From the NCBI RefSeq assembly GCF_003382365.1, contig NZ_QTSU01000002.1:620001-684000 (forward strand): 64,000 nt of DNA, read 5' to 3'. The stretch comes from Lysobacter silvisoli (GTDB lineage Bacteria > Pseudomonadota > Gammaproteobacteria > Xanthomonadales > Xanthomonadaceae). The position numbers and the translations under genes are program-made. Positions 1 through 64,000 of the stretch are shown piece after piece (position 1 is the first letter of the stretch; each line of letters opens with the position of its first letter). Below the pieces are notes generated by a model. The model was not told the origin of the DNA. It saw nothing but the letters and a program-made list of their open reading frames with translations, and did not search any database.

Positions 1-605
1 TAGACCACCAGGCGCGCGCCGTTGCGCGCCACCGCCACCGGCACCGCATGCGAGGGGTCGGTGATCAACAGCACGTTGGCGTGCAACGGGGTCACGCCGA
101 TGATCTGGCCGAGCAGGCCGCCGGCGTCGATCACGCTCTGGCCGGTGCGCACGCGGTCGCGGCTGCCGGCGTCCAGCACCAGGCGCTGGGTGGTGGGGTC
201 CAGGTCGATGTCCAGGATCGGCGCCAGCACCGCGTCCAGGTTGCCGCGCTGGGCGGTCTCGAGCAGGCCGCGCAGACGCACGTTGTCGGCGGCCACGGTC
301 TGCATGCGCGCCATGCGCGCCTGATTCACCAGCAGTTCGTTGCGCAGGCGGCGGTTGTCTTCGGTCAACTGCGCCAGGGTGCCGGCGTCGTCGGAGATGC
401 GCTCCACCAGCCGCCCGGGCCAGCCGGCCACCGCCCACAGCGGCGCCACCACCGTGGCCGCCTGCTGGCGCGCGCGGTGCAGCCAGCCGCCGCGGTGGTC
501 GAGCACGATCAGCACCACCGCCAGCGCCAGGTAGGCCAGCAGCCGCAAGGTGCCGGCGACATCGCCTAGACGGGCGGCGGTGGGTGGGCCGGCGTAAGAG
601 GGCAT
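1..605 (-). CDS. mreC: Rod shape-determining protein MreC, C-terminus cut by window edge
   Basis: The minus strand reads open from an ATG at 605 to the window edge, giving about 201 residues without a stop. It begins MPSYAGPPTAARLGD, then a single membrane helix (about residues 20-37, LLAYLALAVVLIVLD), a helical stretch (LTEDNRRLRNELL, about 81-93) and the start of the beta domain (LDIDLDPTTQRLVLDAGS ... GGLLGQIIGV). This is the MreC layout: an inner-membrane protein with a periplasmic part that links MreB to the cell-wall elongation machinery. It follows mreB on the same strand with a 143-bp gap, the usual mreB-mreC order. The C-terminal part lies outside the window. The start is supported by the short charged tail before the membrane helix. 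Confidence 0.93.
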   Translation of the reverse strand, partial: MPSYAGPPTAARLGDVAGTLRLLAYLALAVVLIVLDHRGGWLHRARQQAATVVAPLWAVAGWPGRLVERISDDAGTLAQLTEDNRRLRNELLVNQARMARMQTVAADNVRLRGLLETAQRGNLDAVLAPILDIDLDPTTQRLVLDAGSRDRVRTGQSVIDAGGLLGQIIGVTPLHANVLLITDPSHAVPVAVARNGARLVV

Positions 606-748
606 TGAGGCCGGGAGTCGGGGTGTAAAAGGTTGTCAGCACCGCGCGAAGCAGCCAGCTGCATCGCGCGCCTTGCCGCCGGCAGCGCCCGCGGGTGTTG
701 CGGAAACCGGGACGGCGCGCCAGCGGCCGCCGCCCCAGGCAGCGCGCC

Positions 749-2117
<1,369 letters not shown>

Positions 2118-3050
2118 ATGTCTGCACTGATCTGCGGTTCCCTGGCTTACGACACCATCATGGTGTTTCCCGACCAGTTCAAGAACCACATCCTGCCGGA
2201 CAAGGTCCACATCCTGAATGTGTCCTTCCTGGTCCCGCGCATGCGCCGCGAATTCGGCGGCTGCGCCGGCAACATCGCCTACAACCTCAAGCTGCTGGGC
2301 GGCGATCCGATCCCGATGGCCACCGTGGGCCAGGACTTCGGGCCCTACCGCGAATGGTTCGAGGAACAGGGCATCCGTCTGGACCAGGTCAAGGTGATCG
2401 ACGAGCTGTTCACCCCGCAGGCCTTCATCACCACCGACCACGACAACAACCAGATCACCGCCTTCCATCCGGGCGCGATGATGCGTTCCTACGAGAACCA
2501 CGTGCGCGACGTGAAGGGCGTGACCTTCGGCATCGTCAGCCCCGACGGCCGCGAGGGCATGATCCAGAACGCGCAGGAATTCTCCGAAGCGGGCATTCCC
2601 TTCATCTTCGATCCGGGCCAGGCCATGCCGCTGTTCAACGGCGAAGAGCTGCGCCACTTCATCGAGCAGGCCGACTACGTCACCGTCAACGACTACGAGT
2701 CCAACCTGCTGCAGGAACGCACCGGCTGGAGCGAGGGCGACATCGTCAAGCGGGTCAAGGCCTACATCACCACGCGCGGCCCGCACGGCTCGCAGATCCA
2801 CACGCCGGAAAAGACCTACGACATCCCGCCGGCGCACGAGCGCCGCGTGACCGATCCCACCGGCTGCGGCGACGCGTTCCGCGCCGGACTGATCTTCGGC
2901 ATCGAGAAGGGCTACGACTGGCTCACGATCGGCCGCATGGGCAACCTGATGGGCGCGCTCAAGGTCGAGCATCCGGGCACGCAGAACCAGCGCTTCGATT
3001 ACGAAGAGTTCGCCGAGCAGTTCAAGCAGCAGTTCGGTTACGCGCTGTAA
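2118..3050 (+). CDS. PfkB-family carbohydrate/nucleoside kinase (adenosine kinase-like)
   Basis: A 310-residue ribokinase/PfkB-family kinase. The N-terminus has the substrate-binding GGCAGNIAYNLKLLGGD segment (about 47-63), and the C-terminus has the anion-hole and catalytic-base signature DPTGCGDAFRAG (about 246-257, base Asp252). The usual family motif is DTxGAGD, so an Ala is replaced by Cys here. Such proteins phosphorylate sugars or nucleosides; xanthomonad orthologues are often annotated as adenosine kinase, but the substrate cannot be read from sequence alone. The start is the ATG at 2118, giving MSALICGSLAYDTIMVFP, the normal first beta strand. It stands alone and ends at a strong terminator shared with the convergent GNAT gene. 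Confidence 0.9.
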   Translation: MSALICGSLAYDTIMVFPDQFKNHILPDKVHILNVSFLVPRMRREFGGCAGNIAYNLKLLGGDPIPMATVGQDFGPYREWFEEQGIRLDQVKVIDELFTPQAFITTDHDNNQITAFHPGAMMRSYENHVRDVKGVTFGIVSPDGREGMIQNAQEFSEAGIPFIFDPGQAMPLFNGEELRHFIEQADYVTVNDYESNLLQERTGWSEGDIVKRVKAYITTRGPHGSQIHTPEKTYDIPPAHERRVTDPTGCGDAFRAGLIFGIEKGYDWLTIGRMGNLMGALKVEHPGTQNQRFDYEEFAEQFKQQFGYAL

Positions 3051-3076
3051 GCGGCCGCGCATCGCGCGACCCGCGC

Positions 3077-3109
3077 AAAAAAGTCCCGGCCGCGCGCCGG
3101 GATTTTTTT
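3077..3109. terminator. Bidirectional intrinsic terminator
   Basis: A 7-bp GC stem (3084-3090 with 3096-3102, loop CGCGC) is flanked by six A on the left and seven T on the right. It can terminate the PfkB gene on the plus strand and the GNAT gene, whose stop is at 3117, on the minus strand. Confidence 0.85.
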
Positions 3110-3116
3110 GCCCGAC

Positions 3117-3596
3117 TCAGTCGCGCAGACGCTTGCGGAACACCGCCACGTCCTGCCCGCCCTGGCGCGCGGTCTGCAGATACTCCCAACCCAGGCGCCG
3201 CATCAGGCCGATGGCGGTCGCGGTGCCGGTGTAGAGCGCGGCATGGCCGCGTTGCCGCGCCAGCTCCTCCAAGGCCAGGATCAGTTCGGCGCCCACGCCG
3301 CGTCGGCGCCAGGCCGGCGCCACCAAGGCCGCCGCCGCCCAAGGCGCGAACTGCGGGCACTCGTCGATCGAGGCGGACTTCAACGCGGCCACGCCGATCG
3401 CCGCGCCTTCGTGCAGCGCCACCACGCCGATCGGCAACGCGTCGCGGCTGCAGAACGCGGCCAGGTCGGCGGCCGCATCGCCGGGCCCATCGGCGCCGTA
3501 GTAATCGGGCCATTCGCTTTCGAACAAACGCCGCAGATCGCCGACGGCCGCCGGGTGGTCGGCCAACAGGGCGATGGCGACCTTGTCCGCGCTCAT
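3117..3596 (-). CDS. GNAT-family N-acetyltransferase
   Basis: A 159-residue single-domain GNAT. The acetyl-CoA binding segment (motif A) is visible as APAWRRRGVGAELILALEELA (the RRxGxG/A pyrophosphate loop, about residues 93-113), followed by the motif B region GHAALYTGTATAIGLMRRLGWEYL typical of the family. GNATs transfer acetyl from acetyl-CoA to an amine; the substrate is unknown here. The ATG at 3596 overlaps the stop of the upstream lysozyme gene (ATGA), so it is the last gene of the five-gene minus-strand run and probably translationally coupled. It ends just before the bidirectional terminator. Confidence 0.88.
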   Translation of the reverse strand: MSADKVAIALLADHPAAVGDLRRLFESEWPDYYGADGPGDAAADLAAFCSRDALPIGVVALHEGAAIGVAALKSASIDECPQFAPWAAAALVAPAWRRRGVGAELILALEELARQRGHAALYTGTATAIGLMRRLGWEYLQTARQGGQDVAVFRKRLRD

Positions 3597-4315
3597 GGCC
3601 GCGCCTCGCGCCAGCGCGCGAACGCCGCCGCGTCGCCGTCGAACACGTTCAAGTCCACCGGGCCGGCGATGCCGCGCACGCGGCCGCGATTGTGGTACTG
3701 CCACAGCGTCCACGGCCCGCTCGCGTCTGGCGCGCGCACGATCGCGCGGCGCCACAGCGCGCGCGCCGGCAGCTGCTCGCGGTAGGCGGCGTAGAACTCG
3801 GGCGTGACGTACAGCAGCGCGGCACGGCCGTAAGCCGCTTCGACCTCGGCCAGATAGGCGTCCAGTTCGCGCCGCAACTCCGCGCCCGCGGGCGCGCGCC
3901 CGCAGTTGCCGCCGAACTCCAGGTCCACCGCCGGCGGCAGGTCGTCGGGCGCCGGCGCGGCGGCGGCGAGGAAGTTGCGCGCCTGTTCGTCGCCGGACTT
4001 GCACCAGGTGTAGAAGTGATACGCGCCGACCGCCAGCCCCGCCGCACGCGCCTCGCCGCGGTTGCGCTCGAACAAGCGGTCGCGATGATCGCCGCCTTCG
4101 CTGGCCTTGAGATAGACGAAGGCGACATCGTCGCCCGCCACCGTGCGCCAGTCGACCTGGCCCTGATGGTGCGACACGTCCAGTCCGCGCAACGGATAAC
4201 GCACGCGGTCGGGCTGCCAATGCAGGAACCATTGCCAGCCCAGCGCCGCCGCCAGCGCCCCGCCCACGGCCAAGGCCGCCAGCGCGGCCAGCGCGCGCGG
4301 CCAGCGCGAACTCAC
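3593..4315 (-). CDS. Glycoside hydrolase family 25 lysozyme, membrane-anchored
   Basis: A 240-residue protein with an N-terminal membrane helix (ALAALAALAVGGALAAALGW, about 8-27) and a GH25 barrel. Visible motifs are GLDVSHHQGQVDW with the conserved Asp (about 45-57), FVYLKASEGGDHRD, GAYHFYTW, the catalytic DxE in AVDLEFGGNC, and WQYHNRGRV near the C-terminus. GH25 enzymes cleave the MurNAc-GlcNAc bond of peptidoglycan. The helix suggests a periplasm-facing anchored or exported enzyme. The start is a GTG at 4315 that overlaps the stop of the preceding lipoprotein gene (GTGA); no ATG fits before the domain. The downstream GNAT overlaps by ATGA. Confidence 0.9.
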   Translation of the reverse strand: MSSRWPRALAALAALAVGGALAAALGWQWFLHWQPDRVRYPLRGLDVSHHQGQVDWRTVAGDDVAFVYLKASEGGDHRDRLFERNRGEARAAGLAVGAYHFYTWCKSGDEQARNFLAAAAPAPDDLPPAVDLEFGGNCGRAPAGAELRRELDAYLAEVEAAYGRAALLYVTPEFYAAYREQLPARALWRRAIVRAPDASGPWTLWQYHNRGRVRGIAGPVDLNVFDGDAAAFARWREARP

Positions 4316-5031
4316 TTCCAGCCCGGCAGCTTGTCCGCGTCCAGGCCGCCGACTTCGAACACCGCGGTGCGGGTGCCGCCGGCCTTGACCGGGAACTCGA
4401 TGGCGATGGTCCTGGCGCCGCGCACGGTGCGCCACAGCATGCGCTCGTCCTCGATGAACATGGCGATGGCTTCGTCGGTCTTGGGCCGGCTGGCCGCCAC
4501 CGGCTTGGGCGCGGCGTCGTCGACCTTGAGCTTGACCTTGCAGCCGCCGTAGCAGTCGAAGTCGCCGGCCTGCAGCACCAGATAGCTGGTGCGGCCCCAC
4601 TCGGGATGGTCGCGGAAGATCAGCCGCACCTCGTGCGGGCCGCCGCCATCGGTGTCCAGGTACTCCTTGGCGTAGAGCGCGGCCGAACGCTGCTCGCCGC
4701 CCTTGGCCGGCTGGCTCTGGTAGGTCCACAGCGCGGCCAGGCGGCGCGCTTCCAGCGTGTTCACCGCCTCGACCTTGGCCTTTTCGTACTGCTCGTGGAT
4801 GCGCGCGGCGGCCTGGCTCTTGGGGTACTTGGCGTTGAGGATGTCGCCGTGCGCACGCGCCACGTCCCATTTGCCCAGGGCCACGGCTTCGTCGAAGGAC
4901 TTGGCCATGTCGCTTGCGGCCTTTTCGTCGGCCGCGGCCTGCGCGGCGGCCACCGCCTTGGGGTCCGGGCCGGGTTGGCAGGCGCCGACGGCAAGCGCGG
5001 CGGCGATCAGCAACGGGAACTTTGCGTTCAT
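4312..5031 (-). CDS. Putative lipoprotein of unknown function
   Basis: A 239-residue protein with a lipoprotein signal peptide (MNAKFPLLIAAALAVGAC, lipobox VGAC, Cys18). An Ala-rich helical segment follows (about 25-50), then a possible TPR-like helical stretch (ALGKWDVARAHGDILNAKYP) and a beta-rich C-terminal half with a CYGGC pair that could form a disulfide (GDFDCYGGCKVKLKVDD). I do not recognise a named family. It overlaps the hydrolase upstream by ATGA and the lysozyme downstream by GTGA. It is therefore an operon member and perhaps acts at the envelope with the lysozyme and peptidase. Confidence 0.8.
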   Translation of the reverse strand: MNAKFPLLIAAALAVGACQPGPDPKAVAAAQAAADEKAASDMAKSFDEAVALGKWDVARAHGDILNAKYPKSQAAARIHEQYEKAKVEAVNTLEARRLAALWTYQSQPAKGGEQRSAALYAKEYLDTDGGGPHEVRLIFRDHPEWGRTSYLVLQAGDFDCYGGCKVKLKVDDAAPKPVAASRPKTDEAIAMFIEDERMLWRTVRGARTIAIEFPVKAGGTRTAVFEVGGLDADKLPGWK

Positions 5032-6005
5032 CGGGATTGGCCCTTTTCTATGAGTCCGACGACGGCCTGGGCGACCGCGTCGGGTTGTTCGATCGGCGAC
5101 ATATGCCCGCAGCCGTCCAGCAGCACGCGCAGCGCCTGCGGCATGCGCTGCGCATACAGCTCCAGCGCGCTGGCGTCGATGACCGCATCCTGGCGGCACC
5201 ATAGCAGCAAGGCCGGTTGCCGGATGCCCGCGGCCGCCTCGCCGGGCAGAAAGCGTTCCGGGCCGCGGCCGATGCGATCCAGCACCGCCTGCTCGAACGC
5301 CGCGTCGCGTTTGCGCCGGGCGATGTAGATGCGGTCGGCCGGCCACGGGATCAGCGGCTTGGCGCGGCCGTCGTAGAACACGGTATCGATGTAACGGCGC
5401 AGCGAGGCCTGGTCGACCACCGCGAACGGATTGGCGCCGGCCAGCACCTGCTCGCCGAAGCGGTTGTCGCGGAAACGCACGCCGGCCGCGTCCAGCAGGC
5501 CGATGCGATCCACCGCACCGGTGTGGCGCGCGGCGGTGAGCGCGGCGATGCCGCCGCCCATGGAATGCCCCAGCAGCACCACCTGGCCGCCGCGCGGCCG
5601 CGCCACCTGTTCGATGAAGGCGGCCACGCGCGCGCTCTGCGCCAGGAAGCCGTAATCGGCGCCGGCCACGCGTTGGCTTTCGCCCCAGCCCGGCAGGTCC
5701 GGGATCAGCAACCGGTAGCGGCCACGCAAACGCTGCGCCAGCGGGTACCAGTTCTCCTTGCTGCCGGTGAAGCCGTGCACCAGCACCAGCACCGGCGCGT
5801 TGGCCGGCGCCTCGTCGTTGTAGGCGTAAACCCAGCGGTGACCAGCCACGACCACGCTGTCGCGCGACAGGCCCGCGGCGATGCGCTGGCGGGTGTAGTC
5901 GGCCAGCACCACCCGGTAGGGGTCGCGCCACAGCAGCGCCGTCAGCAGCGCAAACGACGCGGCCGCCACTAGGGCGGCCGCGATCAGAAGGCGACGCCGG
6001 CGCAC
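5028..6005 (-). CDS. Alpha/beta-fold hydrolase with N-terminal membrane anchor
   Basis: A 325-residue protein. An Arg-rich start and hydrophobic helix (MRRRRLLIAAALVAAASFALL) precede a complete alpha/beta hydrolase domain: oxyanion segment LVLVHGFTGSKENW (about 73-86), nucleophile elbow GHSMGGGIAA, an acid candidate in CRQDAVID and a catalytic His in DGCGHMSPIEQP. It resembles lipases and esterases of the MhpC/YbfF group; the substrate is unknown. The start is a GTG at 6005, 7 bp after the stop of the M1 peptidase gene, and the stop overlaps the next ATG. The position suggests an envelope-located hydrolase co-expressed with the peptidase and lysozyme. Confidence 0.88.
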   Translation of the reverse strand: MRRRRLLIAAALVAAASFALLTALLWRDPYRVVLADYTRQRIAAGLSRDSVVVAGHRWVYAYNDEAPANAPVLVLVHGFTGSKENWYPLAQRLRGRYRLLIPDLPGWGESQRVAGADYGFLAQSARVAAFIEQVARPRGGQVVLLGHSMGGGIAALTAARHTGAVDRIGLLDAAGVRFRDNRFGEQVLAGANPFAVVDQASLRRYIDTVFYDGRAKPLIPWPADRIYIARRKRDAAFEQAVLDRIGRGPERFLPGEAAAGIRQPALLLWCRQDAVIDASALELYAQRMPQALRVLLDGCGHMSPIEQPDAVAQAVVGLIEKGQSR

Positions 6006-6012
6006 GGCGTCC

Positions 6013-7956
6013 TTACTGCGCCGGTTGCGGCGCGGCCTTAGCCTTGGCGATCACCGCTTCCACCGAACCGGTGGTGATCGGGTGATAGCTGGGCTTGGCC
6101 TTGGCGAAGATCTGCTCGGCCAGCGCCAGGCCGGCGGGCGTCTTGACCAGTTCGTTGTAGGTCGGCATCACCAGCTTGCGCCGGCCCACGCGCTGCAGGA
6201 ACGCGCCCAGCGCTTCGTTGGCCTGGGTGTAGCCGCTGCGCACCGCCAGAGGGTACCAGCGCTGGGCGATCTCGCCGTTGGGCGTACCGGTGAACTTGTA
6301 CGCCGCGTCCAGCGCCTTGAGCTGATCGACGCTGAGCGTGTCGGGCATGCCTTCGATGAAGTGCACGCGCTCCTGCGTGGTCCACTTGTCGCTGGCCGCC
6401 TTGTCCGGCAGCGTGCCCGCGTCCAGCCAGGCCTTGCGCGCGGCGTCGACCGCGTCGAAGCGCGCCGACGGCGTGGCCGGCGCATTGGCCGGAATGCCGG
6501 GCTCGTACAGCCAGGCGTCGAACTCGGCCTGGGTCACCTTGCCCGGATACTTGTCCAGCAGGTTGGCCTTGGCGTAGTCGACGAACTGCTGGGTGGAGAT
6601 GCTCTGGAACGCGAAGTGGTCGAAGTAGCCGCGCAGGAAGGCGTCGAAATTCTCGCGGCCGAAGCGCTGCTCCAGGAACTCCAGGAACCAGGCGCCCTTG
6701 GTGTAGACGGTGCCGGTGAGGTTGTCGTCCGGGTCCTTGAGGTCGCCCGGCTTGACCGCCAGCGACTGCAGCGCCTTGTTGTCGTCGGTGAACTCGGCCT
6801 TGAGCTCGTTGCGGCCGATCACGCTCTCCATGTCGGCGCGCTCCTTGCCGTACAGCGACTCGACGATGCGGTTCTCGACGTAGCTGGTGAAGCCTTCGTT
6901 GAGCCAGGCATCGTTGGCGGTGGAGAAGGTGACCAGGTTGCCCGACCAGCTGTGCGCGAGCTCGTGCGCGATCAGCGACACCAGCGACTTGTCGCCGACC
7001 ACCACGGTGGGCGTGGCGAAGGTCAGGCGCGGGTTCTCCATGCCGCCGTAGGGGAACGACGGCGGCAGCACCAGGATGTCGTAACGCTCCCAGCGGTAGG
7101 GGCCGTACAACTTCTCGGTAGTCTCCATCATCTTTTCGGTGTCGGCGAACTCGGCCGCGGCCTTGGGTGCCATCGCCGGTTCGGCCCACACGCCGCTGCG
7201 CGCGGAGATCGGCTGGAACACCAGGTCGCCGGCGGCGATGGCCAGCAGGTAGGACGGGATGCGCTGCGGCATCTTGAATTCGTAGTCGCCGTCGCGCGGC
7301 GCCTTGGGATCGTTGTCGGCGCTCATCAGCACCATCGCGTCCTTGGGCGAGGTCACGTGCGCGGTGTAGGTGAAGCGCACGCTGGGCGTGTCCTGCAGCG
7401 GCACCCAGGAGCGCGCGTGGATCTGCTGCGACTGGCTGAACATGAAGGGCGTCTTCTTGCCCTCGGTCATCGCCGGCGTCAGCCACTGCAAGCCCGAGGC
7501 CTCCGGCGAGGTCTTGTAGCTCACGCGGATGCGCGCGTTGCGGTCCGGCGCTTCGATGGTGAGCTTGCTGCCCAGCAGCTTGTCGGCCGGCGCCAGGGCG
7601 AACTTGAGGTCGTTCCACTTGCCGTCGCTGCGCTCGCCTACGACCTTGTCGATGGTCAGATCGCGCGTGTCCAGCACCAGCTGGGTGGCGCTCTTGTCGA
7701 CCCAGTTCAGGGTGTAGGTGGCCGAGCCGCCGAGCTGCTTGTGCTCGAAGTCCACCGCCAGCTGCAGGGCCAGGTCGTCGATCCGGACCTTGCCCGGCTC
7801 GGCGTAGGAATGCGCATCGACCACGGCGGCTGGGGTCACGGCGGTCTCCGTGTTGGCGGCGGGGGTGGCGGTGCCCTGCGCGGGCGGCGCGGCATCGCGC
7901 GAACAGGCGGCGGCCAGCGCCGCGGCGAGACAGACGGTCAGGATCGAATAACGCAT
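6013..7956 (-). CDS. M1-family zinc aminopeptidase, lipoprotein (leukotriene A4 hydrolase-like)
   Basis: A 647-residue peptidase with a lipobox (LAAALAAAC, Cys18), so it is probably anchored in the outer membrane or periplasm. The substrate-binding GGMEN motif is at 304-308 and the zinc site HELAH at 331-335, with the third ligand Glu354 in WLNEGFTSYVE. The C-terminal helical region (about 510-640) fits the LTA4H-type C-terminal domain. M1 enzymes remove N-terminal residues from peptides. The ATG at 7956 was chosen over the upstream extension because it gives a clean lipoprotein signal. It is the first gene of the minus-strand run of five, with its promoter in the 219-bp divergent gap to the SDR gene. 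Confidence 0.95.
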   Translation of the reverse strand: MRYSILTVCLAAALAAACSRDAAPPAQGTATPAANTETAVTPAAVVDAHSYAEPGKVRIDDLALQLAVDFEHKQLGGSATYTLNWVDKSATQLVLDTRDLTIDKVVGERSDGKWNDLKFALAPADKLLGSKLTIEAPDRNARIRVSYKTSPEASGLQWLTPAMTEGKKTPFMFSQSQQIHARSWVPLQDTPSVRFTYTAHVTSPKDAMVLMSADNDPKAPRDGDYEFKMPQRIPSYLLAIAAGDLVFQPISARSGVWAEPAMAPKAAAEFADTEKMMETTEKLYGPYRWERYDILVLPPSFPYGGMENPRLTFATPTVVVGDKSLVSLIAHELAHSWSGNLVTFSTANDAWLNEGFTSYVENRIVESLYGKERADMESVIGRNELKAEFTDDNKALQSLAVKPGDLKDPDDNLTGTVYTKGAWFLEFLEQRFGRENFDAFLRGYFDHFAFQSISTQQFVDYAKANLLDKYPGKVTQAEFDAWLYEPGIPANAPATPSARFDAVDAARKAWLDAGTLPDKAASDKWTTQERVHFIEGMPDTLSVDQLKALDAAYKFTGTPNGEIAQRWYPLAVRSGYTQANEALGAFLQRVGRRKLVMPTYNELVKTPAGLALAEQIFAKAKPSYHPITTGSVEAVIAKAKAAPQPAQ

Positions 7957-8175
7957 GGAAGGCCCGGTACGTAAAGGGACGAGCCTTCGAGTGTAGCGCC
8001 TCGCCCGCGCCGGGGCATCGCACAGCATGGCGGTTGCGCGCGCGCCGGTCAGCGCCGGCGCCGCAACGCAGAGTTCCGGCCCGCGGCGGCGCAACACTCA
8101 GTCCCGCCGGACCGGCTGCGCGCGCGCCGGCGCCTGCCTAGCATCGGGGCCCTTCCCCAACCCCGGAGTTCGGAC

Positions 8176-8916
8176 ATGAATCCTTTGGCAGGCAAGGTCG
8201 CCCTGGTCACCGGCGGCAGCCGCGGCATCGGTGCGGCCACCGCGCGGCGCCTGGCGCGCGACGGCGCCGACGTGGCGCTGACCTACGCCAGCTCGCAAGC
8301 GCAGGCGCAGGAGGTGGTCGCGGCGATCCGGGCCGCCGGCCGCCGCGGCCTGGCGATCCAGGCCGACAGCGCCGACCCGGCCGCGGTGAGCGCGGCGGTG
8401 GAGCGTACCGTCGCCGAATTCGGCCGCCTGGACATCCTGGTCAACAACGCCGGCATCTTCATGTACGGCCCGTTTGAAGATGAGTCGCGCGAGAGCTTCG
8501 AGCGCGCGATCGCGATCAACGTGCAGGCGCCGTTCGTGGCCGCGCAGGCCGCGTCCAGGCACCTGGGCGAAGGCGGCCGCATCATCACCATCGGCAGTTG
8601 CCTGGGCGAACGCATCGGCGCGCCGGGCATGACCCTGTACTCGCTGACCAAGTTCGCCACCGTCGGCCTGAGCAAGGGCCTGGCCCAGGACCTGGGCGCG
8701 CGCGGCATCACCGCCAACGTGGTCCAGCCCGGCCCCATCGATACCGACATGAACCCCGCCGACGGCGAAGGCGCCGACGCGCAGCGCGCGGGCCTGCCGC
8801 TGGGCCGCTACGGCGAACCCGACGACGTCGCCGACGCGGTGGCCTTCCTCGCCGGCCCCGGCGGGCGCTTCGTCACCGGCGCCGTGCTTTCGGTCGACGG
8901 CGGCTTCTCGGCCTGA
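8176..8916 (+). CDS. Short-chain dehydrogenase/reductase (SDR)
   Basis: A 246-residue classical SDR. It has the nucleotide-binding TGGSRGIGAAT (about 13-23), NNAG (about 89-92), a catalytic Ser in ITIGSCLG and the YSLTK catalytic Tyr/Lys pair (about 155-159). The C-terminus LSVDGGFSA is usual for FabG-like and glucose dehydrogenase-like SDRs. Residues after the first beta strand (LTYASSQAQ) suggest NADP(H) preference, which is only an inference. The substrate is unknown. The SMR exporter gene begins 3 bp after its stop, so the two are probably co-transcribed. Confidence 0.93.
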   Translation: MNPLAGKVALVTGGSRGIGAATARRLARDGADVALTYASSQAQAQEVVAAIRAAGRRGLAIQADSADPAAVSAAVERTVAEFGRLDILVNNAGIFMYGPFEDESRESFERAIAINVQAPFVAAQAASRHLGEGGRIITIGSCLGERIGAPGMTLYSLTKFATVGLSKGLAQDLGARGITANVVQPGPIDTDMNPADGEGADAQRAGLPLGRYGEPDDVADAVAFLAGPGGRFVTGAVLSVDGGFSA

Positions 8917-8919
8917 GCC

Positions 8920-9252
8920 GTGGGCCGCGCCTCGCTACTGGCCTGGTCGCTGCTGGTCGGCGCCGGGCTGCTGGAAATCGTCTGGGCCATCGCGCTGAAA
9001 CAGAGCGAAGGCTTCGAGCGCCTGTGGCCTTCGGTGATCGGCCTGGGCGCGGCGGTGCTGAGCTTCGCCATGCTGGCCCTGGCGCTGAAGTGGCTGCCGG
9101 TGGGCACCGCCTACGCGGTGTGGGTGGGCATCGGCACGGTGGGCGTGGCGGTGGCCGGTATCGTCGCCTTCGGCGAGCCGGCGAACGCGCTGCGCCTGGG
9201 CTGCCTGGCGCTGATCGTGGGTGGGGTGATCGGTTTGAAAGTAATCGGATGA
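8920..9252 (+). CDS. Small multidrug resistance (SMR) family exporter, Gdx/SugE-like
   Basis: A 110-residue protein with four predicted membrane helices, the SMR layout. The essential membrane Glu is in GLLEIVWAIALKQSEGF (Glu19 here, equivalent to Glu13/14 of the family), and the WVGIGTVG motif is in the third helix. The EIVWAIALK signature resembles the Gdx (formerly SugE) guanidinium/quaternary ammonium subgroup more than EmrE. SMR proteins work as dual-topology dimers exchanging substrate for protons. The start is a GTG at 8920, 3 bp after the SDR stop. No guanidine riboswitch is seen, which fits the gene being the second in an operon. Confidence 0.88.
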   Translation: MGRASLLAWSLLVGAGLLEIVWAIALKQSEGFERLWPSVIGLGAAVLSFAMLALALKWLPVGTAYAVWVGIGTVGVAVAGIVAFGEPANALRLGCLALIVGGVIGLKVIG

Positions 9253-9298
9253 CGCGCGGTCGCACGACACCGCGCCCTGGCGCACGCGCGCCGGGGCC

Positions 9299-9841
9299 TC
9301 ACCAGTCGTTCCACTGCTCCACGCAGTTGGCATAAGCCGGCTTGCACATCGGCGAGCCTTGCGCCTTGCATTGCGCCTCGGCCTGCGCCTTCGCGTCGGC
9401 CACTTCCTTGCCGGTGCCGGCGTAGATCGCGAGCTTGCTGCCGCTGGCATCGGCGCCGATCACCGCCACCGCGCATTCGTTGACGAAGCTCAGCACGATC
9501 TTGCAGTCGGTACCGCCGTTGGCCTTGCAACTTTGCATGGCCGACCGCTCGGCCTGCCGCCGGCTGCCGAACAGATCGTTTTTGTCGCTGGCGCCGACCG
9601 CCACAGAAGCTTGCGCGAATGCGAGCGCGCCGTAACCGTTGTAGACCTTGGGCCCGCGCGGCGTGTTGTCCACGGGCGGCCAGCCACCGCCAGAGCCTCC
9701 CGGTACGCACTGGTTGGCGCCCGGAGTGCCCGTAGGCGTGGGGTTCGGCCGCATGCCGTCGGGGCAGCCGTCCTCGGCCGAGGCCGGGGCGGCGATGGCC
9801 AGGAGCATAAGCGTGGATAGCGATGCGAACAGCAATTTCAC
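9299..9841 (-). CDS. Secreted DUF4189-domain protein
   Basis: About 180 residues with a signal peptide (KLLFASLSTLMLLAIAAPASA, cleavage after ASA). A Pro/Gly-rich linker with CPDGMRPNPTP follows, then a DUF4189 domain: GYGALAFAQ, then SRRQAERSAMQSCKANGG, KIVLSFVNECAVAVIG and the final Cys-containing WNDW end. Six Cys residues in the mature part suggest disulfides. The domain is common and multi-copy in xanthomonads; its biochemical role is not known to me. I chose the GTG at 9841, which puts the signal peptide at the very N-terminus; another in-frame GTG at 9868 would add nine residues. Confidence 0.82.
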   Translation of the reverse strand: MKLLFASLSTLMLLAIAAPASAEDGCPDGMRPNPTPTGTPGANQCVPGGSGGGWPPVDNTPRGPKVYNGYGALAFAQASVAVGASDKNDLFGSRRQAERSAMQSCKANGGTDCKIVLSFVNECAVAVIGADASGSKLAIYAGTGKEVADAKAQAEAQCKAQGSPMCKPAYANCVEQWNDW

Positions 9842-9997
9842 GGCGACCGTTCCATATCGAGCTCGCACCGGAGCCTAAGCAATCGGCCGTGCCGGCACCA
9901 CCGACATGCGCCGACACGTGGGCAACTTGCGCCGGTTCGGGCGAGATGCGCAACAGACACTGGCTGCAGGCCGTGCGATCGGCTGCGATGCAGGCGC

Positions 9998-10471
9998 TCA
10001 GTTGGCGTCGATGCGTTCGAGGTAATGCCCGGACGCAGCATAGGCTTCGTTGCCGGCCAGTTTGCCTTGCACGGTGCGGAGCACGCGAAAGCCTTCGGAC
10101 AGGTATAGAGCCAACGCCGCGTCGTTGCCCACCAGCACCTCGGCGTACATCGTGCCTGCGCCATCGGCGATGGCACGGCGCAGCAAGGCGCGGCCGATGC
10201 CGCGCCGGTACACGCTGGGGTCGCAATACAGCCAGGTCAGTTCGTCGTCGGAATACGCCGCGAAGCCCTGCACCAGGGCATCGACCTCGGCCACCACCAC
10301 GCGCGCGTCGAACAGGCCTTCGTTGTCTGCCGTCTGCGCGAGGGTCAGGTAGGCCGCTTCCAGGCCCGCGGCAGCGAGTTCGTCGCGGCGCGCGGCGTCG
10401 TGGATCGCGCATAGGCGCGGCCAGTCGCTGTCGCGGTAGTCGCGTAGCCGGATGGCGCCGAACGTGTGCAT
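9998..10471 (-). CDS. GNAT-family N-acetyltransferase
   Basis: A 157-residue GNAT with the beta-4/motif A region WLYCDPSVYRRGIGRALLRRA (about 80-100; RRGIGRAL is the acetyl-CoA pyrophosphate loop) and the motif B segment VLVGNDAALALYLSEGFRVL. The NDAALALYLSEGF stretch is the classic motif of acetyltransferases acting on small amines or protein N-termini (RimI-like), but the substrate cannot be assigned. It lies 40 bp downstream of ubiE on the same strand and could be read through from it. Confidence 0.87.
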   Translation of the reverse strand: MHTFGAIRLRDYRDSDWPRLCAIHDAARRDELAAAGLEAAYLTLAQTADNEGLFDARVVVAEVDALVQGFAAYSDDELTWLYCDPSVYRRGIGRALLRRAIADGAGTMYAEVLVGNDAALALYLSEGFRVLRTVQGKLAGNEAYAASGHYLERIDAN

Positions 10472-10511
10472 GGTCGGGCGCTCGCGCGCGAACCCTGCGG
10501 CGCCGGCCCCT

Positions 10512-11303
10512 TTACACCTTGTAGCCGGTGTGGATCGCGCAGATGCCGGCCGACAAATTCTTGTAGTCGCAACGGGCGAAGCCGGCGGCCTCCATCATCG
10601 CCTTCAACTGGTCCTGCGGCGGATGCTTGCGGATGCTCTCGGCCAGGTACTGGTAGCTATCGCTGTCGTTGGCGAACAGCTTGCCCAGCTTGGGCAGCAC
10701 GTTGAACGAATGGAAATCGTAGATCGGCTTGAACCACTCGGCCTTGACCTCCGAGAACTCCAGCACCCGCGCCTGGCCGCCCACCTTGAGTACGCGGTTC
10801 ATCTCGCGCAGCGCGGCGTCCTTGTCGGTGACGTTGCGCAGGCCGAAGGCGATGGTGACCAGGTCGAAGCTGGCGTCCGGGAACGGCAGCGCCTCGGCGT
10901 TGAGCTGCACGTATTCGAAACCGGCGACCTTGCCCAGGTCGGTCATGCGGTCGCGGCCCACGCGCAGCATGGCGCCGTTGATGTCGCCCAGGACGATGCC
11001 GCCGGGCTCCTTGCCCTGCGCCACCTCGTGCGCCGAGCGCAGCACGCGGTCGCGCAGCAGCAGGGCGATGTCGCCGGTGCCGCCGGCCAGGTCCAGCACG
11101 CGGTCGCCGCGCTTGGCCTGGGCGGTGGCGACGAAGTAGCGCTTCCAGACCCGGTGGATGCCCAGGCTCATCAGGTCGTTCATCAGGTCGTAGCTGCTGG
11201 CGACCGAGGAGAACACCTCGCCGACCAGCTTCTGCTTGTCGCCCGTGGGCACGTCGCGGAAGCCGAAGTGGGTGGTACCGGGCTTGTGGGTCTGTTCGCT
11301 CAT
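10512..11303 (-). CDS. ubiE: Ubiquinone/menaquinone biosynthesis C-methyltransferase UbiE
   Basis: A 263-residue class I SAM methyltransferase. The N-terminal THFGFRDVPTGDKQKLVGEVF and YDLMNDLMSLGIHRVWK segments are UbiE signatures, followed by the SAM-binding VLDLAGGTGDIALLL (about 69-83) and the second family motif RVLKVGGQARVLEFS. UbiE methylates the benzoquinol or naphthoquinol ring in quinone synthesis and acts at the inner membrane. The ATG at 11303 is the family-consistent start; an earlier in-frame codon would add unrelated sequence. It is divergent from elaA with a gap of only 55 bp. Confidence 0.97.
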   Translation of the reverse strand: MSEQTHKPGTTHFGFRDVPTGDKQKLVGEVFSSVASSYDLMNDLMSLGIHRVWKRYFVATAQAKRGDRVLDLAGGTGDIALLLRDRVLRSAHEVAQGKEPGGIVLGDINGAMLRVGRDRMTDLGKVAGFEYVQLNAEALPFPDASFDLVTIAFGLRNVTDKDAALREMNRVLKVGGQARVLEFSEVKAEWFKPIYDFHSFNVLPKLGKLFANDSDSYQYLAESIRKHPPQDQLKAMMEAAGFARCDYKNLSAGICAIHTGYKV

Positions 11304-11358
11304 GCCGGGATTATCGCACGGCCGTCCGCGGCGCCCGCGAACTGGCAGAATCGCGGCC

Positions 11359-11835
11359 ATGCCCACGTCCCCTGCCCTGCGCTGGCTGGTCCAGCCCTAC
11401 GACCGGCTCGAGCGCGACCAGCTCTACGACCTGTTGCGCCTGCGCGCGCAGGTGTTCGTGATCGAACAGAACTGCGTCTACCTGGACCCCGACGACAAGG
11501 ACCGCCACCCCGAGGCCCTGCACCTGCTGGGCTACGCCGGCGACGGCGCGCTGGCGGCGTATCTGCGCATCCTGCCGGCCGGCCTGAGCTACCCGCAGGT
11601 CAGTTTCGGCCGGGTTCTCACCGCCCCCGATTACCGCGGACGCGGGCTGGGCGACCTCATGGTCGAGCGCGCTCTGGACGCGATCCAGGCGCAGTGGCCC
11701 GGCGCCGACGTGCAGATCGGCGCTCAGGCCCACTTGCAGGGCTACTACGGCAAGCACGGTTTCGAACCTAGCTCGGAGCCCTACGTCGAGGACGGCATCC
11801 CGCACATCGACTTGCTGCGTCGGGCGCGCGCCTAG
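11359..11835 (+). CDS. elaA: ElaA-like GNAT-family protein
   Basis: A 158-residue protein with the ElaA N-terminus YDLLRLRAQVFVIEQNCVYLDPDDKD (split here by position, about 24-49; RAQVFVIEQ is the family hallmark). It also has the acetyl-CoA loop APDYRGRGLGDLMVERAL and a C-terminal YYGKHGFEPSSEPYVEDGIPHI segment typical of ElaA. The family is conserved in proteobacteria, with poorly known substrate. The stop codon TAG overlaps the TAG of the convergent DUF417 gene within the palindrome CCTAGG. Confidence 0.9.
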   Translation: MPTSPALRWLVQPYDRLERDQLYDLLRLRAQVFVIEQNCVYLDPDDKDRHPEALHLLGYAGDGALAAYLRILPAGLSYPQVSFGRVLTAPDYRGRGLGDLMVERALDAIQAQWPGADVQIGAQAHLQGYYGKHGFEPSSEPYVEDGIPHIDLLRRARA

Positions 11836-12707
11836 GCGCGACGCCGCGGCGGCGCGCTCAGCGCCAGCACCGCGGCGCCGGCCAGCAGCAACAGGTCCTT
11901 GAGCAGGAACTGCGCGGTGCCGCCGACGTACGGGAAGCCGTACCCCGGCTGCCAGCCCGGCGTGGTGAACAGAAAGCTGTTGGTCAACAGGTAGGTCGAG
12001 ACCGCGGCCCACAGGCCCCAGCGCGCCCATTGCGGACGCCACGGCCACAGCGCGATCAGCGCCGCGGTCGCCAGCTCGATCGCGCCGATCAGGTTGGACG
12101 CGCCCTGCTCGCTCAGCGGCCCGTACAGCCAGGCGAACAAGGGGCTGGCGCGCATCAGCCCGGCCACGCCCTGTGCTTCGACCGCGGTGAATTTCATCAG
12201 GCCGATCCACACCAGCACCAGCAGCTGGCCCAGCCACAGGCCGTACAGCGCCCGTCGCGCGCCGTCGCCGCAGCCGCGTTCGCGCGCGTACAGGCCCAGG
12301 GCCAGCGCGGCGATGCCCAGGTGCTTGAGCAGGGTCTGGCCGCTGCCGATCACCGGAAAGCCGCGGTACGGCGGGTCGTGGATCCAGGCCGCCGGGCCCA
12401 GCAGCAAGGCCAGGCCCGCGGCCCAGTACGCCGCCGCCAGCAGGGCCGCGCCCTTGCGCACGCGGCCGCGCGGCGCCAGCAGCAGGGCCAGGCCGATCGC
12501 CGATTGCAGCACCGCCAGCGCCCAGCCGATGGACTCCGCCCAGGCGGGCGACGGCAGCCAGGCGTAGCCGGACAACAGCCGGGCCAGCGCGGCTTGCTCG
12601 AACGGCAGCGGCCGCATCAGGCCGAACCACAGGGTCAGCAGGCCCAGCAGCCGCGCCGATAGGTTCCAGACATGCGCCAGCGACGGGCTTTCGGCGGGGT
12701 AAGGCAT
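11832..12707 (-). CDS. DUF417-like (YkgB-type) integral membrane protein
   Basis: A 291-residue hydrophobic protein with about seven to eight membrane helices. Motifs such as RLLGLLTLWFGLMRPLPFEQ at the N-terminus, WIGLMKFTAVEAQGVAGLM in the middle (the family KFT..EA.GI segment) and TNSFLFTTPGW point to the DUF417/YkgB family of DoxX-related proteins. Function is unknown; some relatives are linked to oxidative stress. The ATG at 12707 follows a GC-rich upstream region shared with the divergent DUF2306 gene. An N-terminal extension seen in the frame is not supported. Confidence 0.8.
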   Translation of the reverse strand: MPYPAESPSLAHVWNLSARLLGLLTLWFGLMRPLPFEQAALARLLSGYAWLPSPAWAESIGWALAVLQSAIGLALLLAPRGRVRKGAALLAAAYWAAGLALLLGPAAWIHDPPYRGFPVIGSGQTLLKHLGIAALALGLYARERGCGDGARRALYGLWLGQLLVLVWIGLMKFTAVEAQGVAGLMRASPLFAWLYGPLSEQGASNLIGAIELATAALIALWPWRPQWARWGLWAAVSTYLLTNSFLFTTPGWQPGYGFPYVGGTAQFLLKDLLLLAGAAVLALSAPPRRRA

Positions 12708-12860
12708 CGGCGTCTCCGGTCTCGGGCAATGGCACCCGCCCCTAAAGAGGGCCGCCGTAGGCCATCGGATGCGCGCGGGCGTACGAATCGGCCGGATCGG
12801 ACGACGCTCAGCGCCACCGCACCGACCCTGGAGCTCTCTCATAGGGCTCAGGGGTGACGT

Positions 12861-13520
12861 ATGCGGCAGGTGTGGCGTGGGTTGCGCTGGTTGGCGGCGC
12901 TGGCGTTCGGGCTGTTGTGCGTGGCGGTGGCGGCGTACGCCTTCGCCTTCTTCTATGTGCGCAACGCCTCGATCGGCAACCCGTTCGACGCGAACTTCGC
13001 CGTGGCCGGCTGGGCCGTGCCCGGCCACCTGTTCGGCGGCGGCCTGGCCCTGCTGCTGGCGCCGCTGCAACTTCTGACGGGCCTGCGCCGGCGCTGGCCG
13101 CGGCTGCACCGGCTCGGCGGCGGCCTGTACGCGGGCGGCATCCTGGTCGGCGCGATCTCGGCGCTGGCGTTGGCGCCGCAGGCCCAAGGCGGTTGGGCCA
13201 GCGGCAGCGGCTTCGTGTTGCTGGCGCTGGTGTGGATCGGCACGACCGCCACCGGCATCCGTTATGCGCTGATCGGCGACTACGAACGCCACCGCCGCTG
13301 GATGTTCCGCAGCGTGGCCCTGACCGCCTCGGCGGTGACCCTGCGGCTGATGCTGGGCATCGGCGCGGCGGCCATGCACTGGCCGTTCCTGGCCGTGTAC
13401 ATCACCGCCGCCTGGACCTGCTGGACCTTCAACCTGGCGGTGTGCGAACTGCTGCTGCGCTGGCCACGCAGGCGCGCGCGCCTGGATGCGCGGCGCCGGC
13501 TAGCCGCGCTGGCTCGCTGA
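12861..13520 (+). CDS. DUF2306 membrane protein
   Basis: A 219-residue protein with about six hydrophobic helices. The pattern GHLFGGGLALLLAPLQLL (helix 2), the RWPRLHRLGGGLYAGGIL turn, and DYERHRRWMFRSVALTASAVTLR (His/Arg-rich loop before helix 5) is typical of DUF2306, a family of bacterial membrane proteins of unknown function. The conserved His residues in GH, LHR and RHRRW could bind haem or metal, but that is speculation. The 3-prime end overlaps the convergent AraC-family gene by 21 bp. Confidence 0.8.
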   Translation: MRQVWRGLRWLAALAFGLLCVAVAAYAFAFFYVRNASIGNPFDANFAVAGWAVPGHLFGGGLALLLAPLQLLTGLRRRWPRLHRLGGGLYAGGILVGAISALALAPQAQGGWASGSGFVLLALVWIGTTATGIRYALIGDYERHRRWMFRSVALTASAVTLRLMLGIGAAAMHWPFLAVYITAAWTCWTFNLAVCELLLRWPRRRARLDARRRLAALAR

Positions 13521-14627
13521 GCCAGCCGCGCGCTGCTGGCGGTAGGCGCTGGGCGTGAGCCCGAGCTGGCGCTTGAACGCGGCGTTGAAGGTCGACTTGG
13601 AGGTAAAGCCGCAGTCGTAGGCGATGTCCAGGATGGTGCGCGCATCGTCGCCGTCGGCCAGGCAGGCGCGCGCGGCCTCGACCCGCTGGCGGTTGATGTA
13701 ATCGCAGTAGTTGCCCTCGAAGCGGCGGTTGATGACCGCCGATACCAGGTATTCGGGGTAGCCGCTGCGCCGCGCCAGCTGGGCGATGGTCAGGGCCGGC
13801 TCGCGGTACAGGCGTTCGCTGCTCATCAGCTGCGAGAGCTTGGCTTCCACCGCGGGAAAGCGCGGATCGTCGGCCGCCGCAATGGCGGCCGGCGGCGGCG
13901 CTTCGTCGGGCGCTTCGGGATCCTCCAACGCCGCAACGGGCGCCTGCGCCAGACTCAGGTAACCGACCACGAACACCCAGGCCGACACCGCGCCGTAGAT
14001 CAGTGGATAGTCGATCCAGGGGATGTCGAACAGGAACTGGGTCAGGGCAATGCACCAGATCACGATCTGCGAGACCGCCATCGCGTCGATCCAGTGCAGC
14101 GACATGCGGTCGGCGTCGGAGCGCCGTTGCAGCAACGCACGACGGTAGCGGCGCACGCACACCAGCCCGGCCACCACGTAGCTCAGGCTGTAAGCGAACA
14201 GGAACACGTCCAGCCAGGCGCCGCCGGGCCAGGCGCCACCGTTGCGGATGTGCAGGTACAGCGCGCGGTCGCCGGCGGCGTCCTGCACGAACGTGCCCAG
14301 GTTCGGCAGCAGCGCCACCACGAAGCCGAGCAGATGCACCCAGTCGCCGCGGCCGAAGCCACAACCGCGCGTGAGCGTGCGCACGTAGACGTAGAACAAG
14401 CTGCCGTACAGGAACGGGAACAGGCCGACGAAGTGATAGAGGCGGATCAGCTCGGGGCCGGGGTCGCGGAAGTACAGCGCCTTCACCGCCAGGTCGAAGC
14501 CGATCAGCGCGATCCAGCCGGCCAGCATGCGGTTGCCGGCCGCATTGACCGGGCGCCGCCACAGCGCCATGGCCAGCAGCGCCGCCTGCGCCGCGCCGAT
14601 CGCGAATACCACGCTCCAAAAGATCAT
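13500..14627 (-). CDS. Membrane-bound AraC-family transcriptional regulator
   Basis: A 375-residue protein. The N-terminal half has about six or seven membrane helices (from MIFWSVVFAIGAAQAALLAM to about residue 235). The C-terminal 120 residues are an AraC/XylS DNA-binding domain with both helix-turn-helix units: LTIAQLARRSGYPEYLVSAV, then TILDIAYDCGFTSKSTFNAA and FKRQLGLTPSAYRQQR. This is the 7TM-sensor-AraC architecture, in which a membrane sensor is fused directly to the DNA-binding domain. Ligand and targets are unknown; the divergent deaminase gene (start 14733) is a candidate target by position. The start ATG at 14627 precedes the first helix. Confidence 0.9.
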   Translation of the reverse strand: MIFWSVVFAIGAAQAALLAMALWRRPVNAAGNRMLAGWIALIGFDLAVKALYFRDPGPELIRLYHFVGLFPFLYGSLFYVYVRTLTRGCGFGRGDWVHLLGFVVALLPNLGTFVQDAAGDRALYLHIRNGGAWPGGAWLDVFLFAYSLSYVVAGLVCVRRYRRALLQRRSDADRMSLHWIDAMAVSQIVIWCIALTQFLFDIPWIDYPLIYGAVSAWVFVVGYLSLAQAPVAALEDPEAPDEAPPPAAIAAADDPRFPAVEAKLSQLMSSERLYREPALTIAQLARRSGYPEYLVSAVINRRFEGNYCDYINRQRVEAARACLADGDDARTILDIAYDCGFTSKSTFNAAFKRQLGLTPSAYRQQRAAGSASQRG

Positions 14628-14732
14628 GCGGCGGCCGTATCCCCGTGGCGGTCCGCGCCGATTATGCCCGTGCCGGGCTGGCCGCCGGCGCGCGCAGGCG
14701 CCAGACTGCGCATCCGCACCCGGAGTTTCCGC

Positions 14733-15188
14733 ATGATCGCGACCCCCGACTACCGCGCCCTGCTCGCCACCGCCGTCGCCGAAGCCCGTCAGGGCCTGGC
14801 CGAGGGCGGCATTCCGATCGGCGCCGCGCTGTACCACAACGACGGCCGCCTGCTCGGCTGCGGCCACAACCGCCGCATCCAGGAAGGCGACCCCTCCGTG
14901 CACGGCGAAACCGACGCCTTCCGCAAGGCCGGGCGCCAGCGCCGCTACGGCGACACCATCATGGTCACCACGCTGGCGCCGTGCTGGTACTGCAGCGGTC
15001 TGGTGCGCCAGTTCAACATCGGCACCGTGGTGGTCGGCGAATCGGTGAACTTCCAGGGCGGCATAGCCTGGCTGCGCGAGAGCGGCGTCCAGGTCGTCGA
15101 TCTCAACGACGGCGAATGCATCGAGATGCTCGGCGGCTACATCGCACAGCACCCCGAGATTTGGAACGAAGACATAGGCGAAGACTGA
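14733..15188 (+). CDS. CDA-fold nucleobase/nucleoside deaminase
   Basis: A 151-residue zinc deaminase with the paired motifs VHGETDAF (His/Glu, about 65-72) and LAPCWYCSGLV (PCxxC, about 84-94). The HGE...PCxxC arrangement and short length match the cytosine/guanine deaminase branch; the closest pattern I recall is fungal-type cytosine deaminase (HGE then TLxPCxMC). Likely reaction: hydrolytic deamination of cytosine or a related base. An adenosine-specific role for tRNA (TadA) is unlikely because HAE is replaced by HGE and the C-terminus differs. Start ATG at 14733. It is divergent from the membrane AraC regulator, 105 bp apart. Confidence 0.85.
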   Translation: MIATPDYRALLATAVAEARQGLAEGGIPIGAALYHNDGRLLGCGHNRRIQEGDPSVHGETDAFRKAGRQRRYGDTIMVTTLAPCWYCSGLVRQFNIGTVVVGESVNFQGGIAWLRESGVQVVDLNDGECIEMLGGYIAQHPEIWNEDIGED

Positions 15189-15327
15189 ACCAAACGCGGT
15201 CTCAGGCTGCGCGATCCGCGTGGTCCACGCTGACACGCACCGTCGTCCGACAGTGTTACCCTGCCGATGCAGGGGTGATCAATGGATTGGTGCGTCCATC
15301 CATGCAGTGGTACCACAAGGAGATCGA

Positions 15328-16569
15328 ATGAACGCAATGCGTAAGCGGGCGCTGTTGTCCTGCGCCCTGGTCGCCACCGGCCTGTTCGCCGCCCCGGCCT
15401 GGGCCGGCAGCGTCCAATGCGACAACGACCGCGCCGCGGGGCAATACCCCTGCGACAACATGGGCGGCCTGAACTACGTTTACCGCAGCGGCCAGCGCGG
15501 CGATTGGAACGGCGACGACCGCCTGAATTCCACCAACACCGGCTGGTACGGCTGGTTCTTCCCCGGCGTCGAGCGCAGCTACAGCTTCTATGCCTGGCTC
15601 AACAACAGCGCCTTCACCGACGCCTACGCGCGTTACGGCGTGATCGACACCAGCAACGCCTACCGTCAGACCGCGGTCATCAACCAGAACACCGCACCGG
15701 GCGGCTGGAACTACGCCGGTTACGGTCGCGGCTACCTGTTCACCGTCACTCCCAGCGGCAACGGCCGCAACGGCGCCGACATCGTGCAGCTGTACTACGC
15801 CGACGGCCTGGCCGCCGCCGCCGACGCCGCGCCGCGTGTGACCGAGGCCAATCGCGACTTCAGCGGCCGCTGCCCGTCCGCCACGCCCGCCGATCCGCGC
15901 ATCGCCGCGCTGCAGCAGCGCATGCTCGACGCGCCCGACGCCTACCGCGACGCCGTCGGTTCGGTGGACCTGCGCTTCCGCAACAACGGCCAGAACGAAG
16001 CCATCGACTTCGAAGTGTCCAGGACGCAGCGCAGCAGCTTCGTGCGCATCGCCCGCGGCCAGGACCGGGTCGAAGAGCACGCCACCCGCAACGGCAGCAG
16101 CCTCAGCCTGTATCCGCAGGCCAAGGCCTACAAGACCACGTTGCTGGCCGACCTGCCCGCACCCGGCGGCCCGCGTGTGTACCGCAACGCGCGTTGCGAG
16201 GCGGTGTTCGTACACCGCGGCGACGCCAGCGGCGCGATCGGCGCCGACAACGTCATCGCCCCGCAGAACTACGCCTTCTGGCTGTCCACCGAGGACGTGC
16301 GCATCGCCGGCCGCCAGCGCCTGCTCGGCCGCGAAGCCACCGTGGTCGCCGGCAAGCACGCCGACTACCTGGGCGAGAAGCTCGGCGCCGCGACGTTCCG
16401 CATGTGGGTGGACGACAAGACCGGCGCCCTGCTCAGGCTGGTCGGCCGCGACCGCACCGGCGCGGTGGCCTACTCCATCGACGTGCGCGAGCTGCGCTTC
16501 GACACCGGGCTGGAGCTGAAGCCGTCGATGGCGGCGCCGCAAGGCTGGTCCCGCTTGGAAACGCGTTAA
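15328..16569 (+). CDS. Secreted protein: golvesin-like N-terminal domain plus MucB/RseB-like C-terminal region
   Basis: A 413-residue protein with a signal peptide (RALLSCALVATGLFAAPAWA, cleaved after AWA). Residues about 30-175 resemble the golvesin/Xly-type beta-sandwich: RSGQRGDWNGDDRLNSTN, SFYAWLNN, TAVINQNTAPGGWNYAG and GADIVQLYYAD. Residues about 195-413 resemble the LolA/RseB lipoprotein-binding fold: VDLRFRNNGQNEAIDFEVSR, GREATVVAGKHADYLGEKLG and MWVDDKTGALLRLVGRD. Both assignments come from pattern recall and are tentative. A good ribosome site (AAGGAG) sits 7 bp before the ATG at 15328. It stands alone and ends at a perfect terminator hairpin. It may be an envelope-stress or matrix protein; its role is unknown. 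Confidence 0.72.
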   Translation: MNAMRKRALLSCALVATGLFAAPAWAGSVQCDNDRAAGQYPCDNMGGLNYVYRSGQRGDWNGDDRLNSTNTGWYGWFFPGVERSYSFYAWLNNSAFTDAYARYGVIDTSNAYRQTAVINQNTAPGGWNYAGYGRGYLFTVTPSGNGRNGADIVQLYYADGLAAAADAAPRVTEANRDFSGRCPSATPADPRIAALQQRMLDAPDAYRDAVGSVDLRFRNNGQNEAIDFEVSRTQRSSFVRIARGQDRVEEHATRNGSSLSLYPQAKAYKTTLLADLPAPGGPRVYRNARCEAVFVHRGDASGAIGADNVIAPQNYAFWLSTEDVRIAGRQRLLGREATVVAGKHADYLGEKLGAATFRMWVDDKTGALLRLVGRDRTGAVAYSIDVRELRFDTGLELKPSMAAPQGWSRLETR

Positions 16570-16579
16570 AGCACAGAGG

Positions 16580-16609
16580 CGGCACGCGGGACGATCCCGC
16601 GTGCCGTTT
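16580..16609 (+). terminator. Intrinsic terminator after the secreted protein gene
   Basis: A perfect 12-bp inverted repeat (16580-16591 with 16595-16606, loop CGA) is followed by a short TTT run. It begins 10 bp after the stop codon and separates this gene from the AT-rich gene downstream. Confidence 0.75.
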
Positions 16610-16655
16610 GTGGGAAGCTCCCGCAGTCTGAACGGAAAGAGGGCGTGAGAAGTAC

Positions 16656-17621
16656 ATGGACGTTCTTTTAGAACTTGATCTACGGATGGAAGGGGTCGGA
16701 GATCTAGAAACCCTCGATGGGATCCGAGCGGCTATACGCCACATACATGTTGCAACTCGCCACCTAAAGTTAGGACGAGAAAGTGCGGATCAAGACTTAT
16801 TCAACGACACCATCTACCGCACGAATCAAGCGTTCGAAGGAATGCTTAAAGAAGCCTACGTAGTCCTAACTGGGACGAATGGCATGAAGAAGTCGCCAAG
16901 CGAGATCGAAAAGCATCTTATCGACGGAAAACACCTAACCGATAGAGTCTTGGATTTGTTTAAAAACTATCGACAGGGATGGCGAAATCCTTCAACTCAC
17001 GACCACACGCTCCTATTCAAAGAACAAGAGGCACTGCTAGCTATTGTTAGCGTTGCAGCATTCGCAATTGTTCTTCTCGACCAAGTTATCGAAAAACTTA
17101 GCGCCCAAAGAGCCGAAGAAGAAACCAAGAGGCTGGCGAAGGTGGAAATATCGCCGGAGACCGCGGGTAATTTCCAAGATCACCTGCTGCGCTTGATAAC
17201 GCTCTTTCTCGAAAACAACTCAACGCAGATTTCAGGTCTACGCGAGCCAGCTATCATCGGCAACTTGGCGGGATTCATTAAAGCCGTAGATCCCGACATC
17301 ACGATCGAGCTAGAGCCTACCCGGGATTATGGCGTAAACGGTATTCCTGATATTTTGTTCAAGAAGAACAAGCAAGAAATACTGTTTGAACTGGAAACAT
17401 CCAGATCAAAATCTGGACTACGAGGAGGTACTCTGTCCAGAATGACGAGGATGTTGAGCGGCATCGAGGCGGAATTCGGCATAATTCTTGCCACTCTCGA
17501 CCCAGGTGACCTGACCGTAAAAGATTTTCCCTTTGGGGACAACAACGTCTATGTACTGTCCTCAGCATCGGAAGACCACTCCGATGCACACTTCAAATGG
17601 CTACCCTATAGTTGGGATTAG
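16656..17621 (+). CDS. Putative defence protein: HEPN-like domain plus PD-(D/E)XK-like domain, horizontally acquired
   Basis: A 321-residue cytoplasmic protein with no close family that I recognise. Residues about 50-150 are helical and carry W-RNPSTH (Arg110 to His115, an R-x4-H pattern) followed by a hydrophobic helix, as in HEPN/Abi-C ribonuclease domains. Residues about 215-255 read PTRDYGVNGIPDILFKK, then EILFELETSRS, resembling the PD...ExK core of restriction-type nucleases but with ExE in place of ExK. Base composition is strikingly different: one 60-base sample (16741-16800) is 43% GC against about 70% around it, and codon use is AT-rich. Both facts point to recent transfer, and the architecture suggests phage defence. 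This is inference; no partner gene is adjacent. Confidence 0.75.
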   Translation: MDVLLELDLRMEGVGDLETLDGIRAAIRHIHVATRHLKLGRESADQDLFNDTIYRTNQAFEGMLKEAYVVLTGTNGMKKSPSEIEKHLIDGKHLTDRVLDLFKNYRQGWRNPSTHDHTLLFKEQEALLAIVSVAAFAIVLLDQVIEKLSAQRAEEETKRLAKVEISPETAGNFQDHLLRLITLFLENNSTQISGLREPAIIGNLAGFIKAVDPDITIELEPTRDYGVNGIPDILFKKNKQEILFELETSRSKSGLRGGTLSRMTRMLSGIEAEFGIILATLDPGDLTVKDFPFGDNNVYVLSSASEDHSDAHFKWLPYSWD

Positions 17622-17630
17622 CATTATTCA

Positions 17631-18221
17631 TCAGCCGTCGCGCAGCTGCTCCTGCAGTTCGCGCAGGTAGGCCAGGCGCGGGATGTTGCGGCGCGCCTTG
17701 AACCAGGCCATGCAGGCCGAGACCAGCACGCCCAGGCCGCCGCCGACCAGGGCGCCGGTGTTGCCGTGCACGTCGCGTGCGTGCTCCTGCGGCAGCGCGC
17801 CGATCACGATCGCGAACACGACCAGGATCAGCAGCACGCCGAACCAGGTGCCGTAGCGCCAGTAGCGCAGGCTGGTGTTGGCGCGGTCGATCTCCAATTC
17901 CAGCATGGCCGCGGCGTCCAGCCCGTCGTCGCGCAGCTGCCGGCGGCGCAGCCACAGCGACCAGGCCTGGAAACCGATCGAGGTCGGGATCAGCAGCGCG
18001 AACACCAGCAGCATCGCGTCCGAAGGCGCGGTCTTGAGCATCAGCCAGGCGATGGCCGCCAGCGTGGCCACGGTCAGGCTGAGTTCGCCGTACACCGCCT
18101 TGCGCAACGCGCGCCCGCGCTTGCCGACCTCCTCGCGCAGGCGGTCCACGTCGATGCCGGCGCCGGATTGCGCGCGCCATTCGTCGCCCAGGGCGGTCCA
18201 ATCGAAATCCGCGTCGCTCAT
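17631..18221 (-). CDS. Four-helix membrane protein encoded with an ECF sigma factor
   Basis: A 196-residue protein. An acidic soluble N-terminus (about 1-42, DFDWTALGDEWRAQSG) is followed by two hydrophobic hairpins: helices near LSLTVATLAAIAWLML, LLVFALLIPTSIGFQAW, WFGVLLILVVFAIVIGA and LVGGGLGVLVSACMAWF. The ATG overlaps the stop of the sigma factor gene (ATGA), so it is coupled to it. By position it should be the anti-sigma factor, but it lacks the HxxxCxxC zinc motif common in ECF anti-sigma proteins. The role is inferred from context only. Confidence 0.8.
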   Translation of the reverse strand: MSDADFDWTALGDEWRAQSGAGIDVDRLREEVGKRGRALRKAVYGELSLTVATLAAIAWLMLKTAPSDAMLLVFALLIPTSIGFQAWSLWLRRRQLRDDGLDAAAMLELEIDRANTSLRYWRYGTWFGVLLILVVFAIVIGALPQEHARDVHGNTGALVGGGLGVLVSACMAWFKARRNIPRLAYLRELQEQLRDG

Positions 18222-18772
18222 GCCGAGGCTCCCAGGCTGTCGCGCAGTTGCCGGCGCGCGCGGCTGAGCCGCTGCGCCACGGTGTTTTCTTCCAGGCCCA
18301 ATGCCGCGCCGGTCTCGCGCAGCGAAAAGCCTTCCAGCGCCAGCACCACGACCTGGCGCTGGCCCAGCGGCAGCTGGCGCACGGCGTCGAGCAGGTTGCG
18401 CCGGCGCTGCTGCGCTTCGGCATGGCGCAGCGGATCGTCGCCGGGATCGGGGTGGGTCTCGTCCAGGCTGTCCTCGACCCGGCGGTGCCGGGCCAGGTAG
18501 TCGATCGCGCGGTTGTGCGCGACCCGGGCGATGAAGGTGCGCAGCGAAGCCTCGCCGCGCCAGCCCGGCAGCGCACGCCACAGCGCCAGGCTGATCTCCT
18601 GCAGCAGGTCCTCGCGCCGGCCCGGTTCGGACTGGTAGCTGCCGGCGATGCGGTCGAGCATGGGCCCATGCTCGCGCAGCACGCTGTCCAGATCGGGCAC
18701 GGCGGCGCCGCCGTGCGCCTGCGCGGCGGTCCCGTCCCTTTCGCTGGCTACCGCGTTCGCGGCTTCGTCCAT
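18218..18772 (-). CDS. ECF-type RNA polymerase sigma factor
   Basis: A 184-residue sigma-70-family protein. Region 2 includes RREDLLQEISLALWRALP and TFIARVAHNRAIDYLARHRR. Region 4 includes LPLGQRQVVVLALEGFSLRE and LGLEENTVAQRLSRARRQL, the helix-turn-helix that reads the -35 element. An acidic Ala-rich stretch (about 1-25) precedes region 2. It pairs with the membrane protein that overlaps it by ATGA, giving a likely membrane-signal-responsive sigma/anti-sigma module. The start is the ATG at 18772; a GTG lies directly before it at 18775. Targets are unknown. Confidence 0.92.
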   Translation of the reverse strand: MDEAANAVASERDGTAAQAHGGAAVPDLDSVLREHGPMLDRIAGSYQSEPGRREDLLQEISLALWRALPGWRGEASLRTFIARVAHNRAIDYLARHRRVEDSLDETHPDPGDDPLRHAEAQQRRRNLLDAVRQLPLGQRQVVVLALEGFSLRETGAALGLEENTVAQRLSRARRQLRDSLGASA

Positions 18773-18862
18773 CACCGGTGTTCCCTGCTCCCCTCACCGC
18801 ATAGTCGGGGCGGGCGGGGAAAACATGACACGGCCGCCGCGGATCGCGGCGGCCGGCGCCGG

Positions 18863-20230
18863 TCAGAGGATGTAACGGCTCAGGTCCGGGTCCTGGACCA
18901 GTTCGCCCAGGTGGGCGTCGACGTAGGCGCGGTCGATGACCACGGCCTGGCCGTCGCGATCCGGGGCCTCGTAGCTCAGGGTGTCGAGCAGGCGCTCGAG
19001 CACGGTGTGCAGGCGGCGGGCGCCGATGTTTTCCTGGCGCTCGTTGACCTGGGCGGCGATCTCGGCCAGTCGGTCCACGGCCTCGGCGCTGAAACTCAGG
19101 TTCACGCCCTCGGTCTTGAGCAGTTCCACGTACTGGGTGGTCAGCGCGGCCTTGGGCTCGGTGAGGATGCGCACGAAGTCGTCCTTGCTCAGCGCGCCCA
19201 GCTCCACCCGGATCGGGAAGCGGCCCTGCAGCTCCGGGATCAGGTCGCTGGGCTTGGCCAGGTGGAAGGCGCCGGAGGCGATGAACAGGATGTGGTCGGT
19301 CTTGACCACGCCGTACTTGGTGCTGACGGTGGAGCCTTCGACCAGCGGCAGCAGGTCGCGCTGCACGCCTTCGCGGCTGACGTCGCCGCCGCCGACGTTC
19401 TCGGAGCGCTTGGCGACCTTGTCGATTTCGTCGATGAAGACGATGCCGTGCTGCTCGCAGGCCTCGATCGCGGCCTGGCGCACGTCGTCCTCGTTGACCA
19501 GCTTGCCGGCCTCTTCCTCGATCAGCTGCGGACGCGCGGCCTTGATCGTGAGCTGCTTCTTGTGGGTCTTGCCGCCGGCGACCTGCGAGAACATCTGCCG
19601 CAGCTGCTGACCCATTTCCTCCATGCCGGGCGGCGCCATGATGTCCACGCCGACGTTGACCGCGGTTTCGATCTCGATCTCGCGCTCGTCCAGTTCGCCG
19701 GCGCGCAGTTGCTTGCGCAGCTTGGCGCGGGTGTCGTTGTCGGGCGCCTGGTGGTCCTGCGCGGGGTTTTCGGCGCCGAAGCCGAAGCCGCCGGGGATGC
19801 GCTTGGGCAGCAACGCGTCGAGGATGCGGTCCTCGGCGCGGTCCTCGGCCTGGGTGCGCACGCGGTGCTTGGCCTGCTCGCGGTACAGCTTGACCGCGGT
19901 ATCGGCCAGGTCGCGCACGATCTGCTCCACGTCCTTGCCGACGTAGCCGACCTCGGTGAAGCGCGTGGCCTCGACCTTGACGAAGGGCGCGTTGGCCAAG
20001 GTGGCCAGGCGCCGCGCGATTTCGGTCTTGCCCACGCCGGTGGGGCCGATCATCAGGATGTTCTTGGGCATGACCTCGTTGCGCAGGTCCGGCGCCAGCT
20101 GCATGCGCCGCCAGCGGTTGCGCAGGGCGATGGCGACGGCGCGCTTGGCGGCATGCTGGCCGACGATGTGGCGGTCCAGTTCCTGCACGATTTCGCGCGG
20201 GGTCATGGTGGAGGAGGTGTGATTGGTCAT
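18863..20230 (-). CDS. hslU: ATP-dependent protease ATPase subunit HslU
   Basis: A 455-residue AAA+ unfoldase. It opens [17 protein letters not shown] like E. coli HslU after a short extra tail. Walker A is [15 protein letters not shown] (about 62-76) with the pore motif GYVGKDVE. The variable I-domain runs about residues 110-240, Walker B is [11 protein letters not shown], and the sensor and C-terminal region ends SRYIL. HslU hexamers unfold substrates and feed them to HslV. It lies downstream of hslV with an unusual 166-bp gap filled by a palindromic repeat. The start could be the ATG at 20230 or the internal ATG at 20206. Confidence 0.97.
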
Positions 20231-20278
20231 TTGCGATTCGTGATTCGTAAAAGCTGCGGCGACCGGCGCCGTTCCGAT

Positions 20279-20366
20279 TCGTCGTTCCCCCGAAGGCGGG
20301 AATCCAAGGACTTCAGAGTCGTGCCTGGATGAAGCCCTGGATCCCCGCGTTCGCGGGGATGACGAG
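20279..20366. repeat. Dispersed palindromic (REP-like) element between hslV and hslU
   Basis: Two oppositely oriented arms, TCGTCGTTCCCCCGAAGGCG (from 20279) and its near-reverse-complement ending GGGGATGACGA at 20366, bracket a short centre. The right arm itself folds as a 9-bp hairpin, ATCCCCGCG-TT-CGCGGGGAT (20341-20360). The arm sequence resembles the common intergenic palindrome of proteobacteria (CGTCATCCCCGCG...). It sits inside the hslVU operon and could form a stable mRNA structure between the cistrons. Confidence 0.7.
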
Positions 20367-20396
20367 CCAAAGCCAGGGGGTGGGCCTCATCACGAC

Positions 20397-20948
20397 TTAG
20401 AGCTCTTCCACGACCACGTTGCGATTCGTATAGATGCACACGTCGCCGGCGATGCCGATGGCCTCGGTGGCGATGGTGCGCGCGTCCAGCTGGGTGTGGG
20501 CCAGCAGCGCGCGTGCGGCCGACAGCGCGTACATGCCGCCCGAACCGATGGCGATGATGCCGTCCTCGGGCTCGATCACATCGCCGGTGCCGCTGATGAT
20601 CAGCGAGGTTTCCCGGTCGGCCACCGCCAGCAACGCCTCGAGCTTGCCCAGGCGGCGCTCGGTGCGCCAATCCTTGGCCAGTTCGACGGCGGCGCGGGTC
20701 AGCTGGCCGTGCTTTTCCAGCTTGGCTTCGAACAATTCGAACAGGGTGAAGGCGTCGGCGGCGGCGCCGGCGAAACCGGCCAGCACCTGGCCGTCGCGGC
20801 CCAGGCGCCGCACCTTGCGCGCGTTGCCCTTCATCACCGTGTGGCCCAACGTCACCTGACCGTCGCCGGCAACCGCGACGTGGCCGTCGCGCCGCACCGA
20901 GACGATGGTGGTGGCGTGGAAGACATTGGGGTTTTGGCTGGGGTCCAT
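20397..20948 (-). CDS. hslV: ATP-dependent protease peptidase subunit HslV
   Basis: A 183-residue T1-family peptidase. The mature catalytic threonine is in [13 protein letters not shown] (processing before the second Thr), followed by [12 protein letters not shown] and [11 protein letters not shown], all HslV signatures. The C-terminal [13 protein letters not shown] completes the family length. HslV dodecamers degrade proteins delivered by HslU and are induced by heat. A clear sigma-32-type promoter lies 28 bp upstream of the ATG at 20948. Cluster genes end just upstream at 21020. Confidence 0.97.
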
Positions 20949-20975
20949 GGCTGCTCCGAGGCTGACCCCTCCGAG

Positions 20976-21001
20976 GTGGGGCCGCCCGCAACCGGTTCAA
21001 G
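20976..21001 (-). promoter_or_regulatory. Heat-shock (sigma-32) promoter of hslVU
   Basis: Read on the minus strand, CTTGAA (21001-20996) and CCCCAC (20981-20976) are separated by 14 bp, against the sigma-32 consensus CTTGAA-N13/15-CCCCAT. Only one base of the core hexamers differs. The spacing to the hslV ATG (20948) leaves a short leader with a GGAG ribosome site. This gives hslVU a promoter independent of the upstream P450/M16 genes. Confidence 0.8.
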
Positions 21002-21019
21002 CCCGCAGCCGCGGCAGGC

Positions 21020-22291
21020 TCAGCCCTGGTGCGGGCCGGCGACCACGCCACGCCACTGCTGCGGGCGCAGGTGCTCGGCGATCGCATCGTTCAGCTGCGC
21101 CCAGCCGATCCGGCTCATGCGCCGTTCGTAAGCGAGCAGATCGTCGGTTTCCCAACCTTGCTCGGCGGCGGACAGCAAGGCTTCGCCCAGGCCGTCCAAG
21201 GTGGCCAGACCGATCTGGTAGGCACCGATCGCGGCGCGGCGCGCCGTGGCGAATTCTTCCTCGCCCACGCCGTCGGCGAATTCGGCGATCACCGCGCGCG
21301 TGGCCGCCAGCGCCGCCTGCAGATGCTGCGGACTGACCGACAGCGCGATTTGCCAGTGGCCGCTGCCGCGGTGCGGCGTTACCAGCGACGAGCGCAAGGC
21401 ATAGCTGAGCCCGTGCTGCTCGCGCACCTGCGCGACCAGGCGCGAGGCGAACGAACCGCCGAGCATGCGGTCGGCCAGGCGCAGCGCGAGGTAATCGGGA
21501 TGAGTGCGTCCCAAGGCCACACGCTGGCCCAGGGCGATGCCGTAACTGTCCTGCTCCGGCAGCAGCAGTTGCAGGTCTTCGGTTTGCGCCGGCACCGCAT
21601 CGGCACTACCCGTGCCCGATGCGACGGCGGTCGGCGCCCACCCCGCGGTGCCGCGCTCGATCCAGCGCAGCGCCCGCGCAGGATCGACGTCGCCCACCAC
21701 CGCGATGCGCAGTTCGTTGGCGCCGTAGCGTTGGCGATGGTAGCCGCGCACCTGCTCCAGCGTGACCGCTTCCAGGTGCGCGATCTGCAGCGGCGCGTCG
21801 GCCTCGTACAAGGGATGCGCCGGCGGGTACAGCAGGCGCGTCAACGCGCCCGCCGCCGCAAAGCCGGGATCGATGGATTGATAGTCCAACTCAGCGATCA
21901 GCCGGCCGCGCTCGGCGTCCAGCTGGGCCTGGTCGAACTCCGGCGCGCGCAGGCACTCGAACAGCCAGTCGGCGACCTGCGGCAGATCGTCGTTGCCGGC
22001 GCGTGCGCTGAAGCGCAGGCCCTCGTCTTCGGCCTCGACCGAGTAACTGGCGCCGCAGCTTTCCATGCGCTCGGCCAAGTCCATGCCTTCGTGCTGCCGC
22101 CCGCCATAGGCCACCAGCGCCGCGGTCAGGCGCGCCAGGGCCGCCTGCGCCGGATCGCGGACCGCGCCGGTGCGCAACCGCCCTTGCAGCGCGGCCACGC
22201 CGGGCACCGCCGCACGCAGGCCGTAGTAATGCGCGTTGGGCAGCGCCAGCGTCAGCACCTGCGGACCGGCCTGGCGCGGTAGGGCGTTCAT
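21020..22291 (-). CDS. M16-family peptidase homologue, catalytically inactive subunit
   Basis: A 423-residue M16-fold protein (paired alpha/beta domains; C-terminal segment ADRMLGGSFASRLVAQVREQ followed by GLSYALRSSLVTP is the family R/Y signature). It lacks the zinc motif: where HxxEH should be, the sequence reads LARLTAALVAYGGRQHEG. It is therefore the structural, substrate-binding half of a two-subunit M16B peptidase, as in known bacterial active/inactive pairs. The ATG at 22291 overlaps the TGA of the active subunit gene, implying coupled 1:1 production. It is the last gene of the proposed peptide cluster; the next gene, hslV, has its own promoter. Expected role: partner in leader or product proteolysis. 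Confidence 0.88.
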   Translation of the reverse strand: MNALPRQAGPQVLTLALPNAHYYGLRAAVPGVAALQGRLRTGAVRDPAQAALARLTAALVAYGGRQHEGMDLAERMESCGASYSVEAEDEGLRFSARAGNDDLPQVADWLFECLRAPEFDQAQLDAERGRLIAELDYQSIDPGFAAAGALTRLLYPPAHPLYEADAPLQIAHLEAVTLEQVRGYHRQRYGANELRIAVVGDVDPARALRWIERGTAGWAPTAVASGTGSADAVPAQTEDLQLLLPEQDSYGIALGQRVALGRTHPDYLALRLADRMLGGSFASRLVAQVREQHGLSYALRSSLVTPHRGSGHWQIALSVSPQHLQAALAATRAVIAEFADGVGEEEFATARRAAIGAYQIGLATLDGLGEALLSAAEQGWETDDLLAYERRMSRIGWAQLNDAIAEHLRPQQWRGVVAGPHQG

Positions 22292-23568
22292 GCCGCCGGC
22301 TCCAAGCGCTCGGCGTCGGCCAGCCAGCCCACGGTGAGCGCGTCCTCGCGCAGGTAGGCGCGCGCGACCCGCGCCACTTCGGTCGCGGTCACCGCGGCCA
22401 TGCGCTCGGGCGCCAGCGCGTAGCTGCGCCAGTCGCCGGCGGCGATGGCCTCGTTCAACTGCATGGCGATGGCCAGCGGACCGTCGCGCGACGTCAGCAG
22501 CTGGCCGCGGATGCGCGCGCGTGCGCGCGTCAGTTCTTCCTCGCTTACGCCGTCGCGCACCACCTCGGCCAAGGCCTCGCGCATGGCCTGCTCCAGGCGT
22601 CCGTGTTCGGCCTCCGGGTGCAGCACGGCGCCCAGCTGCCACAGCCCCGCCTGACGCAGACGCGACAGGCTCGGCCAGACTTCCAGCGCCAAACCTGCCG
22701 GCACCAGACGGCGATGCAGGCGCGAGTAACGGCCGCCGGCCAGAATCGCGCCCAGCAGTTCCAGCGCGTCGGCGTCCGCGTGCAGGCCGGGCGGCGCGCG
22801 ATAGGCGAGCATGACGATGCCGGGCGCGCCCAAGCCGCTCACGCTGGCGCGGCGCTCGCCGTCCTGCGGCGGCGCCGCGGCCTCGACGGCCGCGATCGCG
22901 CCACCGGGTTCGATGTCGCCGAAACGGCGCTGCGCGATCGCCATGGCCTCATCGACGTCGACGTCGCCGATCACGGTCAGGGTGGCGTTGTCGGGCCGGT
23001 AGTGGCGGCGGTAGTGCGCGTACAACTGCTCGCGCCGGAAGCCGGCGATATCCTCGCGCACGCCCAGCACCGGCCGCCCGTAGGGATGCTGCGGGAACGC
23101 CGCCTGCCACACCGCCTGGTGCAGCTGTTCCAATGGATCGCTCAGGCAGCGGTCGTATTCGTTCAACACCACTTGTATTTCGGTGTCCAACTCGTCCGCA
23201 TCCAGGCGCAGCTCGCCCATGCGGTCGGCTTCGATGTCCGCGGCCAGGTCCAGGCTGTCGCGGGGCACCAGCGAGAAGTAGTTGGTGCGGTCGTACCAGG
23301 TGGTGGCGTTGACCTGCGCGCCCAGCGGCAGCAGCAGCTGGTGGATGGAGCGGCCCTCGCCCTTGTGGTAGCGCGCGCTGCCCTTGAACATCATGTGCTC
23401 GAGCATGTGGCTGACGCCGCGCGTGCCCATGCTTTCGTGACGGCTGCCGACATCGTAGGTCAGCATCAGCAACGCCACCGGCGCGGTGCGCAATGGCAGG
23501 TGCAGCACGTTCAGGCCGTTGCCGGCCAGGCGCTGCGCGGTGTAGCCCTGCTCGCGCACGGCCGCCAC
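22288..23568 (-). CDS. M16-family zinc metallopeptidase, active subunit
   Basis: A 426-residue peptidase with the inverted zinc motif HMLEH (54-58; ligands His54 and His58, catalytic Glu57). A Glu130/Glu137 pair in ELDTEIQVVLNEYDR has the same 7-residue spacing as Glu162/Glu169 of pitrilysin, so Glu137 should be the third ligand. The C-terminal RYSRLHRRLVPAGLALEVWP segment is the M16 R/Y site. The GTG start at 23568 lies 1 bp after the MATE gene stop, and the TGA overlaps the inactive subunit ATG. The two M16 proteins with the exporter and P450s suggest a dedicated maturation protease for the small precursor peptides. A general housekeeping role remains possible. Confidence 0.9.
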   Translation of the reverse strand: MAAVREQGYTAQRLAGNGLNVLHLPLRTAPVALLMLTYDVGSRHESMGTRGVSHMLEHMMFKGSARYHKGEGRSIHQLLLPLGAQVNATTWYDRTNYFSLVPRDSLDLAADIEADRMGELRLDADELDTEIQVVLNEYDRCLSDPLEQLHQAVWQAAFPQHPYGRPVLGVREDIAGFRREQLYAHYRRHYRPDNATLTVIGDVDVDEAMAIAQRRFGDIEPGGAIAAVEAAAPPQDGERRASVSGLGAPGIVMLAYRAPPGLHADADALELLGAILAGGRYSRLHRRLVPAGLALEVWPSLSRLRQAGLWQLGAVLHPEAEHGRLEQAMREALAEVVRDGVSEEELTRARARIRGQLLTSRDGPLAIAMQLNEAIAAGDWRSYALAPERMAAVTATEVARVARAYLREDALTVGWLADAERLEPAA

Positions 23569-23569
23569 G

Positions 23570-24949
23570 CTAGGCGGCCTCGCCGCTGGGTGCGGCCTGC
23601 ACGTCGTCTGCAGGTGCCGCGCGCAGCAGGCCGCCTTCGCGGCGCAGGAACCGCCAGGCCATGAGCAGCTGCGAGGCGCCGGCGACGACCATCGCGATCC
23701 AGATCCAGTGCGGACGGAAGCCCGCCAGCTGCGACAGGCTACCCGCCAGCGCGATCAACAGCCCCACCTGCAGCAGCTGGGCCTTCAAGCCGGCGCGCGT
23801 GTTGCCCATGCCCGACAAGGTGGCGAAGGCGATTCCGGCCAGGCACAGCGGCACCAGGTCCAGCGCGGTGATGCGCAGAAACAAGGTGCTGGCCGCGACC
23901 GCGCCGGGGTCGCTGGAGAAACTCGCGGCGATCCAGGGCGCACCGCCGACGAAGGCGAGCAGCAGCAGCGGCAGCAGCACCGCGGCGAAATTCCAGCCCG
24001 CGCGCAGGGTCTCGCGCACGCGGTCGCGTCGGCCTGCGCCGTAGTTCTGCCCGACCAGGATGCAGACCGCGCCGGCCAGCGCGGTCACCGGCATCAGCCC
24101 GGCCTGGAACGCGCGCTGGCCGATGGCGAAGCCGGCCTGCTCGATCGGACCGAACGGCCGCAGCAGCAGGCCCACGGTCATCAGCGACACGCTCATCACG
24201 CCCGCGCCCAGGCCGGCCGGCACGCCGATCTTCAGCGCCTCGCCCAGTTCCCTGGGCCGTCTCAGCCAGATCGACGGACGCAGGCGCAGGTAAGCGTCCT
24301 TGCGCGCGAAGTACAGCAGCAGGCCCAGCATGGTCAGCGCGCAGGCCAACAGCATGGCCAGGCCGGCGCCGTCCACGCCCATCGCCGGCGCGCCCAGCCA
24401 GCCGAACATCAATACCGGCGTAAGCACCGCGCCCAGGGCCACGGTGGAGGTCTGCGCGATCACGCCCGCGCGCACGTTGCCGGTGAACTCCAGCAGCGAG
24501 GCCAACACCAGCATCGGAATCTGGATCGCGACGGAGGGAATGAACCAGGCGTAGTAGGACGCGATCACCGCCGCGGTCGCCGCGTCGGAGGTCATCAGCC
24601 CGCTGAAGGCCCCGCGATTGCTCCACGCCACCAGCGCGACCAGGCCCGACACCAGCACCGAAGCGCCCAGCGCCTCGTTGAAGATGCGGTCCACACGCTC
24701 GCGGTCCTTGGCGCCGACCGCATGCGCCATGAGCACGCCGGCGCCCATGCTCAACACCGGCAGCAGTACCAGTACCAGCATGATCGGCAGCGCCGCCAGG
24801 GTCACCGCGGCCTGCGCGGTCGGGCCCAGCCGTCCCAGCCAGTAGACGTTGATCAGTGCGAACAGCGTGCCCGCCAGCGAGTTCAGCATCAGCACGCCGA
24901 ACATGCGCAGCAGGTGACGGGGGATCGAGCCTTCGGTCAGATCGCGCAT
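23570..24949 (-). CDS. MATE-family efflux transporter
   Basis: A 459-residue protein with 12 hydrophobic helices in two related halves, the MATE (MatE) fold. The opening GSIPRHLLRMFGVLMLNSLAG and the VYWLGRLGPTAQAAVTLAAL segment are typical. The second half has GQNYGAGRRDRVRETLRAGW, the family GQnxGA motif that follows helix 8. MATE proteins expel organic cations or natural products using proton or sodium gradients. It starts 21 bp after the P450 gene upstream and its stop is 1 bp from the M16 start, so it is part of one transcription unit. Most likely role here: export of the modified peptide. Confidence 0.92.
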   Translation of the reverse strand: MRDLTEGSIPRHLLRMFGVLMLNSLAGTLFALINVYWLGRLGPTAQAAVTLAALPIMLVLVLLPVLSMGAGVLMAHAVGAKDRERVDRIFNEALGASVLVSGLVALVAWSNRGAFSGLMTSDAATAAVIASYYAWFIPSVAIQIPMLVLASLLEFTGNVRAGVIAQTSTVALGAVLTPVLMFGWLGAPAMGVDGAGLAMLLACALTMLGLLLYFARKDAYLRLRPSIWLRRPRELGEALKIGVPAGLGAGVMSVSLMTVGLLLRPFGPIEQAGFAIGQRAFQAGLMPVTALAGAVCILVGQNYGAGRRDRVRETLRAGWNFAAVLLPLLLLAFVGGAPWIAASFSSDPGAVAASTLFLRITALDLVPLCLAGIAFATLSGMGNTRAGLKAQLLQVGLLIALAGSLSQLAGFRPHWIWIAMVVAGASQLLMAWRFLRREGGLLRAAPADDVQAAPSGEAA

Positions 24950-24970
24950 GGGTCCGCTCCGTCGCCCGCT

Positions 24971-26203
24971 TCAGACACGCCGCACCTGGCCATGGAAATC
25001 CATCGGCCGGATCACCGAGGCGATGGCCATCTTGGCCTCGTCCGGGTTACGCACGTCCAGCCGATAGCGCGTGGCCAGCAGGTGCGCCATCAGGATCAGC
25101 TGGCCCAAGCCCAGGTTGGCGCCCACGCAGGACTTCGGCGCCCAGCCGAACGGCACGTAGCTGCCGTGCGGGCACTGCTCGCGGCTCTCGGCCAGCCAGC
25201 GGTCGGGATTGAACGTCTCTGGGTCCGACCAGGTGGTCTGGTCGTGATGGACGAAGAAAGAACTGAGCACGTAGACCTGATCGGTCTTGAGGTCGACCTG
25301 CTCCTGGCAGATGTCGCCGCGCACGCGCCGGGTCACGATCGGCGGCGAGCTCCAGATGCGCAGGATCTCCTTGACGAAGCGCGCGGTGACCGGCGCCAGC
25401 CGCACCGGCGATTCGCACAGCGCGTCCAGCGTGTGCGCCGACAGCTCGGCGGTCATGCGCTCGCGCCACTCGTGCTGACGCTGCCATTCGTAGAACAAGC
25501 AGGCCGCGGCCGCGCCGGGCGAGCTGGTGATCGCGGTGAGCAGCGCGGTGACCGCATCGGTGGCGCGGTCCACGCCCAGGTCGGGCAGCATGTCCACCAT
25601 GGGGTCGGTCAGGTCCTGCTGCCGCGGCCGCTTGCCGCTGGCACGGCCCTTGAGCTCGCGGCGCACTTCCACGCTGCTGACGAACTGGTACAGCCACATC
25701 TTGGAGCGGTGCAGCGGCGGGCAGCGGTGCGCGTCGATGTCCGACAGCACCAGCGCCACCTTGGACAGCACCTCGTCGACCACGCGCTTGTGCGCGCGCG
25801 GCGACAAGCCGCCGATGATCGCGGGAATCAGCGGCTCCAGCATCGCCCGCTCGGCCAGCCAGACGAAGTCCTGCTCGCGCCCGGCTTCGGCGTCGAGCAC
25901 GCCCTGCATGCGCTGCGCCAGCCGGCGGAAGCCCTCGGCGCTGGTCAGCGTGCGCATCTGGGTCAGCCAGGCGCCGCGCACCTGGTGCCAGGACACCGCC
26001 TCGCTCTCGCGTCCGCGCACCACATCGGAAAAGCCGTCGAGCATGGTCAGATCGGCGTAGTTCTCCGCCTCCACGCGTTCGGCGATCTTGGGGTCGAAGA
26101 TCACCAGCGCCTGTTCCTGCAGCTGGAACACCGGGCCCTCCTCCCGCAGCCGGCGCCGGAACGCCTGCACCGAGGGGATTTCGAAGATCTTCGTGTCCTG
26201 CAT
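24971..26203 (-). CDS. Cytochrome P450 A of the peptide cluster (divergent haem loop)
   Basis: A 410-residue soluble P450. The ExxR motif is EILR (279-282), the PERF-like motif is FNPDRW (331-336) and the haem loop is FGWAPKSCVG with ligand Cys359. In the usual FxxGxRxCxG, Gly and Arg are replaced by Ala and Lys. The I-helix (about 220-234, LLTAITSSPGAAAAC) lacks the acid-alcohol pair used for oxygen activation in hydroxylating P450s, a feature known from cross-linking and other atypical P450s. A ribosome site (AAGGA) precedes the ATG at 26203. It lies 70 bp after precursor gene 1 and 21 bp before the MATE gene. Likely role: oxidative cross-linking or other tailoring of the precursor Trp/Tyr/His residues (inference). 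Confidence 0.9.
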   Translation of the reverse strand: MQDTKIFEIPSVQAFRRRLREEGPVFQLQEQALVIFDPKIAERVEAENYADLTMLDGFSDVVRGRESEAVSWHQVRGAWLTQMRTLTSAEGFRRLAQRMQGVLDAEAGREQDFVWLAERAMLEPLIPAIIGGLSPRAHKRVVDEVLSKVALVLSDIDAHRCPPLHRSKMWLYQFVSSVEVRRELKGRASGKRPRQQDLTDPMVDMLPDLGVDRATDAVTALLTAITSSPGAAAACLFYEWQRQHEWRERMTAELSAHTLDALCESPVRLAPVTARFVKEILRIWSSPPIVTRRVRGDICQEQVDLKTDQVYVLSSFFVHHDQTTWSDPETFNPDRWLAESREQCPHGSYVPFGWAPKSCVGANLGLGQLILMAHLLATRYRLDVRNPDEAKMAIASVIRPMDFHGQVRRV

Positions 26204-26240
26204 GGTCCGCGTCCTTGGCTGTAGTGGGGCCGATCCGAAC

Positions 26241-26266
26241 CCGGGGGCGGCGCTGGCCGCCCCCGG
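26241..26266 (-). terminator. Perfect hairpin after precursor gene 1
   Basis: CCGGGGGCGG (26241-26250) pairs perfectly with CCGCCCCCGG (26257-26266); one more C-G pair closes a GCTG loop. It starts 7 bp after the stop of precursor 1 and lies before the P450 A gene. There is no T-run, so it may stabilise or process mRNA or partly attenuate rather than fully terminate. Confidence 0.6.
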
Positions 26267-26273
26267 CTACCAC

Positions 26274-26375
26274 TCAGATGTTGTGGTACATGACCCAACG
26301 CCAGGTGGTGATGCCGCAGTGCGAAGCACCGCGCAGGCCGAAAGCGGCACGCACCGCGCAAATGACCTTCTTCAT
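26274..26375 (-). CDS. RiPP-type precursor peptide 1 (33 aa)
   Basis: A 33-codon gene. The N-terminal part is MKKVICAVRAAFGLRG (1-16), the linker is ASHCGITT (17-24) and the C-terminal part is WRWVMYHNI (25-33). Its neighbours share the first block (MKKVICAxRAAFGxRG) and last block (WRW[VL]xYHNI) almost exactly, while the linker varies in length and sequence. This pattern indicates a conserved leader and a conserved aromatic core. The ribosome site AAGGAG lies 8 bp before the ATG at 26375. A perfect hairpin follows the stop. P450 A begins 70 bp downstream. This copy alone has a Cys and His in the linker. Expected product: a P450-cross-linked peptide from the Trp-Arg-Trp...Tyr-His end (inference). 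Confidence 0.86.
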   Translation of the reverse strand: MKKVICAVRAAFGLRGASHCGITTWRWVMYHNI

Positions 26376-26522
26376 ATCGAGCTCTCCTTGGATATGGATG
26401 GTGGACTGACAGCGTTTGCGCCAAGGCGATCGGTGGCGTCCTACGCCGCCCGCCGTGGTGCCTGGTTGCGGCGTCCGCATGACGGCCGCCGCGAATTCTT
26501 CGATGACCGGTGCGCCCGGAAA

Positions 26523-26549
26523 CCAGGGGCGGCACCAGGCCGCCCCTGG
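26523..26549 (-). terminator. Perfect hairpin after precursor gene 2
   Basis: CCAGGGGCGGC (26523-26533) pairs with GCCGCCCCTGG (26539-26549) around a 5-base loop, 11 bp after the stop of precursor 2. Its form and position match the hairpins after the other two precursor genes, so it is part of the duplicated unit. It lacks a T-run. Confidence 0.6.
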
Positions 26550-26560
26550 GCGCTACCGCA

Positions 26561-26656
26561 TCAGATGTTGTGGTAGTGCACCCAACGCCAGCCGATGCTG
26601 TTGCCCGCACCGCGAATGCCGAAAGCGGCGCGCATCGCGCAAATGACCTTCTTCAT
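26561..26656 (-). CDS. RiPP-type precursor peptide 2 (31 aa)
   Basis: A 31-codon gene: MKKVICAMRAAFGIRG (1-16), linker AGNSIG (17-22), then WRWVHYHNI (23-31). A strong ribosome site AAGGAGG lies 7 bp before the ATG at 26656. The start is fixed by this site and by identity with the other two copies; longer open frames upstream in the same phase are not conserved. This copy has the shortest linker and an extra His (WVHYH) in the core. It is 185 bp upstream of precursor 1 and 233 bp downstream of precursor 3, all in one orientation between the two P450 genes. Confidence 0.86.
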   Translation of the reverse strand: MKKVICAMRAAFGIRGAGNSIGWRWVHYHNI

Positions 26657-26852
26657 ATCGAATCCTCCTTGGGATATGTGGGTACCGACTGCGTTTGCGC
26701 CGCGACGCGCCGAGCGAACCGTGCTCCGCGCGCCGCAGTGCCTGTATGCGGCGTCCGCTTTGCGGCCGTCGCGAATGCTGTTTGCGCCACGCGCGCCTTC
26801 GTCGCTGCGCAGCCGCTGCTTCATGAACCGATCGTCGAAACGCACATCCAAA

Positions 26853-26879
26853 CCAGGGGCGGCGCGCGGCCGCCCCTGG
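26853..26879 (-). terminator. Perfect hairpin after precursor gene 3
   Basis: CCAGGGGCGGC (26853-26863) pairs with GCCGCCCCTGG (26869-26879) around a GCGCG loop, 10 bp after the stop of precursor 3. The stem is identical to that after precursor 2. No T-run follows. Confidence 0.6.
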
Positions 26880-26889
26880 CGCTACCACA

Positions 26890-26988
26890 TCAGATGTTGT
26901 GGTAGGTCAGCCAACGCCAGCCGCCGATGCTGTTGGCCGAACCGCGCACACCGAAAGCGGCCCGCATCGCGCAAATGACCTTCTTCAT
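26890..26988 (-). CDS. RiPP-type precursor peptide 3 (32 aa)
   Basis: A 32-codon gene not reported by standard ORF calling: MKKVICAMRAAFGVRG (1-16), linker SANSIGG (17-23), then WRWLTYHNI (24-32). The ribosome site AAGGAGG lies 8 bp before the ATG at 26988. It is the first precursor after the P450 B gene, 142 bp downstream of that gene's stop. Compared with the other copies it has Leu for Val after the second Trp, and Thr before Tyr. The conserved Cys6 in the leader is present in all three. Its function is inferred from its placement between the two P450s and from the paralogue pattern. Confidence 0.86.
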   Translation of the reverse strand: MKKVICAMRAAFGVRGSANSIGGWRWLTYHNI

Positions 26989-27130
26989 ATCGAAATCCTC
27001 CTTGGAGATATGTGGGTAACGACTGGTTTACGCCACGACGCGCTGAGCGAACCTTGCTCCGCGCGCCGCGGTGCCCTGGTTGCGGCGGCCGCGCGGCGGC
27101 CGTCGCGAATTCTTCGGATCGGCGGTCCCC

Positions 27131-28267
27131 TCAGCCTGTGGTCGCGATGGTGAGGGTGAACGGCGGCGGCGCCATGGCCGCGGCGACGGTGGGGCGGTGG
27201 TCGTGCGCGGTCACGCCGACCTCGCCCAGCTCGCGGATCACTTGCAGCATGTCGGCCACCAACTGCGTGGCCAGGTCCGCGGCCACGCAACGGTGCGGCC
27301 CGTGCCCGAACGGGATGAAGGCCGGGTTGCGCCAGGCGTCCTCGTCGGCCCAGCGCTCAGGACGGAATTCGGCCGGCGCCTGCCAGTGCGCGGCATTGCG
27401 CTGCACCAGGTAAGGGCAGACCACGACCTCGTCGGAGGTCTCCATGCGCACGCCCGACAGGTCGTGCGCCTGCACCGGGCGCCGGCCCAGCTGCCAGGCC
27501 ACCGGCCACAGCCGCAGGGCTTCGTGCACGATCCATTCGGCCGGCGCGTCGCGGCGCGCATGCGTGCCCCACAGATACAGCGACCACGCCAGCACAAAGC
27601 CCACCGAGCCGGCCACCGCGAACAAAAACGACAAATACACTTCGCTCAGTTCGTCCTGGCGGCGGTCGGGTTCGGCGGCGTTGGCCACCACGTCCAGCAG
27701 GTCCGCCGGCGGCGTGCGCGGCTGCGTCTGGCGCTCGCCGATGGCCTGCGACAAGCGCCAGGTGGTGTTGAACTGCAGCCACATCCGCCGCCAGCGCGGC
27801 TGCCGCGCGCGCGCGCCGGCCAGCACCGAACGCTCGACGATTTGGTCGAGCAAGGCGCGCAGGCCTTGCGGCCGGTCCGGCGACAGCAGCAGCGGAAACA
27901 GATAGCGGTAGGTGAGGCGGTTGCCGGTGTCGGGCCAGCGGCTGCTCGCGCCCAGCTCGCGGCGCAGGAACTCGCGCAACTCGCCCGGCGGGCGCGACTT
28001 CAGGTACTCGCGCAGCAGGCCGCGCGCTTCGCGGCGCATGTCCAGCTGCGCCGAGCGCGGCTCGAAGTAGCCGTAGCGGGTGTGGAAGAAATCGGAATGC
28101 TCGGCATAGCTGCCGTTGGCGTTGCTGAGCACCGTCCGCGCTTCGGCGGGGTTGCCCACGCAATACTCGTTGCGTCCGGTACGGACGATGTCGCCGGCGC
28201 CGGACAGCTCACGGTCCAGAAAGCCCAGCGGGTCCTGCTCGAAGCCGGACCAAACCTCTTCCTTCAA
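27131..28267 (-). CDS. Cytochrome P450 B of the peptide cluster
   Basis: A 378-residue P450 from a TTG start at 28267, chosen because a CGGAGG ribosome site sits 7 bp upstream; a GTG at 28270 is the alternative and there is no suitable ATG. ExxR is EALR (249-252), the PERF-like motif is FRPERW (301-306) and the haem loop is FGHGPHRCVA with ligand Cys327 and Ala in place of the final Gly. The I-helix region (about 212-226, LSFLFAVAGSVGFVL) lacks the acid-Thr pair. It is only distantly like P450 A, so the two probably install different bonds. It is the first gene of the operon, with a near-consensus promoter about 110 bp upstream, and the precursors follow directly. Confidence 0.88.
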   Translation of the reverse strand: MKEEVWSGFEQDPLGFLDRELSGAGDIVRTGRNEYCVGNPAEARTVLSNANGSYAEHSDFFHTRYGYFEPRSAQLDMRREARGLLREYLKSRPPGELREFLRRELGASSRWPDTGNRLTYRYLFPLLLSPDRPQGLRALLDQIVERSVLAGARARQPRWRRMWLQFNTTWRLSQAIGERQTQPRTPPADLLDVVANAAEPDRRQDELSEVYLSFLFAVAGSVGFVLAWSLYLWGTHARRDAPAEWIVHEALRLWPVAWQLGRRPVQAHDLSGVRMETSDEVVVCPYLVQRNAAHWQAPAEFRPERWADEDAWRNPAFIPFGHGPHRCVAADLATQLVADMLQVIRELGEVGVTAHDHRPTVAAAMAPPPFTLTIATTG

Positions 28268-28343
28268 CACACGCCCTCCGATCCTGAAATCACGGGTGTT
28301 GATACGTGTTACGCGTTTTTGGTGTTTCTGATCTGCATACGGC

Positions 28344-28359
28344 GATGCAATCCTGCATC
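28344..28359. promoter_or_regulatory. Perfect palindrome in the leader of the P450 B operon
   Basis: GATGCA-ATCC-TGCATC is a perfect 6-bp inverted repeat located just downstream of the predicted -10 box, about where transcription would begin. It could be an operator for an unidentified regulator or a small mRNA hairpin. No regulator gene is linked to the cluster. Confidence 0.4.
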
Positions 28360-28375
28360 TGCAAATCGCAATTTG

Positions 28376-28405
28376 AGTATAGGTACGACCACGAAAAAGC
28401 GTCAA
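28376..28405 (-). promoter_or_regulatory. Near-consensus sigma-70 promoter of the peptide cluster
   Basis: On the minus strand TTGACG (28405-28400) and TATACT (28381-28376) are separated by 18 bp, each hexamer one or two bases from consensus. Such a strong housekeeping promoter is rare in this GC-rich window. Transcription would start near 28369 and run through P450 B, the precursors, P450 A, the MATE gene and the M16 pair. Confidence 0.68.
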
Positions 28406-28680
28406 GGCGGTGTCAAGACGCGCCGAATCGCCACTATCGACTGCACATTCGATGGCGTATCCAGCGCTTTCGCGCCGATATGCTGCGTCGCAAGATGCAC
28501 CTGCGCGCCGCCACGCATAGCGCTCAGCGAAACCGGCAGGCCGCGCTGCGATCGCAGTCGCGCGACGCGGAAGAATCAGGCAAGCCCGGACCTGCCCACA
28601 TCCGGTTGGATTTTTTTTGCGGCCGATCGACACGTGCCGACCGAAAGCCGCGACCGGCATCGCGCCGGCCGCCGCGCGCC

Positions 28681-29631
28681 CTACTCGGCCGAGGGTTTGC
28701 GCCGTGCGCGCGGGTGCGCGGCGTCGTAGACCTTGGCCAGGTGCTGGAAGTCCAGGTGGGTGTAGATCTGGGTGGTGGCGATGTCGGCGTGGCCCAGCAG
28801 TTCCTGCACGCCGCGCAGGTCACCGGAGGATTCCAGCACATGGCTGGCGAAGGAATGCCGCAGCAGATGCGGATGCACGCGCTTGAACAAGCCCTGGCGC
28901 TGCGCCAATTGGCGCAGGCGCAGCTGCACCGCGCGCGGCGTGATCGGCCCGCCGCCGCGGCCGGGGAACACCGGCGCCTCGTTGCCCGCGCCGGTGGACG
29001 CGCGCCATTGCGCCAAGGCCGCGCGCGCGTGCGAACCCAGCGGCACGCTGCGCTGCTTGTTGCCCTTGCCGAGCACGCTGACCAGGCCGTCGGGCAGATC
29101 CAGGTCGCGCCAGCGCAGGCCGCACAACTCGCTCAAGCGCAAGCCCGAGGAGTAGAACAGTTCCAGCAGCGCGCGATCGCGCAGGCCCAGCGGCGCGTCG
29201 GTGGGCACTTCGACCAGCGCCTTGGCCTCGTCGGGGTCGAGCACCTGCGGCAGCTTGCGCGCGGCCTTGGGCGCGCGGATCGCCGCGGCGGGGCTGCTGT
29301 CGATGCGGCCCTGCTTGAGCAGCCAGCCGTAGAAACTGCGGCAGGCCGACAAGCGTCGTTGCAGGCTCTTGGGCGTGAGCCCGCGGCGGTGCTCGGCGGC
29401 GATGAAGGCGCGCAGCTGTTCGGCCTGCAGCCGCAACGGCGACGCGCCCTGCGCCGCGCACCAGTCGGCCAGCGCCGACAGGTCGCGGCGGTAGGCGTCC
29501 ACGGTGTGCACGGACGCGCGCCGCTCCACCTGCAGGTGGGCGAGGAAACTTTCTATCGGGGCGGCGTCGATCTGTGCGGCCGACACGGGGCGCGGGCTCC
29601 AGCTTCCGCGGTGGCGCGGAGTCGCGGGCAT
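28681..29631 (-). CDS. xerC: Tyrosine recombinase XerC
   Basis: A tyrosine recombinase of about 316 residues. The N-terminal SAM-like core-binding domain (VERRASVHTVDAYRRDLSAL) precedes a catalytic domain with all expected residues: Arg in SGLRLSELCGL, Lys in VLGKGNKQRSVPL, HLLRHSFASHVL (HxxR), LLGHADIATTQIYTH with the final His and nucleophile Tyr. XerC with XerD resolves chromosome dimers at dif. The XerC rather than XerD assignment rests on context (downstream of dapF-DUF484, the conserved gene order). The start is uncertain: ATG at 29631, GTG at 29643, or GTG at 29586, which would give the usual family length of about 300. Confidence 0.92.
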   Translation of the reverse strand: MPATPRHRGSWSPRPVSAAQIDAAPIESFLAHLQVERRASVHTVDAYRRDLSALADWCAAQGASPLRLQAEQLRAFIAAEHRRGLTPKSLQRRLSACRSFYGWLLKQGRIDSSPAAAIRAPKAARKLPQVLDPDEAKALVEVPTDAPLGLRDRALLELFYSSGLRLSELCGLRWRDLDLPDGLVSVLGKGNKQRSVPLGSHARAALAQWRASTGAGNEAPVFPGRGGGPITPRAVQLRLRQLAQRQGLFKRVHPHLLRHSFASHVLESSGDLRGVQELLGHADIATTQIYTHLDFQHLAKVYDAAHPRARRKPSAE

Positions 29632-29691
29632 CTTGCGATGCACGCGGCGGCGTGTCGAGTGGAAGGGTGGCGGGAGCTGCGCGGGCGGCCG

Positions 29692-29764
29692 TATCGCGGC
29701 TCACGCCGCTCCTACAGGCGCCAGCGCGCTGCGCTTGTGGGAGCGGCGTAAGCCGTGATTACCC
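29692..29764. repeat. Inverted pair of REP-like 24-mers
   Basis: One arm TCGCGGCTCACGCCGCTCCT (about 29694-29713) and an opposing arm GGGAGCGGCGTAAGCCGTGA (about 29739-29758) face each other across a short spacer between DUF484 and xerC. This palindromic family recurs at 37331-37498 and 46031-46412. Confidence 0.8.
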
Positions 29765-29781
29765 CACGCGCCGAAGCAGCC

Positions 29782-30453
29782 TCACCCCTCGAAGCGCTTC
29801 AACGCCGTCGCCAGCGACTCGCCCATCATGCGCAGGAACAGCGTGCCCATGCCGGGGAAGAAGCGGTTGGGGTCGCGACTGCCCACCGCGACCAGGCCCA
29901 CGCCCGGCAGCGGCAGCAGGGCGGTGGACTGCACCTGGTCGGCCTGATCGCCGTACAGCAGCGCGTGTTTTTCCGGCTGCAGGCGGCCGCACAGCGGCTC
30001 GCCATCGGCCAGACAGTCGCGGAAGGGTTGCAGGCGCGCGTCGTCGGCGGAGATCACCTGCAGCCACTCGGCGTCGTCCAGGCCGGCCACCGACTGGAAC
30101 ACTACCAGGCGCACGCGCTCGCCGTTGAAGTCCTCGGCCAGGGTCGCAGCCATCGCCCGCAGGGTGTCGGCGGCGCTGGTCTGGCGCATCAGCGCCAGGG
30201 TCAGCTGGTGCGTGCGCACCGACAGGCGCTCGTTTTCCTGGGCGTTGCCGAACAGTTCCTGCAGGCGCCGCGACAGCTCGCGGTTCTTGTCGCGCAGCAC
30301 CTCCAGCTGGTAGCTGGCCAGCGAGGCGGCCGAGCCTTCCTCGCGCGGCACCACCAGGCTCAGCGCCAGGTCCGGGAACTGCTGCAGGAAGCGCGGATGG
30401 CGGCGCAGCCAGGCCGCGACCTCGTGCGCACCCAGCTTGTCGTGATCGTTCAT
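29782..30453 (-). CDS. DUF484 family protein
   Basis: A 223-residue protein of the DUF484 family. The N-terminus has AHEVAAWLRRHPRFLQQFPDLALSLVVP (about 8-35), the family opening. A coiled segment (YQLEVLRDKNRELSRRLQELF) and a GAF-like domain follow, ending FPGMGTLFLRMMGESLATALKRF. Function is unknown, but the gene is nearly always between dapF and xerC, as here. The ATG at 30453 overlaps the TAA of dapF (TAATG), implying coupling. Confidence 0.92.
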   Translation of the reverse strand: MNDHDKLGAHEVAAWLRRHPRFLQQFPDLALSLVVPREEGSAASLASYQLEVLRDKNRELSRRLQELFGNAQENERLSVRTHQLTLALMRQTSAADTLRAMAATLAEDFNGERVRLVVFQSVAGLDDAEWLQVISADDARLQPFRDCLADGEPLCGRLQPEKHALLYGDQADQVQSTALLPLPGVGLVAVGSRDPNRFFPGMGTLFLRMMGESLATALKRFEG

Positions 30454-31304
30454 TACGCCCATTCCCCTTCGTATACGAAAGCCGTAGGACCGGACATCGA
30501 CAGCGGCGCGTCGTCGCTGGGCCAGACGATGCGCAGCTCGCCGCCGGGCAGCACCACCGCCACGTCGCGATCGATGCGGCCGCGGCGCATCAGCACCGCG
30601 GCGGCGGCGCAGGCGCCGCTGCCGCAGGCCAGGGTCTCGCCCACGCCGCGCTCGTACACGCGCAGGCGGATGCGATCGCGCGCATCGACCTGGGCGAAGC
30701 CGACGTTGACCGATTCCGGAAACGCCTCGTGCGATTGCAGCAGCGAGGCGATGGTTTCCACCGGCGCCGCGGCGACGTCGTCGACCTCGATCACCGCATG
30801 CGGGTTGCCCATCGACACCGCGCCGAAGCTGATCACGGTGTCGTGGATGTCGATCACGTACTGGTCGCGCGCGCCGGGAAAGCCGTGCAGCGGAATGGCG
30901 TCGGGATCGAAGCGCGGCTCGCCCATGCCGATGCGGTAGTAGCCGCCGTCCAGGCGCTCGACCGCGTGCGCGCCCACCGGGCTGTCGACCGCGAAATCGC
31001 CGGGCCCGGCCACGCCGTCGCGCACCAGCCAGGCGGCGATGCAGCGCGCGCCGTTGCCGCACTGCTGCGAGGGCGAGCCGTCGGCGTTCCAGATCCGGTA
31101 GCTGGCCACCGAGCCGGGCTCGCGCGCGTCCTCCACGGTCAGGATCTGATCGCAGCCCACGCCGAAATGGCGGTCGGCCAGCAGGCGGCAGGCGCGCGCG
31201 TCGGGCGGCGCCAGGCCGCCGCGCAGGTCCAGCACGACGAAGTCGTTGCCGGCGCCGTGCATCTTGCTGAAGCGTTGCATCGGACGCTCCGCGTGGGGGC
31301 TCAT
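30453..31304 (-). CDS. dapF: Diaminopimelate epimerase DapF
   Basis: A 283-residue enzyme with the opening [19 protein letters not shown]. The two catalytic cysteines are in QQCGNGARC and [10 protein letters not shown], and the [12 protein letters not shown] segment is present. It interconverts LL- and meso-diaminopimelate for lysine and peptidoglycan synthesis in the cytoplasm. The ATG at 31304 overlaps the stop of lptM (ATGA); the internal ATG at 31280 (MQRFSKMHG) is the other plausible start and fits the family length slightly better. It is followed by DUF484 by TAATG overlap. Confidence 0.97.
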
Positions 31305-31597
31305 CGGCCGCCGTCGGCGGCGGGGGTCGGATCGTCGCTGGGCGGGGTGTCTGTGGCCGGAACATCCGTGGCGGGAGCATCCGTGGCAGGAGCCGGCTCG
31401 GCCGGCGGCGTGGCCGGCTTTTCCGGCAGCGACGGCGGCGTGGCCTCGGGCGCCATCTGCACCGGCACTTCGCCGGCCGGCTGCGCCGGCGCGGTCACCG
31501 GCACCGGCTTGGTCGGCAGGACCAGCGGGCCCTTGTTGCCGCAGGCGGAAAGGCCCAGGACGAGGGCGGTCAGGAACAGCAGGGGGCGTGCATTCAT
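31301..31597 (-). CDS. lptM: LptM-like small lipoprotein
   Basis: A 98-residue lipoprotein. The signal peptide ends LGLSAC and is followed directly by [12 protein letters not shown], the LptM (YifL) signature just after the lipidated Cys. LptM assists maturation of the LptD outer-membrane LPS translocon. The remaining part is a Pro/Ala/Thr-rich low-complexity tail (repeats of PATD made by short 15-base tandem repeats around 31365-31395), longer than in E. coli. It is first in the lptM-dapF-DUF484-xerC run. Confidence 0.88.
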
Positions 31598-31634
31598 GGC
31601 CGCAGTGTAGCCCGCGCGCGCGGCCGAACGAAGC

Positions 31635-32078
31635 TCAGCGCGGCGGCGGTTCAGGTCGCGCCCAGAGCCAGATTGCGACCACGGTCATGATCCCGGTGCC
31701 GGTCGCGGCCATCCACCATTTCGGCGCTGTCATAAACATGATCGCGGCGCAGGCCGCCATCATGCCCACGGCCAGCCGTTTGGCCCGGCGGCTGACCGCG
31801 CCATGGGCCTGCCAATCGCGGATCATCGGCCCGAACTGGCGGTGCGCCAGCAGCCAGGCGTGCAGGCGCTGCGAGCCGCGCGCGGCGGCGAAGGCCGACA
31901 GCAGCACGAAGGGCACGGTGGGCAGGCCCGGCACCACGATGCCGACGATGCCCAGACCCAGGCTGGCATAGGCCAGCAACCACCAGGCCCAGCGGAAGCG
32001 GCTGGGCGATGCCGGCGGGGGCGATGCCGGCGGGGGAGATACCGGCGCGGGCGGTTCGGGCGGCGGCAGGTCGGTCAT
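31635..32078 (-). CDS. DUF454 (YbaN-like) inner-membrane protein
   Basis: A 147-residue protein. A Pro-rich N-terminus with tandem PPASPPPASP (encoded by a near-perfect 15-base duplication) precedes the DUF454 domain: LLAYASLGLGIVGIVVPGLP, TVPFVLLSAFAAARGSQRLH and the cytoplasmic HRQFGPMIRDWQAHGAVSRRAK, then two more helices. The family is found in many proteobacteria with unknown function. It is 37 bp from lptM and may be upstream in the same unit. Confidence 0.9.
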   Translation of the reverse strand: MTDLPPPEPPAPVSPPPASPPPASPSRFRWAWWLLAYASLGLGIVGIVVPGLPTVPFVLLSAFAAARGSQRLHAWLLAHRQFGPMIRDWQAHGAVSRRAKRLAVGMMAACAAIMFMTAPKWWMAATGTGIMTVVAIWLWARPEPPPR

Positions 32079-32127
32079 GCCGCCAGTATGCGGCCACGGC
32101 GCGCGCCGTGGCCGCGCTGCGCACGCG

Positions 32128-34320
32128 CTACTGCGTTGCGGCGGCGGTGCCGTCGCCGGCCAGGCCGAGCTGGCCCAGCATGAAGGCGAACATTTCCGAA
32201 CGCTCCCGGTACTGGCGGAAGCGGCCGGACTTGCCGCTGTGGCCGCCTTCCATGTTGGTGCGGAACAGCAGCGGGTGCTTGCCGGTGTTCAGATCGCGCA
32301 GGCGCGCCACGTACTTGGCCGGTTCGAAGTACTGCACCTGCGAATCCCACAGGCCGGTGCCGACGAACATGGCCGGGTAGGCCTGCTTGGACAGGTTGTC
32401 GTAGGGCGAGTACGAGAGCATGTAGTCGTAGTACTTCTTCTGCTCCGGGTTGCCCCACTCGTCGTACTCGTTGGTGGTCAGCGGGATGCTGGCGTCGAGC
32501 ATGGTGGTGACCACGTCGACGAAGGGCACCTGCGACAGGATCACCCGGTACTTGTCCGGCGCCATGTTGCTGATCGCGCCCATCAGCAGGCCGCCGGCGC
32601 TGCCGCCGTAGGCGGCGACGCGGTCGGGCGCGGCGTAGCCGGCCTTGACCAGGTAGTCGGTGACGTCGATGAAGTCGGTGAAGGTGTTCTTCTTGCGCAG
32701 CAGCTTGCCGTCGTCGTACCACTTGCGGCCCATTTCCTGGCCGCCGCGGATGTGGGCGATGGCGTAGACCATGCCGCGGTCGAGCAGGCTGACGTTGGTC
32801 ACGCTGAAGCCCGGGTCCATCGAGGCGCCGTAGCTGCCGTAGCCGTACTGCAGCAGCGCCGCGGTGCCGTCCTTGCGGAAGCCCTTCTTGTAGACCAGCG
32901 ACACCGGAATGCGCGCGCCGTCGCGCGCCGGCACCCAGACGCGCTCGGTCACGTATTGGCTGGGGTCGTAGCCGCCCAGCACCGGCTGGCGCTTGAGCAG
33001 GCGGCGCTCGCCGGTCTGCACGTTGAGCTCGTACACCGTGGCCGGCGTGGTCAGCGAGGTGTAGCTGTAGCGCAGCCACGGCGTGCCGGGTTCGGGGTTG
33101 GCGTCCAGGCCCATCGAATAGGCCGGCTCGTCGGCCTTGACGTATTCGTCCTTGCCGTCGTTCTTGAGAATGCGCACGCGCTCCAGCGCATCGGAGCGCT
33201 CGGCGATGGCGGCGTAGCCGTCGAACAGTTCCACGCCCTCGACGAACACGTCGTCGCGGTGGGCGACCCAGTCCTTCCAGTCCTTGCGCGAGGTCGAGGC
33301 GCTGGGTGCGGTGACCAGCTTGAAGTTGGTGGCGCCGTCGGCGTTGGTGCGGATCACCCAGCGGCCGTCGAAGTGGTCGGCGCCGTATTCCACGTCGCGG
33401 GTGCGCGGCGCGAGCACGGTGAACCGGGACGGGTCGGCGGCCGGCGCGTAGCGCATCTCGTCCGACACGGTGCTGCTGACGTGGATGACGATGTAGCGGT
33501 CGTCGCGGGTGCGATCGATGCCCATGTAGAAGCTGTCGTCCTTCTCCTCGTAGACCACCGGGTCCAGCTTGGGATCGGTGCCCAGCACGTGCTTCTTGAC
33601 CCGCTTGGTCAGCAGGGTCTCGGGATCGTTCTCGACGTAGAACAGGGTCTTGTTGTCGTCGGCCCAGACCAGGTTGGCCGACACGCCGGCGATGGCGTCG
33701 GCGTAGGTTTCGCCGGTGGCCAGGTTCTTGAAGCGGATGGTGTACTGGCGGCGGCCGTTGGTGTCGTCGGCATAGGCCAGCAGGTTGTTGTCGGGGCTGA
33801 CTTCCCAGTCGCCGACGCTGTAGTAGTCCTTGCCCGCGGCCAGCGCGTTGACGTCCAGCAGCACCTGCTCGCCGGCGAAATCGGCCGCGCCGTTGGCCTG
33901 CTGGATCGACACGGCGTCGACGCCGGCGCCGTCCTTGCGGCGGCCGTAGACCAGGTAATCCTTGCCGGCCTCGAAACGGCCGTAATACCAATAGCCGCGT
34001 TCGCGGTACGGCACCGAGCTGTCGTCCTGCTTGATGCGCGCGACGATCTCGTTATAGACCTTGTCCTCCAGCGGCTTCAGCGCGGCCATCTGCGCATCGA
34101 CGTAGGCGTTCTCGGCCTTGAGATAGGCCAGCATCTCCGGGTTCTCGCGCTTGTCGTCGCGCAGCCAGTAGTACTCGTCCTGGCGCTGCGCGCCGAACGG
34201 CGCCTTGACCGTGTGCGGCTTCTTGGCCGGGTGCGGCGGCTGCGCTGCGTCGGCGGCTACGGTATGGAAGGAAGTGGTCATCAGGAGCGTGGCCGCGAAG
34301 GTAAGGAACGAGATTTTCAT
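32128..34320 (-). CDS. S9A serine oligopeptidase (oligopeptidase B-like), exported
   Basis: A 730-residue peptidase with a signal peptide (FLTFAATLLMTTSFHTVAADA). A seven-bladed propeller follows (about 75-420), then an alpha/beta hydrolase domain with nucleophile Ser in AYGGSAGGLLMG, an Asp candidate in the VGTGLWDSQVQYFEP segment and a catalytic His in NMEGGHSGKSGRF. The C-terminal motifs RVWVPARDGARIPVSLVY and GYGSYGASMDPGFS match oligopeptidase B, which cuts after basic residues in short peptides. The ATG at 34320 starts the signal peptide. A second S9 peptidase gene lies upstream on the same strand, separated by a palindromic repeat. Confidence 0.95.
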   Translation of the reverse strand: MKISFLTFAATLLMTTSFHTVAADAAQPPHPAKKPHTVKAPFGAQRQDEYYWLRDDKRENPEMLAYLKAENAYVDAQMAALKPLEDKVYNEIVARIKQDDSSVPYRERGYWYYGRFEAGKDYLVYGRRKDGAGVDAVSIQQANGAADFAGEQVLLDVNALAAGKDYYSVGDWEVSPDNNLLAYADDTNGRRQYTIRFKNLATGETYADAIAGVSANLVWADDNKTLFYVENDPETLLTKRVKKHVLGTDPKLDPVVYEEKDDSFYMGIDRTRDDRYIVIHVSSTVSDEMRYAPAADPSRFTVLAPRTRDVEYGADHFDGRWVIRTNADGATNFKLVTAPSASTSRKDWKDWVAHRDDVFVEGVELFDGYAAIAERSDALERVRILKNDGKDEYVKADEPAYSMGLDANPEPGTPWLRYSYTSLTTPATVYELNVQTGERRLLKRQPVLGGYDPSQYVTERVWVPARDGARIPVSLVYKKGFRKDGTAALLQYGYGSYGASMDPGFSVTNVSLLDRGMVYAIAHIRGGQEMGRKWYDDGKLLRKKNTFTDFIDVTDYLVKAGYAAPDRVAAYGGSAGGLLMGAISNMAPDKYRVILSQVPFVDVVTTMLDASIPLTTNEYDEWGNPEQKKYYDYMLSYSPYDNLSKQAYPAMFVGTGLWDSQVQYFEPAKYVARLRDLNTGKHPLLFRTNMEGGHSGKSGRFRQYRERSEMFAFMLGQLGLAGDGTAAATQ

Positions 34321-34429
34321 ATGGGGTCCGCCGGAGGGTTCCTCAATGCTGCGTTGCGGGCCGGGAGGGGGGCGGATCTGAACCCGCTTGGCCGAATCGC
34401 CTTCCCCCTGGCCCTTCTTTCCGATTGCG

Positions 34430-34530
34430 TCCTTCCGGCGCAAGCCGGAACCCATTTCGACTTCGCGCGTTCACGCAAGGCTCAATGCCGGTGCAAACGC
34501 AACATGGGTTCCGGCTTGCGCCGGAATGAC
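34430..34530. repeat. Inverted dispersed repeat between two peptidase genes
   Basis: Arms CTTCCGGCGCAAGCCGGAAC (from about 34432) and GTTCCGGCTTGCGCCGGAAT (to about 34526) are reverse complements and each is itself a short hairpin. The outer bases extend to CGTC-type ends. It resembles the common CATTCCGGC...-type intergenic palindromes and can form a large cruciform or mRNA hairpin. Confidence 0.75.
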
Positions 34531-34573
34531 GGCCGTCCCCGGGCGCCGAGCGGCGCCCAGGGACGGGCTTACA

Positions 34574-36721
34574 TCACTTGCCCGACAACTGCTTCCACAG
34601 GAAGGTGTAGGCCAGCGCGCTCATGTGCGCGGCCTGGGCGTTGTTGGCCGAGCCGCCGTGGCCGCCTTCGATGTTCTCGTAGTAGCGCACGTTCTTACCG
34701 GCCTCGGACATCTTGGCCATCATCTTGCGCGCGTGGCCCGGGTGCACGCGGTCGTCGCGCGTGGAGGTGGTGAACAGGGTCGGCGGGTAGTCGCGCTTGG
34801 CGTCGAACAGATGGTAGGGCGAGAAGGTCTTGATGAACTCCCAATCGGCGGTGTCGGGATCGCCGTACTCGGCCATCCACGAGGCGCCGGCCAGCAGGTG
34901 GCTGTAGCGCTTCATGTCCAGCAGCGGCACCTGCACCACCACCGCGCCGAACAGCTCGGGGTACTGGGTGAGCATGTTGCCGGTGAGCAGGCCGCCGTTG
35001 CTGCCGCCCTGCACGCCCAGATGCTTGGGCGAGGTGACCTTGCGCGCGATCAGGTCCTGCGCGACCGCGGCGAAGTCCTCGTAGGCGCGATGGCGGTTGG
35101 CCTTGAGCGCGGCCTGGTGCCAGCGCGGGCCGTACTCGCCGCCGCCGCGGATATTGGCCACCACGTACACGCCGCCCTTCTCCAGCCAGCCCTTGCCGAC
35201 GCTGCCGGAATAGCCCGGGGTCATCGACACTTCGAAACCGCCGTAGCCGTAGAGCAGGGTCGGCGCGGTGCCGTCGTACTTCAGGCCCTTGGGGCGGACG
35301 ATGAAGTACGGGACCTTGGTGCCGTCCTTGCTGGTGGCGAAGTGCTGCTCGATGGTGTCGCCCGACCCGTCGAAGAAGGTCGGCATGGTCTTGAGCGTTT
35401 CCGGCTTCTGGCCCAGCGTCGCCAGCGACAGCGTCGACGGGGTCAGGTAGTCGGTGGCGGTCAGCCACACGTCGTCGTTGTGGTCGTCGTCGACCGCGCT
35501 CACGCCGATGCTGCCGAACGCCGGCGCGCCGACGAATTCGGCGCGCTGCCATTCGCCCGGGCCCGGGGTCAGCACGCTGAGCTTGTACTTCACGTCTTCC
35601 ATGACGTTGAGCACCAGCTTGTTGCGGGTCCAGGTGGCGCCGGCCAGCGAGCTGCGCTGCGTGGGCTCGAACAGCACGGTGAACTCGCGCTTGCCGGCCA
35701 TGAAGTCGTCGAAGCGGGTGACGATCAGGCTGCCGGGCTTATAGGTCTTGCCGCCGGCGGTGTAAGGCTCGCGCAGCTCCAGGCTCAGCCATTCGCGGTG
35801 CACGCCCTTCTCGGCCGAGTTGGGCGCGTCGACCTTGGTCAGCTTGCCGTCGGCGCCGCGCAGGTACAGCTCGTTGTTGTAGAAGGCGATAGTGCGCGAG
35901 ACGAAATCGCGCTCGAAGCCGGGCGTGGAATCGTGGCCGGCGGCGATGTACATGTCCTCCGGCTTGCCTTCGTAGACCACGGTGGCGGCGCTGAGCGGGG
36001 TGCCGCGCTTCCACTGCTTGACGATGCGCGGGTAGCCCGACGAGGTCATGCTGCCCCGGCCGAAGTCGGTGAACACATAGACGTTGTCGCGGTCGATCCA
36101 GCCCAGGCCGCCCTTGGCTTCGGGACGGAAGTAGCCGTCCTTGACCCAGGTCTTGCTGGCCAGGTCGAACTCGCGGGTCACGTCGGCGTCGGCGCCGCCG
36201 CGCGAGAGCGCGATCAGGCAGCGCTGGTAGTCGGGCTTGAGGCAGTCGGCGCCGTGCCAGACCCAGTTCTCGCCCTCGGCCTGGTTGAGCGCGTCCAGGT
36301 CGATCACGGTTTCCCAGTTCGGCTTGTCCTTGCGGTACTCGGCCAGGCTGGTGCGGCGCCACAGGCCGCGCTGGTGCTTGGCGTCCTTCCAGAAGTTGTA
36401 ATAGTGGTCGCCGATCTTCATCACGCCGGGGATCTTGGCGTCGGAGTCGAGGATGGCGCGGATGTCGGCCTCGAGCTTCTTGAACTCGGGGCTGTCGGCC
36501 AGTTCGGCCTCGGCGGCCTGGTTGCGCTCGCGCACCCAGGCGAGCGCGCGCTCGCCCTGCACGTCTTCCAGCCAGGCATAGGGATCGGTCGCGTCGGTCA
36601 CGGCAGCGGCTTCCTTGGCAGGGGCGGCACCGGCGACCGGGGCGGTCAGGCCGGCAATACCGATGGATAACGCGGCCACGGAAACGAGCAGCGGCTTACT
36701 GGGCTGGGACAGCGAGGACAT
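34574..36721 (-). CDS. S9A prolyl oligopeptidase, exported
   Basis: A 715-residue peptidase with a signal peptide (LLVSVAALSIGIAGLTAPVAGA). The N-terminal DPYAWLEDVQGERALAWVRE segment is the prolyl oligopeptidase opening, followed by a beta-propeller and a hydrolase domain with nucleophile in QGGSNGGLLTGN, acid candidate TRDDRVHPGHARKM (Asp in DDRVHP) and His in ENIEGGHGGSANN. It cleaves after proline in small peptides, here probably in the periplasm. The ATG at 36721 gives the signal peptide. With the neighbouring oligopeptidase and the M1 aminopeptidase it fits a peptide-scavenging, proteolytic lifestyle. Confidence 0.95.
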   Translation of the reverse strand: MSSLSQPSKPLLVSVAALSIGIAGLTAPVAGAAPAKEAAAVTDATDPYAWLEDVQGERALAWVRERNQAAEAELADSPEFKKLEADIRAILDSDAKIPGVMKIGDHYYNFWKDAKHQRGLWRRTSLAEYRKDKPNWETVIDLDALNQAEGENWVWHGADCLKPDYQRCLIALSRGGADADVTREFDLASKTWVKDGYFRPEAKGGLGWIDRDNVYVFTDFGRGSMTSSGYPRIVKQWKRGTPLSAATVVYEGKPEDMYIAAGHDSTPGFERDFVSRTIAFYNNELYLRGADGKLTKVDAPNSAEKGVHREWLSLELREPYTAGGKTYKPGSLIVTRFDDFMAGKREFTVLFEPTQRSSLAGATWTRNKLVLNVMEDVKYKLSVLTPGPGEWQRAEFVGAPAFGSIGVSAVDDDHNDDVWLTATDYLTPSTLSLATLGQKPETLKTMPTFFDGSGDTIEQHFATSKDGTKVPYFIVRPKGLKYDGTAPTLLYGYGGFEVSMTPGYSGSVGKGWLEKGGVYVVANIRGGGEYGPRWHQAALKANRHRAYEDFAAVAQDLIARKVTSPKHLGVQGGSNGGLLTGNMLTQYPELFGAVVVQVPLLDMKRYSHLLAGASWMAEYGDPDTADWEFIKTFSPYHLFDAKRDYPPTLFTTSTRDDRVHPGHARKMMAKMSEAGKNVRYYENIEGGHGGSANNAQAAHMSALAYTFLWKQLSGK

Positions 36722-36890
36722 CGGCGCTCCGCAAAACGGGGAAAGGCCGAACGCTAGCACAGGCCCCCGCCGGGCCCGCCTGTCCGAAGTCATAGGGGGA
36801 GCCGGGCGCGCCGGCGCGTTGCGCGGCGGCCCGTGTGCCGGGCGGAATGGTGTTTTGCCGACTTTGGCCGGACGACCGGTCCGAGGACGA

Positions 36891-37229
36891 TTAAGCGGCG
36901 CGGGCGACCGCCGCGGCTCCGGCCACGGCCGGCCGCGCGCGGCGCCGGGCCTGCGCGCCCGCGCGACGGCGGCGCGGGGCCGCGGCGGCGACCGGGTCCT
37001 GCGCCCGCAGCGGCAGGCGGAAGCGGTGCAGCGCCCACCAGGCGGTCAGCGGCATGGCCAGCAGCCACAGCGGCAGCCAGCCGATCTGGGCGCTGAAGGC
37101 GCGCGCGGCCGGCAGCAGCAGCACCAGCGCGGCGCCGATGGCCACGGCGTAGCGCAGGGCCTGTTCGATACGCGGATCGACGGCGTCGGCGTCGGCGCGG
37201 CGGGCGGTGGGGGCGGCGGTCTGGCGCAT
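36891..37229 (-). CDS. Small membrane protein of unknown function
   Basis: A 112-residue protein with two membrane helices (about YAVAIGAALVLLLPAARAF and LPLWLLAMPLTAWWALHRF) and an Arg/Ala-rich basic tail (APRRRRAGAQARRRARP). I recognise no family beyond general similarity to small xanthomonad membrane proteins. The ATG at 37229 is preceded by a Gly/Ala-coding-poor region and no obvious ribosome site, so the start is moderately certain. Confidence 0.65.
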   Translation of the reverse strand: MRQTAAPTARRADADAVDPRIEQALRYAVAIGAALVLLLPAARAFSAQIGWLPLWLLAMPLTAWWALHRFRLPLRAQDPVAAAAPRRRRAGAQARRRARPAVAGAAAVARAA

Positions 37230-37330
37230 GGCGGGCTCCGGTGGCGGGCGGGTCTGGGGACCCGGTGGAGTCACCTTGGCCGGTGGATGTCTCAGAGGCT
37301 GCGACCCGGCTGAGCGTCCGCGCTTTGCTC

Positions 37331-37498
37331 TCTGTGGGAGCGGCGTAAGCCGCGATTGCCCCGCATCCCGAAAACCTCCAGCCGTCCGGCGGCGGCCACT
37401 GCGCTGTCGCAAACGGCTGTGGGGTAGGAGCGGCGTGAGCCGCGACATGCGCAGGTGGCCGGGGTGGCGTGGTCGCGGCTCACGCCGCTCCTACCCCA
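37331..37498. repeat. Cluster of three REP-like 24-mers
   Basis: Three copies of the GGAGCGGCGTRAGCCGCGA palindrome lie at about 37336-37355 (plus), 37426-37445 (plus) and 37472-37492 (minus). The last two form an inverted pair. This lies in a gene-free 284-bp gap between the small membrane protein and the patatin gene; I see no other feature there. Confidence 0.8.
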
Positions 37499-37513
37499 GG
37501 GCAAAGGCGGGCT

Positions 37514-38473
37514 TTAGTAGCCGGCGGCGTCCAGGGCTTTGTCGGCTTCGGCGCGGCCCAGCGCGATGAGTTCCTTGGCGCGCCAGAACTCGTAGAACTG
37601 GCAGGCGTCGCGCGGGATGCGGATGACCAGTTCGGGAGGGTCCAGAGCCAGGTGCACGCGCGCGATCTGCGCCTGCATGGTGTCCAGCGAACGCGCCATG
37701 AGTTCGCTGAAGCCCAACTCGTGTTCGCCGCCCTCGTTCCCGTCTTCCTCCTCGTTGCGCCGCCAACGCTCGCCGAACCAGCGCAGCAGACGCGCGCCAC
37801 GGTGGCCGCCGCCGTCGTCGGCGTCGTCGTGCGCCGCATCGGCGATGCGTTCCACCGGCGCGCCATGCCGCGCCGGCGTACCCGGCGGCCGGGTCGGCCA
37901 GCCGTGCATGTCCACCGCGATCAGGCGGTGGGCGTCGGACAGGCGCGTGGCCGCGATCGGCAGCGGCGCGAGCAGGCCGCCGTCGACCAGTTCGCGGCCG
38001 TGCAGTTCGTAGGGCGTGAACACGCCGGGGATGGCGATCGACGCGCGCACCGCGTCCCACAGGTCGCCTTCGCGCAGCCATACCTCGCGCTGGCGCAGCA
38101 GGTCCACGGCCACCGCGGTGAAGGCGATCGGCAGCTGTTCGATGCGCGGTTCGCCGGCCAGTTCGCGCAGCGCGTGCATCAGCCGCTCGCCGCGGAACAG
38201 CGAGGCCTGGCCCAGCGCCGGGTCGAGCAGGCGCAGCATGTCGGTGCGGCTCAGGCTCAGCAGCCAGTCGCGGTAGGTCTCGAGCTTGCCGGCCGCGTAC
38301 AGGCCGCCGACCAGGGCGCCGCTGGAGGAGCCGGCCACCGCCACCACATTGAGTTCGCGCGCCTGCAGCGCCTCGATCACGCCGATCTGGGCCAGCCCGC
38401 GCGCGCCGCCGGCGCCCAGCACCAGCGCGACGGCCTCGTCGCTGCGGATGCGCGGAGCGTCGGCTGCGGCCAT
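37514..38473 (-). CDS. Patatin-like phospholipase family protein (RssA-like)
   Basis: A 319-residue patatin. It has the oxyanion loop LVLGAGGARGLAQIGVIEAL (about 18-37), the nucleophile motif GSSSGALVGG (about 48-57) and the catalytic Asp in VDGGLLAPLPI. The arrangement is that of the RssA/YchK branch of bacterial lipid acyl hydrolases. A charged insert with Asp/Glu/Gly-rich sequence sits about residues 210-245. The ATG at 38473 shares a base with the stop of the WYL regulator gene (TGATG), so the two are coupled; the regulator may control it. Confidence 0.92.
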   Translation of the reverse strand: MAAADAPRIRSDEAVALVLGAGGARGLAQIGVIEALQARELNVVAVAGSSSGALVGGLYAAGKLETYRDWLLSLSRTDMLRLLDPALGQASLFRGERLMHALRELAGEPRIEQLPIAFTAVAVDLLRQREVWLREGDLWDAVRASIAIPGVFTPYELHGRELVDGGLLAPLPIAATRLSDAHRLIAVDMHGWPTRPPGTPARHGAPVERIADAAHDDADDGGGHRGARLLRWFGERWRRNEEEDGNEGGEHELGFSELMARSLDTMQAQIARVHLALDPPELVIRIPRDACQFYEFWRAKELIALGRAEADKALDAAGY

Positions 38474-39441
38474 CAGCGGTCGTAGTTGCCCAGGGCCAGC
38501 GACAGCATGCTCTTGGCCTGCTCGCGCAGCACCGCCGGCTCGACGATCTCGGCGTCGCTGCCGTAATGCATCACGTCCATCAGCAGCTCGCGCCCGGCGC
38601 TGTAGGGCAGCTTGAGCTCGTAGCGGCCGTCGGGCAGGAAGCGCCCTTGCTGCTGCGAATGCCAGTGCTCGTCGGCGACCCAGCGCGCGGCCTTGGCGCT
38701 GAACAGGATCGTGGCCCAGCCCTTGGGCGTGCCGGAGAAGATGCCGTAACTGGAGGCCAGGTGCCGGTCCAGTTCCTCGTCGGGCACGTCGCGGGCCTCG
38801 CCCTCGCCGATGCGCGCGGCGCTGATGCGGTCGACCGAGAAACTGCGCAGCGCCTCGCGCTCGTGGTCCCAGGCGTCCAGGTACCAGTTCTCGCGGTAAT
38901 GGGTCAGGCGCTGCGGCGAGACGTTGCGGCGGGTGCGCTCGTCGGTGGAACGCGCGCGGTATTCGAAGCTCAGCGTCTTGCGGTCCAGCACCGCGGTGGC
39001 CACGGTGCGGAACGCGGTCTCGTCCAGGCGCCGGGTGCGGTGCGGGATCACCCGCACCCGCTCCACCGGCACGCGGCGGCCGCCGGCGTGTTCGTCCAGC
39101 AGCTTTTCGATGCGGTGCTGCAGCGGCGCCAGGGCGTTGGACAGCACGCCGCCGCCGCTGCGCAGCAACAACTGCTGCGCGGCCAGCAGCGAGTGCAGCT
39201 CTTCCGAGCTCAGCCACAGGCCGGGCAGCTCGAAGCGGTCGCCTTCGCTGGTGTCGTAGCGGAAGCCGGCCTCGCCGTTGCCGACCACCGGCGCCATCAG
39301 GTAGTCGCGCAGGTAGGCCAGGTCGCGGTAGACGGTGGCGCGCGAGCACTCCAGGTCCTCCTGCAGGCGTTGCACGGTCACCGGGTAACGCGCCGCGGTC
39401 AGGATGCGGTGCAGGGCGTGGATGCGTTCGATGCGTTCCAT
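38473..39441 (-). CDS. HTH/WYL-domain transcriptional regulator
   Basis: A 322-residue regulator. The N-terminal helix-turn-helix (HALHRILTAARYPVTVQRLQ then LECSRATVYRDLAYLRDYL) is of the DeoR type. A WYL domain follows (NVSPQRLTHYRENWYLDAWDHE holds the WYL-type motif as WYLDAWD), then a C-terminal WCX region. WYL regulators bind ligands, often nucleic acid or nucleotides, in defence and stress control. The ATG at 39441 was preferred over an upstream extension because it begins at the HTH. It is coupled to the patatin gene downstream. Confidence 0.92.
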   Translation of the reverse strand: MERIERIHALHRILTAARYPVTVQRLQEDLECSRATVYRDLAYLRDYLMAPVVGNGEAGFRYDTSEGDRFELPGLWLSSEELHSLLAAQQLLLRSGGGVLSNALAPLQHRIEKLLDEHAGGRRVPVERVRVIPHRTRRLDETAFRTVATAVLDRKTLSFEYRARSTDERTRRNVSPQRLTHYRENWYLDAWDHEREALRSFSVDRISAARIGEGEARDVPDEELDRHLASSYGIFSGTPKGWATILFSAKAARWVADEHWHSQQQGRFLPDGRYELKLPYSAGRELLMDVMHYGSDAEIVEPAVLREQAKSMLSLALGNYDR

Positions 39442-39611
39442 GGCAGGCGTCGGGGGGATGCGTAGTCCGGCGCCTAGCATGGCACCCGCGCCCACGCAGC
39501 CGCTACTGCCGTCGACGAGAAGCCGATCACGGCGCGCGCATGGGCACCGCGGCTAACGGCTGTTTAACCGCCCGCGGCGCAAGATGCGCGACCTGAGAAC
39601 GGAAGCCGGGC

Positions 39612-40226
39612 ATGCGGACACGGACGTGGTGGTGCGACCAGGCGCTGGCCGCTGCGATCGTGATCGCCACGCACCTGTTGATCGTTCTGGGCTTGAACCG
39701 TTACCTGCGCCCTGAGCCGGCCGCGGCGGAGCCTGCGCCCGAGGACGCCTTGCAAGTGCGGTTCGTCCCGCGTTCGCGTCCGCCCGCCGCCACGCCCTCG
39801 CCCTCGCCCGCACCCATCGCCGCGCGCCCGCGCCGCGATACGCGGATCGCTCCGCAGCAAGCCCGGCCGATGCCGCCAGCGCCGATCGACATCCCCGCCG
39901 ACGCCGCAGCGCCGCAAGCGCGCCCGCTGTCGGCGGTGTACCTGCCACCCGCCGCGCCCGCGCGGCCGCCGCCGGGCATGCAGACCGACGCCGATCCTTT
40001 CGCCAAGCGCACGCCGCGCCTGCCCGGCGCGGGCGCGACCCTGGGCCTGCCGATGCGCGAACCGATGAGCGCGGCCAATGCGGTGGAAGCGGTGGGCAAA
40101 CTGTTCGGCGGACGCAGTTCGCCCTGCCCCGAGAACCGCGCCGACATCGCCGCGCTGGCCGCCGGCGGCGACCGCGCCGCGCTGGAACGCGCGGTGGATT
40201 TCGAACGCCGCTACTGCCGCCCCTGA
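39612..40226 (+). CDS. Pro/Ala-rich single-pass membrane protein, unknown function
   Basis: A 204-residue protein. One membrane helix (LAAAIVIATHLLIVLGLN, about 12-29) is followed by a long Pro/Ala/Arg-rich periplasmic segment (about 30-125) and a small C-terminal domain with two cysteines (SSPCPENRADIAALA and ERRYC). The layout recalls TonB-like or envelope-linker proteins, but no TonB domain is visible. It precedes the soe-like operon by 73 bp on the same strand; a link is not established. Confidence 0.72.
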   Translation: MRTRTWWCDQALAAAIVIATHLLIVLGLNRYLRPEPAAAEPAPEDALQVRFVPRSRPPAATPSPSPAPIAARPRRDTRIAPQQARPMPPAPIDIPADAAAPQARPLSAVYLPPAAPARPPPGMQTDADPFAKRTPRLPGAGATLGLPMREPMSAANAVEAVGKLFGGRSSPCPENRADIAALAAGGDRAALERAVDFERRYCRP

Positions 40227-40299
40227 GCCGCGCCTCCGGTCGGCGCAAGCTCGCCCGCTCAAACTCGCTCGATTCGACGCACGCAGGCACAATGACCGG

Positions 40300-43167
40300 A
40301 TGCGAGAGCCGACGCTGAACTATTCGCCATCGCCGGGCGACGAGGTCAAGACCACGACCTGCTACATGTGCGCCTGCCGCTGCGGCATCAAGGTCTGGCT
40401 TGCCGACGGCAAGATCCGCTATATCCAAGGCAATCCCGAGCACCCGGTCAATCAGGGCGTGCTCTGCGCCAAAGGCTCGGCCGGGATCATGCAGCATTAC
40501 TCGCCGGCGCGGCTGGACAAGCCGCTGCTGCGCGTGGGCGAACGCGGCAGCGGCGAGTTCCGCGAGATCGAATGGGACCAGGCGCTGGAGATCGCCGCCG
40601 GCTGGCTGGCGCCGATCCGCGAACGCAACCCGGACGAGCTGGCCTTCTTCACCGGCCGCGACCAGTCGCAGGCGCTGACCGGCTGGTGGGCGCAGCAGTT
40701 CGGCACGGTCAACTACGCCGCCCACGGCGGCTTCTGCTCGGTCAACATGGCCGCCGGCGGTCTGTACACCCTGGGCGGTTCGTTCTGGGAATTCGGCGAG
40801 CCCGACTGGGAGCGCACGCGTTACCTGATGCTGTGGGGCGTGGCCGAAGACCACGACTCCAACCCGATCAAGCTCGGCTTGGGCAAGCTCAAGGCGCACG
40901 GCGCCAAGATCGTCGCGGTCAATCCGGTGCGCAGCGGCTACGGCGCCATCGCCGACGAATGGATCGGCATCCGCCCGGGCACCGACGGCCTGTTCGCCTT
41001 CGCCCTGATCCACGAACTGCTCAAGGCCGACCGCATCGACCTGGATTACCTGGTGCGCTACGCCAACGCGCACTGGCTGGTGGTCCGCAACCCGGGCGGC
41101 GCCGACGACGGCCTGTTCGCGCGCGATGCCGACGGCCACGCGCTATGCGCGCTGCGCGGCGCGGACGCCGTCACGTTCGCGCGCGCCGACGCGGTGGACA
41201 TTTCGCCCGCGGTGGTCGGCGAGTACGTATTGCCCGACGGCCGCAACGCGGTGCCGGTGTTCCACCTGCTGGCCGAGCGCTACCTGGACCCGCAGTACGC
41301 GCCCGATGCGGTCAGCGAGCGCTGCGGCATTCCCGCCGACACCATCCGCCGGATCGCGCGCGAACTCGCGCAAGCCGCGTTCGAGCAACCGCTGCGCCTG
41401 CCCATCGCCTGGACCGACGCCTGGGGCCGCGAGCACGACGAGATGGTCGGCCGCCCGGTCGCCATGCACGCCATGCGCGGTATCAGCGCGCACAGCAACG
41501 GCTTCCACACCTGCCGCGCGCTGCACCTGCTGCAGTTGCTGCTGGGCGCGGTCGACACGCCCGGCTCGTTCCGCTACCAGCCGCCCTTCCCCAAGCCGAT
41601 CGCGCCGCCGAACCGGCCGGGCAAGGCGCGCCAGGCCAACGGCGTGCTCGACGCCGCGCCGCTGGGCTTCGTGCACGCGCCCGAAGACCTGGTGGTGGAC
41701 GAGCACGGCGAGCCGCGCCGCATCGACCATGCCTATTCCTGGGCCTACCCGCTGTCGGCGCACGGCATGATGCACAGCGTGATCCGCAACGCCTGGGCCG
41801 GCGATCCGTACAAGATCGACACGCTGATGATGTTCATGGCCAACATGAGCTGGAACTCGGCGATGAACACGCGCGAGACCATCGGCTGGCTGACCGACAA
41901 GGACGCCAACGGCGACTACCGCATACCGCGCATCATCTACGCCGACGCCTACGCCTCGGAGATGGTGGCCTACGCCGACCTGGTCCTGCCCGACACCACC
42001 TACCTGGAACGCTTCGACGCGATCAGCATGCTGGACCGGCCGATCTCCGACGCCGAAAGCGCGATCGACGCGATCCGCCACCCGGTGGTCGATTCCAAGC
42101 AGCAGCGCGAAGGCCGCGACGTGCGCGGTTTCCAGTCGGTGCTGATCGACCTGGGCGCACGCCTGGGCCTGCCCGGCCTGGTCCTGGAAGACGGCAGCGC
42201 GCGCTACCGCGACTACGCCGACTACATACAGCGCCACGAACGCGCGCCCGGCGTGGGCCTGCTGGCGGGCTGGCGCGGCGAACGCGGCGAGCTGGAAGCC
42301 AAGGGCCCGCCCAACCCCGAGCAGCTGCAGCGCTACATCGACAACGGCGGCTACTGGCGCAGCGAGATTCCCGAGCACGCGCGCTATTTCAAGATGGCCA
42401 ACCGCGGCTATCTGGATTGGGCGCAGAAGATGGGCTTCATCGGCCACGCCGATCCCATCGTGCTGCAGCTGTACTCCGAGACCCTGCAGAAATTCCGCCT
42501 GGCCGCGCAAGGCCACGGCGAGCGCCAGCCGCCGCAGCGTCATCGCGAACGCGTGGCCACTTATTTCGATCCGCTGCCGATCTGGTACGAGCCTTTCGAG
42601 GGCGCCCAGGTCGACGACATCCCAGGTGAAGGCAGCGCGCAGCGCTATCCGCTCAGCGCGGTGACCCAGCGGCCGATGTTCATGTACCACGCCTGGGGTT
42701 CGCAGAACGCCTGGCTGCGCCAGATCGCCGCGCGCAACTATCTGTACCTGCACCCCGACACCGGCGCGCGCTACGGCATCGGCGACGAGGATTGGGTGAC
42801 GGTGGAGTCGCACCAGGGCCGCATCACCGTGCAGGCCAAGTTCGCCGGCAACGTGCAGCCCGACACGGTCTGGACCTGGAACGCGATCGGCAAGCGCAAG
42901 GGCGCCTGGCGCCTGGGCCAGGACGCGCCGGAAGGCCGCCAGGGCTTCCTGCTCAACCACCTGATTTCCGACCTCACCCCGCGCGGCGACTACATCAACG
43001 CCGACCCGGTCACCGGCCAGGCGGCGTGGTTCGACCTGCGCGTGCGCATCGAACGCGCGCAGCCGGACACCCAGAGCCAGCCGCAGTTCGCGCCCTTGGC
43101 CCTGGGCACGGCCGACAACCGACCGCTGCGCTACGGCGCGGCCTTCCGCGACAAGGCGCGCCGATGA
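40300..43167 (+). CDS. soeA: Molybdopterin oxidoreductase catalytic subunit, SoeA-like (sulfite:quinone oxidoreductase)
   Basis: A 955-residue DMSO-reductase-family enzyme. An N-terminal 4Fe-4S site is formed by Cys21, Cys24, Cys28 and Cys56 (CYMCACRC ... VLCAKG). No Tat signal is present, so it should face the cytoplasm. Motifs such as YLMLWGVAEDHDSNPIKLG and FCSVNMAAGGLYTLGGSFWE match the SoeA branch, and the presence of ferredoxin and SoeC-type subunits agrees. SoeABC oxidises sulfite to sulfate and passes electrons to quinone. The assignment is from family pattern; another sulfur or nitrogen substrate is possible. The start at 40300 precedes the cluster motif. Its stop overlaps the next small gene (ATGA). 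Confidence 0.85.
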   Translation: MREPTLNYSPSPGDEVKTTTCYMCACRCGIKVWLADGKIRYIQGNPEHPVNQGVLCAKGSAGIMQHYSPARLDKPLLRVGERGSGEFREIEWDQALEIAAGWLAPIRERNPDELAFFTGRDQSQALTGWWAQQFGTVNYAAHGGFCSVNMAAGGLYTLGGSFWEFGEPDWERTRYLMLWGVAEDHDSNPIKLGLGKLKAHGAKIVAVNPVRSGYGAIADEWIGIRPGTDGLFAFALIHELLKADRIDLDYLVRYANAHWLVVRNPGGADDGLFARDADGHALCALRGADAVTFARADAVDISPAVVGEYVLPDGRNAVPVFHLLAERYLDPQYAPDAVSERCGIPADTIRRIARELAQAAFEQPLRLPIAWTDAWGREHDEMVGRPVAMHAMRGISAHSNGFHTCRALHLLQLLLGAVDTPGSFRYQPPFPKPIAPPNRPGKARQANGVLDAAPLGFVHAPEDLVVDEHGEPRRIDHAYSWAYPLSAHGMMHSVIRNAWAGDPYKIDTLMMFMANMSWNSAMNTRETIGWLTDKDANGDYRIPRIIYADAYASEMVAYADLVLPDTTYLERFDAISMLDRPISDAESAIDAIRHPVVDSKQQREGRDVRGFQSVLIDLGARLGLPGLVLEDGSARYRDYADYIQRHERAPGVGLLAGWRGERGELEAKGPPNPEQLQRYIDNGGYWRSEIPEHARYFKMANRGYLDWAQKMGFIGHADPIVLQLYSETLQKFRLAAQGHGERQPPQRHRERVATYFDPLPIWYEPFEGAQVDDIPGEGSAQRYPLSAVTQRPMFMYHAWGSQNAWLRQIAARNYLYLHPDTGARYGIGDEDWVTVESHQGRITVQAKFAGNVQPDTVWTWNAIGKRKGAWRLGQDAPEGRQGFLLNHLISDLTPRGDYINADPVTGQAAWFDLRVRIERAQPDTQSQPQFAPLALGTADNRPLRYGAAFRDKARR

Positions 43168-43382
43168 AACGACCCCTACGCATGCTGACCGGCTGGGCCT
43201 GCATCGCGCTGAGCTTCGCCCTGGTGATCCTGATCGGCGTGGGCGTGTTCGACCCGGTCGGCAGCGCCGGCGGGCGCGGTTCGCTGACGCCGGTGCTGGT
43301 GGGCCTGCTGCCCAGCGTGAGCTTCGGCATCGCCCTGTTCGCGCTGGGCGTGTGGCTGATCACCACGGCGCGCAAGCCATGA
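43164..43382 (+). CDS. Small two-helix membrane protein within the soe-like operon
   Basis: A 72-residue protein with two membrane helices (LTGWACIALSFALVILIGVG and LVGLLPSVSFGIALFALGVW) joined by a short polar loop. It is coupled on both sides: its ATG overlaps the soeA stop (ATGA) and its TGA overlaps the soeB start (ATGA). I do not know it as part of the standard SoeABC set. It may be an accessory anchor or assembly factor. Confidence 0.78.
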   Translation: MKRPLRMLTGWACIALSFALVILIGVGVFDPVGSAGGRGSLTPVLVGLLPSVSFGIALFALGVWLITTARKP

Positions 43383-44164
43383 CCGCCCTGCCGCCGCCGG
43401 GCAAGAAGAAAATGGGCCTGGTCATCGACCTGGACACCTGCGTGGGCTGCCATGCCTGCGCGGTGAGCTGCAAGGAATGGAACGCGGGCGGGTTCGCCGC
43501 GCCGCTGACCGACGAGAGCCCTTACGGCAAGGACCCCAGCGGGGTCTGGTTCAACCGCGTGCACAGTTACGAGATCGCGGCCGAAGCGCCGGCTGCCGGC
43601 GGTTGCGGCAGCGCGGCGGCCGCGCCGCAGCCGGCGATGACCCTGCACTTCCCGCGCTCCTGCCTGCATTGCGAGACCCCGGCCTGCGTCACCGTCTGCC
43701 CCACCGGCGCCAGCTACAAGCGCGCCGAGGACGGCATCGTGCTGGTGGACGAGGACAAGTGCATCGGCTGCAAGCTGTGCTCCTGGGCCTGCCCCTACGG
43801 CGCGCGCGAATACAGCCAGGTCGAAGGCGTGATGAAGAAATGCACGCTGTGCATCGACCGCATCTACAACGAACACCTGGACGAGGCCGAGCGCCAGCCC
43901 GCCTGCGTGCAGGCCTGCCCCACTCGCGCACGCCACTTCGGCGACCTCGGCGATCCCGAGTCCAAGGTGTCGAAGCTGGTGGCCGAGCGCGGCGGCGTCG
44001 ACCTGATGCCGCAGCTGGGTTACCAACCCACCAACAAGTACCTGCCGCCGCGGCCGCGCCGCGCGGGCGAGTCCGACCCGAAGGCTGCGCCGCCGCAGGA
44101 AACGCTGGACACCGCGGCGCTACCGCCGGTACTGCGCTGGCTGGATAAGGTGTTGTCCCGATGA
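43379..44164 (+). CDS. soeB: 4Fe-4S ferredoxin subunit, SoeB-like
   Basis: A 261-residue electron-transfer subunit with four cysteine groups for [4Fe-4S] clusters: CVGCHACAVSCKEWN (about 19-33), CLHCETPACVTVCP, CIGCKLCSWACPYG and a final CTLC ... PACVQACP. This is the DmsB/NrfC/SoeB pattern. It shuttles electrons from the molybdenum subunit to the membrane anchor. The C-terminal tail after residue about 210 is Pro-rich. The ATG at 43379 overlaps the stop of the 72-residue gene. An insert, AAEAPAAGGCGSAAAAPQP, between the first and second groups is longer than usual. Confidence 0.9.
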   Translation: MTALPPPGKKKMGLVIDLDTCVGCHACAVSCKEWNAGGFAAPLTDESPYGKDPSGVWFNRVHSYEIAAEAPAAGGCGSAAAAPQPAMTLHFPRSCLHCETPACVTVCPTGASYKRAEDGIVLVDEDKCIGCKLCSWACPYGAREYSQVEGVMKKCTLCIDRIYNEHLDEAERQPACVQACPTRARHFGDLGDPESKVSKLVAERGGVDLMPQLGYQPTNKYLPPRPRRAGESDPKAAPPQETLDTAALPPVLRWLDKVLSR

Positions 44165-44268
44165 GCGCGCAACCCGCCGAGTCCGCCGCTGTCTTCATTG
44201 CCGCGAAGACGGTGCGCGCATCGATCGCAGCACCGGCTTTTACGCCCAACCCGCTGCCGGTGCGCTGA
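44161..44268 (+). CDS. Possible 35-aa translationally coupled small ORF between soeB and soeC
   Basis: An ATG at 44161 overlaps the soeB TGA (ATGA). A 35-codon frame (MSAQPAESAAVFIAAKTVRA, then a Pro-rich end FTPNPLPVR) runs to a TGA at 44266-44268 that overlaps the soeC ATG (TGATG). The double coupling makes the frame attractive as a real or regulatory leader gene, but no family is known and it could be chance. It could also simply maintain ribosome flow from soeB to soeC. Confidence 0.45.
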   Translation: MSAQPAESAAVFIAAKTVRASIAAPAFTPNPLPVR

Positions 44269-45257
44269 TGCATCCCGCCTTCTCGGTCATCCTGTTCACC
44301 ACCCTGTCCGGTGCCGGCTACGGCCTGCTGGCCTGGCTGGGCGCCTTGCTCGCCAGTTCGCGGCTGGCTTCGCTGCATGCGATCTCCGACGATCCCACCG
44401 CCACGGCGTTCGTGATGCTGTGGCTGCTGGCGCCGGGCCTGGTTCTGGCCGCAGTCGGCCTGCTCGCCTCGACCTTCCATCTGGGCAAGCCGCTGCGTGC
44501 CTGGCGCGCGTTCTCGCAGTGGCGCACCTCGTGGCTGTCGCGCGAGGGCGTGCTGTCGCTGGCCAGCTTCGTGCCGGCGCTGGCCCTGGCCGCGCTGGCA
44601 CTGCCGGTCGCGCGCGGCGACCTGGACACCGCCGCGCGCTTGGCGGCGTGGGCGCCGTGGTTGGGCGGCGCGCTGACCGTGCTGTCGCTGCTGACGGTGG
44701 TGTGCACGGCGATGATCTACGCCTCGCTGCCGCCGATTCCGGCCTGGCGCCACCGCCTGGTGGTGCCGGTGTACCTGGGTTTCGCCCTGCTCACCGGCTG
44801 GGGCCTGCTGGCCGCGCTGCTGCCGATGACCGGCACCGACCGCGCAGAACTGCGTCATCTGGCGCTGGCCCTGGCGGTGCTGGCGGTGGCGCTGGCGGCG
44901 ATGAAGCTGCGCTACTGGCGCGCCATCGACACCGCGCCGCTCACCGCCACCCGCGCCGACGCGGTCGGCCTGCCCGGGCGCAGTCTGGACGTGTTCGAAC
45001 GTCCGCACACCCAGGACAACTACCTGACCCGCGAAATGGGCTACGTGCTCGCGCGCAAGCACGCGCGCAAGCTGCGGCTGATCGCGCTGGCGCTGTTCGG
45101 CGCGGTGCCGGCGCTGCTGGCGGCGCTGACCTGGCTGGCGCCGGGACTGGCCGGCCTGAGCTTCCCGCTGGCGGCCCTGGCCGCGCTGACCGGCGCCCTG
45201 GTCGAACGCTGGCTGTTCTTCGCCCAGGCCCGGCACCTGGTCACGCTGTACTACTGA
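44268..45257 (+). CDS. soeC: DmsC/SoeC-family membrane anchor subunit
   Basis: A 329-residue protein with about eight membrane helices. The N-terminus HPAFSVILFTTLSGAGYGLL is typical of SoeC/DmsC proteins, followed by LASTFHLGKPLRAWRAFSQW (family STFHLGxPxRAWRAFxxWRxSWLSRE). It anchors the enzyme and reduces quinone. The ATG at 44268 overlaps the stop of the 35-residue ORF. Together with soeA and soeB this completes a three-subunit quinone-linked molybdenum enzyme. Confidence 0.9.
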   Translation: MHPAFSVILFTTLSGAGYGLLAWLGALLASSRLASLHAISDDPTATAFVMLWLLAPGLVLAAVGLLASTFHLGKPLRAWRAFSQWRTSWLSREGVLSLASFVPALALAALALPVARGDLDTAARLAAWAPWLGGALTVLSLLTVVCTAMIYASLPPIPAWRHRLVVPVYLGFALLTGWGLLAALLPMTGTDRAELRHLALALAVLAVALAAMKLRYWRAIDTAPLTATRADAVGLPGRSLDVFERPHTQDNYLTREMGYVLARKHARKLRLIALALFGAVPALLAALTWLAPGLAGLSFPLAALAALTGALVERWLFFAQARHLVTLYY

Positions 45258-45349
45258 AAGCGGGGCGTGAACGCCGGTTCAGGCCGCGTCTTGGGCCTGT
45301 AACCGGTTCCATGGCATGCTTTCCACTCTCTCCGCCGTACCCTACGACG

Positions 45350-46024
45350 ATGTCCGCCTGGCTCGGGCTCGCCCTGTTGGGGAGCCCCTTCGTCACATTG
45401 CCGATGCCGGTCGCCGGCGACCCGACGCTGATGGCCCTGGCCAGCGATCCGGCGCAGATGCGGCTGTACTGCTTTTCCACGCGCTGCGGCGACGAGGAAT
45501 GGCGGCTGGCGCTGGCGTCGCCGCCGCAGCCCACGCGCGCCTTGAGCGGCATGCCCAAAACGCCGCGCGCGCGCGCGCCCAGCCTGCCGGGCAACCGCCG
45601 CTACATCGGCTTGAACGCGCCGGCCACGCCGCGCGAGAGCCGCGGTTCGTATTCCAACGATTTCCGCATCGGCACCCGCTACGGCGTGCAGGCCCTGCGC
45701 GACGGCCCCACCCAGCTGGGCCTGCAATTCGGCGCCGGCTACCGGCTCGCGCCGCTGTACGACGACGGCATCAACCGCCCGGGCGCGGTGATGCGCGGCG
45801 AGGTCAACTTCGGCCAACGCATCGGCGACCGCGCGCAGTGGCGCCAGCGCGTGTTCGTCGAAAGCGGCCACGGCTTCACCTTCGTCAAGCAGTCGGTGCA
45901 GCTGGATGTGCAGCTGTGGCCGGACTGGACCCTGGAAACCGACTTCGCCATCCGCCACGACTCCGAAGGCGGCGGCGGCAGCGAATCGGCCGAAAGCTCG
46001 ATCGAACTGCGCCGGCGTTTTTGA
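45350..46024 (+). CDS. DUF481-like outer-membrane protein
   Basis: A 224-residue exported protein. A hydrophobic start (MSAWLGLALLGSPFVTLPMPVAG) is followed by an Arg/Pro-rich middle and a C-terminal beta-barrel-like region: NDFRIGTRYGVQALRDGPTQ, LGLQFGAGYRLAPLYDDG, EVNFGQRIGDRAQWRQRVFV, DVQLWPDWTLETDFAIRHDS and a final aromatic Phe (RRRF). This fits the DUF481/YdiY group of outer-membrane proteins. The start is ATG at 45350; an earlier in-frame ATG at 45311 would add 13 residues. It stands 92 bp after soeC and ends at a repeat cluster. Confidence 0.7.
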   Translation: MSAWLGLALLGSPFVTLPMPVAGDPTLMALASDPAQMRLYCFSTRCGDEEWRLALASPPQPTRALSGMPKTPRARAPSLPGNRRYIGLNAPATPRESRGSYSNDFRIGTRYGVQALRDGPTQLGLQFGAGYRLAPLYDDGINRPGAVMRGEVNFGQRIGDRAQWRQRVFVESGHGFTFVKQSVQLDVQLWPDWTLETDFAIRHDSEGGGGSESAESSIELRRRF

Positions 46025-46030
46025 TCCTGC

Positions 46031-46412
46031 TTTGGGGTAGGAGCGGCGTCCCACGGGATTCCCTTCGGTCATGAGCCGCGACCGCGAACCCACAACGACT
46101 GCGCCCTTCGCTTCCTCCCTGTAGGAGCGGCGCGAGCCGCGACCGCGCCCTAGCGCAAACGGCGCAACTCCCGAGTTCTACAGCAACCACCCGCCCCGCT
46201 TTCTGTGGGAGCGGCGTAAGCCGCGATGGTTATCTCGGTACTCGGAGAAATCGCGGCTTACGCCGCCCCCACAGAAAGCCGCTGCGATGCAGGCTGCGCC
46301 GTAGGTGTGGCTTCGCGGTCGCGGCTTATGCCGCTCCTACCCCAAAGCGGTAGCGTTGCGGACTGGCGCCGTAGGTGTGGCTTCGCGGTCGCGGCTCGCG
46401 CCGCTCCTACAG
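46031..46412. repeat. Large cluster of REP-like palindromes in a gene-free gap
   Basis: A 409-bp gap without genes. It holds at least six copies of the GGAGCGGCGTRAGCCGCGA family, at about 46036-46083 (interrupted by a 23-base insert), 46122-46143, 46206-46226, an inverted copy near 46248-46272 and two more inverted copies near 46318-46340 and 46378-46410. The last two lie in a direct repeat containing GCCGTAGGTGTGGCTTCGCG spaced 60 bp apart. The arrangement suggests local amplification. Nothing else is seen here. Confidence 0.82.
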
Positions 46413-46433
46413 GGGCAGGCGGGGCTGCGTTGT

Positions 46434-47348
46434 TTACAGCGCCGCGGCGATGAAATCGCCGGCGCCTTGCGCCAGCAGGGCCTGGGCGACTTCCAGGCCC
46501 AGGCATTCGGGCGCGTCGCCGCGGCCCAGGGCCTGGGCGCGGACCTGGCGGCCGTCGGCGGCGCCGACCAGGCCGTGCAGATGCAGGTGCGGGCCGTCCA
46601 ATAGCGCGTGCGCGGCCACCGGCACGTGGCAGCTGCCGTGCAGGGCGCGGTTCATCGCCCGCTCGGCCTCCACGCAGGTGCGGGTGTCGGCGTGATCCAG
46701 CGCGGCGCAGAGGGCGCGCGTGGCCAGGTCCTCGTCGCGGCATTCGATCGCGATCGCGCCCTGCGCCGGCGCCGGCAGCCATTCCGGCGCGGCCAGGCGG
46801 GTGCGCACGCGCGCCTGCAGGCCCAGGCGCTCCAGCCCGGCCACGGCCAGCACAATGGCGTCGTACTCGCCCGCGTCGAGCTTGGCCAGGCGGGTGTTGA
46901 CGTTGCCGCGCAGGTCCAGCAACTGCAGGTCCGGGCGGCGCGCGCGCAGCTGGGCCTGACGGCGCAGCGAGGACGTGCCCACGCGCGCGCCCTGCGGCAG
47001 CGCGGCCAGGTCGATGTAATGCGGGCTGACGAAGGCGTCGGCATAGTCGGCGCGCTCCAGGATCGCCGGCAGGGCGAAGCCCGGCTCCAGCTCCATCGGC
47101 ACGTCCTTGAGCGAATGCACGGCGCAGTCGGCCTCGCCGCGCTGCATCGCCAGCTCCAGCTCCTTCAGGAACAGGCCCTTGCCGCCGATGGCCGCCAGCG
47201 AGCGGTCCAGCACCTCGTCGCCGCGCGTGCTCATGGGCACCAGGCTCACCTCCAGGCCGGGGTGGGCGGCGCGCAGGCGGGCGGCGACGTGCTCGGTCTG
47301 CCACAGGGCGAGCGGGCTTTTGCGGGTGGCGATGCGGAGGCGGGTCAT
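46434..47348 (-). CDS. hemC: Porphobilinogen deaminase (hydroxymethylbilane synthase)
   Basis: A 304-residue enzyme with [17 protein letters not shown] (about 6-22), the catalytic Asp region [16 protein letters not shown] (about 75-90), [12 protein letters not shown] (about 123-134) and the cofactor Cys240 in [11 protein letters not shown], which carries the dipyrromethane. It polymerises four porphobilinogen units in haem synthesis. The hemC gene next to algR/algZ is the conserved pseudomonad and xanthomonad order. A palindromic repeat separates it from algR. Confidence 0.97.
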
Positions 47349-47369
47349 GGGCGGGATTATCGCCCGGGG

Positions 47370-47457
47370 AGCAAATCCCCCCTAGCCCCCCTTTTTCAAA
47401 GGGGGGAACGGCATTGCTCCCCCCTTTGAAAAAGGGGGGGGTCGGGGGGATTTGCCC
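47370..47457. repeat. Inverted repeat of the AAATCCCCCC/CCTTTTTCAAAGG family
   Basis: An arm GCAAATCCCCCCTAGCCCCC followed by CTTTTTCAAAGGGGGG is mirrored by CCCCCCTTTGAAAAAGGGGG and GGGGGGATTTGCCCC (47370-47457), giving a perfect-looking cruciform between algR and hemC. A shorter, single-arm copy lies at 58435-58476. The family is a known kind of intergenic repeat in xanthomonads. Confidence 0.82.
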
Positions 47458-47463
47458 CACCCG

Positions 47464-48207
47464 CTACAGATGCTTCAACGTCTCCCGCAGCGCCGACACG
47501 CAGCGGCGGCTGACTTCCAGCGGCTGCTTGCCGTGGCGCAGCACCGCCTGCACGTGCCCGTCGGGGCAGCGCTTGAGCTCGACGATCTCGTGGCGCGCGA
47601 CCAGGCAGTTGCGGTGGATGCGCACGAAGCGCTCGCCGAACTCGTCTTCCAGCGACTTCAGCGATTCCTCGATCAGGTCCTCGCCGCGCGCGTGATGCAC
47701 GATCACGTACTTCTCTTCGGCGTGCAGGTAGTGCACGTCCTCGATCGGGATCAGGCGCAGGCTGCCGCGCAGGCGCGCGCACAGGTGGGTGCGGCGTTGG
47801 CCGGTGGCCGGTTCGTCGCCGCCGCGTTCGCGGCCCGCGGCGAAGGTGCGCACGCGTTCCAGCGCCGCGCTCAGGCGTTCGGCGCGCACCGGCTTGACCA
47901 GGTAGTCGATGGCCTCGGCCTCGAACGCCGACAGCGCATGCGCGTCGTAGGCGGTGCAGAACACCACCGCCGGGCGCGGCTCGAACGCGGCCAGGTGGCG
48001 CGCGGCCTCCAGGCCGTCGATGCCGGGCATGGCGATGTCCAGCAGCACCAGGTCGGGCTGATGTTCGGCGCAGGCGTGCAGCGCGTGCTGGCCGTCGGCG
48101 GCCTCGGCCACGATCTCCACGCCCTGCTGTTCGGCCAGCAACGTGCGCAGGCGCTCGCGCGCCAGCGGCTCGTCGTCGGCGATGACCACCCTCATTGCGC
48201 CCTTCAT
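47464..48207 (-). CDS. algR: LytTR-family response regulator (AlgR-like)
   Basis: A 247-residue protein. The receiver domain has acidic residues Asp11/Asp12 and a phospho-acceptor Asp57 in LVLLDIAMPGIDGLEA, with the Lys in IDYLVKPVRAERL. The C-terminal LytTR DNA-binding domain has IEDVHYLHAEEKYVIVHH and FVRIHRNCLVARHEIV. It pairs with the kinase gene that overlaps it by ATGA. In Pseudomonas AlgR controls alginate and type IV pili; in xanthomonads it is linked to virulence and motility. The start at 48207 follows from the overlap. Confidence 0.9.
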   Translation of the reverse strand: MKGAMRVVIADDEPLARERLRTLLAEQQGVEIVAEAADGQHALHACAEHQPDLVLLDIAMPGIDGLEAARHLAAFEPRPAVVFCTAYDAHALSAFEAEAIDYLVKPVRAERLSAALERVRTFAAGRERGGDEPATGQRRTHLCARLRGSLRLIPIEDVHYLHAEEKYVIVHHARGEDLIEESLKSLEDEFGERFVRIHRNCLVARHEIVELKRCPDGHVQAVLRHGKQPLEVSRRCVSALRETLKHL

Positions 48208-49268
48208 CGGTACAGCGCCTCCACCCCGGTCGGCACGTGCAGTTCGCACAGATAGTAGCCCTGCGCCCAGCCGGCGGTCATCCGGGCCTGGGGGCCATAG
48301 GCGTAGCGCAGGCGCTGGCCGATGCTGCGCTGGGCGTGGCGGGTGCCGCCGTTGTCCGCGTCCTCGGCCGGGGCCGGGGCCGGATTGCGGACCCGCAGGG
48401 CCAGGCTGGCCCCCTCCACCGCCAGCTCGATCTCGACCGCGCCGCCGGCCGGCAGCCGCGACACGCCGTGCAGCACCGCGTTCTCGACCAGGGGTTGCAG
48501 CACCAGCCGCGGCATCGGCAGGGTCCAGGGCAGCGGCTCGTGCTTGCGCCACTCCACCGTCAGCCGCTCGCCCAGGCGCAGTTGCTCGATGGCCAGGTAG
48601 CGCTCGGCCAGCTCGACCTCCTCGGCCAGGCTGGAGTCGGACTCGCCGGCGCCCAGCGCGGCGCGGAACAAATCGGACAGGTCCAGCACCGCACGCTCGG
48701 CCACCACCGCGTCGCTGCGCACCAGGCTGGCGATGGTGTTCATGCTGTTGAACAGGAAATGCGGCTTGATCCGCGCCTGCAGGGCGTCGACCTCGGCGCG
48801 CGCGCTGGCGCGCACCTGCGCCTTCCAGCTGTCGTTGACGTAGAGGTAGCGCAGCACCACGCCCACCGCGAGCATGCTGACCGCCGCGGTGCCCAAGGTG
48901 AACCGCCAGAAGGTGACGCCCGGCGGGACCAGGCTGGCGCCCACGGCGTTGTCGATGGAATGGGTCATGGCCGCGAACGCGGCGCCGATCAGCGCCGCGG
49001 CCGCCACCGCCATCAACCCGCCCAGGCTGGCCGGCAGGCGCGACAGCCGCTCGCGCGACACGCACAGCAGCACCGACACGGTCAGCGCCAGCCACAGGGC
49101 GAAGGTGCTGCCGGACACGAAGCGCGACCAGGTCCAGCGCGCGCCGCCGTCGGGCGCCAGCGCCAGCACGACCACGATCAGCTCGGCCATGCTCAGCATC
49201 ACCACCAGCCGCGGCAGGCGGCACAGGTCGGGCAGCCAGGGTTCGCGCTCGCCGCCGCCGGTGTTCAT
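48204..49268 (-). CDS. algZ: LytS/AlgZ-type sensor histidine kinase
   Basis: A 354-residue protein. The N-terminal half has about four membrane helices (LVVMLSMAELIVVVLAL through LGTAAVSMLAVGVVLRYLY). The His_kinase domain has the phospho-acceptor His170 in QARIKPHFLFNSMNTIASLV, and an HATPase region with PRLVLQPLVENAVLHGVSRL. It is the non-canonical LytS/FimS branch. Its stop overlaps the start of the response regulator. It probably signals to AlgR. The esterase upstream ends 2 bp before its ATG. Confidence 0.9.
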   Translation of the reverse strand: MNTGGGEREPWLPDLCRLPRLVVMLSMAELIVVVLALAPDGGARWTWSRFVSGSTFALWLALTVSVLLCVSRERLSRLPASLGGLMAVAAAALIGAAFAAMTHSIDNAVGASLVPPGVTFWRFTLGTAAVSMLAVGVVLRYLYVNDSWKAQVRASARAEVDALQARIKPHFLFNSMNTIASLVRSDAVVAERAVLDLSDLFRAALGAGESDSSLAEEVELAERYLAIEQLRLGERLTVEWRKHEPLPWTLPMPRLVLQPLVENAVLHGVSRLPAGGAVEIELAVEGASLALRVRNPAPAPAEDADNGGTRHAQRSIGQRLRYAYGPQARMTAGWAQGYYLCELHVPTGVEALYR

Positions 49269-49270
49269 GC

Positions 49271-49954
49271 TCAGGCGGCGAAGCGTCGCGACATCCAGTC
49301 GCCGAGGTCGCGGATCTGCTCGGCGCAGACCTGATGGGCCATGGGATAGGCGTGCCAGTCCGGGGTCAGGCCCAGCTCGCGCAGCTTGGCCGCGCTGGCC
49401 ATGCCGGCGGCGTAGGGCACCACCGGATCGTACTGGCCGTGGGCCATGAACAAGGGCTGCTTGCGCGAGGCCGGGGTGGCTTCGCCGACCAGCCGCTGCG
49501 GCATCGGCAGATAGGTCGACAACGCGATCAGACCGCCCAGCGGCGTTGGCCGGCGCAGGCCGGTGGCCAGCGCGATCGCGCCGCCTTGCGAGAAGCCGGC
49601 CAGCAGCACGCGCTCGGCCGCGATGCCGCGCTGCGCCTCGCGCGCGATCAGCGCCTCGACCTGGGTCACCGACTCGTCCACGCCGGTTTCGTCGGCGCGG
49701 TTGTTGAGATCGCTGAAGTCGCGGATGTCGTACCAGGCACGCATGCGCACGCCGTTGTTGATCGTCACCGGACGCACCGGCGCGTGCGGGAACACGAAGC
49801 GCAGGGCCGGCCAGTCGGCGCGGCGCAGCTCGGGCACGATGGGCACGAAGTCGTTGCCGTCGGCGCCCAGGCCGTGCAACCACAGCACGGACCAGGACGG
49901 CGCGGGGCCGGTTTCGTGTTCGATGGCGTCCAACAGGGGGGCGGCGGTGGTCAT
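49271..49954 (-). CDS. Carboxylesterase/phospholipase (alpha/beta hydrolase, YpfH/EstB-like)
   Basis: A 227-residue hydrolase. The strand segment VLWLHGLGADGNDFVPIVPE (about 23-42), the nucleophile GFSQGGAIAL (about 119-128), Asp in HGQYDPVVPYAAG and His in YPMAHQVCAEQI make the full triad. This is the family of small carboxylesterases and lysophospholipases (EstB, ApeII-like). It is a cytoplasmic enzyme with no signal peptide. It lies 2 bp from algZ on the same strand and may be co-transcribed. Confidence 0.92.
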   Translation of the reverse strand: MTTAAPLLDAIEHETGPAPSWSVLWLHGLGADGNDFVPIVPELRRADWPALRFVFPHAPVRPVTINNGVRMRAWYDIRDFSDLNNRADETGVDESVTQVEALIAREAQRGIAAERVLLAGFSQGGAIALATGLRRPTPLGGLIALSTYLPMPQRLVGEATPASRKQPLFMAHGQYDPVVPYAAGMASAAKLRELGLTPDWHAYPMAHQVCAEQIRDLGDWMSRRFAA

Positions 49955-50017
49955 CGCCGCATTGTGCGCTGCCGGCCCGGCCAGCCGCCAGCGCCGGCCG
50001 CCGCGAGCGGCGCCGGC

Positions 50018-50962
50018 TCAGCCCTTGGGCAGGCGGAAGGTCAGCGTGCGCACGGTGGACACGCGCTCGCCGCCGGCCTCGAAGCGCCAGCGCGACACCG
50101 CGGCCAGCGCGGCCTCGTCGAATACGCCCGGCGGCGTCGACGACACCAGGGTGGGCGCGCTCACGCTGCCGTCGGGCTGGATGGTGAAGGCGATCCGCAC
50201 GCTGCCTTCGATGCGGCGGTTGAACGCGCTGAGCGGATAGCGCGGCGGCGAATCGTTGAGCAGGCGCGGCAGCGGCCGCGCTGGGGCCGGGGCGCGCGCG
50301 ACCGGTGCACTGGGCGGCGGCGCGACGGGCTCGGCCGAGGGCGGCGGCGCTTGCGGCGGCGCCGCCGCGGCGACAACAGGCGGCGCTGCGACCGGTGCGG
50401 CAGCGGTCGGCGCGGCCGCTGCGGTGCGCGCTGCCGCGGCGCGCGCTTCGGCCTGCGCGCGCTGCAGGGCCTGGCGCTCGCCTTCGGCCTGCAACTGGGC
50501 CACGCGCGCGGCCTGGGCCTGGTGCGCGCCTTGCAGTTGCTCGCGCAGGCGCGGCAGCGCCGGCGCTTGCGCGTCGGTGCGCGCGAGCAGGTCCAGCAAG
50601 CGCTGCGCCTCGCTCAGGTCGGCCTCGGCCAACGCGCGTTCGGCGGCGATCAGCACGTAGGGCTGCAACTCCTGCAATGCCGCGGCCACGGCGGCCTCTT
50701 CGTGGCCGCGCTCGCGCAGGGCCAGGTAGTACTCCACGGCGTTGTCGCCGGCCGGCGCGACCAGGCGCTGCGCCTGCAGCGCGGCGTCGGCGCGCAAGCG
50801 CAGGCGTTCGCCGTCGGTTTCGACGACGGCCGGCGGCGGTGCCGTTGCCGGCGTTGCGGCGGCGGCCGGTGCCGCGTCCTGCGCCGGCGGCGCCTGCTGC
50901 GGCGTGCACGCCGACAAGCCGCCCAGCAACGCCAGGGTCGCGACCACGCGTACCCGATTCAT
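50018..50962 (-). CDS. TonB C-terminal-domain lipoprotein
   Basis: A 314-residue protein. The lipobox is LLGGLSAC (about Cys19). A Pro/Ala-rich stretch, a helical coiled region (about 75-185 with many Ala/Gln/Arg), another Pro/Ala linker and a C-terminal TonB-like domain follow: PPRYPLSAFNRRIEGSVRIA, FTIQPDGSVSAPTLVSSTPP and VFDEAALAAVSRWRFEAGG. The TonB domain is typical of energy transducers, but here the N-terminus is a lipobox rather than an inner-membrane helix, so it is unlikely to work in the usual ExbBD complex. Its role is unclear. Start ATG at 50962. Confidence 0.85.
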   Translation of the reverse strand: MNRVRVVATLALLGGLSACTPQQAPPAQDAAPAAAATPATAPPPAVVETDGERLRLRADAALQAQRLVAPAGDNAVEYYLALRERGHEEAAVAAALQELQPYVLIAAERALAEADLSEAQRLLDLLARTDAQAPALPRLREQLQGAHQAQAARVAQLQAEGERQALQRAQAEARAAAARTAAAAPTAAAPVAAPPVVAAAAPPQAPPPSAEPVAPPPSAPVARAPAPARPLPRLLNDSPPRYPLSAFNRRIEGSVRIAFTIQPDGSVSAPTLVSSTPPGVFDEAALAAVSRWRFEAGGERVSTVRTLTFRLPKG

Positions 50963-51092
50963 ACCCACGCCCCCTGTAGACGAGGTGCGCAGTCTGACCG
51001 GCGCATGTGACGGCGATGCGGCATGTACCGATGCTGACGCGCGGCGGCGATGCAATTGTGTATCGCCGCGCCCGCTCCGTACCCTAGGCGCC

Positions 51093-51455
51093 ATGTCCGC
51101 CCTGCCGCCCCTGTCCGCCGTGCTGCGCTGCCTGTTGTTCGGGCTGCTGATCGCGCTGGCCGTGGTGCGGCCGGTGCTGGCGTTTTCGGACGAGGCGCTG
51201 GAGCTGTCGCACAGCATGGCCGCGATCGACGCGCAGGCGCAGGACCATCCGCCGTCCGAACCCGGCGACGACCAGCAGGGCGATTGCGACCCGCGCTGGC
51301 ACCTGAGCCATTGCTGCGGCCTGCAGGCCGCGCTGTTGCCGGCGCTGGCGTTCGCCGCGCCGGCGCTGCCCGCGCCCGCCGTGCAGGCGCGCGCGCCGGG
51401 CGAGTTCGTGCCCGCGCCCACCGCCACTCCGTTCCGCCCGCCCATCTCCGCCTGA
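51093..51455 (+). CDS. Small exported Cys/His-rich protein upstream of czcCBA (CzcI-like)
   Basis: A 120-residue protein with a signal peptide (LLFGLLIALAVVRPVLA). The mature part has a short acidic segment and a metal-binding-like cluster CDPRWHLSHCC (Cys65, His70, His73, Cys74, Cys75), followed by a Pro/Ala-rich tail. Proteins of this size, layout and position are often annotated CzcI, a periplasmic regulator or sensor of the czc system; identity here rests on context. The ATG at 51093 is divergent from the TonB-like lipoprotein. Confidence 0.68.
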   Translation: MSALPPLSAVLRCLLFGLLIALAVVRPVLAFSDEALELSHSMAAIDAQAQDHPPSEPGDDQQGDCDPRWHLSHCCGLQAALLPALAFAAPALPAPAVQARAPGEFVPAPTATPFRPPISA

Positions 51456-51536
51456 TCGCGACGCCGGCGTCTGCCGGCTCCACGCCGCGCGGCCGCGTGC
51501 CGCCGCGGCGCCCTGTCCGATTGCGGAGACTTCCCC

Positions 51537-52834
51537 ATGTGGTTGCGTCCGGCGGCTTCGGCCGTCCTGACCGCCGCGCTGTGCGTTGCGACGCCGGCGC
51601 GGGCGGCTAACGTTCCTGTTGCAACATCCGCCGCGCCTGCCCCAGCGCGGTTCACCCTCGACGATGCCTACGCGCGCATCGGCCAGGCCCATCCCGATCT
51701 GCGCCTGTTCGCCGGCCAACGCCGGGTGCTGGAAGCGCAGCGCGACGCGCAGTCGCAGCGCCCGCCCTGGACCCTGGGCGTAGCGGTCGACAACGCGCTG
51801 GGCAGCGGCGCGCTCAGCGGCTTCAAGGGCGCCGAGGTCAGCCTGAGCCTGGCCTCGGTGTTCGAACGCGGCGGCAAGCTGGACGCGCGCCGCGCGCTGG
51901 CGCAAAGCAATATCGACGCGCTGGCGGTGGAGCGCGAAAGCCGGCGCCTGGACCTGCTGGCCGAGGCCGCGCGCCGCTACCTGGCCATCGTCGCCGCGCA
52001 GCAGCGCATCGAACTGGCCGAATTCGACATCGGCCAGCGCAAGCGCAGCGTCGCCGCCGCGCGCGTGCGCCTGCAGGCCGGCGCCTCGCCCGAGTCCGGC
52101 CTGCTCACCGCGCAGGCCGCGCTGGCGCGCGCCGAACTCGACCGCAGCCGCGGCGAGCAAAGCCTGCTGGCCGCGCGCCAGCACCTGGCCGCGCTGTGGG
52201 GCGAACGCGATCCCGGCTTCGCCCAGGTCGCCGGCGACGCCTACGCGCTGCCTGCGATCCAGGACGCGGCCGCGCTGGCCGCCCTGCTCGACCGCACGCC
52301 CGAACTCGAACGCTTCGTGCAGGCCCGGCGCATCGGCGAGGCGCGCGTGCGCCTGGCGCGCAGCCAAGCCAGCGCCGACCTGGGCTGGCAAGTGGGCGTG
52401 ATCCGCCAGCAGGACAGCCGCGATACCGCCCTGCTCGGCGCGGTGTCGATGCCGCTGGGCCAGCGCGCGCGCGCCGAACCCGAGATTCGCGGCGCCGAAG
52501 CGGCGCTGGCGGTGCTGGAGACCGAACGCGAAGCCAAGGGCCTGTCGCTGTACTCCACCCTGGTCGAAGCGCACGGCCGCTACCGCGTCGCCGCGCTGGA
52601 AGTGCAGCGGCTGGGCCAGGACGTGCTGCCGCGCCTGCGCCGTGCCGAAGCCGCCGCCGACACCGCCTACCGCGCCGGCGCGATCAGCTACCTGGAACTG
52701 GCGATGCTGCAGGCCGAAAGCGTGGCCGTGCGCCAGCAACGGCTGGACGCCGCCGTGGACGCGCAGCTGGCCCTGATCGAACTGCAGCGCCTGACCGGCG
52801 AATCCTTCCTAGCCCCCGCCCCCGGAGCCACGCC

Positions 52835-52838
<4 letters not shown>
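51537..52838 (+). CDS. czcC: Heavy-metal efflux outer-membrane factor, CzcC-like (TolC family)
   Basis: A 433-residue outer-membrane factor with an Ala-rich signal region (LTAALCVATPARA). It has the OEP repeat pattern LDDAYARIGQAHPDLRLFAG and two long coiled hairpins with LAEAARRYLAIVAAQQRIEL and VRLQAGASPESGLLTAQAA. It forms the trimeric exit duct for the CzcCBA pump. Its stop overlaps the czcB start (ATGA). Confidence 0.92.
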
Positions 52839-57092
<4,254 letters not shown>

Positions 57093-57151
57093 CGCGCATC
57101 CGCGGCGGGTCGCGCGCAGGCGCGGCCCGCCGCCGCAACCGGAGCATCGAC

Positions 57152-58036
57152 ATGGGCAGCGGACACGAGCACGGCCGCAGGGCGATCCGCCACGAGCGCC
57201 CGCTGTGGTGGGCGCTGGGGCTGACCGGCGGCTTCCTGATCGCCGAGGTGATCGGCGCTTTCCTCACCAACAGCCTGGCGCTGCTGTCGGACGCCGCGCA
57301 CATGGGCACCGATACCCTGGCGCTGATGATTGCGCTGACCGCCGTGCGGCTGAGCCGCAAACCGCCCGACGCCAAGCGCAGCTACGGCTACGCGCGCATG
57401 GAAGCGCTGGGCGCCATGGCCAACGGCCTGCTGCTGTTCGCGGTGGCAGCCTACATCCTGTGGGAAGCGATCGGCCGCTACGGCCAGCCGCTGCAGATCG
57501 CCACCGGCGGCATGCTCGCCATCGCCGCGCTGGGCCTGGCGGTGAACCTGGTCGCCATGCGCCTGCTCAAGGCCGGCAGCGGCGAAAGCCTGAACATGAA
57601 AGGCGCCTACCTGGAAGTCTGGAGCGACATGCTGGGCTCGGTGGCGGTGATCGCCGGCGCCATCGCCATCCGTTTCACCGGCTGGACCTGGATCGACCCG
57701 ACCCTGGCGGTGCTGATCGGCCTATGGGTGCTGCCACGCACCTGGACCTTGCTGCGCGAGGCCGGCAACGTGCTCATGGAAGGCGTGCCGGCGAGCGTGG
57801 ACCTGAACGAAATACGCGCACTGCTGAGCGCCGCACCCGGCGTGCGCGAAGTGCACGACCTGCACGTGTGGTCGCTGGGCTCGGACACGCCGGCCTTGAG
57901 CGCGCATCTGGTGGTGGCCGCCGACACGGATGCGGACGCCTTGCGCCGCCAACTGACGCAGCAGCTCGATGAGCGCTGGGGCATCGAGCACTGCACTTTG
58001 CAGATCGAGAACCAGGCTTGCGACGTGAGGCATTGA
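57152..58036 (+). CDS. czcD: Cation diffusion facilitator (CzcD-like)
   Basis: A 294-residue CDF transporter with six helices. The helix-2 metal motif is SDAAHMGTD (His/Asp pair). The helix-5 motif reads AYLEVWSDMLGS, with Glu where most CzcD/ZitB proteins have His, before the conserved Asp. The C-terminal cytoplasmic domain has VREVHDLHVWSLGSD. It exchanges Zn/Cd/Co for protons across the inner membrane and supplies the periplasm for CzcCBA. The ATG at 57152 has a GGAG ribosome site. Confidence 0.92.
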   Translation: MGSGHEHGRRAIRHERPLWWALGLTGGFLIAEVIGAFLTNSLALLSDAAHMGTDTLALMIALTAVRLSRKPPDAKRSYGYARMEALGAMANGLLLFAVAAYILWEAIGRYGQPLQIATGGMLAIAALGLAVNLVAMRLLKAGSGESLNMKGAYLEVWSDMLGSVAVIAGAIAIRFTGWTWIDPTLAVLIGLWVLPRTWTLLREAGNVLMEGVPASVDLNEIRALLSAAPGVREVHDLHVWSLGSDTPALSAHLVVAADTDADALRRQLTQQLDERWGIEHCTLQIENQACDVRH

Positions 58037-58041
58037 GGGGC

Positions 58042-58147
58042 GGCCCTCACCCCAACCCCTCTCCCGCAAGCGGGAGAGGGGCTAAAGCAGCAGCGGCGTC
58101 GGATGCATCCCCTCTCCCGCTTGCGGGAGAGGGCTAGGGTGAGGGGA
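58042..58147. repeat. Inverted repeat of the CCCTCACCCC...CTCTCCCGC family
   Basis: Arms CCCCTCTCCCGCAAGCGGGA (from about 58057) and CCCCTCTCCCGCTTGCGGGA (from about 58109), each a hairpin, are framed by CCCTCACCCC at one end and GGGTGAGGGG at the other. It lies just after the CDF gene and may stop or stabilise its mRNA. It is a typical xanthomonad dispersed element. Confidence 0.8.
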
Positions 58148-58521
58148 TGAGCGCAGCGAATGCTCTTGATCCCCGCTCGAACCCCGAACTCGCCGTCCCA
58201 AATGAAGACCCGAAGAGCCTGCCCCCGCGAAGGCGGGGGGCGGCGCACAGGAAGTGCGCCGTTTTTCGCTGGCACAGGGATGTGCCATCGAAAAATCCCC
58301 GCGCCCTCACCGCTCTCGCAAGGGCGCTCTGGCGTAGCGTTTTTCTTTGGTTACTTTCTTTTGACGCTTATCAAAAGAAAGTGACCCGGCCGCTTGCGGA
58401 CGGAAGCTGTTGCTGTTGCTCCTAAGAGCCAAAGCAAATCCCCCTCAATTCCCCTTTTCCAAAGGGGGAAGACAGGCAAAGGGGGAAGCAGAAAGGCAGA
58501 CTTAGCCGCAGCAAGGCACGT
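58148..58521. repeat. Gene-free stretch with several dispersed repeats, including a large hairpin
   Basis: A region of about 370 bp with no supportable gene. It contains CCCCCGCGAAGGCGGGGG (about 58220), a duplicated GTGCGCCGTTTTTCGCTGGC-type phrase, and a strong hairpin GGTTACTTTCTTTTGA / TCAAAAGAAAGTGACC (58349-58364 and 58371-58386, one G-T mismatch). A truncated copy of the AAATCCCCC repeat (58435-58476) follows. The hairpin has a flanking T-rich side and could terminate transcription. Confidence 0.7.
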
Positions 58522-59091
58522 TCAAGCGTCAGGACAAGGCCCACCCGCATCCGCCCACGTCTTGAACGCCGCCACGAACTCCGCATGCGCCACCGGCACC
58601 GGCTTGCGCTCCCCACCCGGCTCCCACCCCCACAGCACCAGCTTGTCCTCGCTGACGTGCTTGAGCAGCGCCGCGAAATCGCGGCCGCCATTGCTCTTCT
58701 TGTCCTGGATCATTTCGCACAGCTGCTTCGGCGGCAGCCCGATCCAGGCCATCTTGTGGTCCGGCGGCGGCAGCTGCCAATGCGGCGCGCCCGGCGGCGC
58801 GTGCGGGCCGTAACTGGCCGGCAGGTTCTTCTCGCCGTGGCAGGTCGAGCACGGCAAGCCTGCCGCACCCTTGCCGTCAGGGCCGCGGACCACGCCCATC
58901 GCATGTGGCAGGCCGGAGTCGAACTGCAGCGGCTGGTCGCCGGGAATATGACAGTTCTGGCAGCGCGGGTGCTGGAACACCTGCTGCACGGTGGCGAATG
59001 CGGCCACGGCCTGCGCGCGTTGTTCCGGGCTGGGCCGCGGGCCGCAGGCGGCCAGCGCCAGGATCAGTCCGCCGAGTAGCACGATGCGCAT
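58522..59091 (-). CDS. Di-haem cytochrome c lipoprotein linked to the molybdenum enzyme
   Basis: A 189-residue protein with a lipobox (ILALAAC) and two haem-c motifs, CQNCH and CSTCH, in the N-terminal two-thirds. The layout with [23 protein letters not shown] is common in the cytochromes that accompany isoquinoline-1-oxidoreductase-type enzymes. It should accept electrons from the molybdenum enzyme in the periplasm. It begins 10 bp after the large subunit gene stop. Confidence 0.88.
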
Positions 59092-59101
59092 GGAATCCTC
59101 C

Positions 59102-61270
59102 TCAGGCCTTCAGCCGCAACGGCAGTTCGCGCAGGCGCTGCCCGGTCAGGGCGTACACCGCATTGGCCACCGCCGGCGCCACCGGCGCGGTGCCGGGCTC
59201 GCCGGCGCCGCCCATGCGCTCGGTACTGGGCACGATGTGGACCTCGACCACCGGCATTTCGTTGATCCGAAGCACGCGGTAGTCGTGATAGTTGGACTGC
59301 TGTACGCGGCCGTCCTGGAAACTCAACTCGCTGTGCAGCGCTGCGCCCAGACCGAAGGCGATGCCCGATTCCATCTGCGCACGCACGCCCTCCGGATTCA
59401 CCGCCACGCCGCAGTCGATCGCGCACACCACCTTGTGCACCCGGATCGCGCCGTTCTCCACCGACACCTCGGCGATCTGCGCCAGGAAACTGCCGAAAGA
59501 CTCGTGCACCGCCACGCCGCGCCCGCGCCCCTTCTCCACCGGCGAACCCCAGCCGGCTTTTTCCGCCGCCAGATTCAGCGCCGCCAGATGGCGCGGATGC
59601 GCCTTGAGCAACGCGCGCCGGTATTCGACCGGGTCCTTGCCCGCCGCATGCGCGAGCTCGTCGATCAGGCTTTCCATGACGAAAGCGTTGTAGCTGTGGC
59701 CGACCGAGCGCCACCACAGCACCGGTATGCCGGTCTTGGGCGAATGCAGCTCCACCCGGTGATTCGGCAGATCCTTGACGTAGGGCGAGTCGGCCACGCC
59801 CTCGACCGAGGTCGCGTCGACGCCGTTCTTGACCATCATCGCCTCGAACGGCGTGCCCATGATGATCGACTGCCCGACCATGCGGTGCTGCCAGGCCACC
59901 GGATAGCCTTCCGCATCCACCGCCACGCGCGCCTGCTGCAGGTACATCGGCCGGTAATAGCCGCCGCGCACGTCGTCCTCGCGCGACCACACCGTCTTGA
60001 CCGGCTTGCCCGCGGCCTTGGCCACCTGCACCGCTTCGGACACGAAGTCCGAGGTGGGCGTGGCGCGCCGGCCGAAGCCGCCGCCCAGGAACAGGGTGTG
60101 GATACGCACCTGCTCGGGCTTGAGCCCGAGGATGCCGGCGGCGACCTGCTGGTCCACGGTCTGGAACTGGGTGCCGGTCCAGATGTCGCAGCCGCTGGCG
60201 TCGATCTTGACCGTGCAGTTCAAGGGTTCCATCGGCGCGTGCGCCAGATAGGGCACGTTGTACTCGGCGTCCACGGTCTTGCCGGCCTTGGCCAGCGCAG
60301 CAGCGGCGTCGCCGGCCTGCGCGGCCACCGCGCCCGGCGTGGCGGCGAGCTTGCGGAATTCCTCGCGCAGCTTGGCCGTGTCCAGGCCCGCGTTCGGGCC
60401 TAGGTCCCATTCCACTTTCAGCGCATCGCGGCCGAGCTTGGCCGCCCAGTAGTGATCGGCGACCACGGCCACGCCGGTGGGCACCTGGACCACATCGCGC
60501 ACGCCGGCCACGGCCTTGGCCGCGCTGGCATCGAAGGATTTGACCGTGCCGCCGAACACCGGCGGGCGCGCCACCACTGCGGTCAGCAGGCCCTCGAACT
60601 GCACGTCCATGCCGAACTTCGCCTTGCCGGTGATCTTCTCCGGCGTGTCCAGGCGCTTGGTCGGCTTGCCGATGATCTTCCAGTCCTTGGCGTCCTTGAG
60701 CGCGGCTGCGGCCGCCGGCGCGGGCAGCTTGGCCGCCTCGGCGGCGAGCTCGCCGTAGCGCGCGCTCTTGCCGCCGCCGCTGGCCACGCCGTTGGCGGTG
60801 GTCACCTCGGTCGCGGGCACGCCGAAGCGTTGCGCCGCGGCCTGCACCAGCAACGCGCGTGCGGTCGCACCGGCCTGGCGGTAGCGGTCGAACTCCGACC
60901 AGATGCTGGTGGAGCCGCCGGTCATCTGCGCGCCGAACGCGGTGTGCGCATACGCGGGCGCGGCCGGCGCGTGCTCGACCCGGATCTTGGACCAGTCCGC
61001 GTCCAGTTCCTCGGCGATCAGCATGGCCAGGCCGGTCCAGATGCCCTGGCCCATTTCCGAATGCGCGAGCAACACGGTCACGCTGTCGTCTTCGCCGATG
61101 CGCACGAAGGCGTTGGGCACGAACGGCGCGGCGGCGGCCGCAGCGGCCGCGGGTTCGGCCATGGCGAAACGGCGCGCGCCGGGAATCAGGAAACCGACCA
61201 CCAGTCCGCCGCCGGCCAGCGCACCGGCCTTGAGGAACTGGCGTCGTGTAGCGAGGGGCGTTGCGTTCAC
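59102..61270 (-). CDS. iorB: Molybdenum hydroxylase large subunit, isoquinoline 1-oxidoreductase beta-like
   Basis: A 722-residue xanthine dehydrogenase-family protein. A Tat signal ([20 protein letters not shown]) indicates export in folded form. Catalytic parts include [20 protein letters not shown] (Moco binding) and the C-terminal [20 protein letters not shown] with the conserved active-site Glu in GEPG. It hydroxylates N-heteroaromatics or oxidises aldehydes; the true substrate is unknown. It works with the 2Fe-2S subunit (61332-61787) and the cytochrome. The start at 61270 gives the Tat signal. Confidence 0.93.
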
Positions 61271-61331
61271 GGCAACCTCCGGGGTGACGCGCGGCTGCGC
61301 CTGCGCGGCGCGGCGGCGCGGTGTGCGTCTG

Positions 61332-61787
61332 TCAGGCCTTGCCCAATCCCGCCGCGCGCTTCACCGCCGCGCGGATGCGCGGGTAGGTGCCGCAGCGGCA
61401 GATGTTGCCGGCCAGGGCCTGGTCGATATCGGTGTCGGTGGGCGCGGGCACCTTGGCCAGCAGCGCGGCCGCGGACATGATCTGTCCGGACTGGCAGTAG
61501 CCGCACTGGACCACGTCCAGCTCGGCCCAGGCCTGCTGCACCGGGTGGCGGCCGTCGGGCGACAGGCCTTCGATGGTGACGATCTTCTGCCCTGCCACCG
61601 CCGATACCGGCGTCACGCAGGCACGGCGCGGGGCGCCGTCCACATGCACGGTGCAGGCGCCGCATTGGGCGATGCCGCAGCCGAACTTGGTCCCGGTGAG
61701 TTGCAGCAGATCGCGCAATGCCCACAACAGCGGCATGTCCGGCGGCGCGTCGATCTCGTGCTCGGCACCGTTGACGTGCAGTTTCAT
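61332..61787 (-). CDS. iorA: 2Fe-2S subunit of molybdenum hydroxylase, isoquinoline 1-oxidoreductase alpha-like
   Basis: A 151-residue protein with a plant-type [2Fe-2S] site ([21 protein letters not shown]) and a second helical-domain site ([10 protein letters not shown] and [10 protein letters not shown]). It relays electrons from the molybdopterin subunit to the cytochrome. The ATG at 61787 is the family start and an extension is not supported. It is followed 61 bp later by the large subunit gene, and is divergent from xdhC. Confidence 0.95.
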
Positions 61788-61945
61788 AGCGTCCCTCGCG
61801 GCGGCTGGGGAAGACCCAACATACGCCGGGACCGGGGCGCCCGCCAATGCCTAAAACGCCAGACCTGCGCCCGGCCGTCGGCGCGTTGCGCCGCGTCATG
61901 GACCGGCCCCATGATCGGGCTCTGCGCCGTGCCAGGGAACCCGCC

Positions 61946-62950
61946 GTGCCCGACAGTCCGTCCGCCGCGAACCCCGCTCCGTCCGCCGCCGGCGGCGTGC
62001 GCGGCATCCTCGAAGCCGCGGCGCGCGCGCAGCAGCGCGGCGACGCCGCGACCCTGGCGCTGGTGCTGGAAACCGAAGGCTCCACCTACGTCCACCCCGG
62101 CGCGGCCGCGCTGTTCGGCGCGCGCGAGGGCCAGGCCGGCTGGCTCAGCGGCGGCTGCATCGAACCGGAAATCGAAACCCTGGCCGCCACCGCCGCGCGC
62201 TACGGCCGGATCGAATGGATGGACATCGACACCCGCAACGACGAGGACTTGTTCGCCGGTTCCGCGGTCGGCTGCCGCGGCCGCCTGCGCCTGGCCCTGC
62301 TGCCGCTGGCGGGGCTGCGCGAATGGCCGGCGCTGGTCGACGAATGGCGGCGCGGCCACGGCGACCTGCGCCTGGAAATCCGCATCGACGGCGCGCTGCG
62401 CGCCGCCGTCGGCGACGAGCGCCAGCCGTGGACGTTCCCGGTCGCACGCCCGCCGTGGCTGGGGGCGGGCCCGAATTCGTGGATGCTGGAAATCGCGCGC
62501 CCGCCGTCGGTGCTGGTGTTCGGCGCCGGCCCCGAATCGCCGGCGCTGCTGCCGCTGCTGCGCACCTTGGGCTGGATGGTGACGTTAGTGGAACGGCGCG
62601 AACGCTGGCAGGCGCATGCCGCGCTGGCCGACACCGCGCTCGCGCGCTCGCCTGCGCAAGCGCTCGCCACCGCACGCCCGCACGACGCCGCGCTGGTCAT
62701 GCACCACCACTTCGAACTCGACCGCGAAGCGCTGGAGGCGTTGGCGTCCAGCGCGATCGGCTACATCGGCCTGCTCGGCCCTGCGCGCCGCCGCGACGAT
62801 CTGTTCCAGGTGCTGCCCGAGGACGCACGTGCGGCGCTGGCGCCGCGGCTGCAGTCGCCGATCGGCCTGCGCCTGGGCGGCGACGGTCCCGAAGCGATCG
62901 CCCTGAGCATCGCCGCGCAGTTGCAGGCGCGACGGCACGCGGCGGCATGA
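61946..62950 (+). CDS. xdhC: XdhC-family molybdenum-cofactor insertion protein
   Basis: A 334-residue protein from the GTG at 61946, chosen for its AGGGA ribosome site and for a shorter N-terminus; the open frame also allows an ATG at 61847. The N-terminal domain has GGVRGILEAAARAQQRGDA, then ALVLETEGSTYVHPGAA and WLSGGCIEPEIE (XdhC_CoxI). The C-terminal Rossmann part has SVLVFGAGPESPALLPLLRT and the SAIGYIGLLGPARRRDDLF segment. XdhC matures and inserts sulfurated Moco into xanthine-dehydrogenase-type enzymes. It is placed head-to-head with the iorAB genes that need it. Confidence 0.88.
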   Translation: MPDSPSAANPAPSAAGGVRGILEAAARAQQRGDAATLALVLETEGSTYVHPGAAALFGAREGQAGWLSGGCIEPEIETLAATAARYGRIEWMDIDTRNDEDLFAGSAVGCRGRLRLALLPLAGLREWPALVDEWRRGHGDLRLEIRIDGALRAAVGDERQPWTFPVARPPWLGAGPNSWMLEIARPPSVLVFGAGPESPALLPLLRTLGWMVTLVERRERWQAHAALADTALARSPAQALATARPHDAALVMHHHFELDREALEALASSAIGYIGLLGPARRRDDLFQVLPEDARAALAPRLQSPIGLRLGGDGPEAIALSIAAQLQARRHAAA

Positions 62951-63561
62951 GGGCTTACGGTTCGCACGCCGCGGTGGTGCTGGCCGCCGGCGGTAGCCGC
63001 CGCCTGGGCCGGCCCAAGCAACTGCTGAACCGCGCCGGCGAAAGCCTGCTGCACCGCAGTGTGCGCCTGGCCGCGCACACCGGGCCACAGCATCTGCTGG
63101 TGGTGCTGGGCGCGCGCCATCGCGAACTGCAGGACGAGATAGCAGGCCTGCCCGGCGAGCGCTGGCTCAACCCGCTATGGGAGCAGGGCCTGTCGACCAG
63201 TCTGCAATTGGCCGCCTCCGCGCTGGCGCAGCATCCGGGCCCTACCCTGATCCTGGGCTGCGACCAGCCGGCGCTGGAGTTCGCGCATCTGCTGGCGCTG
63301 CTCGATGCCGCTCAAGCCGCACCTGCGCGCTGCGCGGTCACACGCCATGGCCAGGCGCCTGGCATCCCGGCGGTGTTGACCGCCGATTGGCTGGCGCGGG
63401 CACCGGAACTGCAGGGCGATCGCGGCTACGGCGCGTTGCTCGCGCGCGTGCCGGAACAGCAGTTGGCTTGGCTCGACGATCCCGCGCTGCAGTTGGACAT
63501 CGACGACGAAGACGACGTCGCGCGCGCGATCGCGCGCGGCCTGCTCGACCGCGACGCATAG
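62947..63561 (+). CDS. Molybdenum cofactor cytidylyltransferase-like NTP transferase (MocA-like)
   Basis: A 204-residue MobA/MocA-type nucleotidyltransferase with the signature VLAAGGSRRLGRPKQLL (about 11-27), a LILGCDQPAL magnesium-binding Asp and a conserved LDIDDEDDVARA end. It probably adds CMP to the molybdenum cofactor for the hydroxylase encoded divergently. The ATG overlaps the xdhC stop (ATGA), so both form one operon. Confidence 0.9.
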   Translation: MRAYGSHAAVVLAAGGSRRLGRPKQLLNRAGESLLHRSVRLAAHTGPQHLLVVLGARHRELQDEIAGLPGERWLNPLWEQGLSTSLQLAASALAQHPGPTLILGCDQPALEFAHLLALLDAAQAAPARCAVTRHGQAPGIPAVLTADWLARAPELQGDRGYGALLARVPEQQLAWLDDPALQLDIDDEDDVARAIARGLLDRDA

Positions 63562-63644
63562 ATCGCAAGGGGGCGCTGAGAGAGGCGCCCTGGCCGCCCG
63601 GACCGTTCGTCCACCGTTCCGGGCGGCAAGGGCTACACGCGGGC

Positions 63645-63860
63645 CTAGGGGACCAGCGTGCCGAACACCGGCTGCGAGCGCGCATCGACGATGCGCAGCC
63701 ACAGTCCTTGGCGGGTGCGGATCGCGTACTGCTGGACCAGCGGCAGCACCGCTTCCAAAGCGGCCTCCGGGCTCAGGTAGTCCTGGGCCAGCCCGGCGAT
63801 CGTGCTGGTCAGGGCCTTGCCGTCGTTGCCGTCACGCTGGCTCAGTTCGACGCGAAACAT
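63645..63860 (-). CDS. Small protein of unknown function
   Basis: A 71-residue soluble protein beginning MFRVELSQRDGNDGKALTS, with two helical-looking stretches and a strand-rich end (QGLWLRIVDARSQPVFGTLV). I recognise no family. A ribosome-site-like AAAGGA lies 7 bp before the ATG at 63860. Hypothetical, but coding by composition and start signal. Confidence 0.6.
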   Translation of the reverse strand: MFRVELSQRDGNDGKALTSTIAGLAQDYLSPEAALEAVLPLVQQYAIRTRQGLWLRIVDARSQPVFGTLVP

Positions 63861-64000
63861 GGCGCATCCTTTCGAGTGTTAGGGCGTCCCCGGCCCAGCT
63901 CCGACATTCCACGTCTCGGCGTCCGTCTCCCTGGCTGTGGCGTCCTGCCCATGCCTAAGGCCGTGCTGTCGGGGACGCGATCAATCTGCGCCTTATGTGA

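Follow-up and report, generated by a model that had tools for sequence, protein, structure and literature searches.

Layout of the cassette

The window analysed here is a 64,000-nucleotide stretch of the Lysobacter silvisoli genome (contig NZ_QTSU01000002.1). Its minus strand, from 28405 to 21020, carries in transcription order a promoter, a cytochrome P450 gene (P450 B), three small precursor genes, a second P450 gene (P450 A), a MATE exporter gene and genes for an active and an inactive M16 peptidase (Table 1). An earlier note on this DNA had proposed this layout, and every element was found where that note had placed it. The close packing it had described from P450 A onward, with gaps or overlaps of at most 21 bp, was also observed: 21 bp separate P450 A from the MATE gene, 1 bp separates the MATE gene from the first M16 gene, and the two M16 genes share 4 bp. 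Two details of that description are corrected. The gap between precursor 3 and P450 A is 70 bp, and P450 B most likely starts at a GTG codon at 28270, giving a protein of 379 aa.

Table 1. Coordinates of the cassette features within the window, in transcription order.
Feature	Position	Strand	Basis or details
Sigma-70-like promoter, TTGACG-18-TATACT	28376..28405	-	Motif search; like hexamers in relatives
Nested inverted repeat just 3' of promoter (5' leader hairpin or operator), tentative	28330..28367	-	By inspection
P450 B, 379 aa	27131..28270	-	Pfam p450; 38% identical to PDB 9ULW, nearly full length
Precursor 1, 32 aa, core WRWLTYHNI	26890..26988	-	ORF and alignment of relatives
G+C hairpin about 10 nt after precursor 1	26852..26880	-	10/200 shuffles as stable
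Precursor 2, 31 aa, core WRWVHYHNI	26561..26656	-	ORF and alignment of relatives
G+C hairpin after precursor 2	26525..26547	-	7/200 shuffles as stable
Precursor 3, 33 aa, core WRWVMYHNI, Cys-containing spacer HCGITT	26274..26375	-	ORF and alignment of relatives
G+C hairpin after precursor 3	26241..26266	-	11/200 shuffles as stable, just short of 5%
P450 A, 410 aa	24971..26203	-	Pfam p450; relatives in other genomes
MATE exporter, 459 aa	23570..24949	-	Pfam MatE, two stretches
Active M16 peptidase, HMLEH at residues 54-58, conserved Glu130	22288..23568	-	Pfam; best PDB match 3amj_C
M16 partner without HxxEH	21020..22291	-	Pfam; best PDB profile match 3amj_B

One sigma-70-like site was counted in the real sequence, compared to a mean of 0.4 in shuffled sequences (sd 0.6). 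Hexamers with at most one change are present at the corresponding place in four of seven relatives, as judged by eye. A nested repeat of different sequence is seen in Root76, cf310 and G015, and the predicted folds are not uniform. Rfam returned one sub-threshold match only (PyrR206, 23.9 vs 46 bits), which was taken as chance.

In its GC profile the cassette is inconspicuous within the window. As a separate observation, GC3 is below that of neighbouring genes in some relatives. The adjoining integrase-family gene matches XerC, and an integrase element was rejected because the XerC gene stands near hslV also in genomes without the cassette there. The cassette occupies the xerC-hslV site in five genomes and lies elsewhere in three.

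Precursor peptides and their occurrence among genomes

Each of the three precursor genes is preceded by a Shine-Dalgarno-like sequence. The encoded peptides begin with a conserved leader, MKKVICAMRAAFGxRG; a variable spacer follows, and the core, W1-R-W3-x-x-Y6-H7-N-I, lies at the C-terminus. The WRWxxYHNI ending is present in all 19 precursors from eight genomes, window included, which agrees with the distinct leader and core that had been claimed. Once two precursors from a genome of another order (G974, below) are added, W.W..YH[NH][IM] fits 21 of 21; W1, W3, Y6 and H7 are invariant in this set, and conservation at the C-terminus runs through to the final residue. Lengths range from 30 to 38 residues across relatives. 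The precursors are under purifying selection, with a pN/pS of 0.27 over 153 between-genome pairs that are not independent of one another. This selection, together with recurrence in relatives, led us to reject chance ORFs as the identity of the small genes. The locus has the RiPP-like architecture that had been proposed: a short conserved precursor gene adjoins modifying enzymes and is under coding selection, with a conserved leader and core around a variable spacer.

The full gene set was found in the same order in eight of eight genomes examined, window included. The seven relatives behind this count were picked by their P450 A, and all seven fetched regions carry the set. The earlier note had expected the precursors to accompany both P450s in relatives and had regarded P450s without a precursor as evidence against its reading. 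All eight genomes with both P450s (at least 57% identical to those of the window) have precursors, in one to four copies each. Among 397 genomes of the order, strong matches to the precursor profile were found in exactly the five whose P450 A is at least 60% identical.

G974, a genome of another gammaproteobacterial order, was found to carry a diverged version in which both P450s occur with two W[RF]WxxYHHM precursors. There was no MATE or M16 match within the 19.9 kb examined in this genome, and those parts are therefore not essential to the core system. Judged by sequence, the system extends beyond one order by way of this version. Distant P450 A relatives (32–37% identity) adjoin their own aromatic-ended peptides of 32–33 codons in seven of seven loci, and other aromatic cores, WPLWVEF and YxYWxxF, lie beside standalone P450 A relatives. 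Among other distant P450 matches of the order with weak E-values (L015, L016, L018, L019 and L020), a candidate peptide was found in none of the five regions of 3.4 kb each. No sign of a phage-borne system was found: viral contigs contained no relatives of P450 A and PHROGs gave no match for three proteins. Of three plasmid records matching P450 A, the two examined show P450s beside polyprenyl synthetase and terpene-cyclase-like genes and were set aside as being of unrelated function.

The hairpin after the small ORF is at least as stable as 95% of shuffles for 16 of the 21 precursors. Strong hairpins 3' of most small ORFs speak for regulatory leader peptides or attenuators, with a small molecule as the P450 substrate. 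We regard this explanation as highly improbable. Conservation falls on the amino acids of the extreme C-terminus, in one to four copies, and the peptide is retained in the genome of another order amid different surroundings. P450 A relatives likewise adjoin short aromatic peptides.

P450 enzymes, peptidase pair and exporter

Pfam scores are above the cut-offs for both P450s, the MATE protein and both M16 proteins. P450 B resembles PDB 9ULW, an entry named 'Cytochrome P450', at 38% identity. The P450 B of G974 shows one difference from 9ULW in 365 residues. In that genome its gene has a P450 A homologue for a neighbour, along with two W[RF]WxxYHH precursors, a gene pairing as in the window. G974 differs from the window in belonging to another order and in having an ABC exporter instead of MATE and M16. 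This context would give the uncharacterised structure a likely substrate; a search of open-licence PubMed Central found no paper containing the code 9ULW. Plasmid matches to 9ULW comprised 32 records, of which 20 were listed and four opened (H1, H7, H13 and H14), and a small-ORF scan of three of the opened loci found none in H13.

Canonical P450s carry an acid-alcohol pair in the I-helix. As read from the sequences, the usual pair is seemingly absent from both P450s, which fits unusual P450 chemistry without specifying which. Of the P450 models matched in NCBIfam, NF050147, for the aminopyruvatide enzyme ApyO, was the only one named for a RiPP. ApyO is a RiPP P450, as is proposed here, but the matches of 56.2 and 63.5 bits are below its curated cut-off of 525. 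Structure prediction was poor, with a mean pLDDT of 45 for P450 B and 66 for P450 A, both from six-row alignments. Foldseek matches of P450 B (50 of 196 listed) were discarded, being ordinary P450s at a TM of about 0.2–0.4.

In the case of the M16 proteins, the best PDB matches are the active (3amj_C) and inactive (3amj_B) subunits of the solved heterodimer 3AMJ. A single-sequence search with the inactive protein placed 3gwb_A first and 3amj_B second. As in 3AMJ-type genes, the two lie adjacent and one subunit has HxxEH and the other lacks it; the pairing of the proteins is predicted. These results bear out the proposed peptidase pair and exporter.

M16 peptidases participate in cofactor pathways such as that of PQQ, and the active subunit gave a sub-threshold NCBIfam match to PqqF (64.6 vs 320 bits). 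The P450s might modify the peptide otherwise, by hydroxylation or nitration, or the modified fragment might be degraded to a cofactor, chelator or building block, like PQQ from PqqA. A nitrating RiPP P450, RufO, is known (excerpt of PMC12186263). We consider such an outcome quite unlikely, given the invariance of W1, W3, Y6 and H7, the C-terminus kept to its last residue, the exporter in the operon and the core variants that keep their order in three genomes.

Proposed pathway and known systems

The cassette is probably a two-P450 RiPP family whose peptides are cross-linked twice, processed by the M16 pair and exported by the MATE protein. A single promoter 5' of P450 B would start the whole operon, and the hairpins 3' of the precursor genes probably set how much precursor mRNA is made relative to enzyme mRNA. 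Working together, the two P450s would join W1, W3 and Y6 by two oxidative aromatic cross-links, with H7 a less likely participant. The likeliest pattern, one pairing among several, would be W3-x-x-Y6 (i,i+3) with W1-x-W3 (i,i+2), giving a bicyclic core about 4 Da lighter. The M16 heterodimer would cut in the spacer and remove the leader, and the MATE protein would export the product. Darobactin-type peptides have a WxW core, and we can picture a P450-built counterpart in which a WxW ring and a second ring share W3, three variants are co-produced and the target lies on the surface of competing Gram-negative bacteria, all within a wider unrecognised RiPP superfamily of Gammaproteobacteria built around the clades of P450 A and P450 B; this extended picture is very unlikely. 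The role of the product may be antagonism towards other microbes, which seems the likeliest. Neither an immunity gene nor any hint of a target was found, and antagonism is made less plausible because tested atropopeptides of similar chemistry had little or no antimicrobial activity, according to the available text of PMC11450843.

The cross-linked RiPP reading is supported by recurrence in all eight genomes with a conserved core under purifying selection, by the precursor profile and P450 A marking the same five genomes, by the G974 version and the distant P450 A relatives beside aromatic peptides, and by the M16 matches to both 3AMJ subunits. Further support comes from a RiPP P450 that produces WxxY cross-links on Pseudomonadota precursors (excerpt of PMC12352619) and from laurentirubin B, in which two P450s cross-link one core (excerpt of PMC11450843). 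There is thus precedent both for two P450s on one RiPP core and for WxxY cross-links.

Cross-linking by P450s yields rigid, drug-like peptide scaffolds. The gene set appears compact and transferable, and what looks like a complete, compact pathway, with as many as four precursors, both P450s, the paired peptidases and an exporter, is present here in easily grown soil bacteria. The cassette could reveal how two P450s divide the rings of one core, alongside laurentirubin B, and the P450 A relatives that stand alone with other cores form a natural series for substrate recognition.

The earlier RiPP interpretation was right in its gene-set claims but not in confining P450-modified RiPPs mostly to actinobacteria and myxobacteria: passages of PMC11450843 describe atropopeptide clusters, often with a protease, in Xanthomonas, and those of PMC12352619 concern Pseudomonadota precursors. 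Atropopeptides (tryptorubin, scabrirubin, laurentirubin B) are alike in their short precursor, P450-made aromatic cross-links and WxxW or WxxY cores (same passages). The cassette could be a diverged atropopeptide subfamily, in which a first P450 would form the WxxY bridge, as in the Xanthomonas atropopeptides, and the second would add another bond, like LauB2 in laurentirubin B. The accessible part of PMC11450843 reports xWxxYx, found in the core here, for Xanthomonas cores, proteases in the vicinity of the atropopeptide P450s of that genus, and one characterised cluster in which two P450s act on a single core. The atropopeptide pattern xWxxxx would correspond to R-W-x-x-Y-H inside WRWxxYHNI if the core began at that arginine. 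However, the leader motif defined in that part, KSLK or RSLK, ESLK, KSRK, KPLK or PSLK, occurs in none of the 21 precursors, and three or four precursors in five of eight genomes compare with seemingly two in 2 of the 683 clusters reported there. The system also differs in its two P450s in every genome examined, its M16 pair and MATE exporter, its one to four precursors and its C-terminal WRWxxYHNI core. Membership of the atropopeptides is, in our view, unlikely.

Biarylitides such as myxarylin share a P450-made biaryl bridge and a protease that removes the leader (excerpt of PMC12951456), whereas their precursor has five residues from an 18 bp gene (excerpt of PMC13417212), compared with 30–38 residues here. 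Cihunamides, roseovertin, rubrin and lapparbin also have oxidative Trp/Tyr/His cross-links at i,i+2 or i,i+3, and are set apart by published descriptions that, in the available text of PMC11002830 and PMC12352619, include no WxWxxYHNI core or M16/MATE set. A topic search of open-licence PubMed Central found no paper on this core or gene set. From its genes, the cassette seems to represent an undescribed family within a known kind of natural product, set apart from atropopeptides and biarylitides by its precursor features.

The cassette and its distribution

On the minus strand of the window, a sigma-70-like promoter leads into P450 B and three tiny genes, after which come P450 A, the MATE exporter gene and a pair of M16 peptidase genes; this bears out the gene order claimed for 21020-28405 in the earlier note. 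The tiny genes are each preceded by a ribosome-binding-site-like sequence and encode MKKVICAMRAAFGVRGSANSIGGWRWLTYHNI, MKKVICAMRAAFGIRGAGNSIGWRWVHYHNI and MKKVICAVRAAFGLRGASHCGITTWRWVMYHNI. The start of P450 B was placed by alignment, and the M16 pair shows a 4-bp overlap. Two of the three P450 matches in the whole genome (E 0.001) lie inside the cassette. Outside it, GC content dips locally to 0.56 in one 1-kb step; the other steps, 18000-32999, are at 0.65-0.75.

Positions of features in the window and in fetched loci
Feature	Sequence	Position	Strand
Cassette, promoter to M16 pair	window	28405-21020	minus
P450 B start codon (GTG)	window	28270	minus
Nested inverted repeat	window	28330-28367	
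Local GC dip	window	17000-17999	
Precursor copy 3 of G015	L026	9982-10083	
M23-type peptidase-like gene	L040 (cf310)	14276-15487	minus
Candidate precursor ORF	L035 (G025)	4830	sense
P450 similar to P450 B	L097 (Embleya sp. NBC_00888 plasmid)	3995-5210	
Two 30-codon peptides	L099 (Streptomyces sp. KN37 plasmid)	3593 and 3738	

P450 A was found at ≥65% identity in 6 of 60 related genomes, the window's own included, and a scan of named genomes gave five loci, in Lysobacter sp. Root76, Lysobacter sp. cf310, Lysobacter sp. CFH 32150, Luteimonas aquatica and Dokdonella fugitiva. Merging both searches gives eight carriers, window included, all with the full gene set in identical order, from P450 B through the precursors, P450 A and MATE to the active and then the inactive M16. 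The co-occurrence of precursors with both P450s in relatives, which the earlier note had named as support for its reading, was seen in 8/8 cassette genomes, the window's own among them. Together they hold 19 precursors (three each in the window, cf310, G032 and Dokdonella, four in G015, and one each in Root76, L. aquatica and CFH 32150). The sampled genomes G012, G013 and G015 are listed in the window's genus. The nested inverted repeat directly after the window's promoter has counterparts of different sequence at the same place in Root76, cf310 and G015, and the ~30 nt ending at P450 B are almost invariant across five loci.

Within the order, P450 A was matched at E ≤1e-30 in 9 of 397 genomes (five at 60-100% identity, four at 34-37%) and the precursor profile at E ≤0.01 in 16 of 397, apparently the same draw. 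The five genomes with strong profile matches (best match ≤4.3e-18) are exactly the five with a close P450 A. The remaining 11 matched weakly (E 4.7e-4 to 9.4e-3) and have no close P450 A; one of them, G080, has a distant P450 A too, but on a different contig. Across the class, P450 B (E 1e-40; 1/369 genomes) and the P450 A clade (E 1e-35; 1/185) were each found in the window's own genome alone. The clade also occurs in 1 of 148 genomes of another order, a sample drawn around that very genome, G974. The two-P450 precursor system looks rare outside the window's order.

Five genomes (the window, Root76, cf310, G015 and L. aquatica) have the cassette between xerC and hslV, and CFH 32150, G032 and Dokdonella have it outside this site. 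Among 17 genomes with no cassette at the site, 14 have an xerC match ≤1.5 kb from hslV, G032 and Dokdonella among them; the locus of CFH 32150 (G027) is truncated where its contig stops, and at the remaining two no xerC was in range. The gene set looks like a transferable cassette. In cf310 a gene that by reading resembles an M23-type peptidase lies between cassette and hslV.

Precursors and enzymes

WRWxxYHNI forms the C-terminal end of all 19 precursors, behind a conserved leader and a spacer variable in both sequence and length. The precursors are under coding selection: for codons 1-16 together with the final nine, pS is 0.465 and pN 0.124, a ratio of 0.27 (153 between-genome pairs, which are non-independent). 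The order of variants is kept in the window, cf310 and G015, which have three or four copies at the xerC-hslV site: WRWLTYHNI next to P450 B, then WRWVHYHNI, then the Cys-containing CGITxWRWVxYHNI next to P450 A. In Root76 and L. aquatica, with one copy at this site, that copy is of the P450 A-proximal kind. The kept order and the retention of the last kind in one-copy genomes suggest that the variants are separate, maintained products.

A strong G+C hairpin, constant in position and changing in sequence, lies ~10 nt past most precursor stop codons. Compared with 200 dinucleotide shuffles per precursor, the 50 nt 3' of the precursor matched or exceeded 95% of shuffles in stability in 16 of 21 cases. 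Three narrowly missed this level, with 11 of 200 for window copy 3, 16 for cf310 copy 1 and 13 for G015 copy 4, and two fell well short of it (G015 copy 3 and G032 copy 2; 57 and 64 of 200). The window's hairpins received no terminator call. The hairpins of this kind may be partial terminators or mRNA stabilisers, raising the precursor share. G015 copy 3, which has no 3' hairpin, lies 134 bp from the next copy and is a tandem duplicate of the P450 A-proximal precursor.

P450 A has ExxR at 279-282 and the haem-type cysteine 359 within FGWAPKSC; the corresponding P450 B elements are at 250-253 and at cysteine 328 within FGHGPHRC. At the position of the acid-alcohol pair typical of most P450s, a Pro-Gly (229-230; 8/8 rows) is conserved in the P450 A clade, and P450 B has GSVGF (6/6 rows). 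This replacement would be compatible with oxidative coupling that inserts no oxygen. In the active M16, HMLEH occupies residues 54-58 (window numbering), and H54, E57, H58 and E130 are invariant in 6/6. Its partner has no HxxEH and keeps R290 and Y297 in 6/6, as expected of an inactive M16 partner. In profile searches the two M16 proteins have their best matches among solved structures in one heterodimer, 3AMJ, to its active and inactive subunits respectively; the partner's single sequence matched 3GWB first and 3AMJ second.

Relatives with one or two P450s

The PDB entry 9ULW, a cytochrome P450, is 38% identical to P450 B across nearly its entire length. At E 1e-25 its sequence was matched in 2 of 398 genomes of the phylum, the window's own and the gammaproteobacterium G974, whose protein differs from it at 1/365 residues. 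The G974 gene adjoins an ABC exporter gene, one for a P450 A homologue (32%) and two short ones with products ending in NSWRWVMYHHM and PSWFWMLYHHM, and no MATE or M16 match lay within the 19.9 kb fetched. From this gene content, the unit common to the window and G974 is two P450s plus WxWxxYH precursors, and the export and processing parts differ. The diverged system occurs in 1 of 5 genomes of G974's genus. No paper mentioning the code 9ULW was found in open-licence PubMed Central; the existing structure shows that a relative has already been worked on by others.

P450 A homologues at 32-37% identity are present in seven genomes of the family. No P450 B, MATE or active-M16 match was found near them in the 12-18 kb fetched; the M16 partner was looked for at five of the seven loci. 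Upstream of every homologue (7/7) is a gene of 32-33 codons, encoding MARLLRAARVAMNIHPNETSSLWKTWPLWVEF (three genomes), MKRFARALRVTLNIHPNEKSSVWNTWPLWVEF (one), MSNLIRAVQVSLNMRANNSTQSIRSKYIYWILF (two) or MTRLIRALQVSLNLRSDNSTQCIRSKYRYWNIF (one). The small-gene scan required each ORF to have a ribosome-binding site and to end in aromatic residues, and a single hit alone would mean little; what counts is the agreement across genera. No candidate peptide was found at five P450 matches in the order that are more distant still (0/5).

In the P450 tree the seven single-P450 homologues group with P450 A, and P450 B groups with G974 and actinobacterial P450s; the tree is midpoint-rooted, its deep joins are unsure owing to long branches, and trimming removed one row's tail. 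The A and B subtrees of the eight cassette genomes are nearly congruent and disagree in where L. aquatica and the window fall, a placement with weak support; the P450 pair therefore seems to have travelled together.

The small genes beside P450s are of several types. Four of the standalone P450 A relatives (L029, L030, L031 and L073) each follow a 32-codon peptide ending WKTWPLWVEF or WNTWPLWVEF, apparently a separate single-P450 RiPP type that occurs in two genera of the family, the window's being one. A third type (L032, L033 and L072) has a standalone P450 and a 33-codon peptide ending SKYxYWxxF. At L035, the candidate precursor MKRLFDSLSRWVQSLGGNRLGYIYTY stands before a P450 weakly similar to P450 B. 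The Embleya P450, 36% identical to P450 B, is directly followed by a gene of 22-23 codons with a Shine-Dalgarno-like sequence, ending PPLIWNPKDPW; the two form a candidate actinobacterial relative. Both Streptomyces peptides, similar to each other and upstream of a lone P450, contain SSLR/KSLR stretches.

Proposed pathway and known systems

We infer that the leader-bearing precursor would be the substrate of both P450s and that two aromatic cross-links would arise within W1-R-W3-x-x-Y6-H7-N-I. The M16 pair would then remove the leader, and MATE would export the product. For W3-x-x-Y6 there is a matching bond (C-C, -2 Da) that a RiPP P450 has formed on a precursor from Pseudomonadota (PMC12352619). 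The second ring is the more open one; W1-x-W3 is the preferred candidate, given the invariance of W1 and W3 in 21/21 precursors, the G974 pair included. For two P450s acting in turn on one core, the atropopeptide laurentirubin B is a precedent (PMC11450843). Since the atropopeptides tested in the same source had little or no antimicrobial activity, the case for a role in antagonism is weak.

What defines atropopeptides is a leader of the KSLK type together with a core of the form xWxxxx; they are present in Xanthomonas, with proteases (PMC11450843). The KSLK-type motif and its listed variants are absent from all 21 precursors, and the cassette is therefore not filed under atropopeptides, although the chemistry may be similar. 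Biarylitides differ in having five-residue precursors (PMC13417212). P450-modified RiPPs are an established kind, and we place the cassette system as a new family within them.
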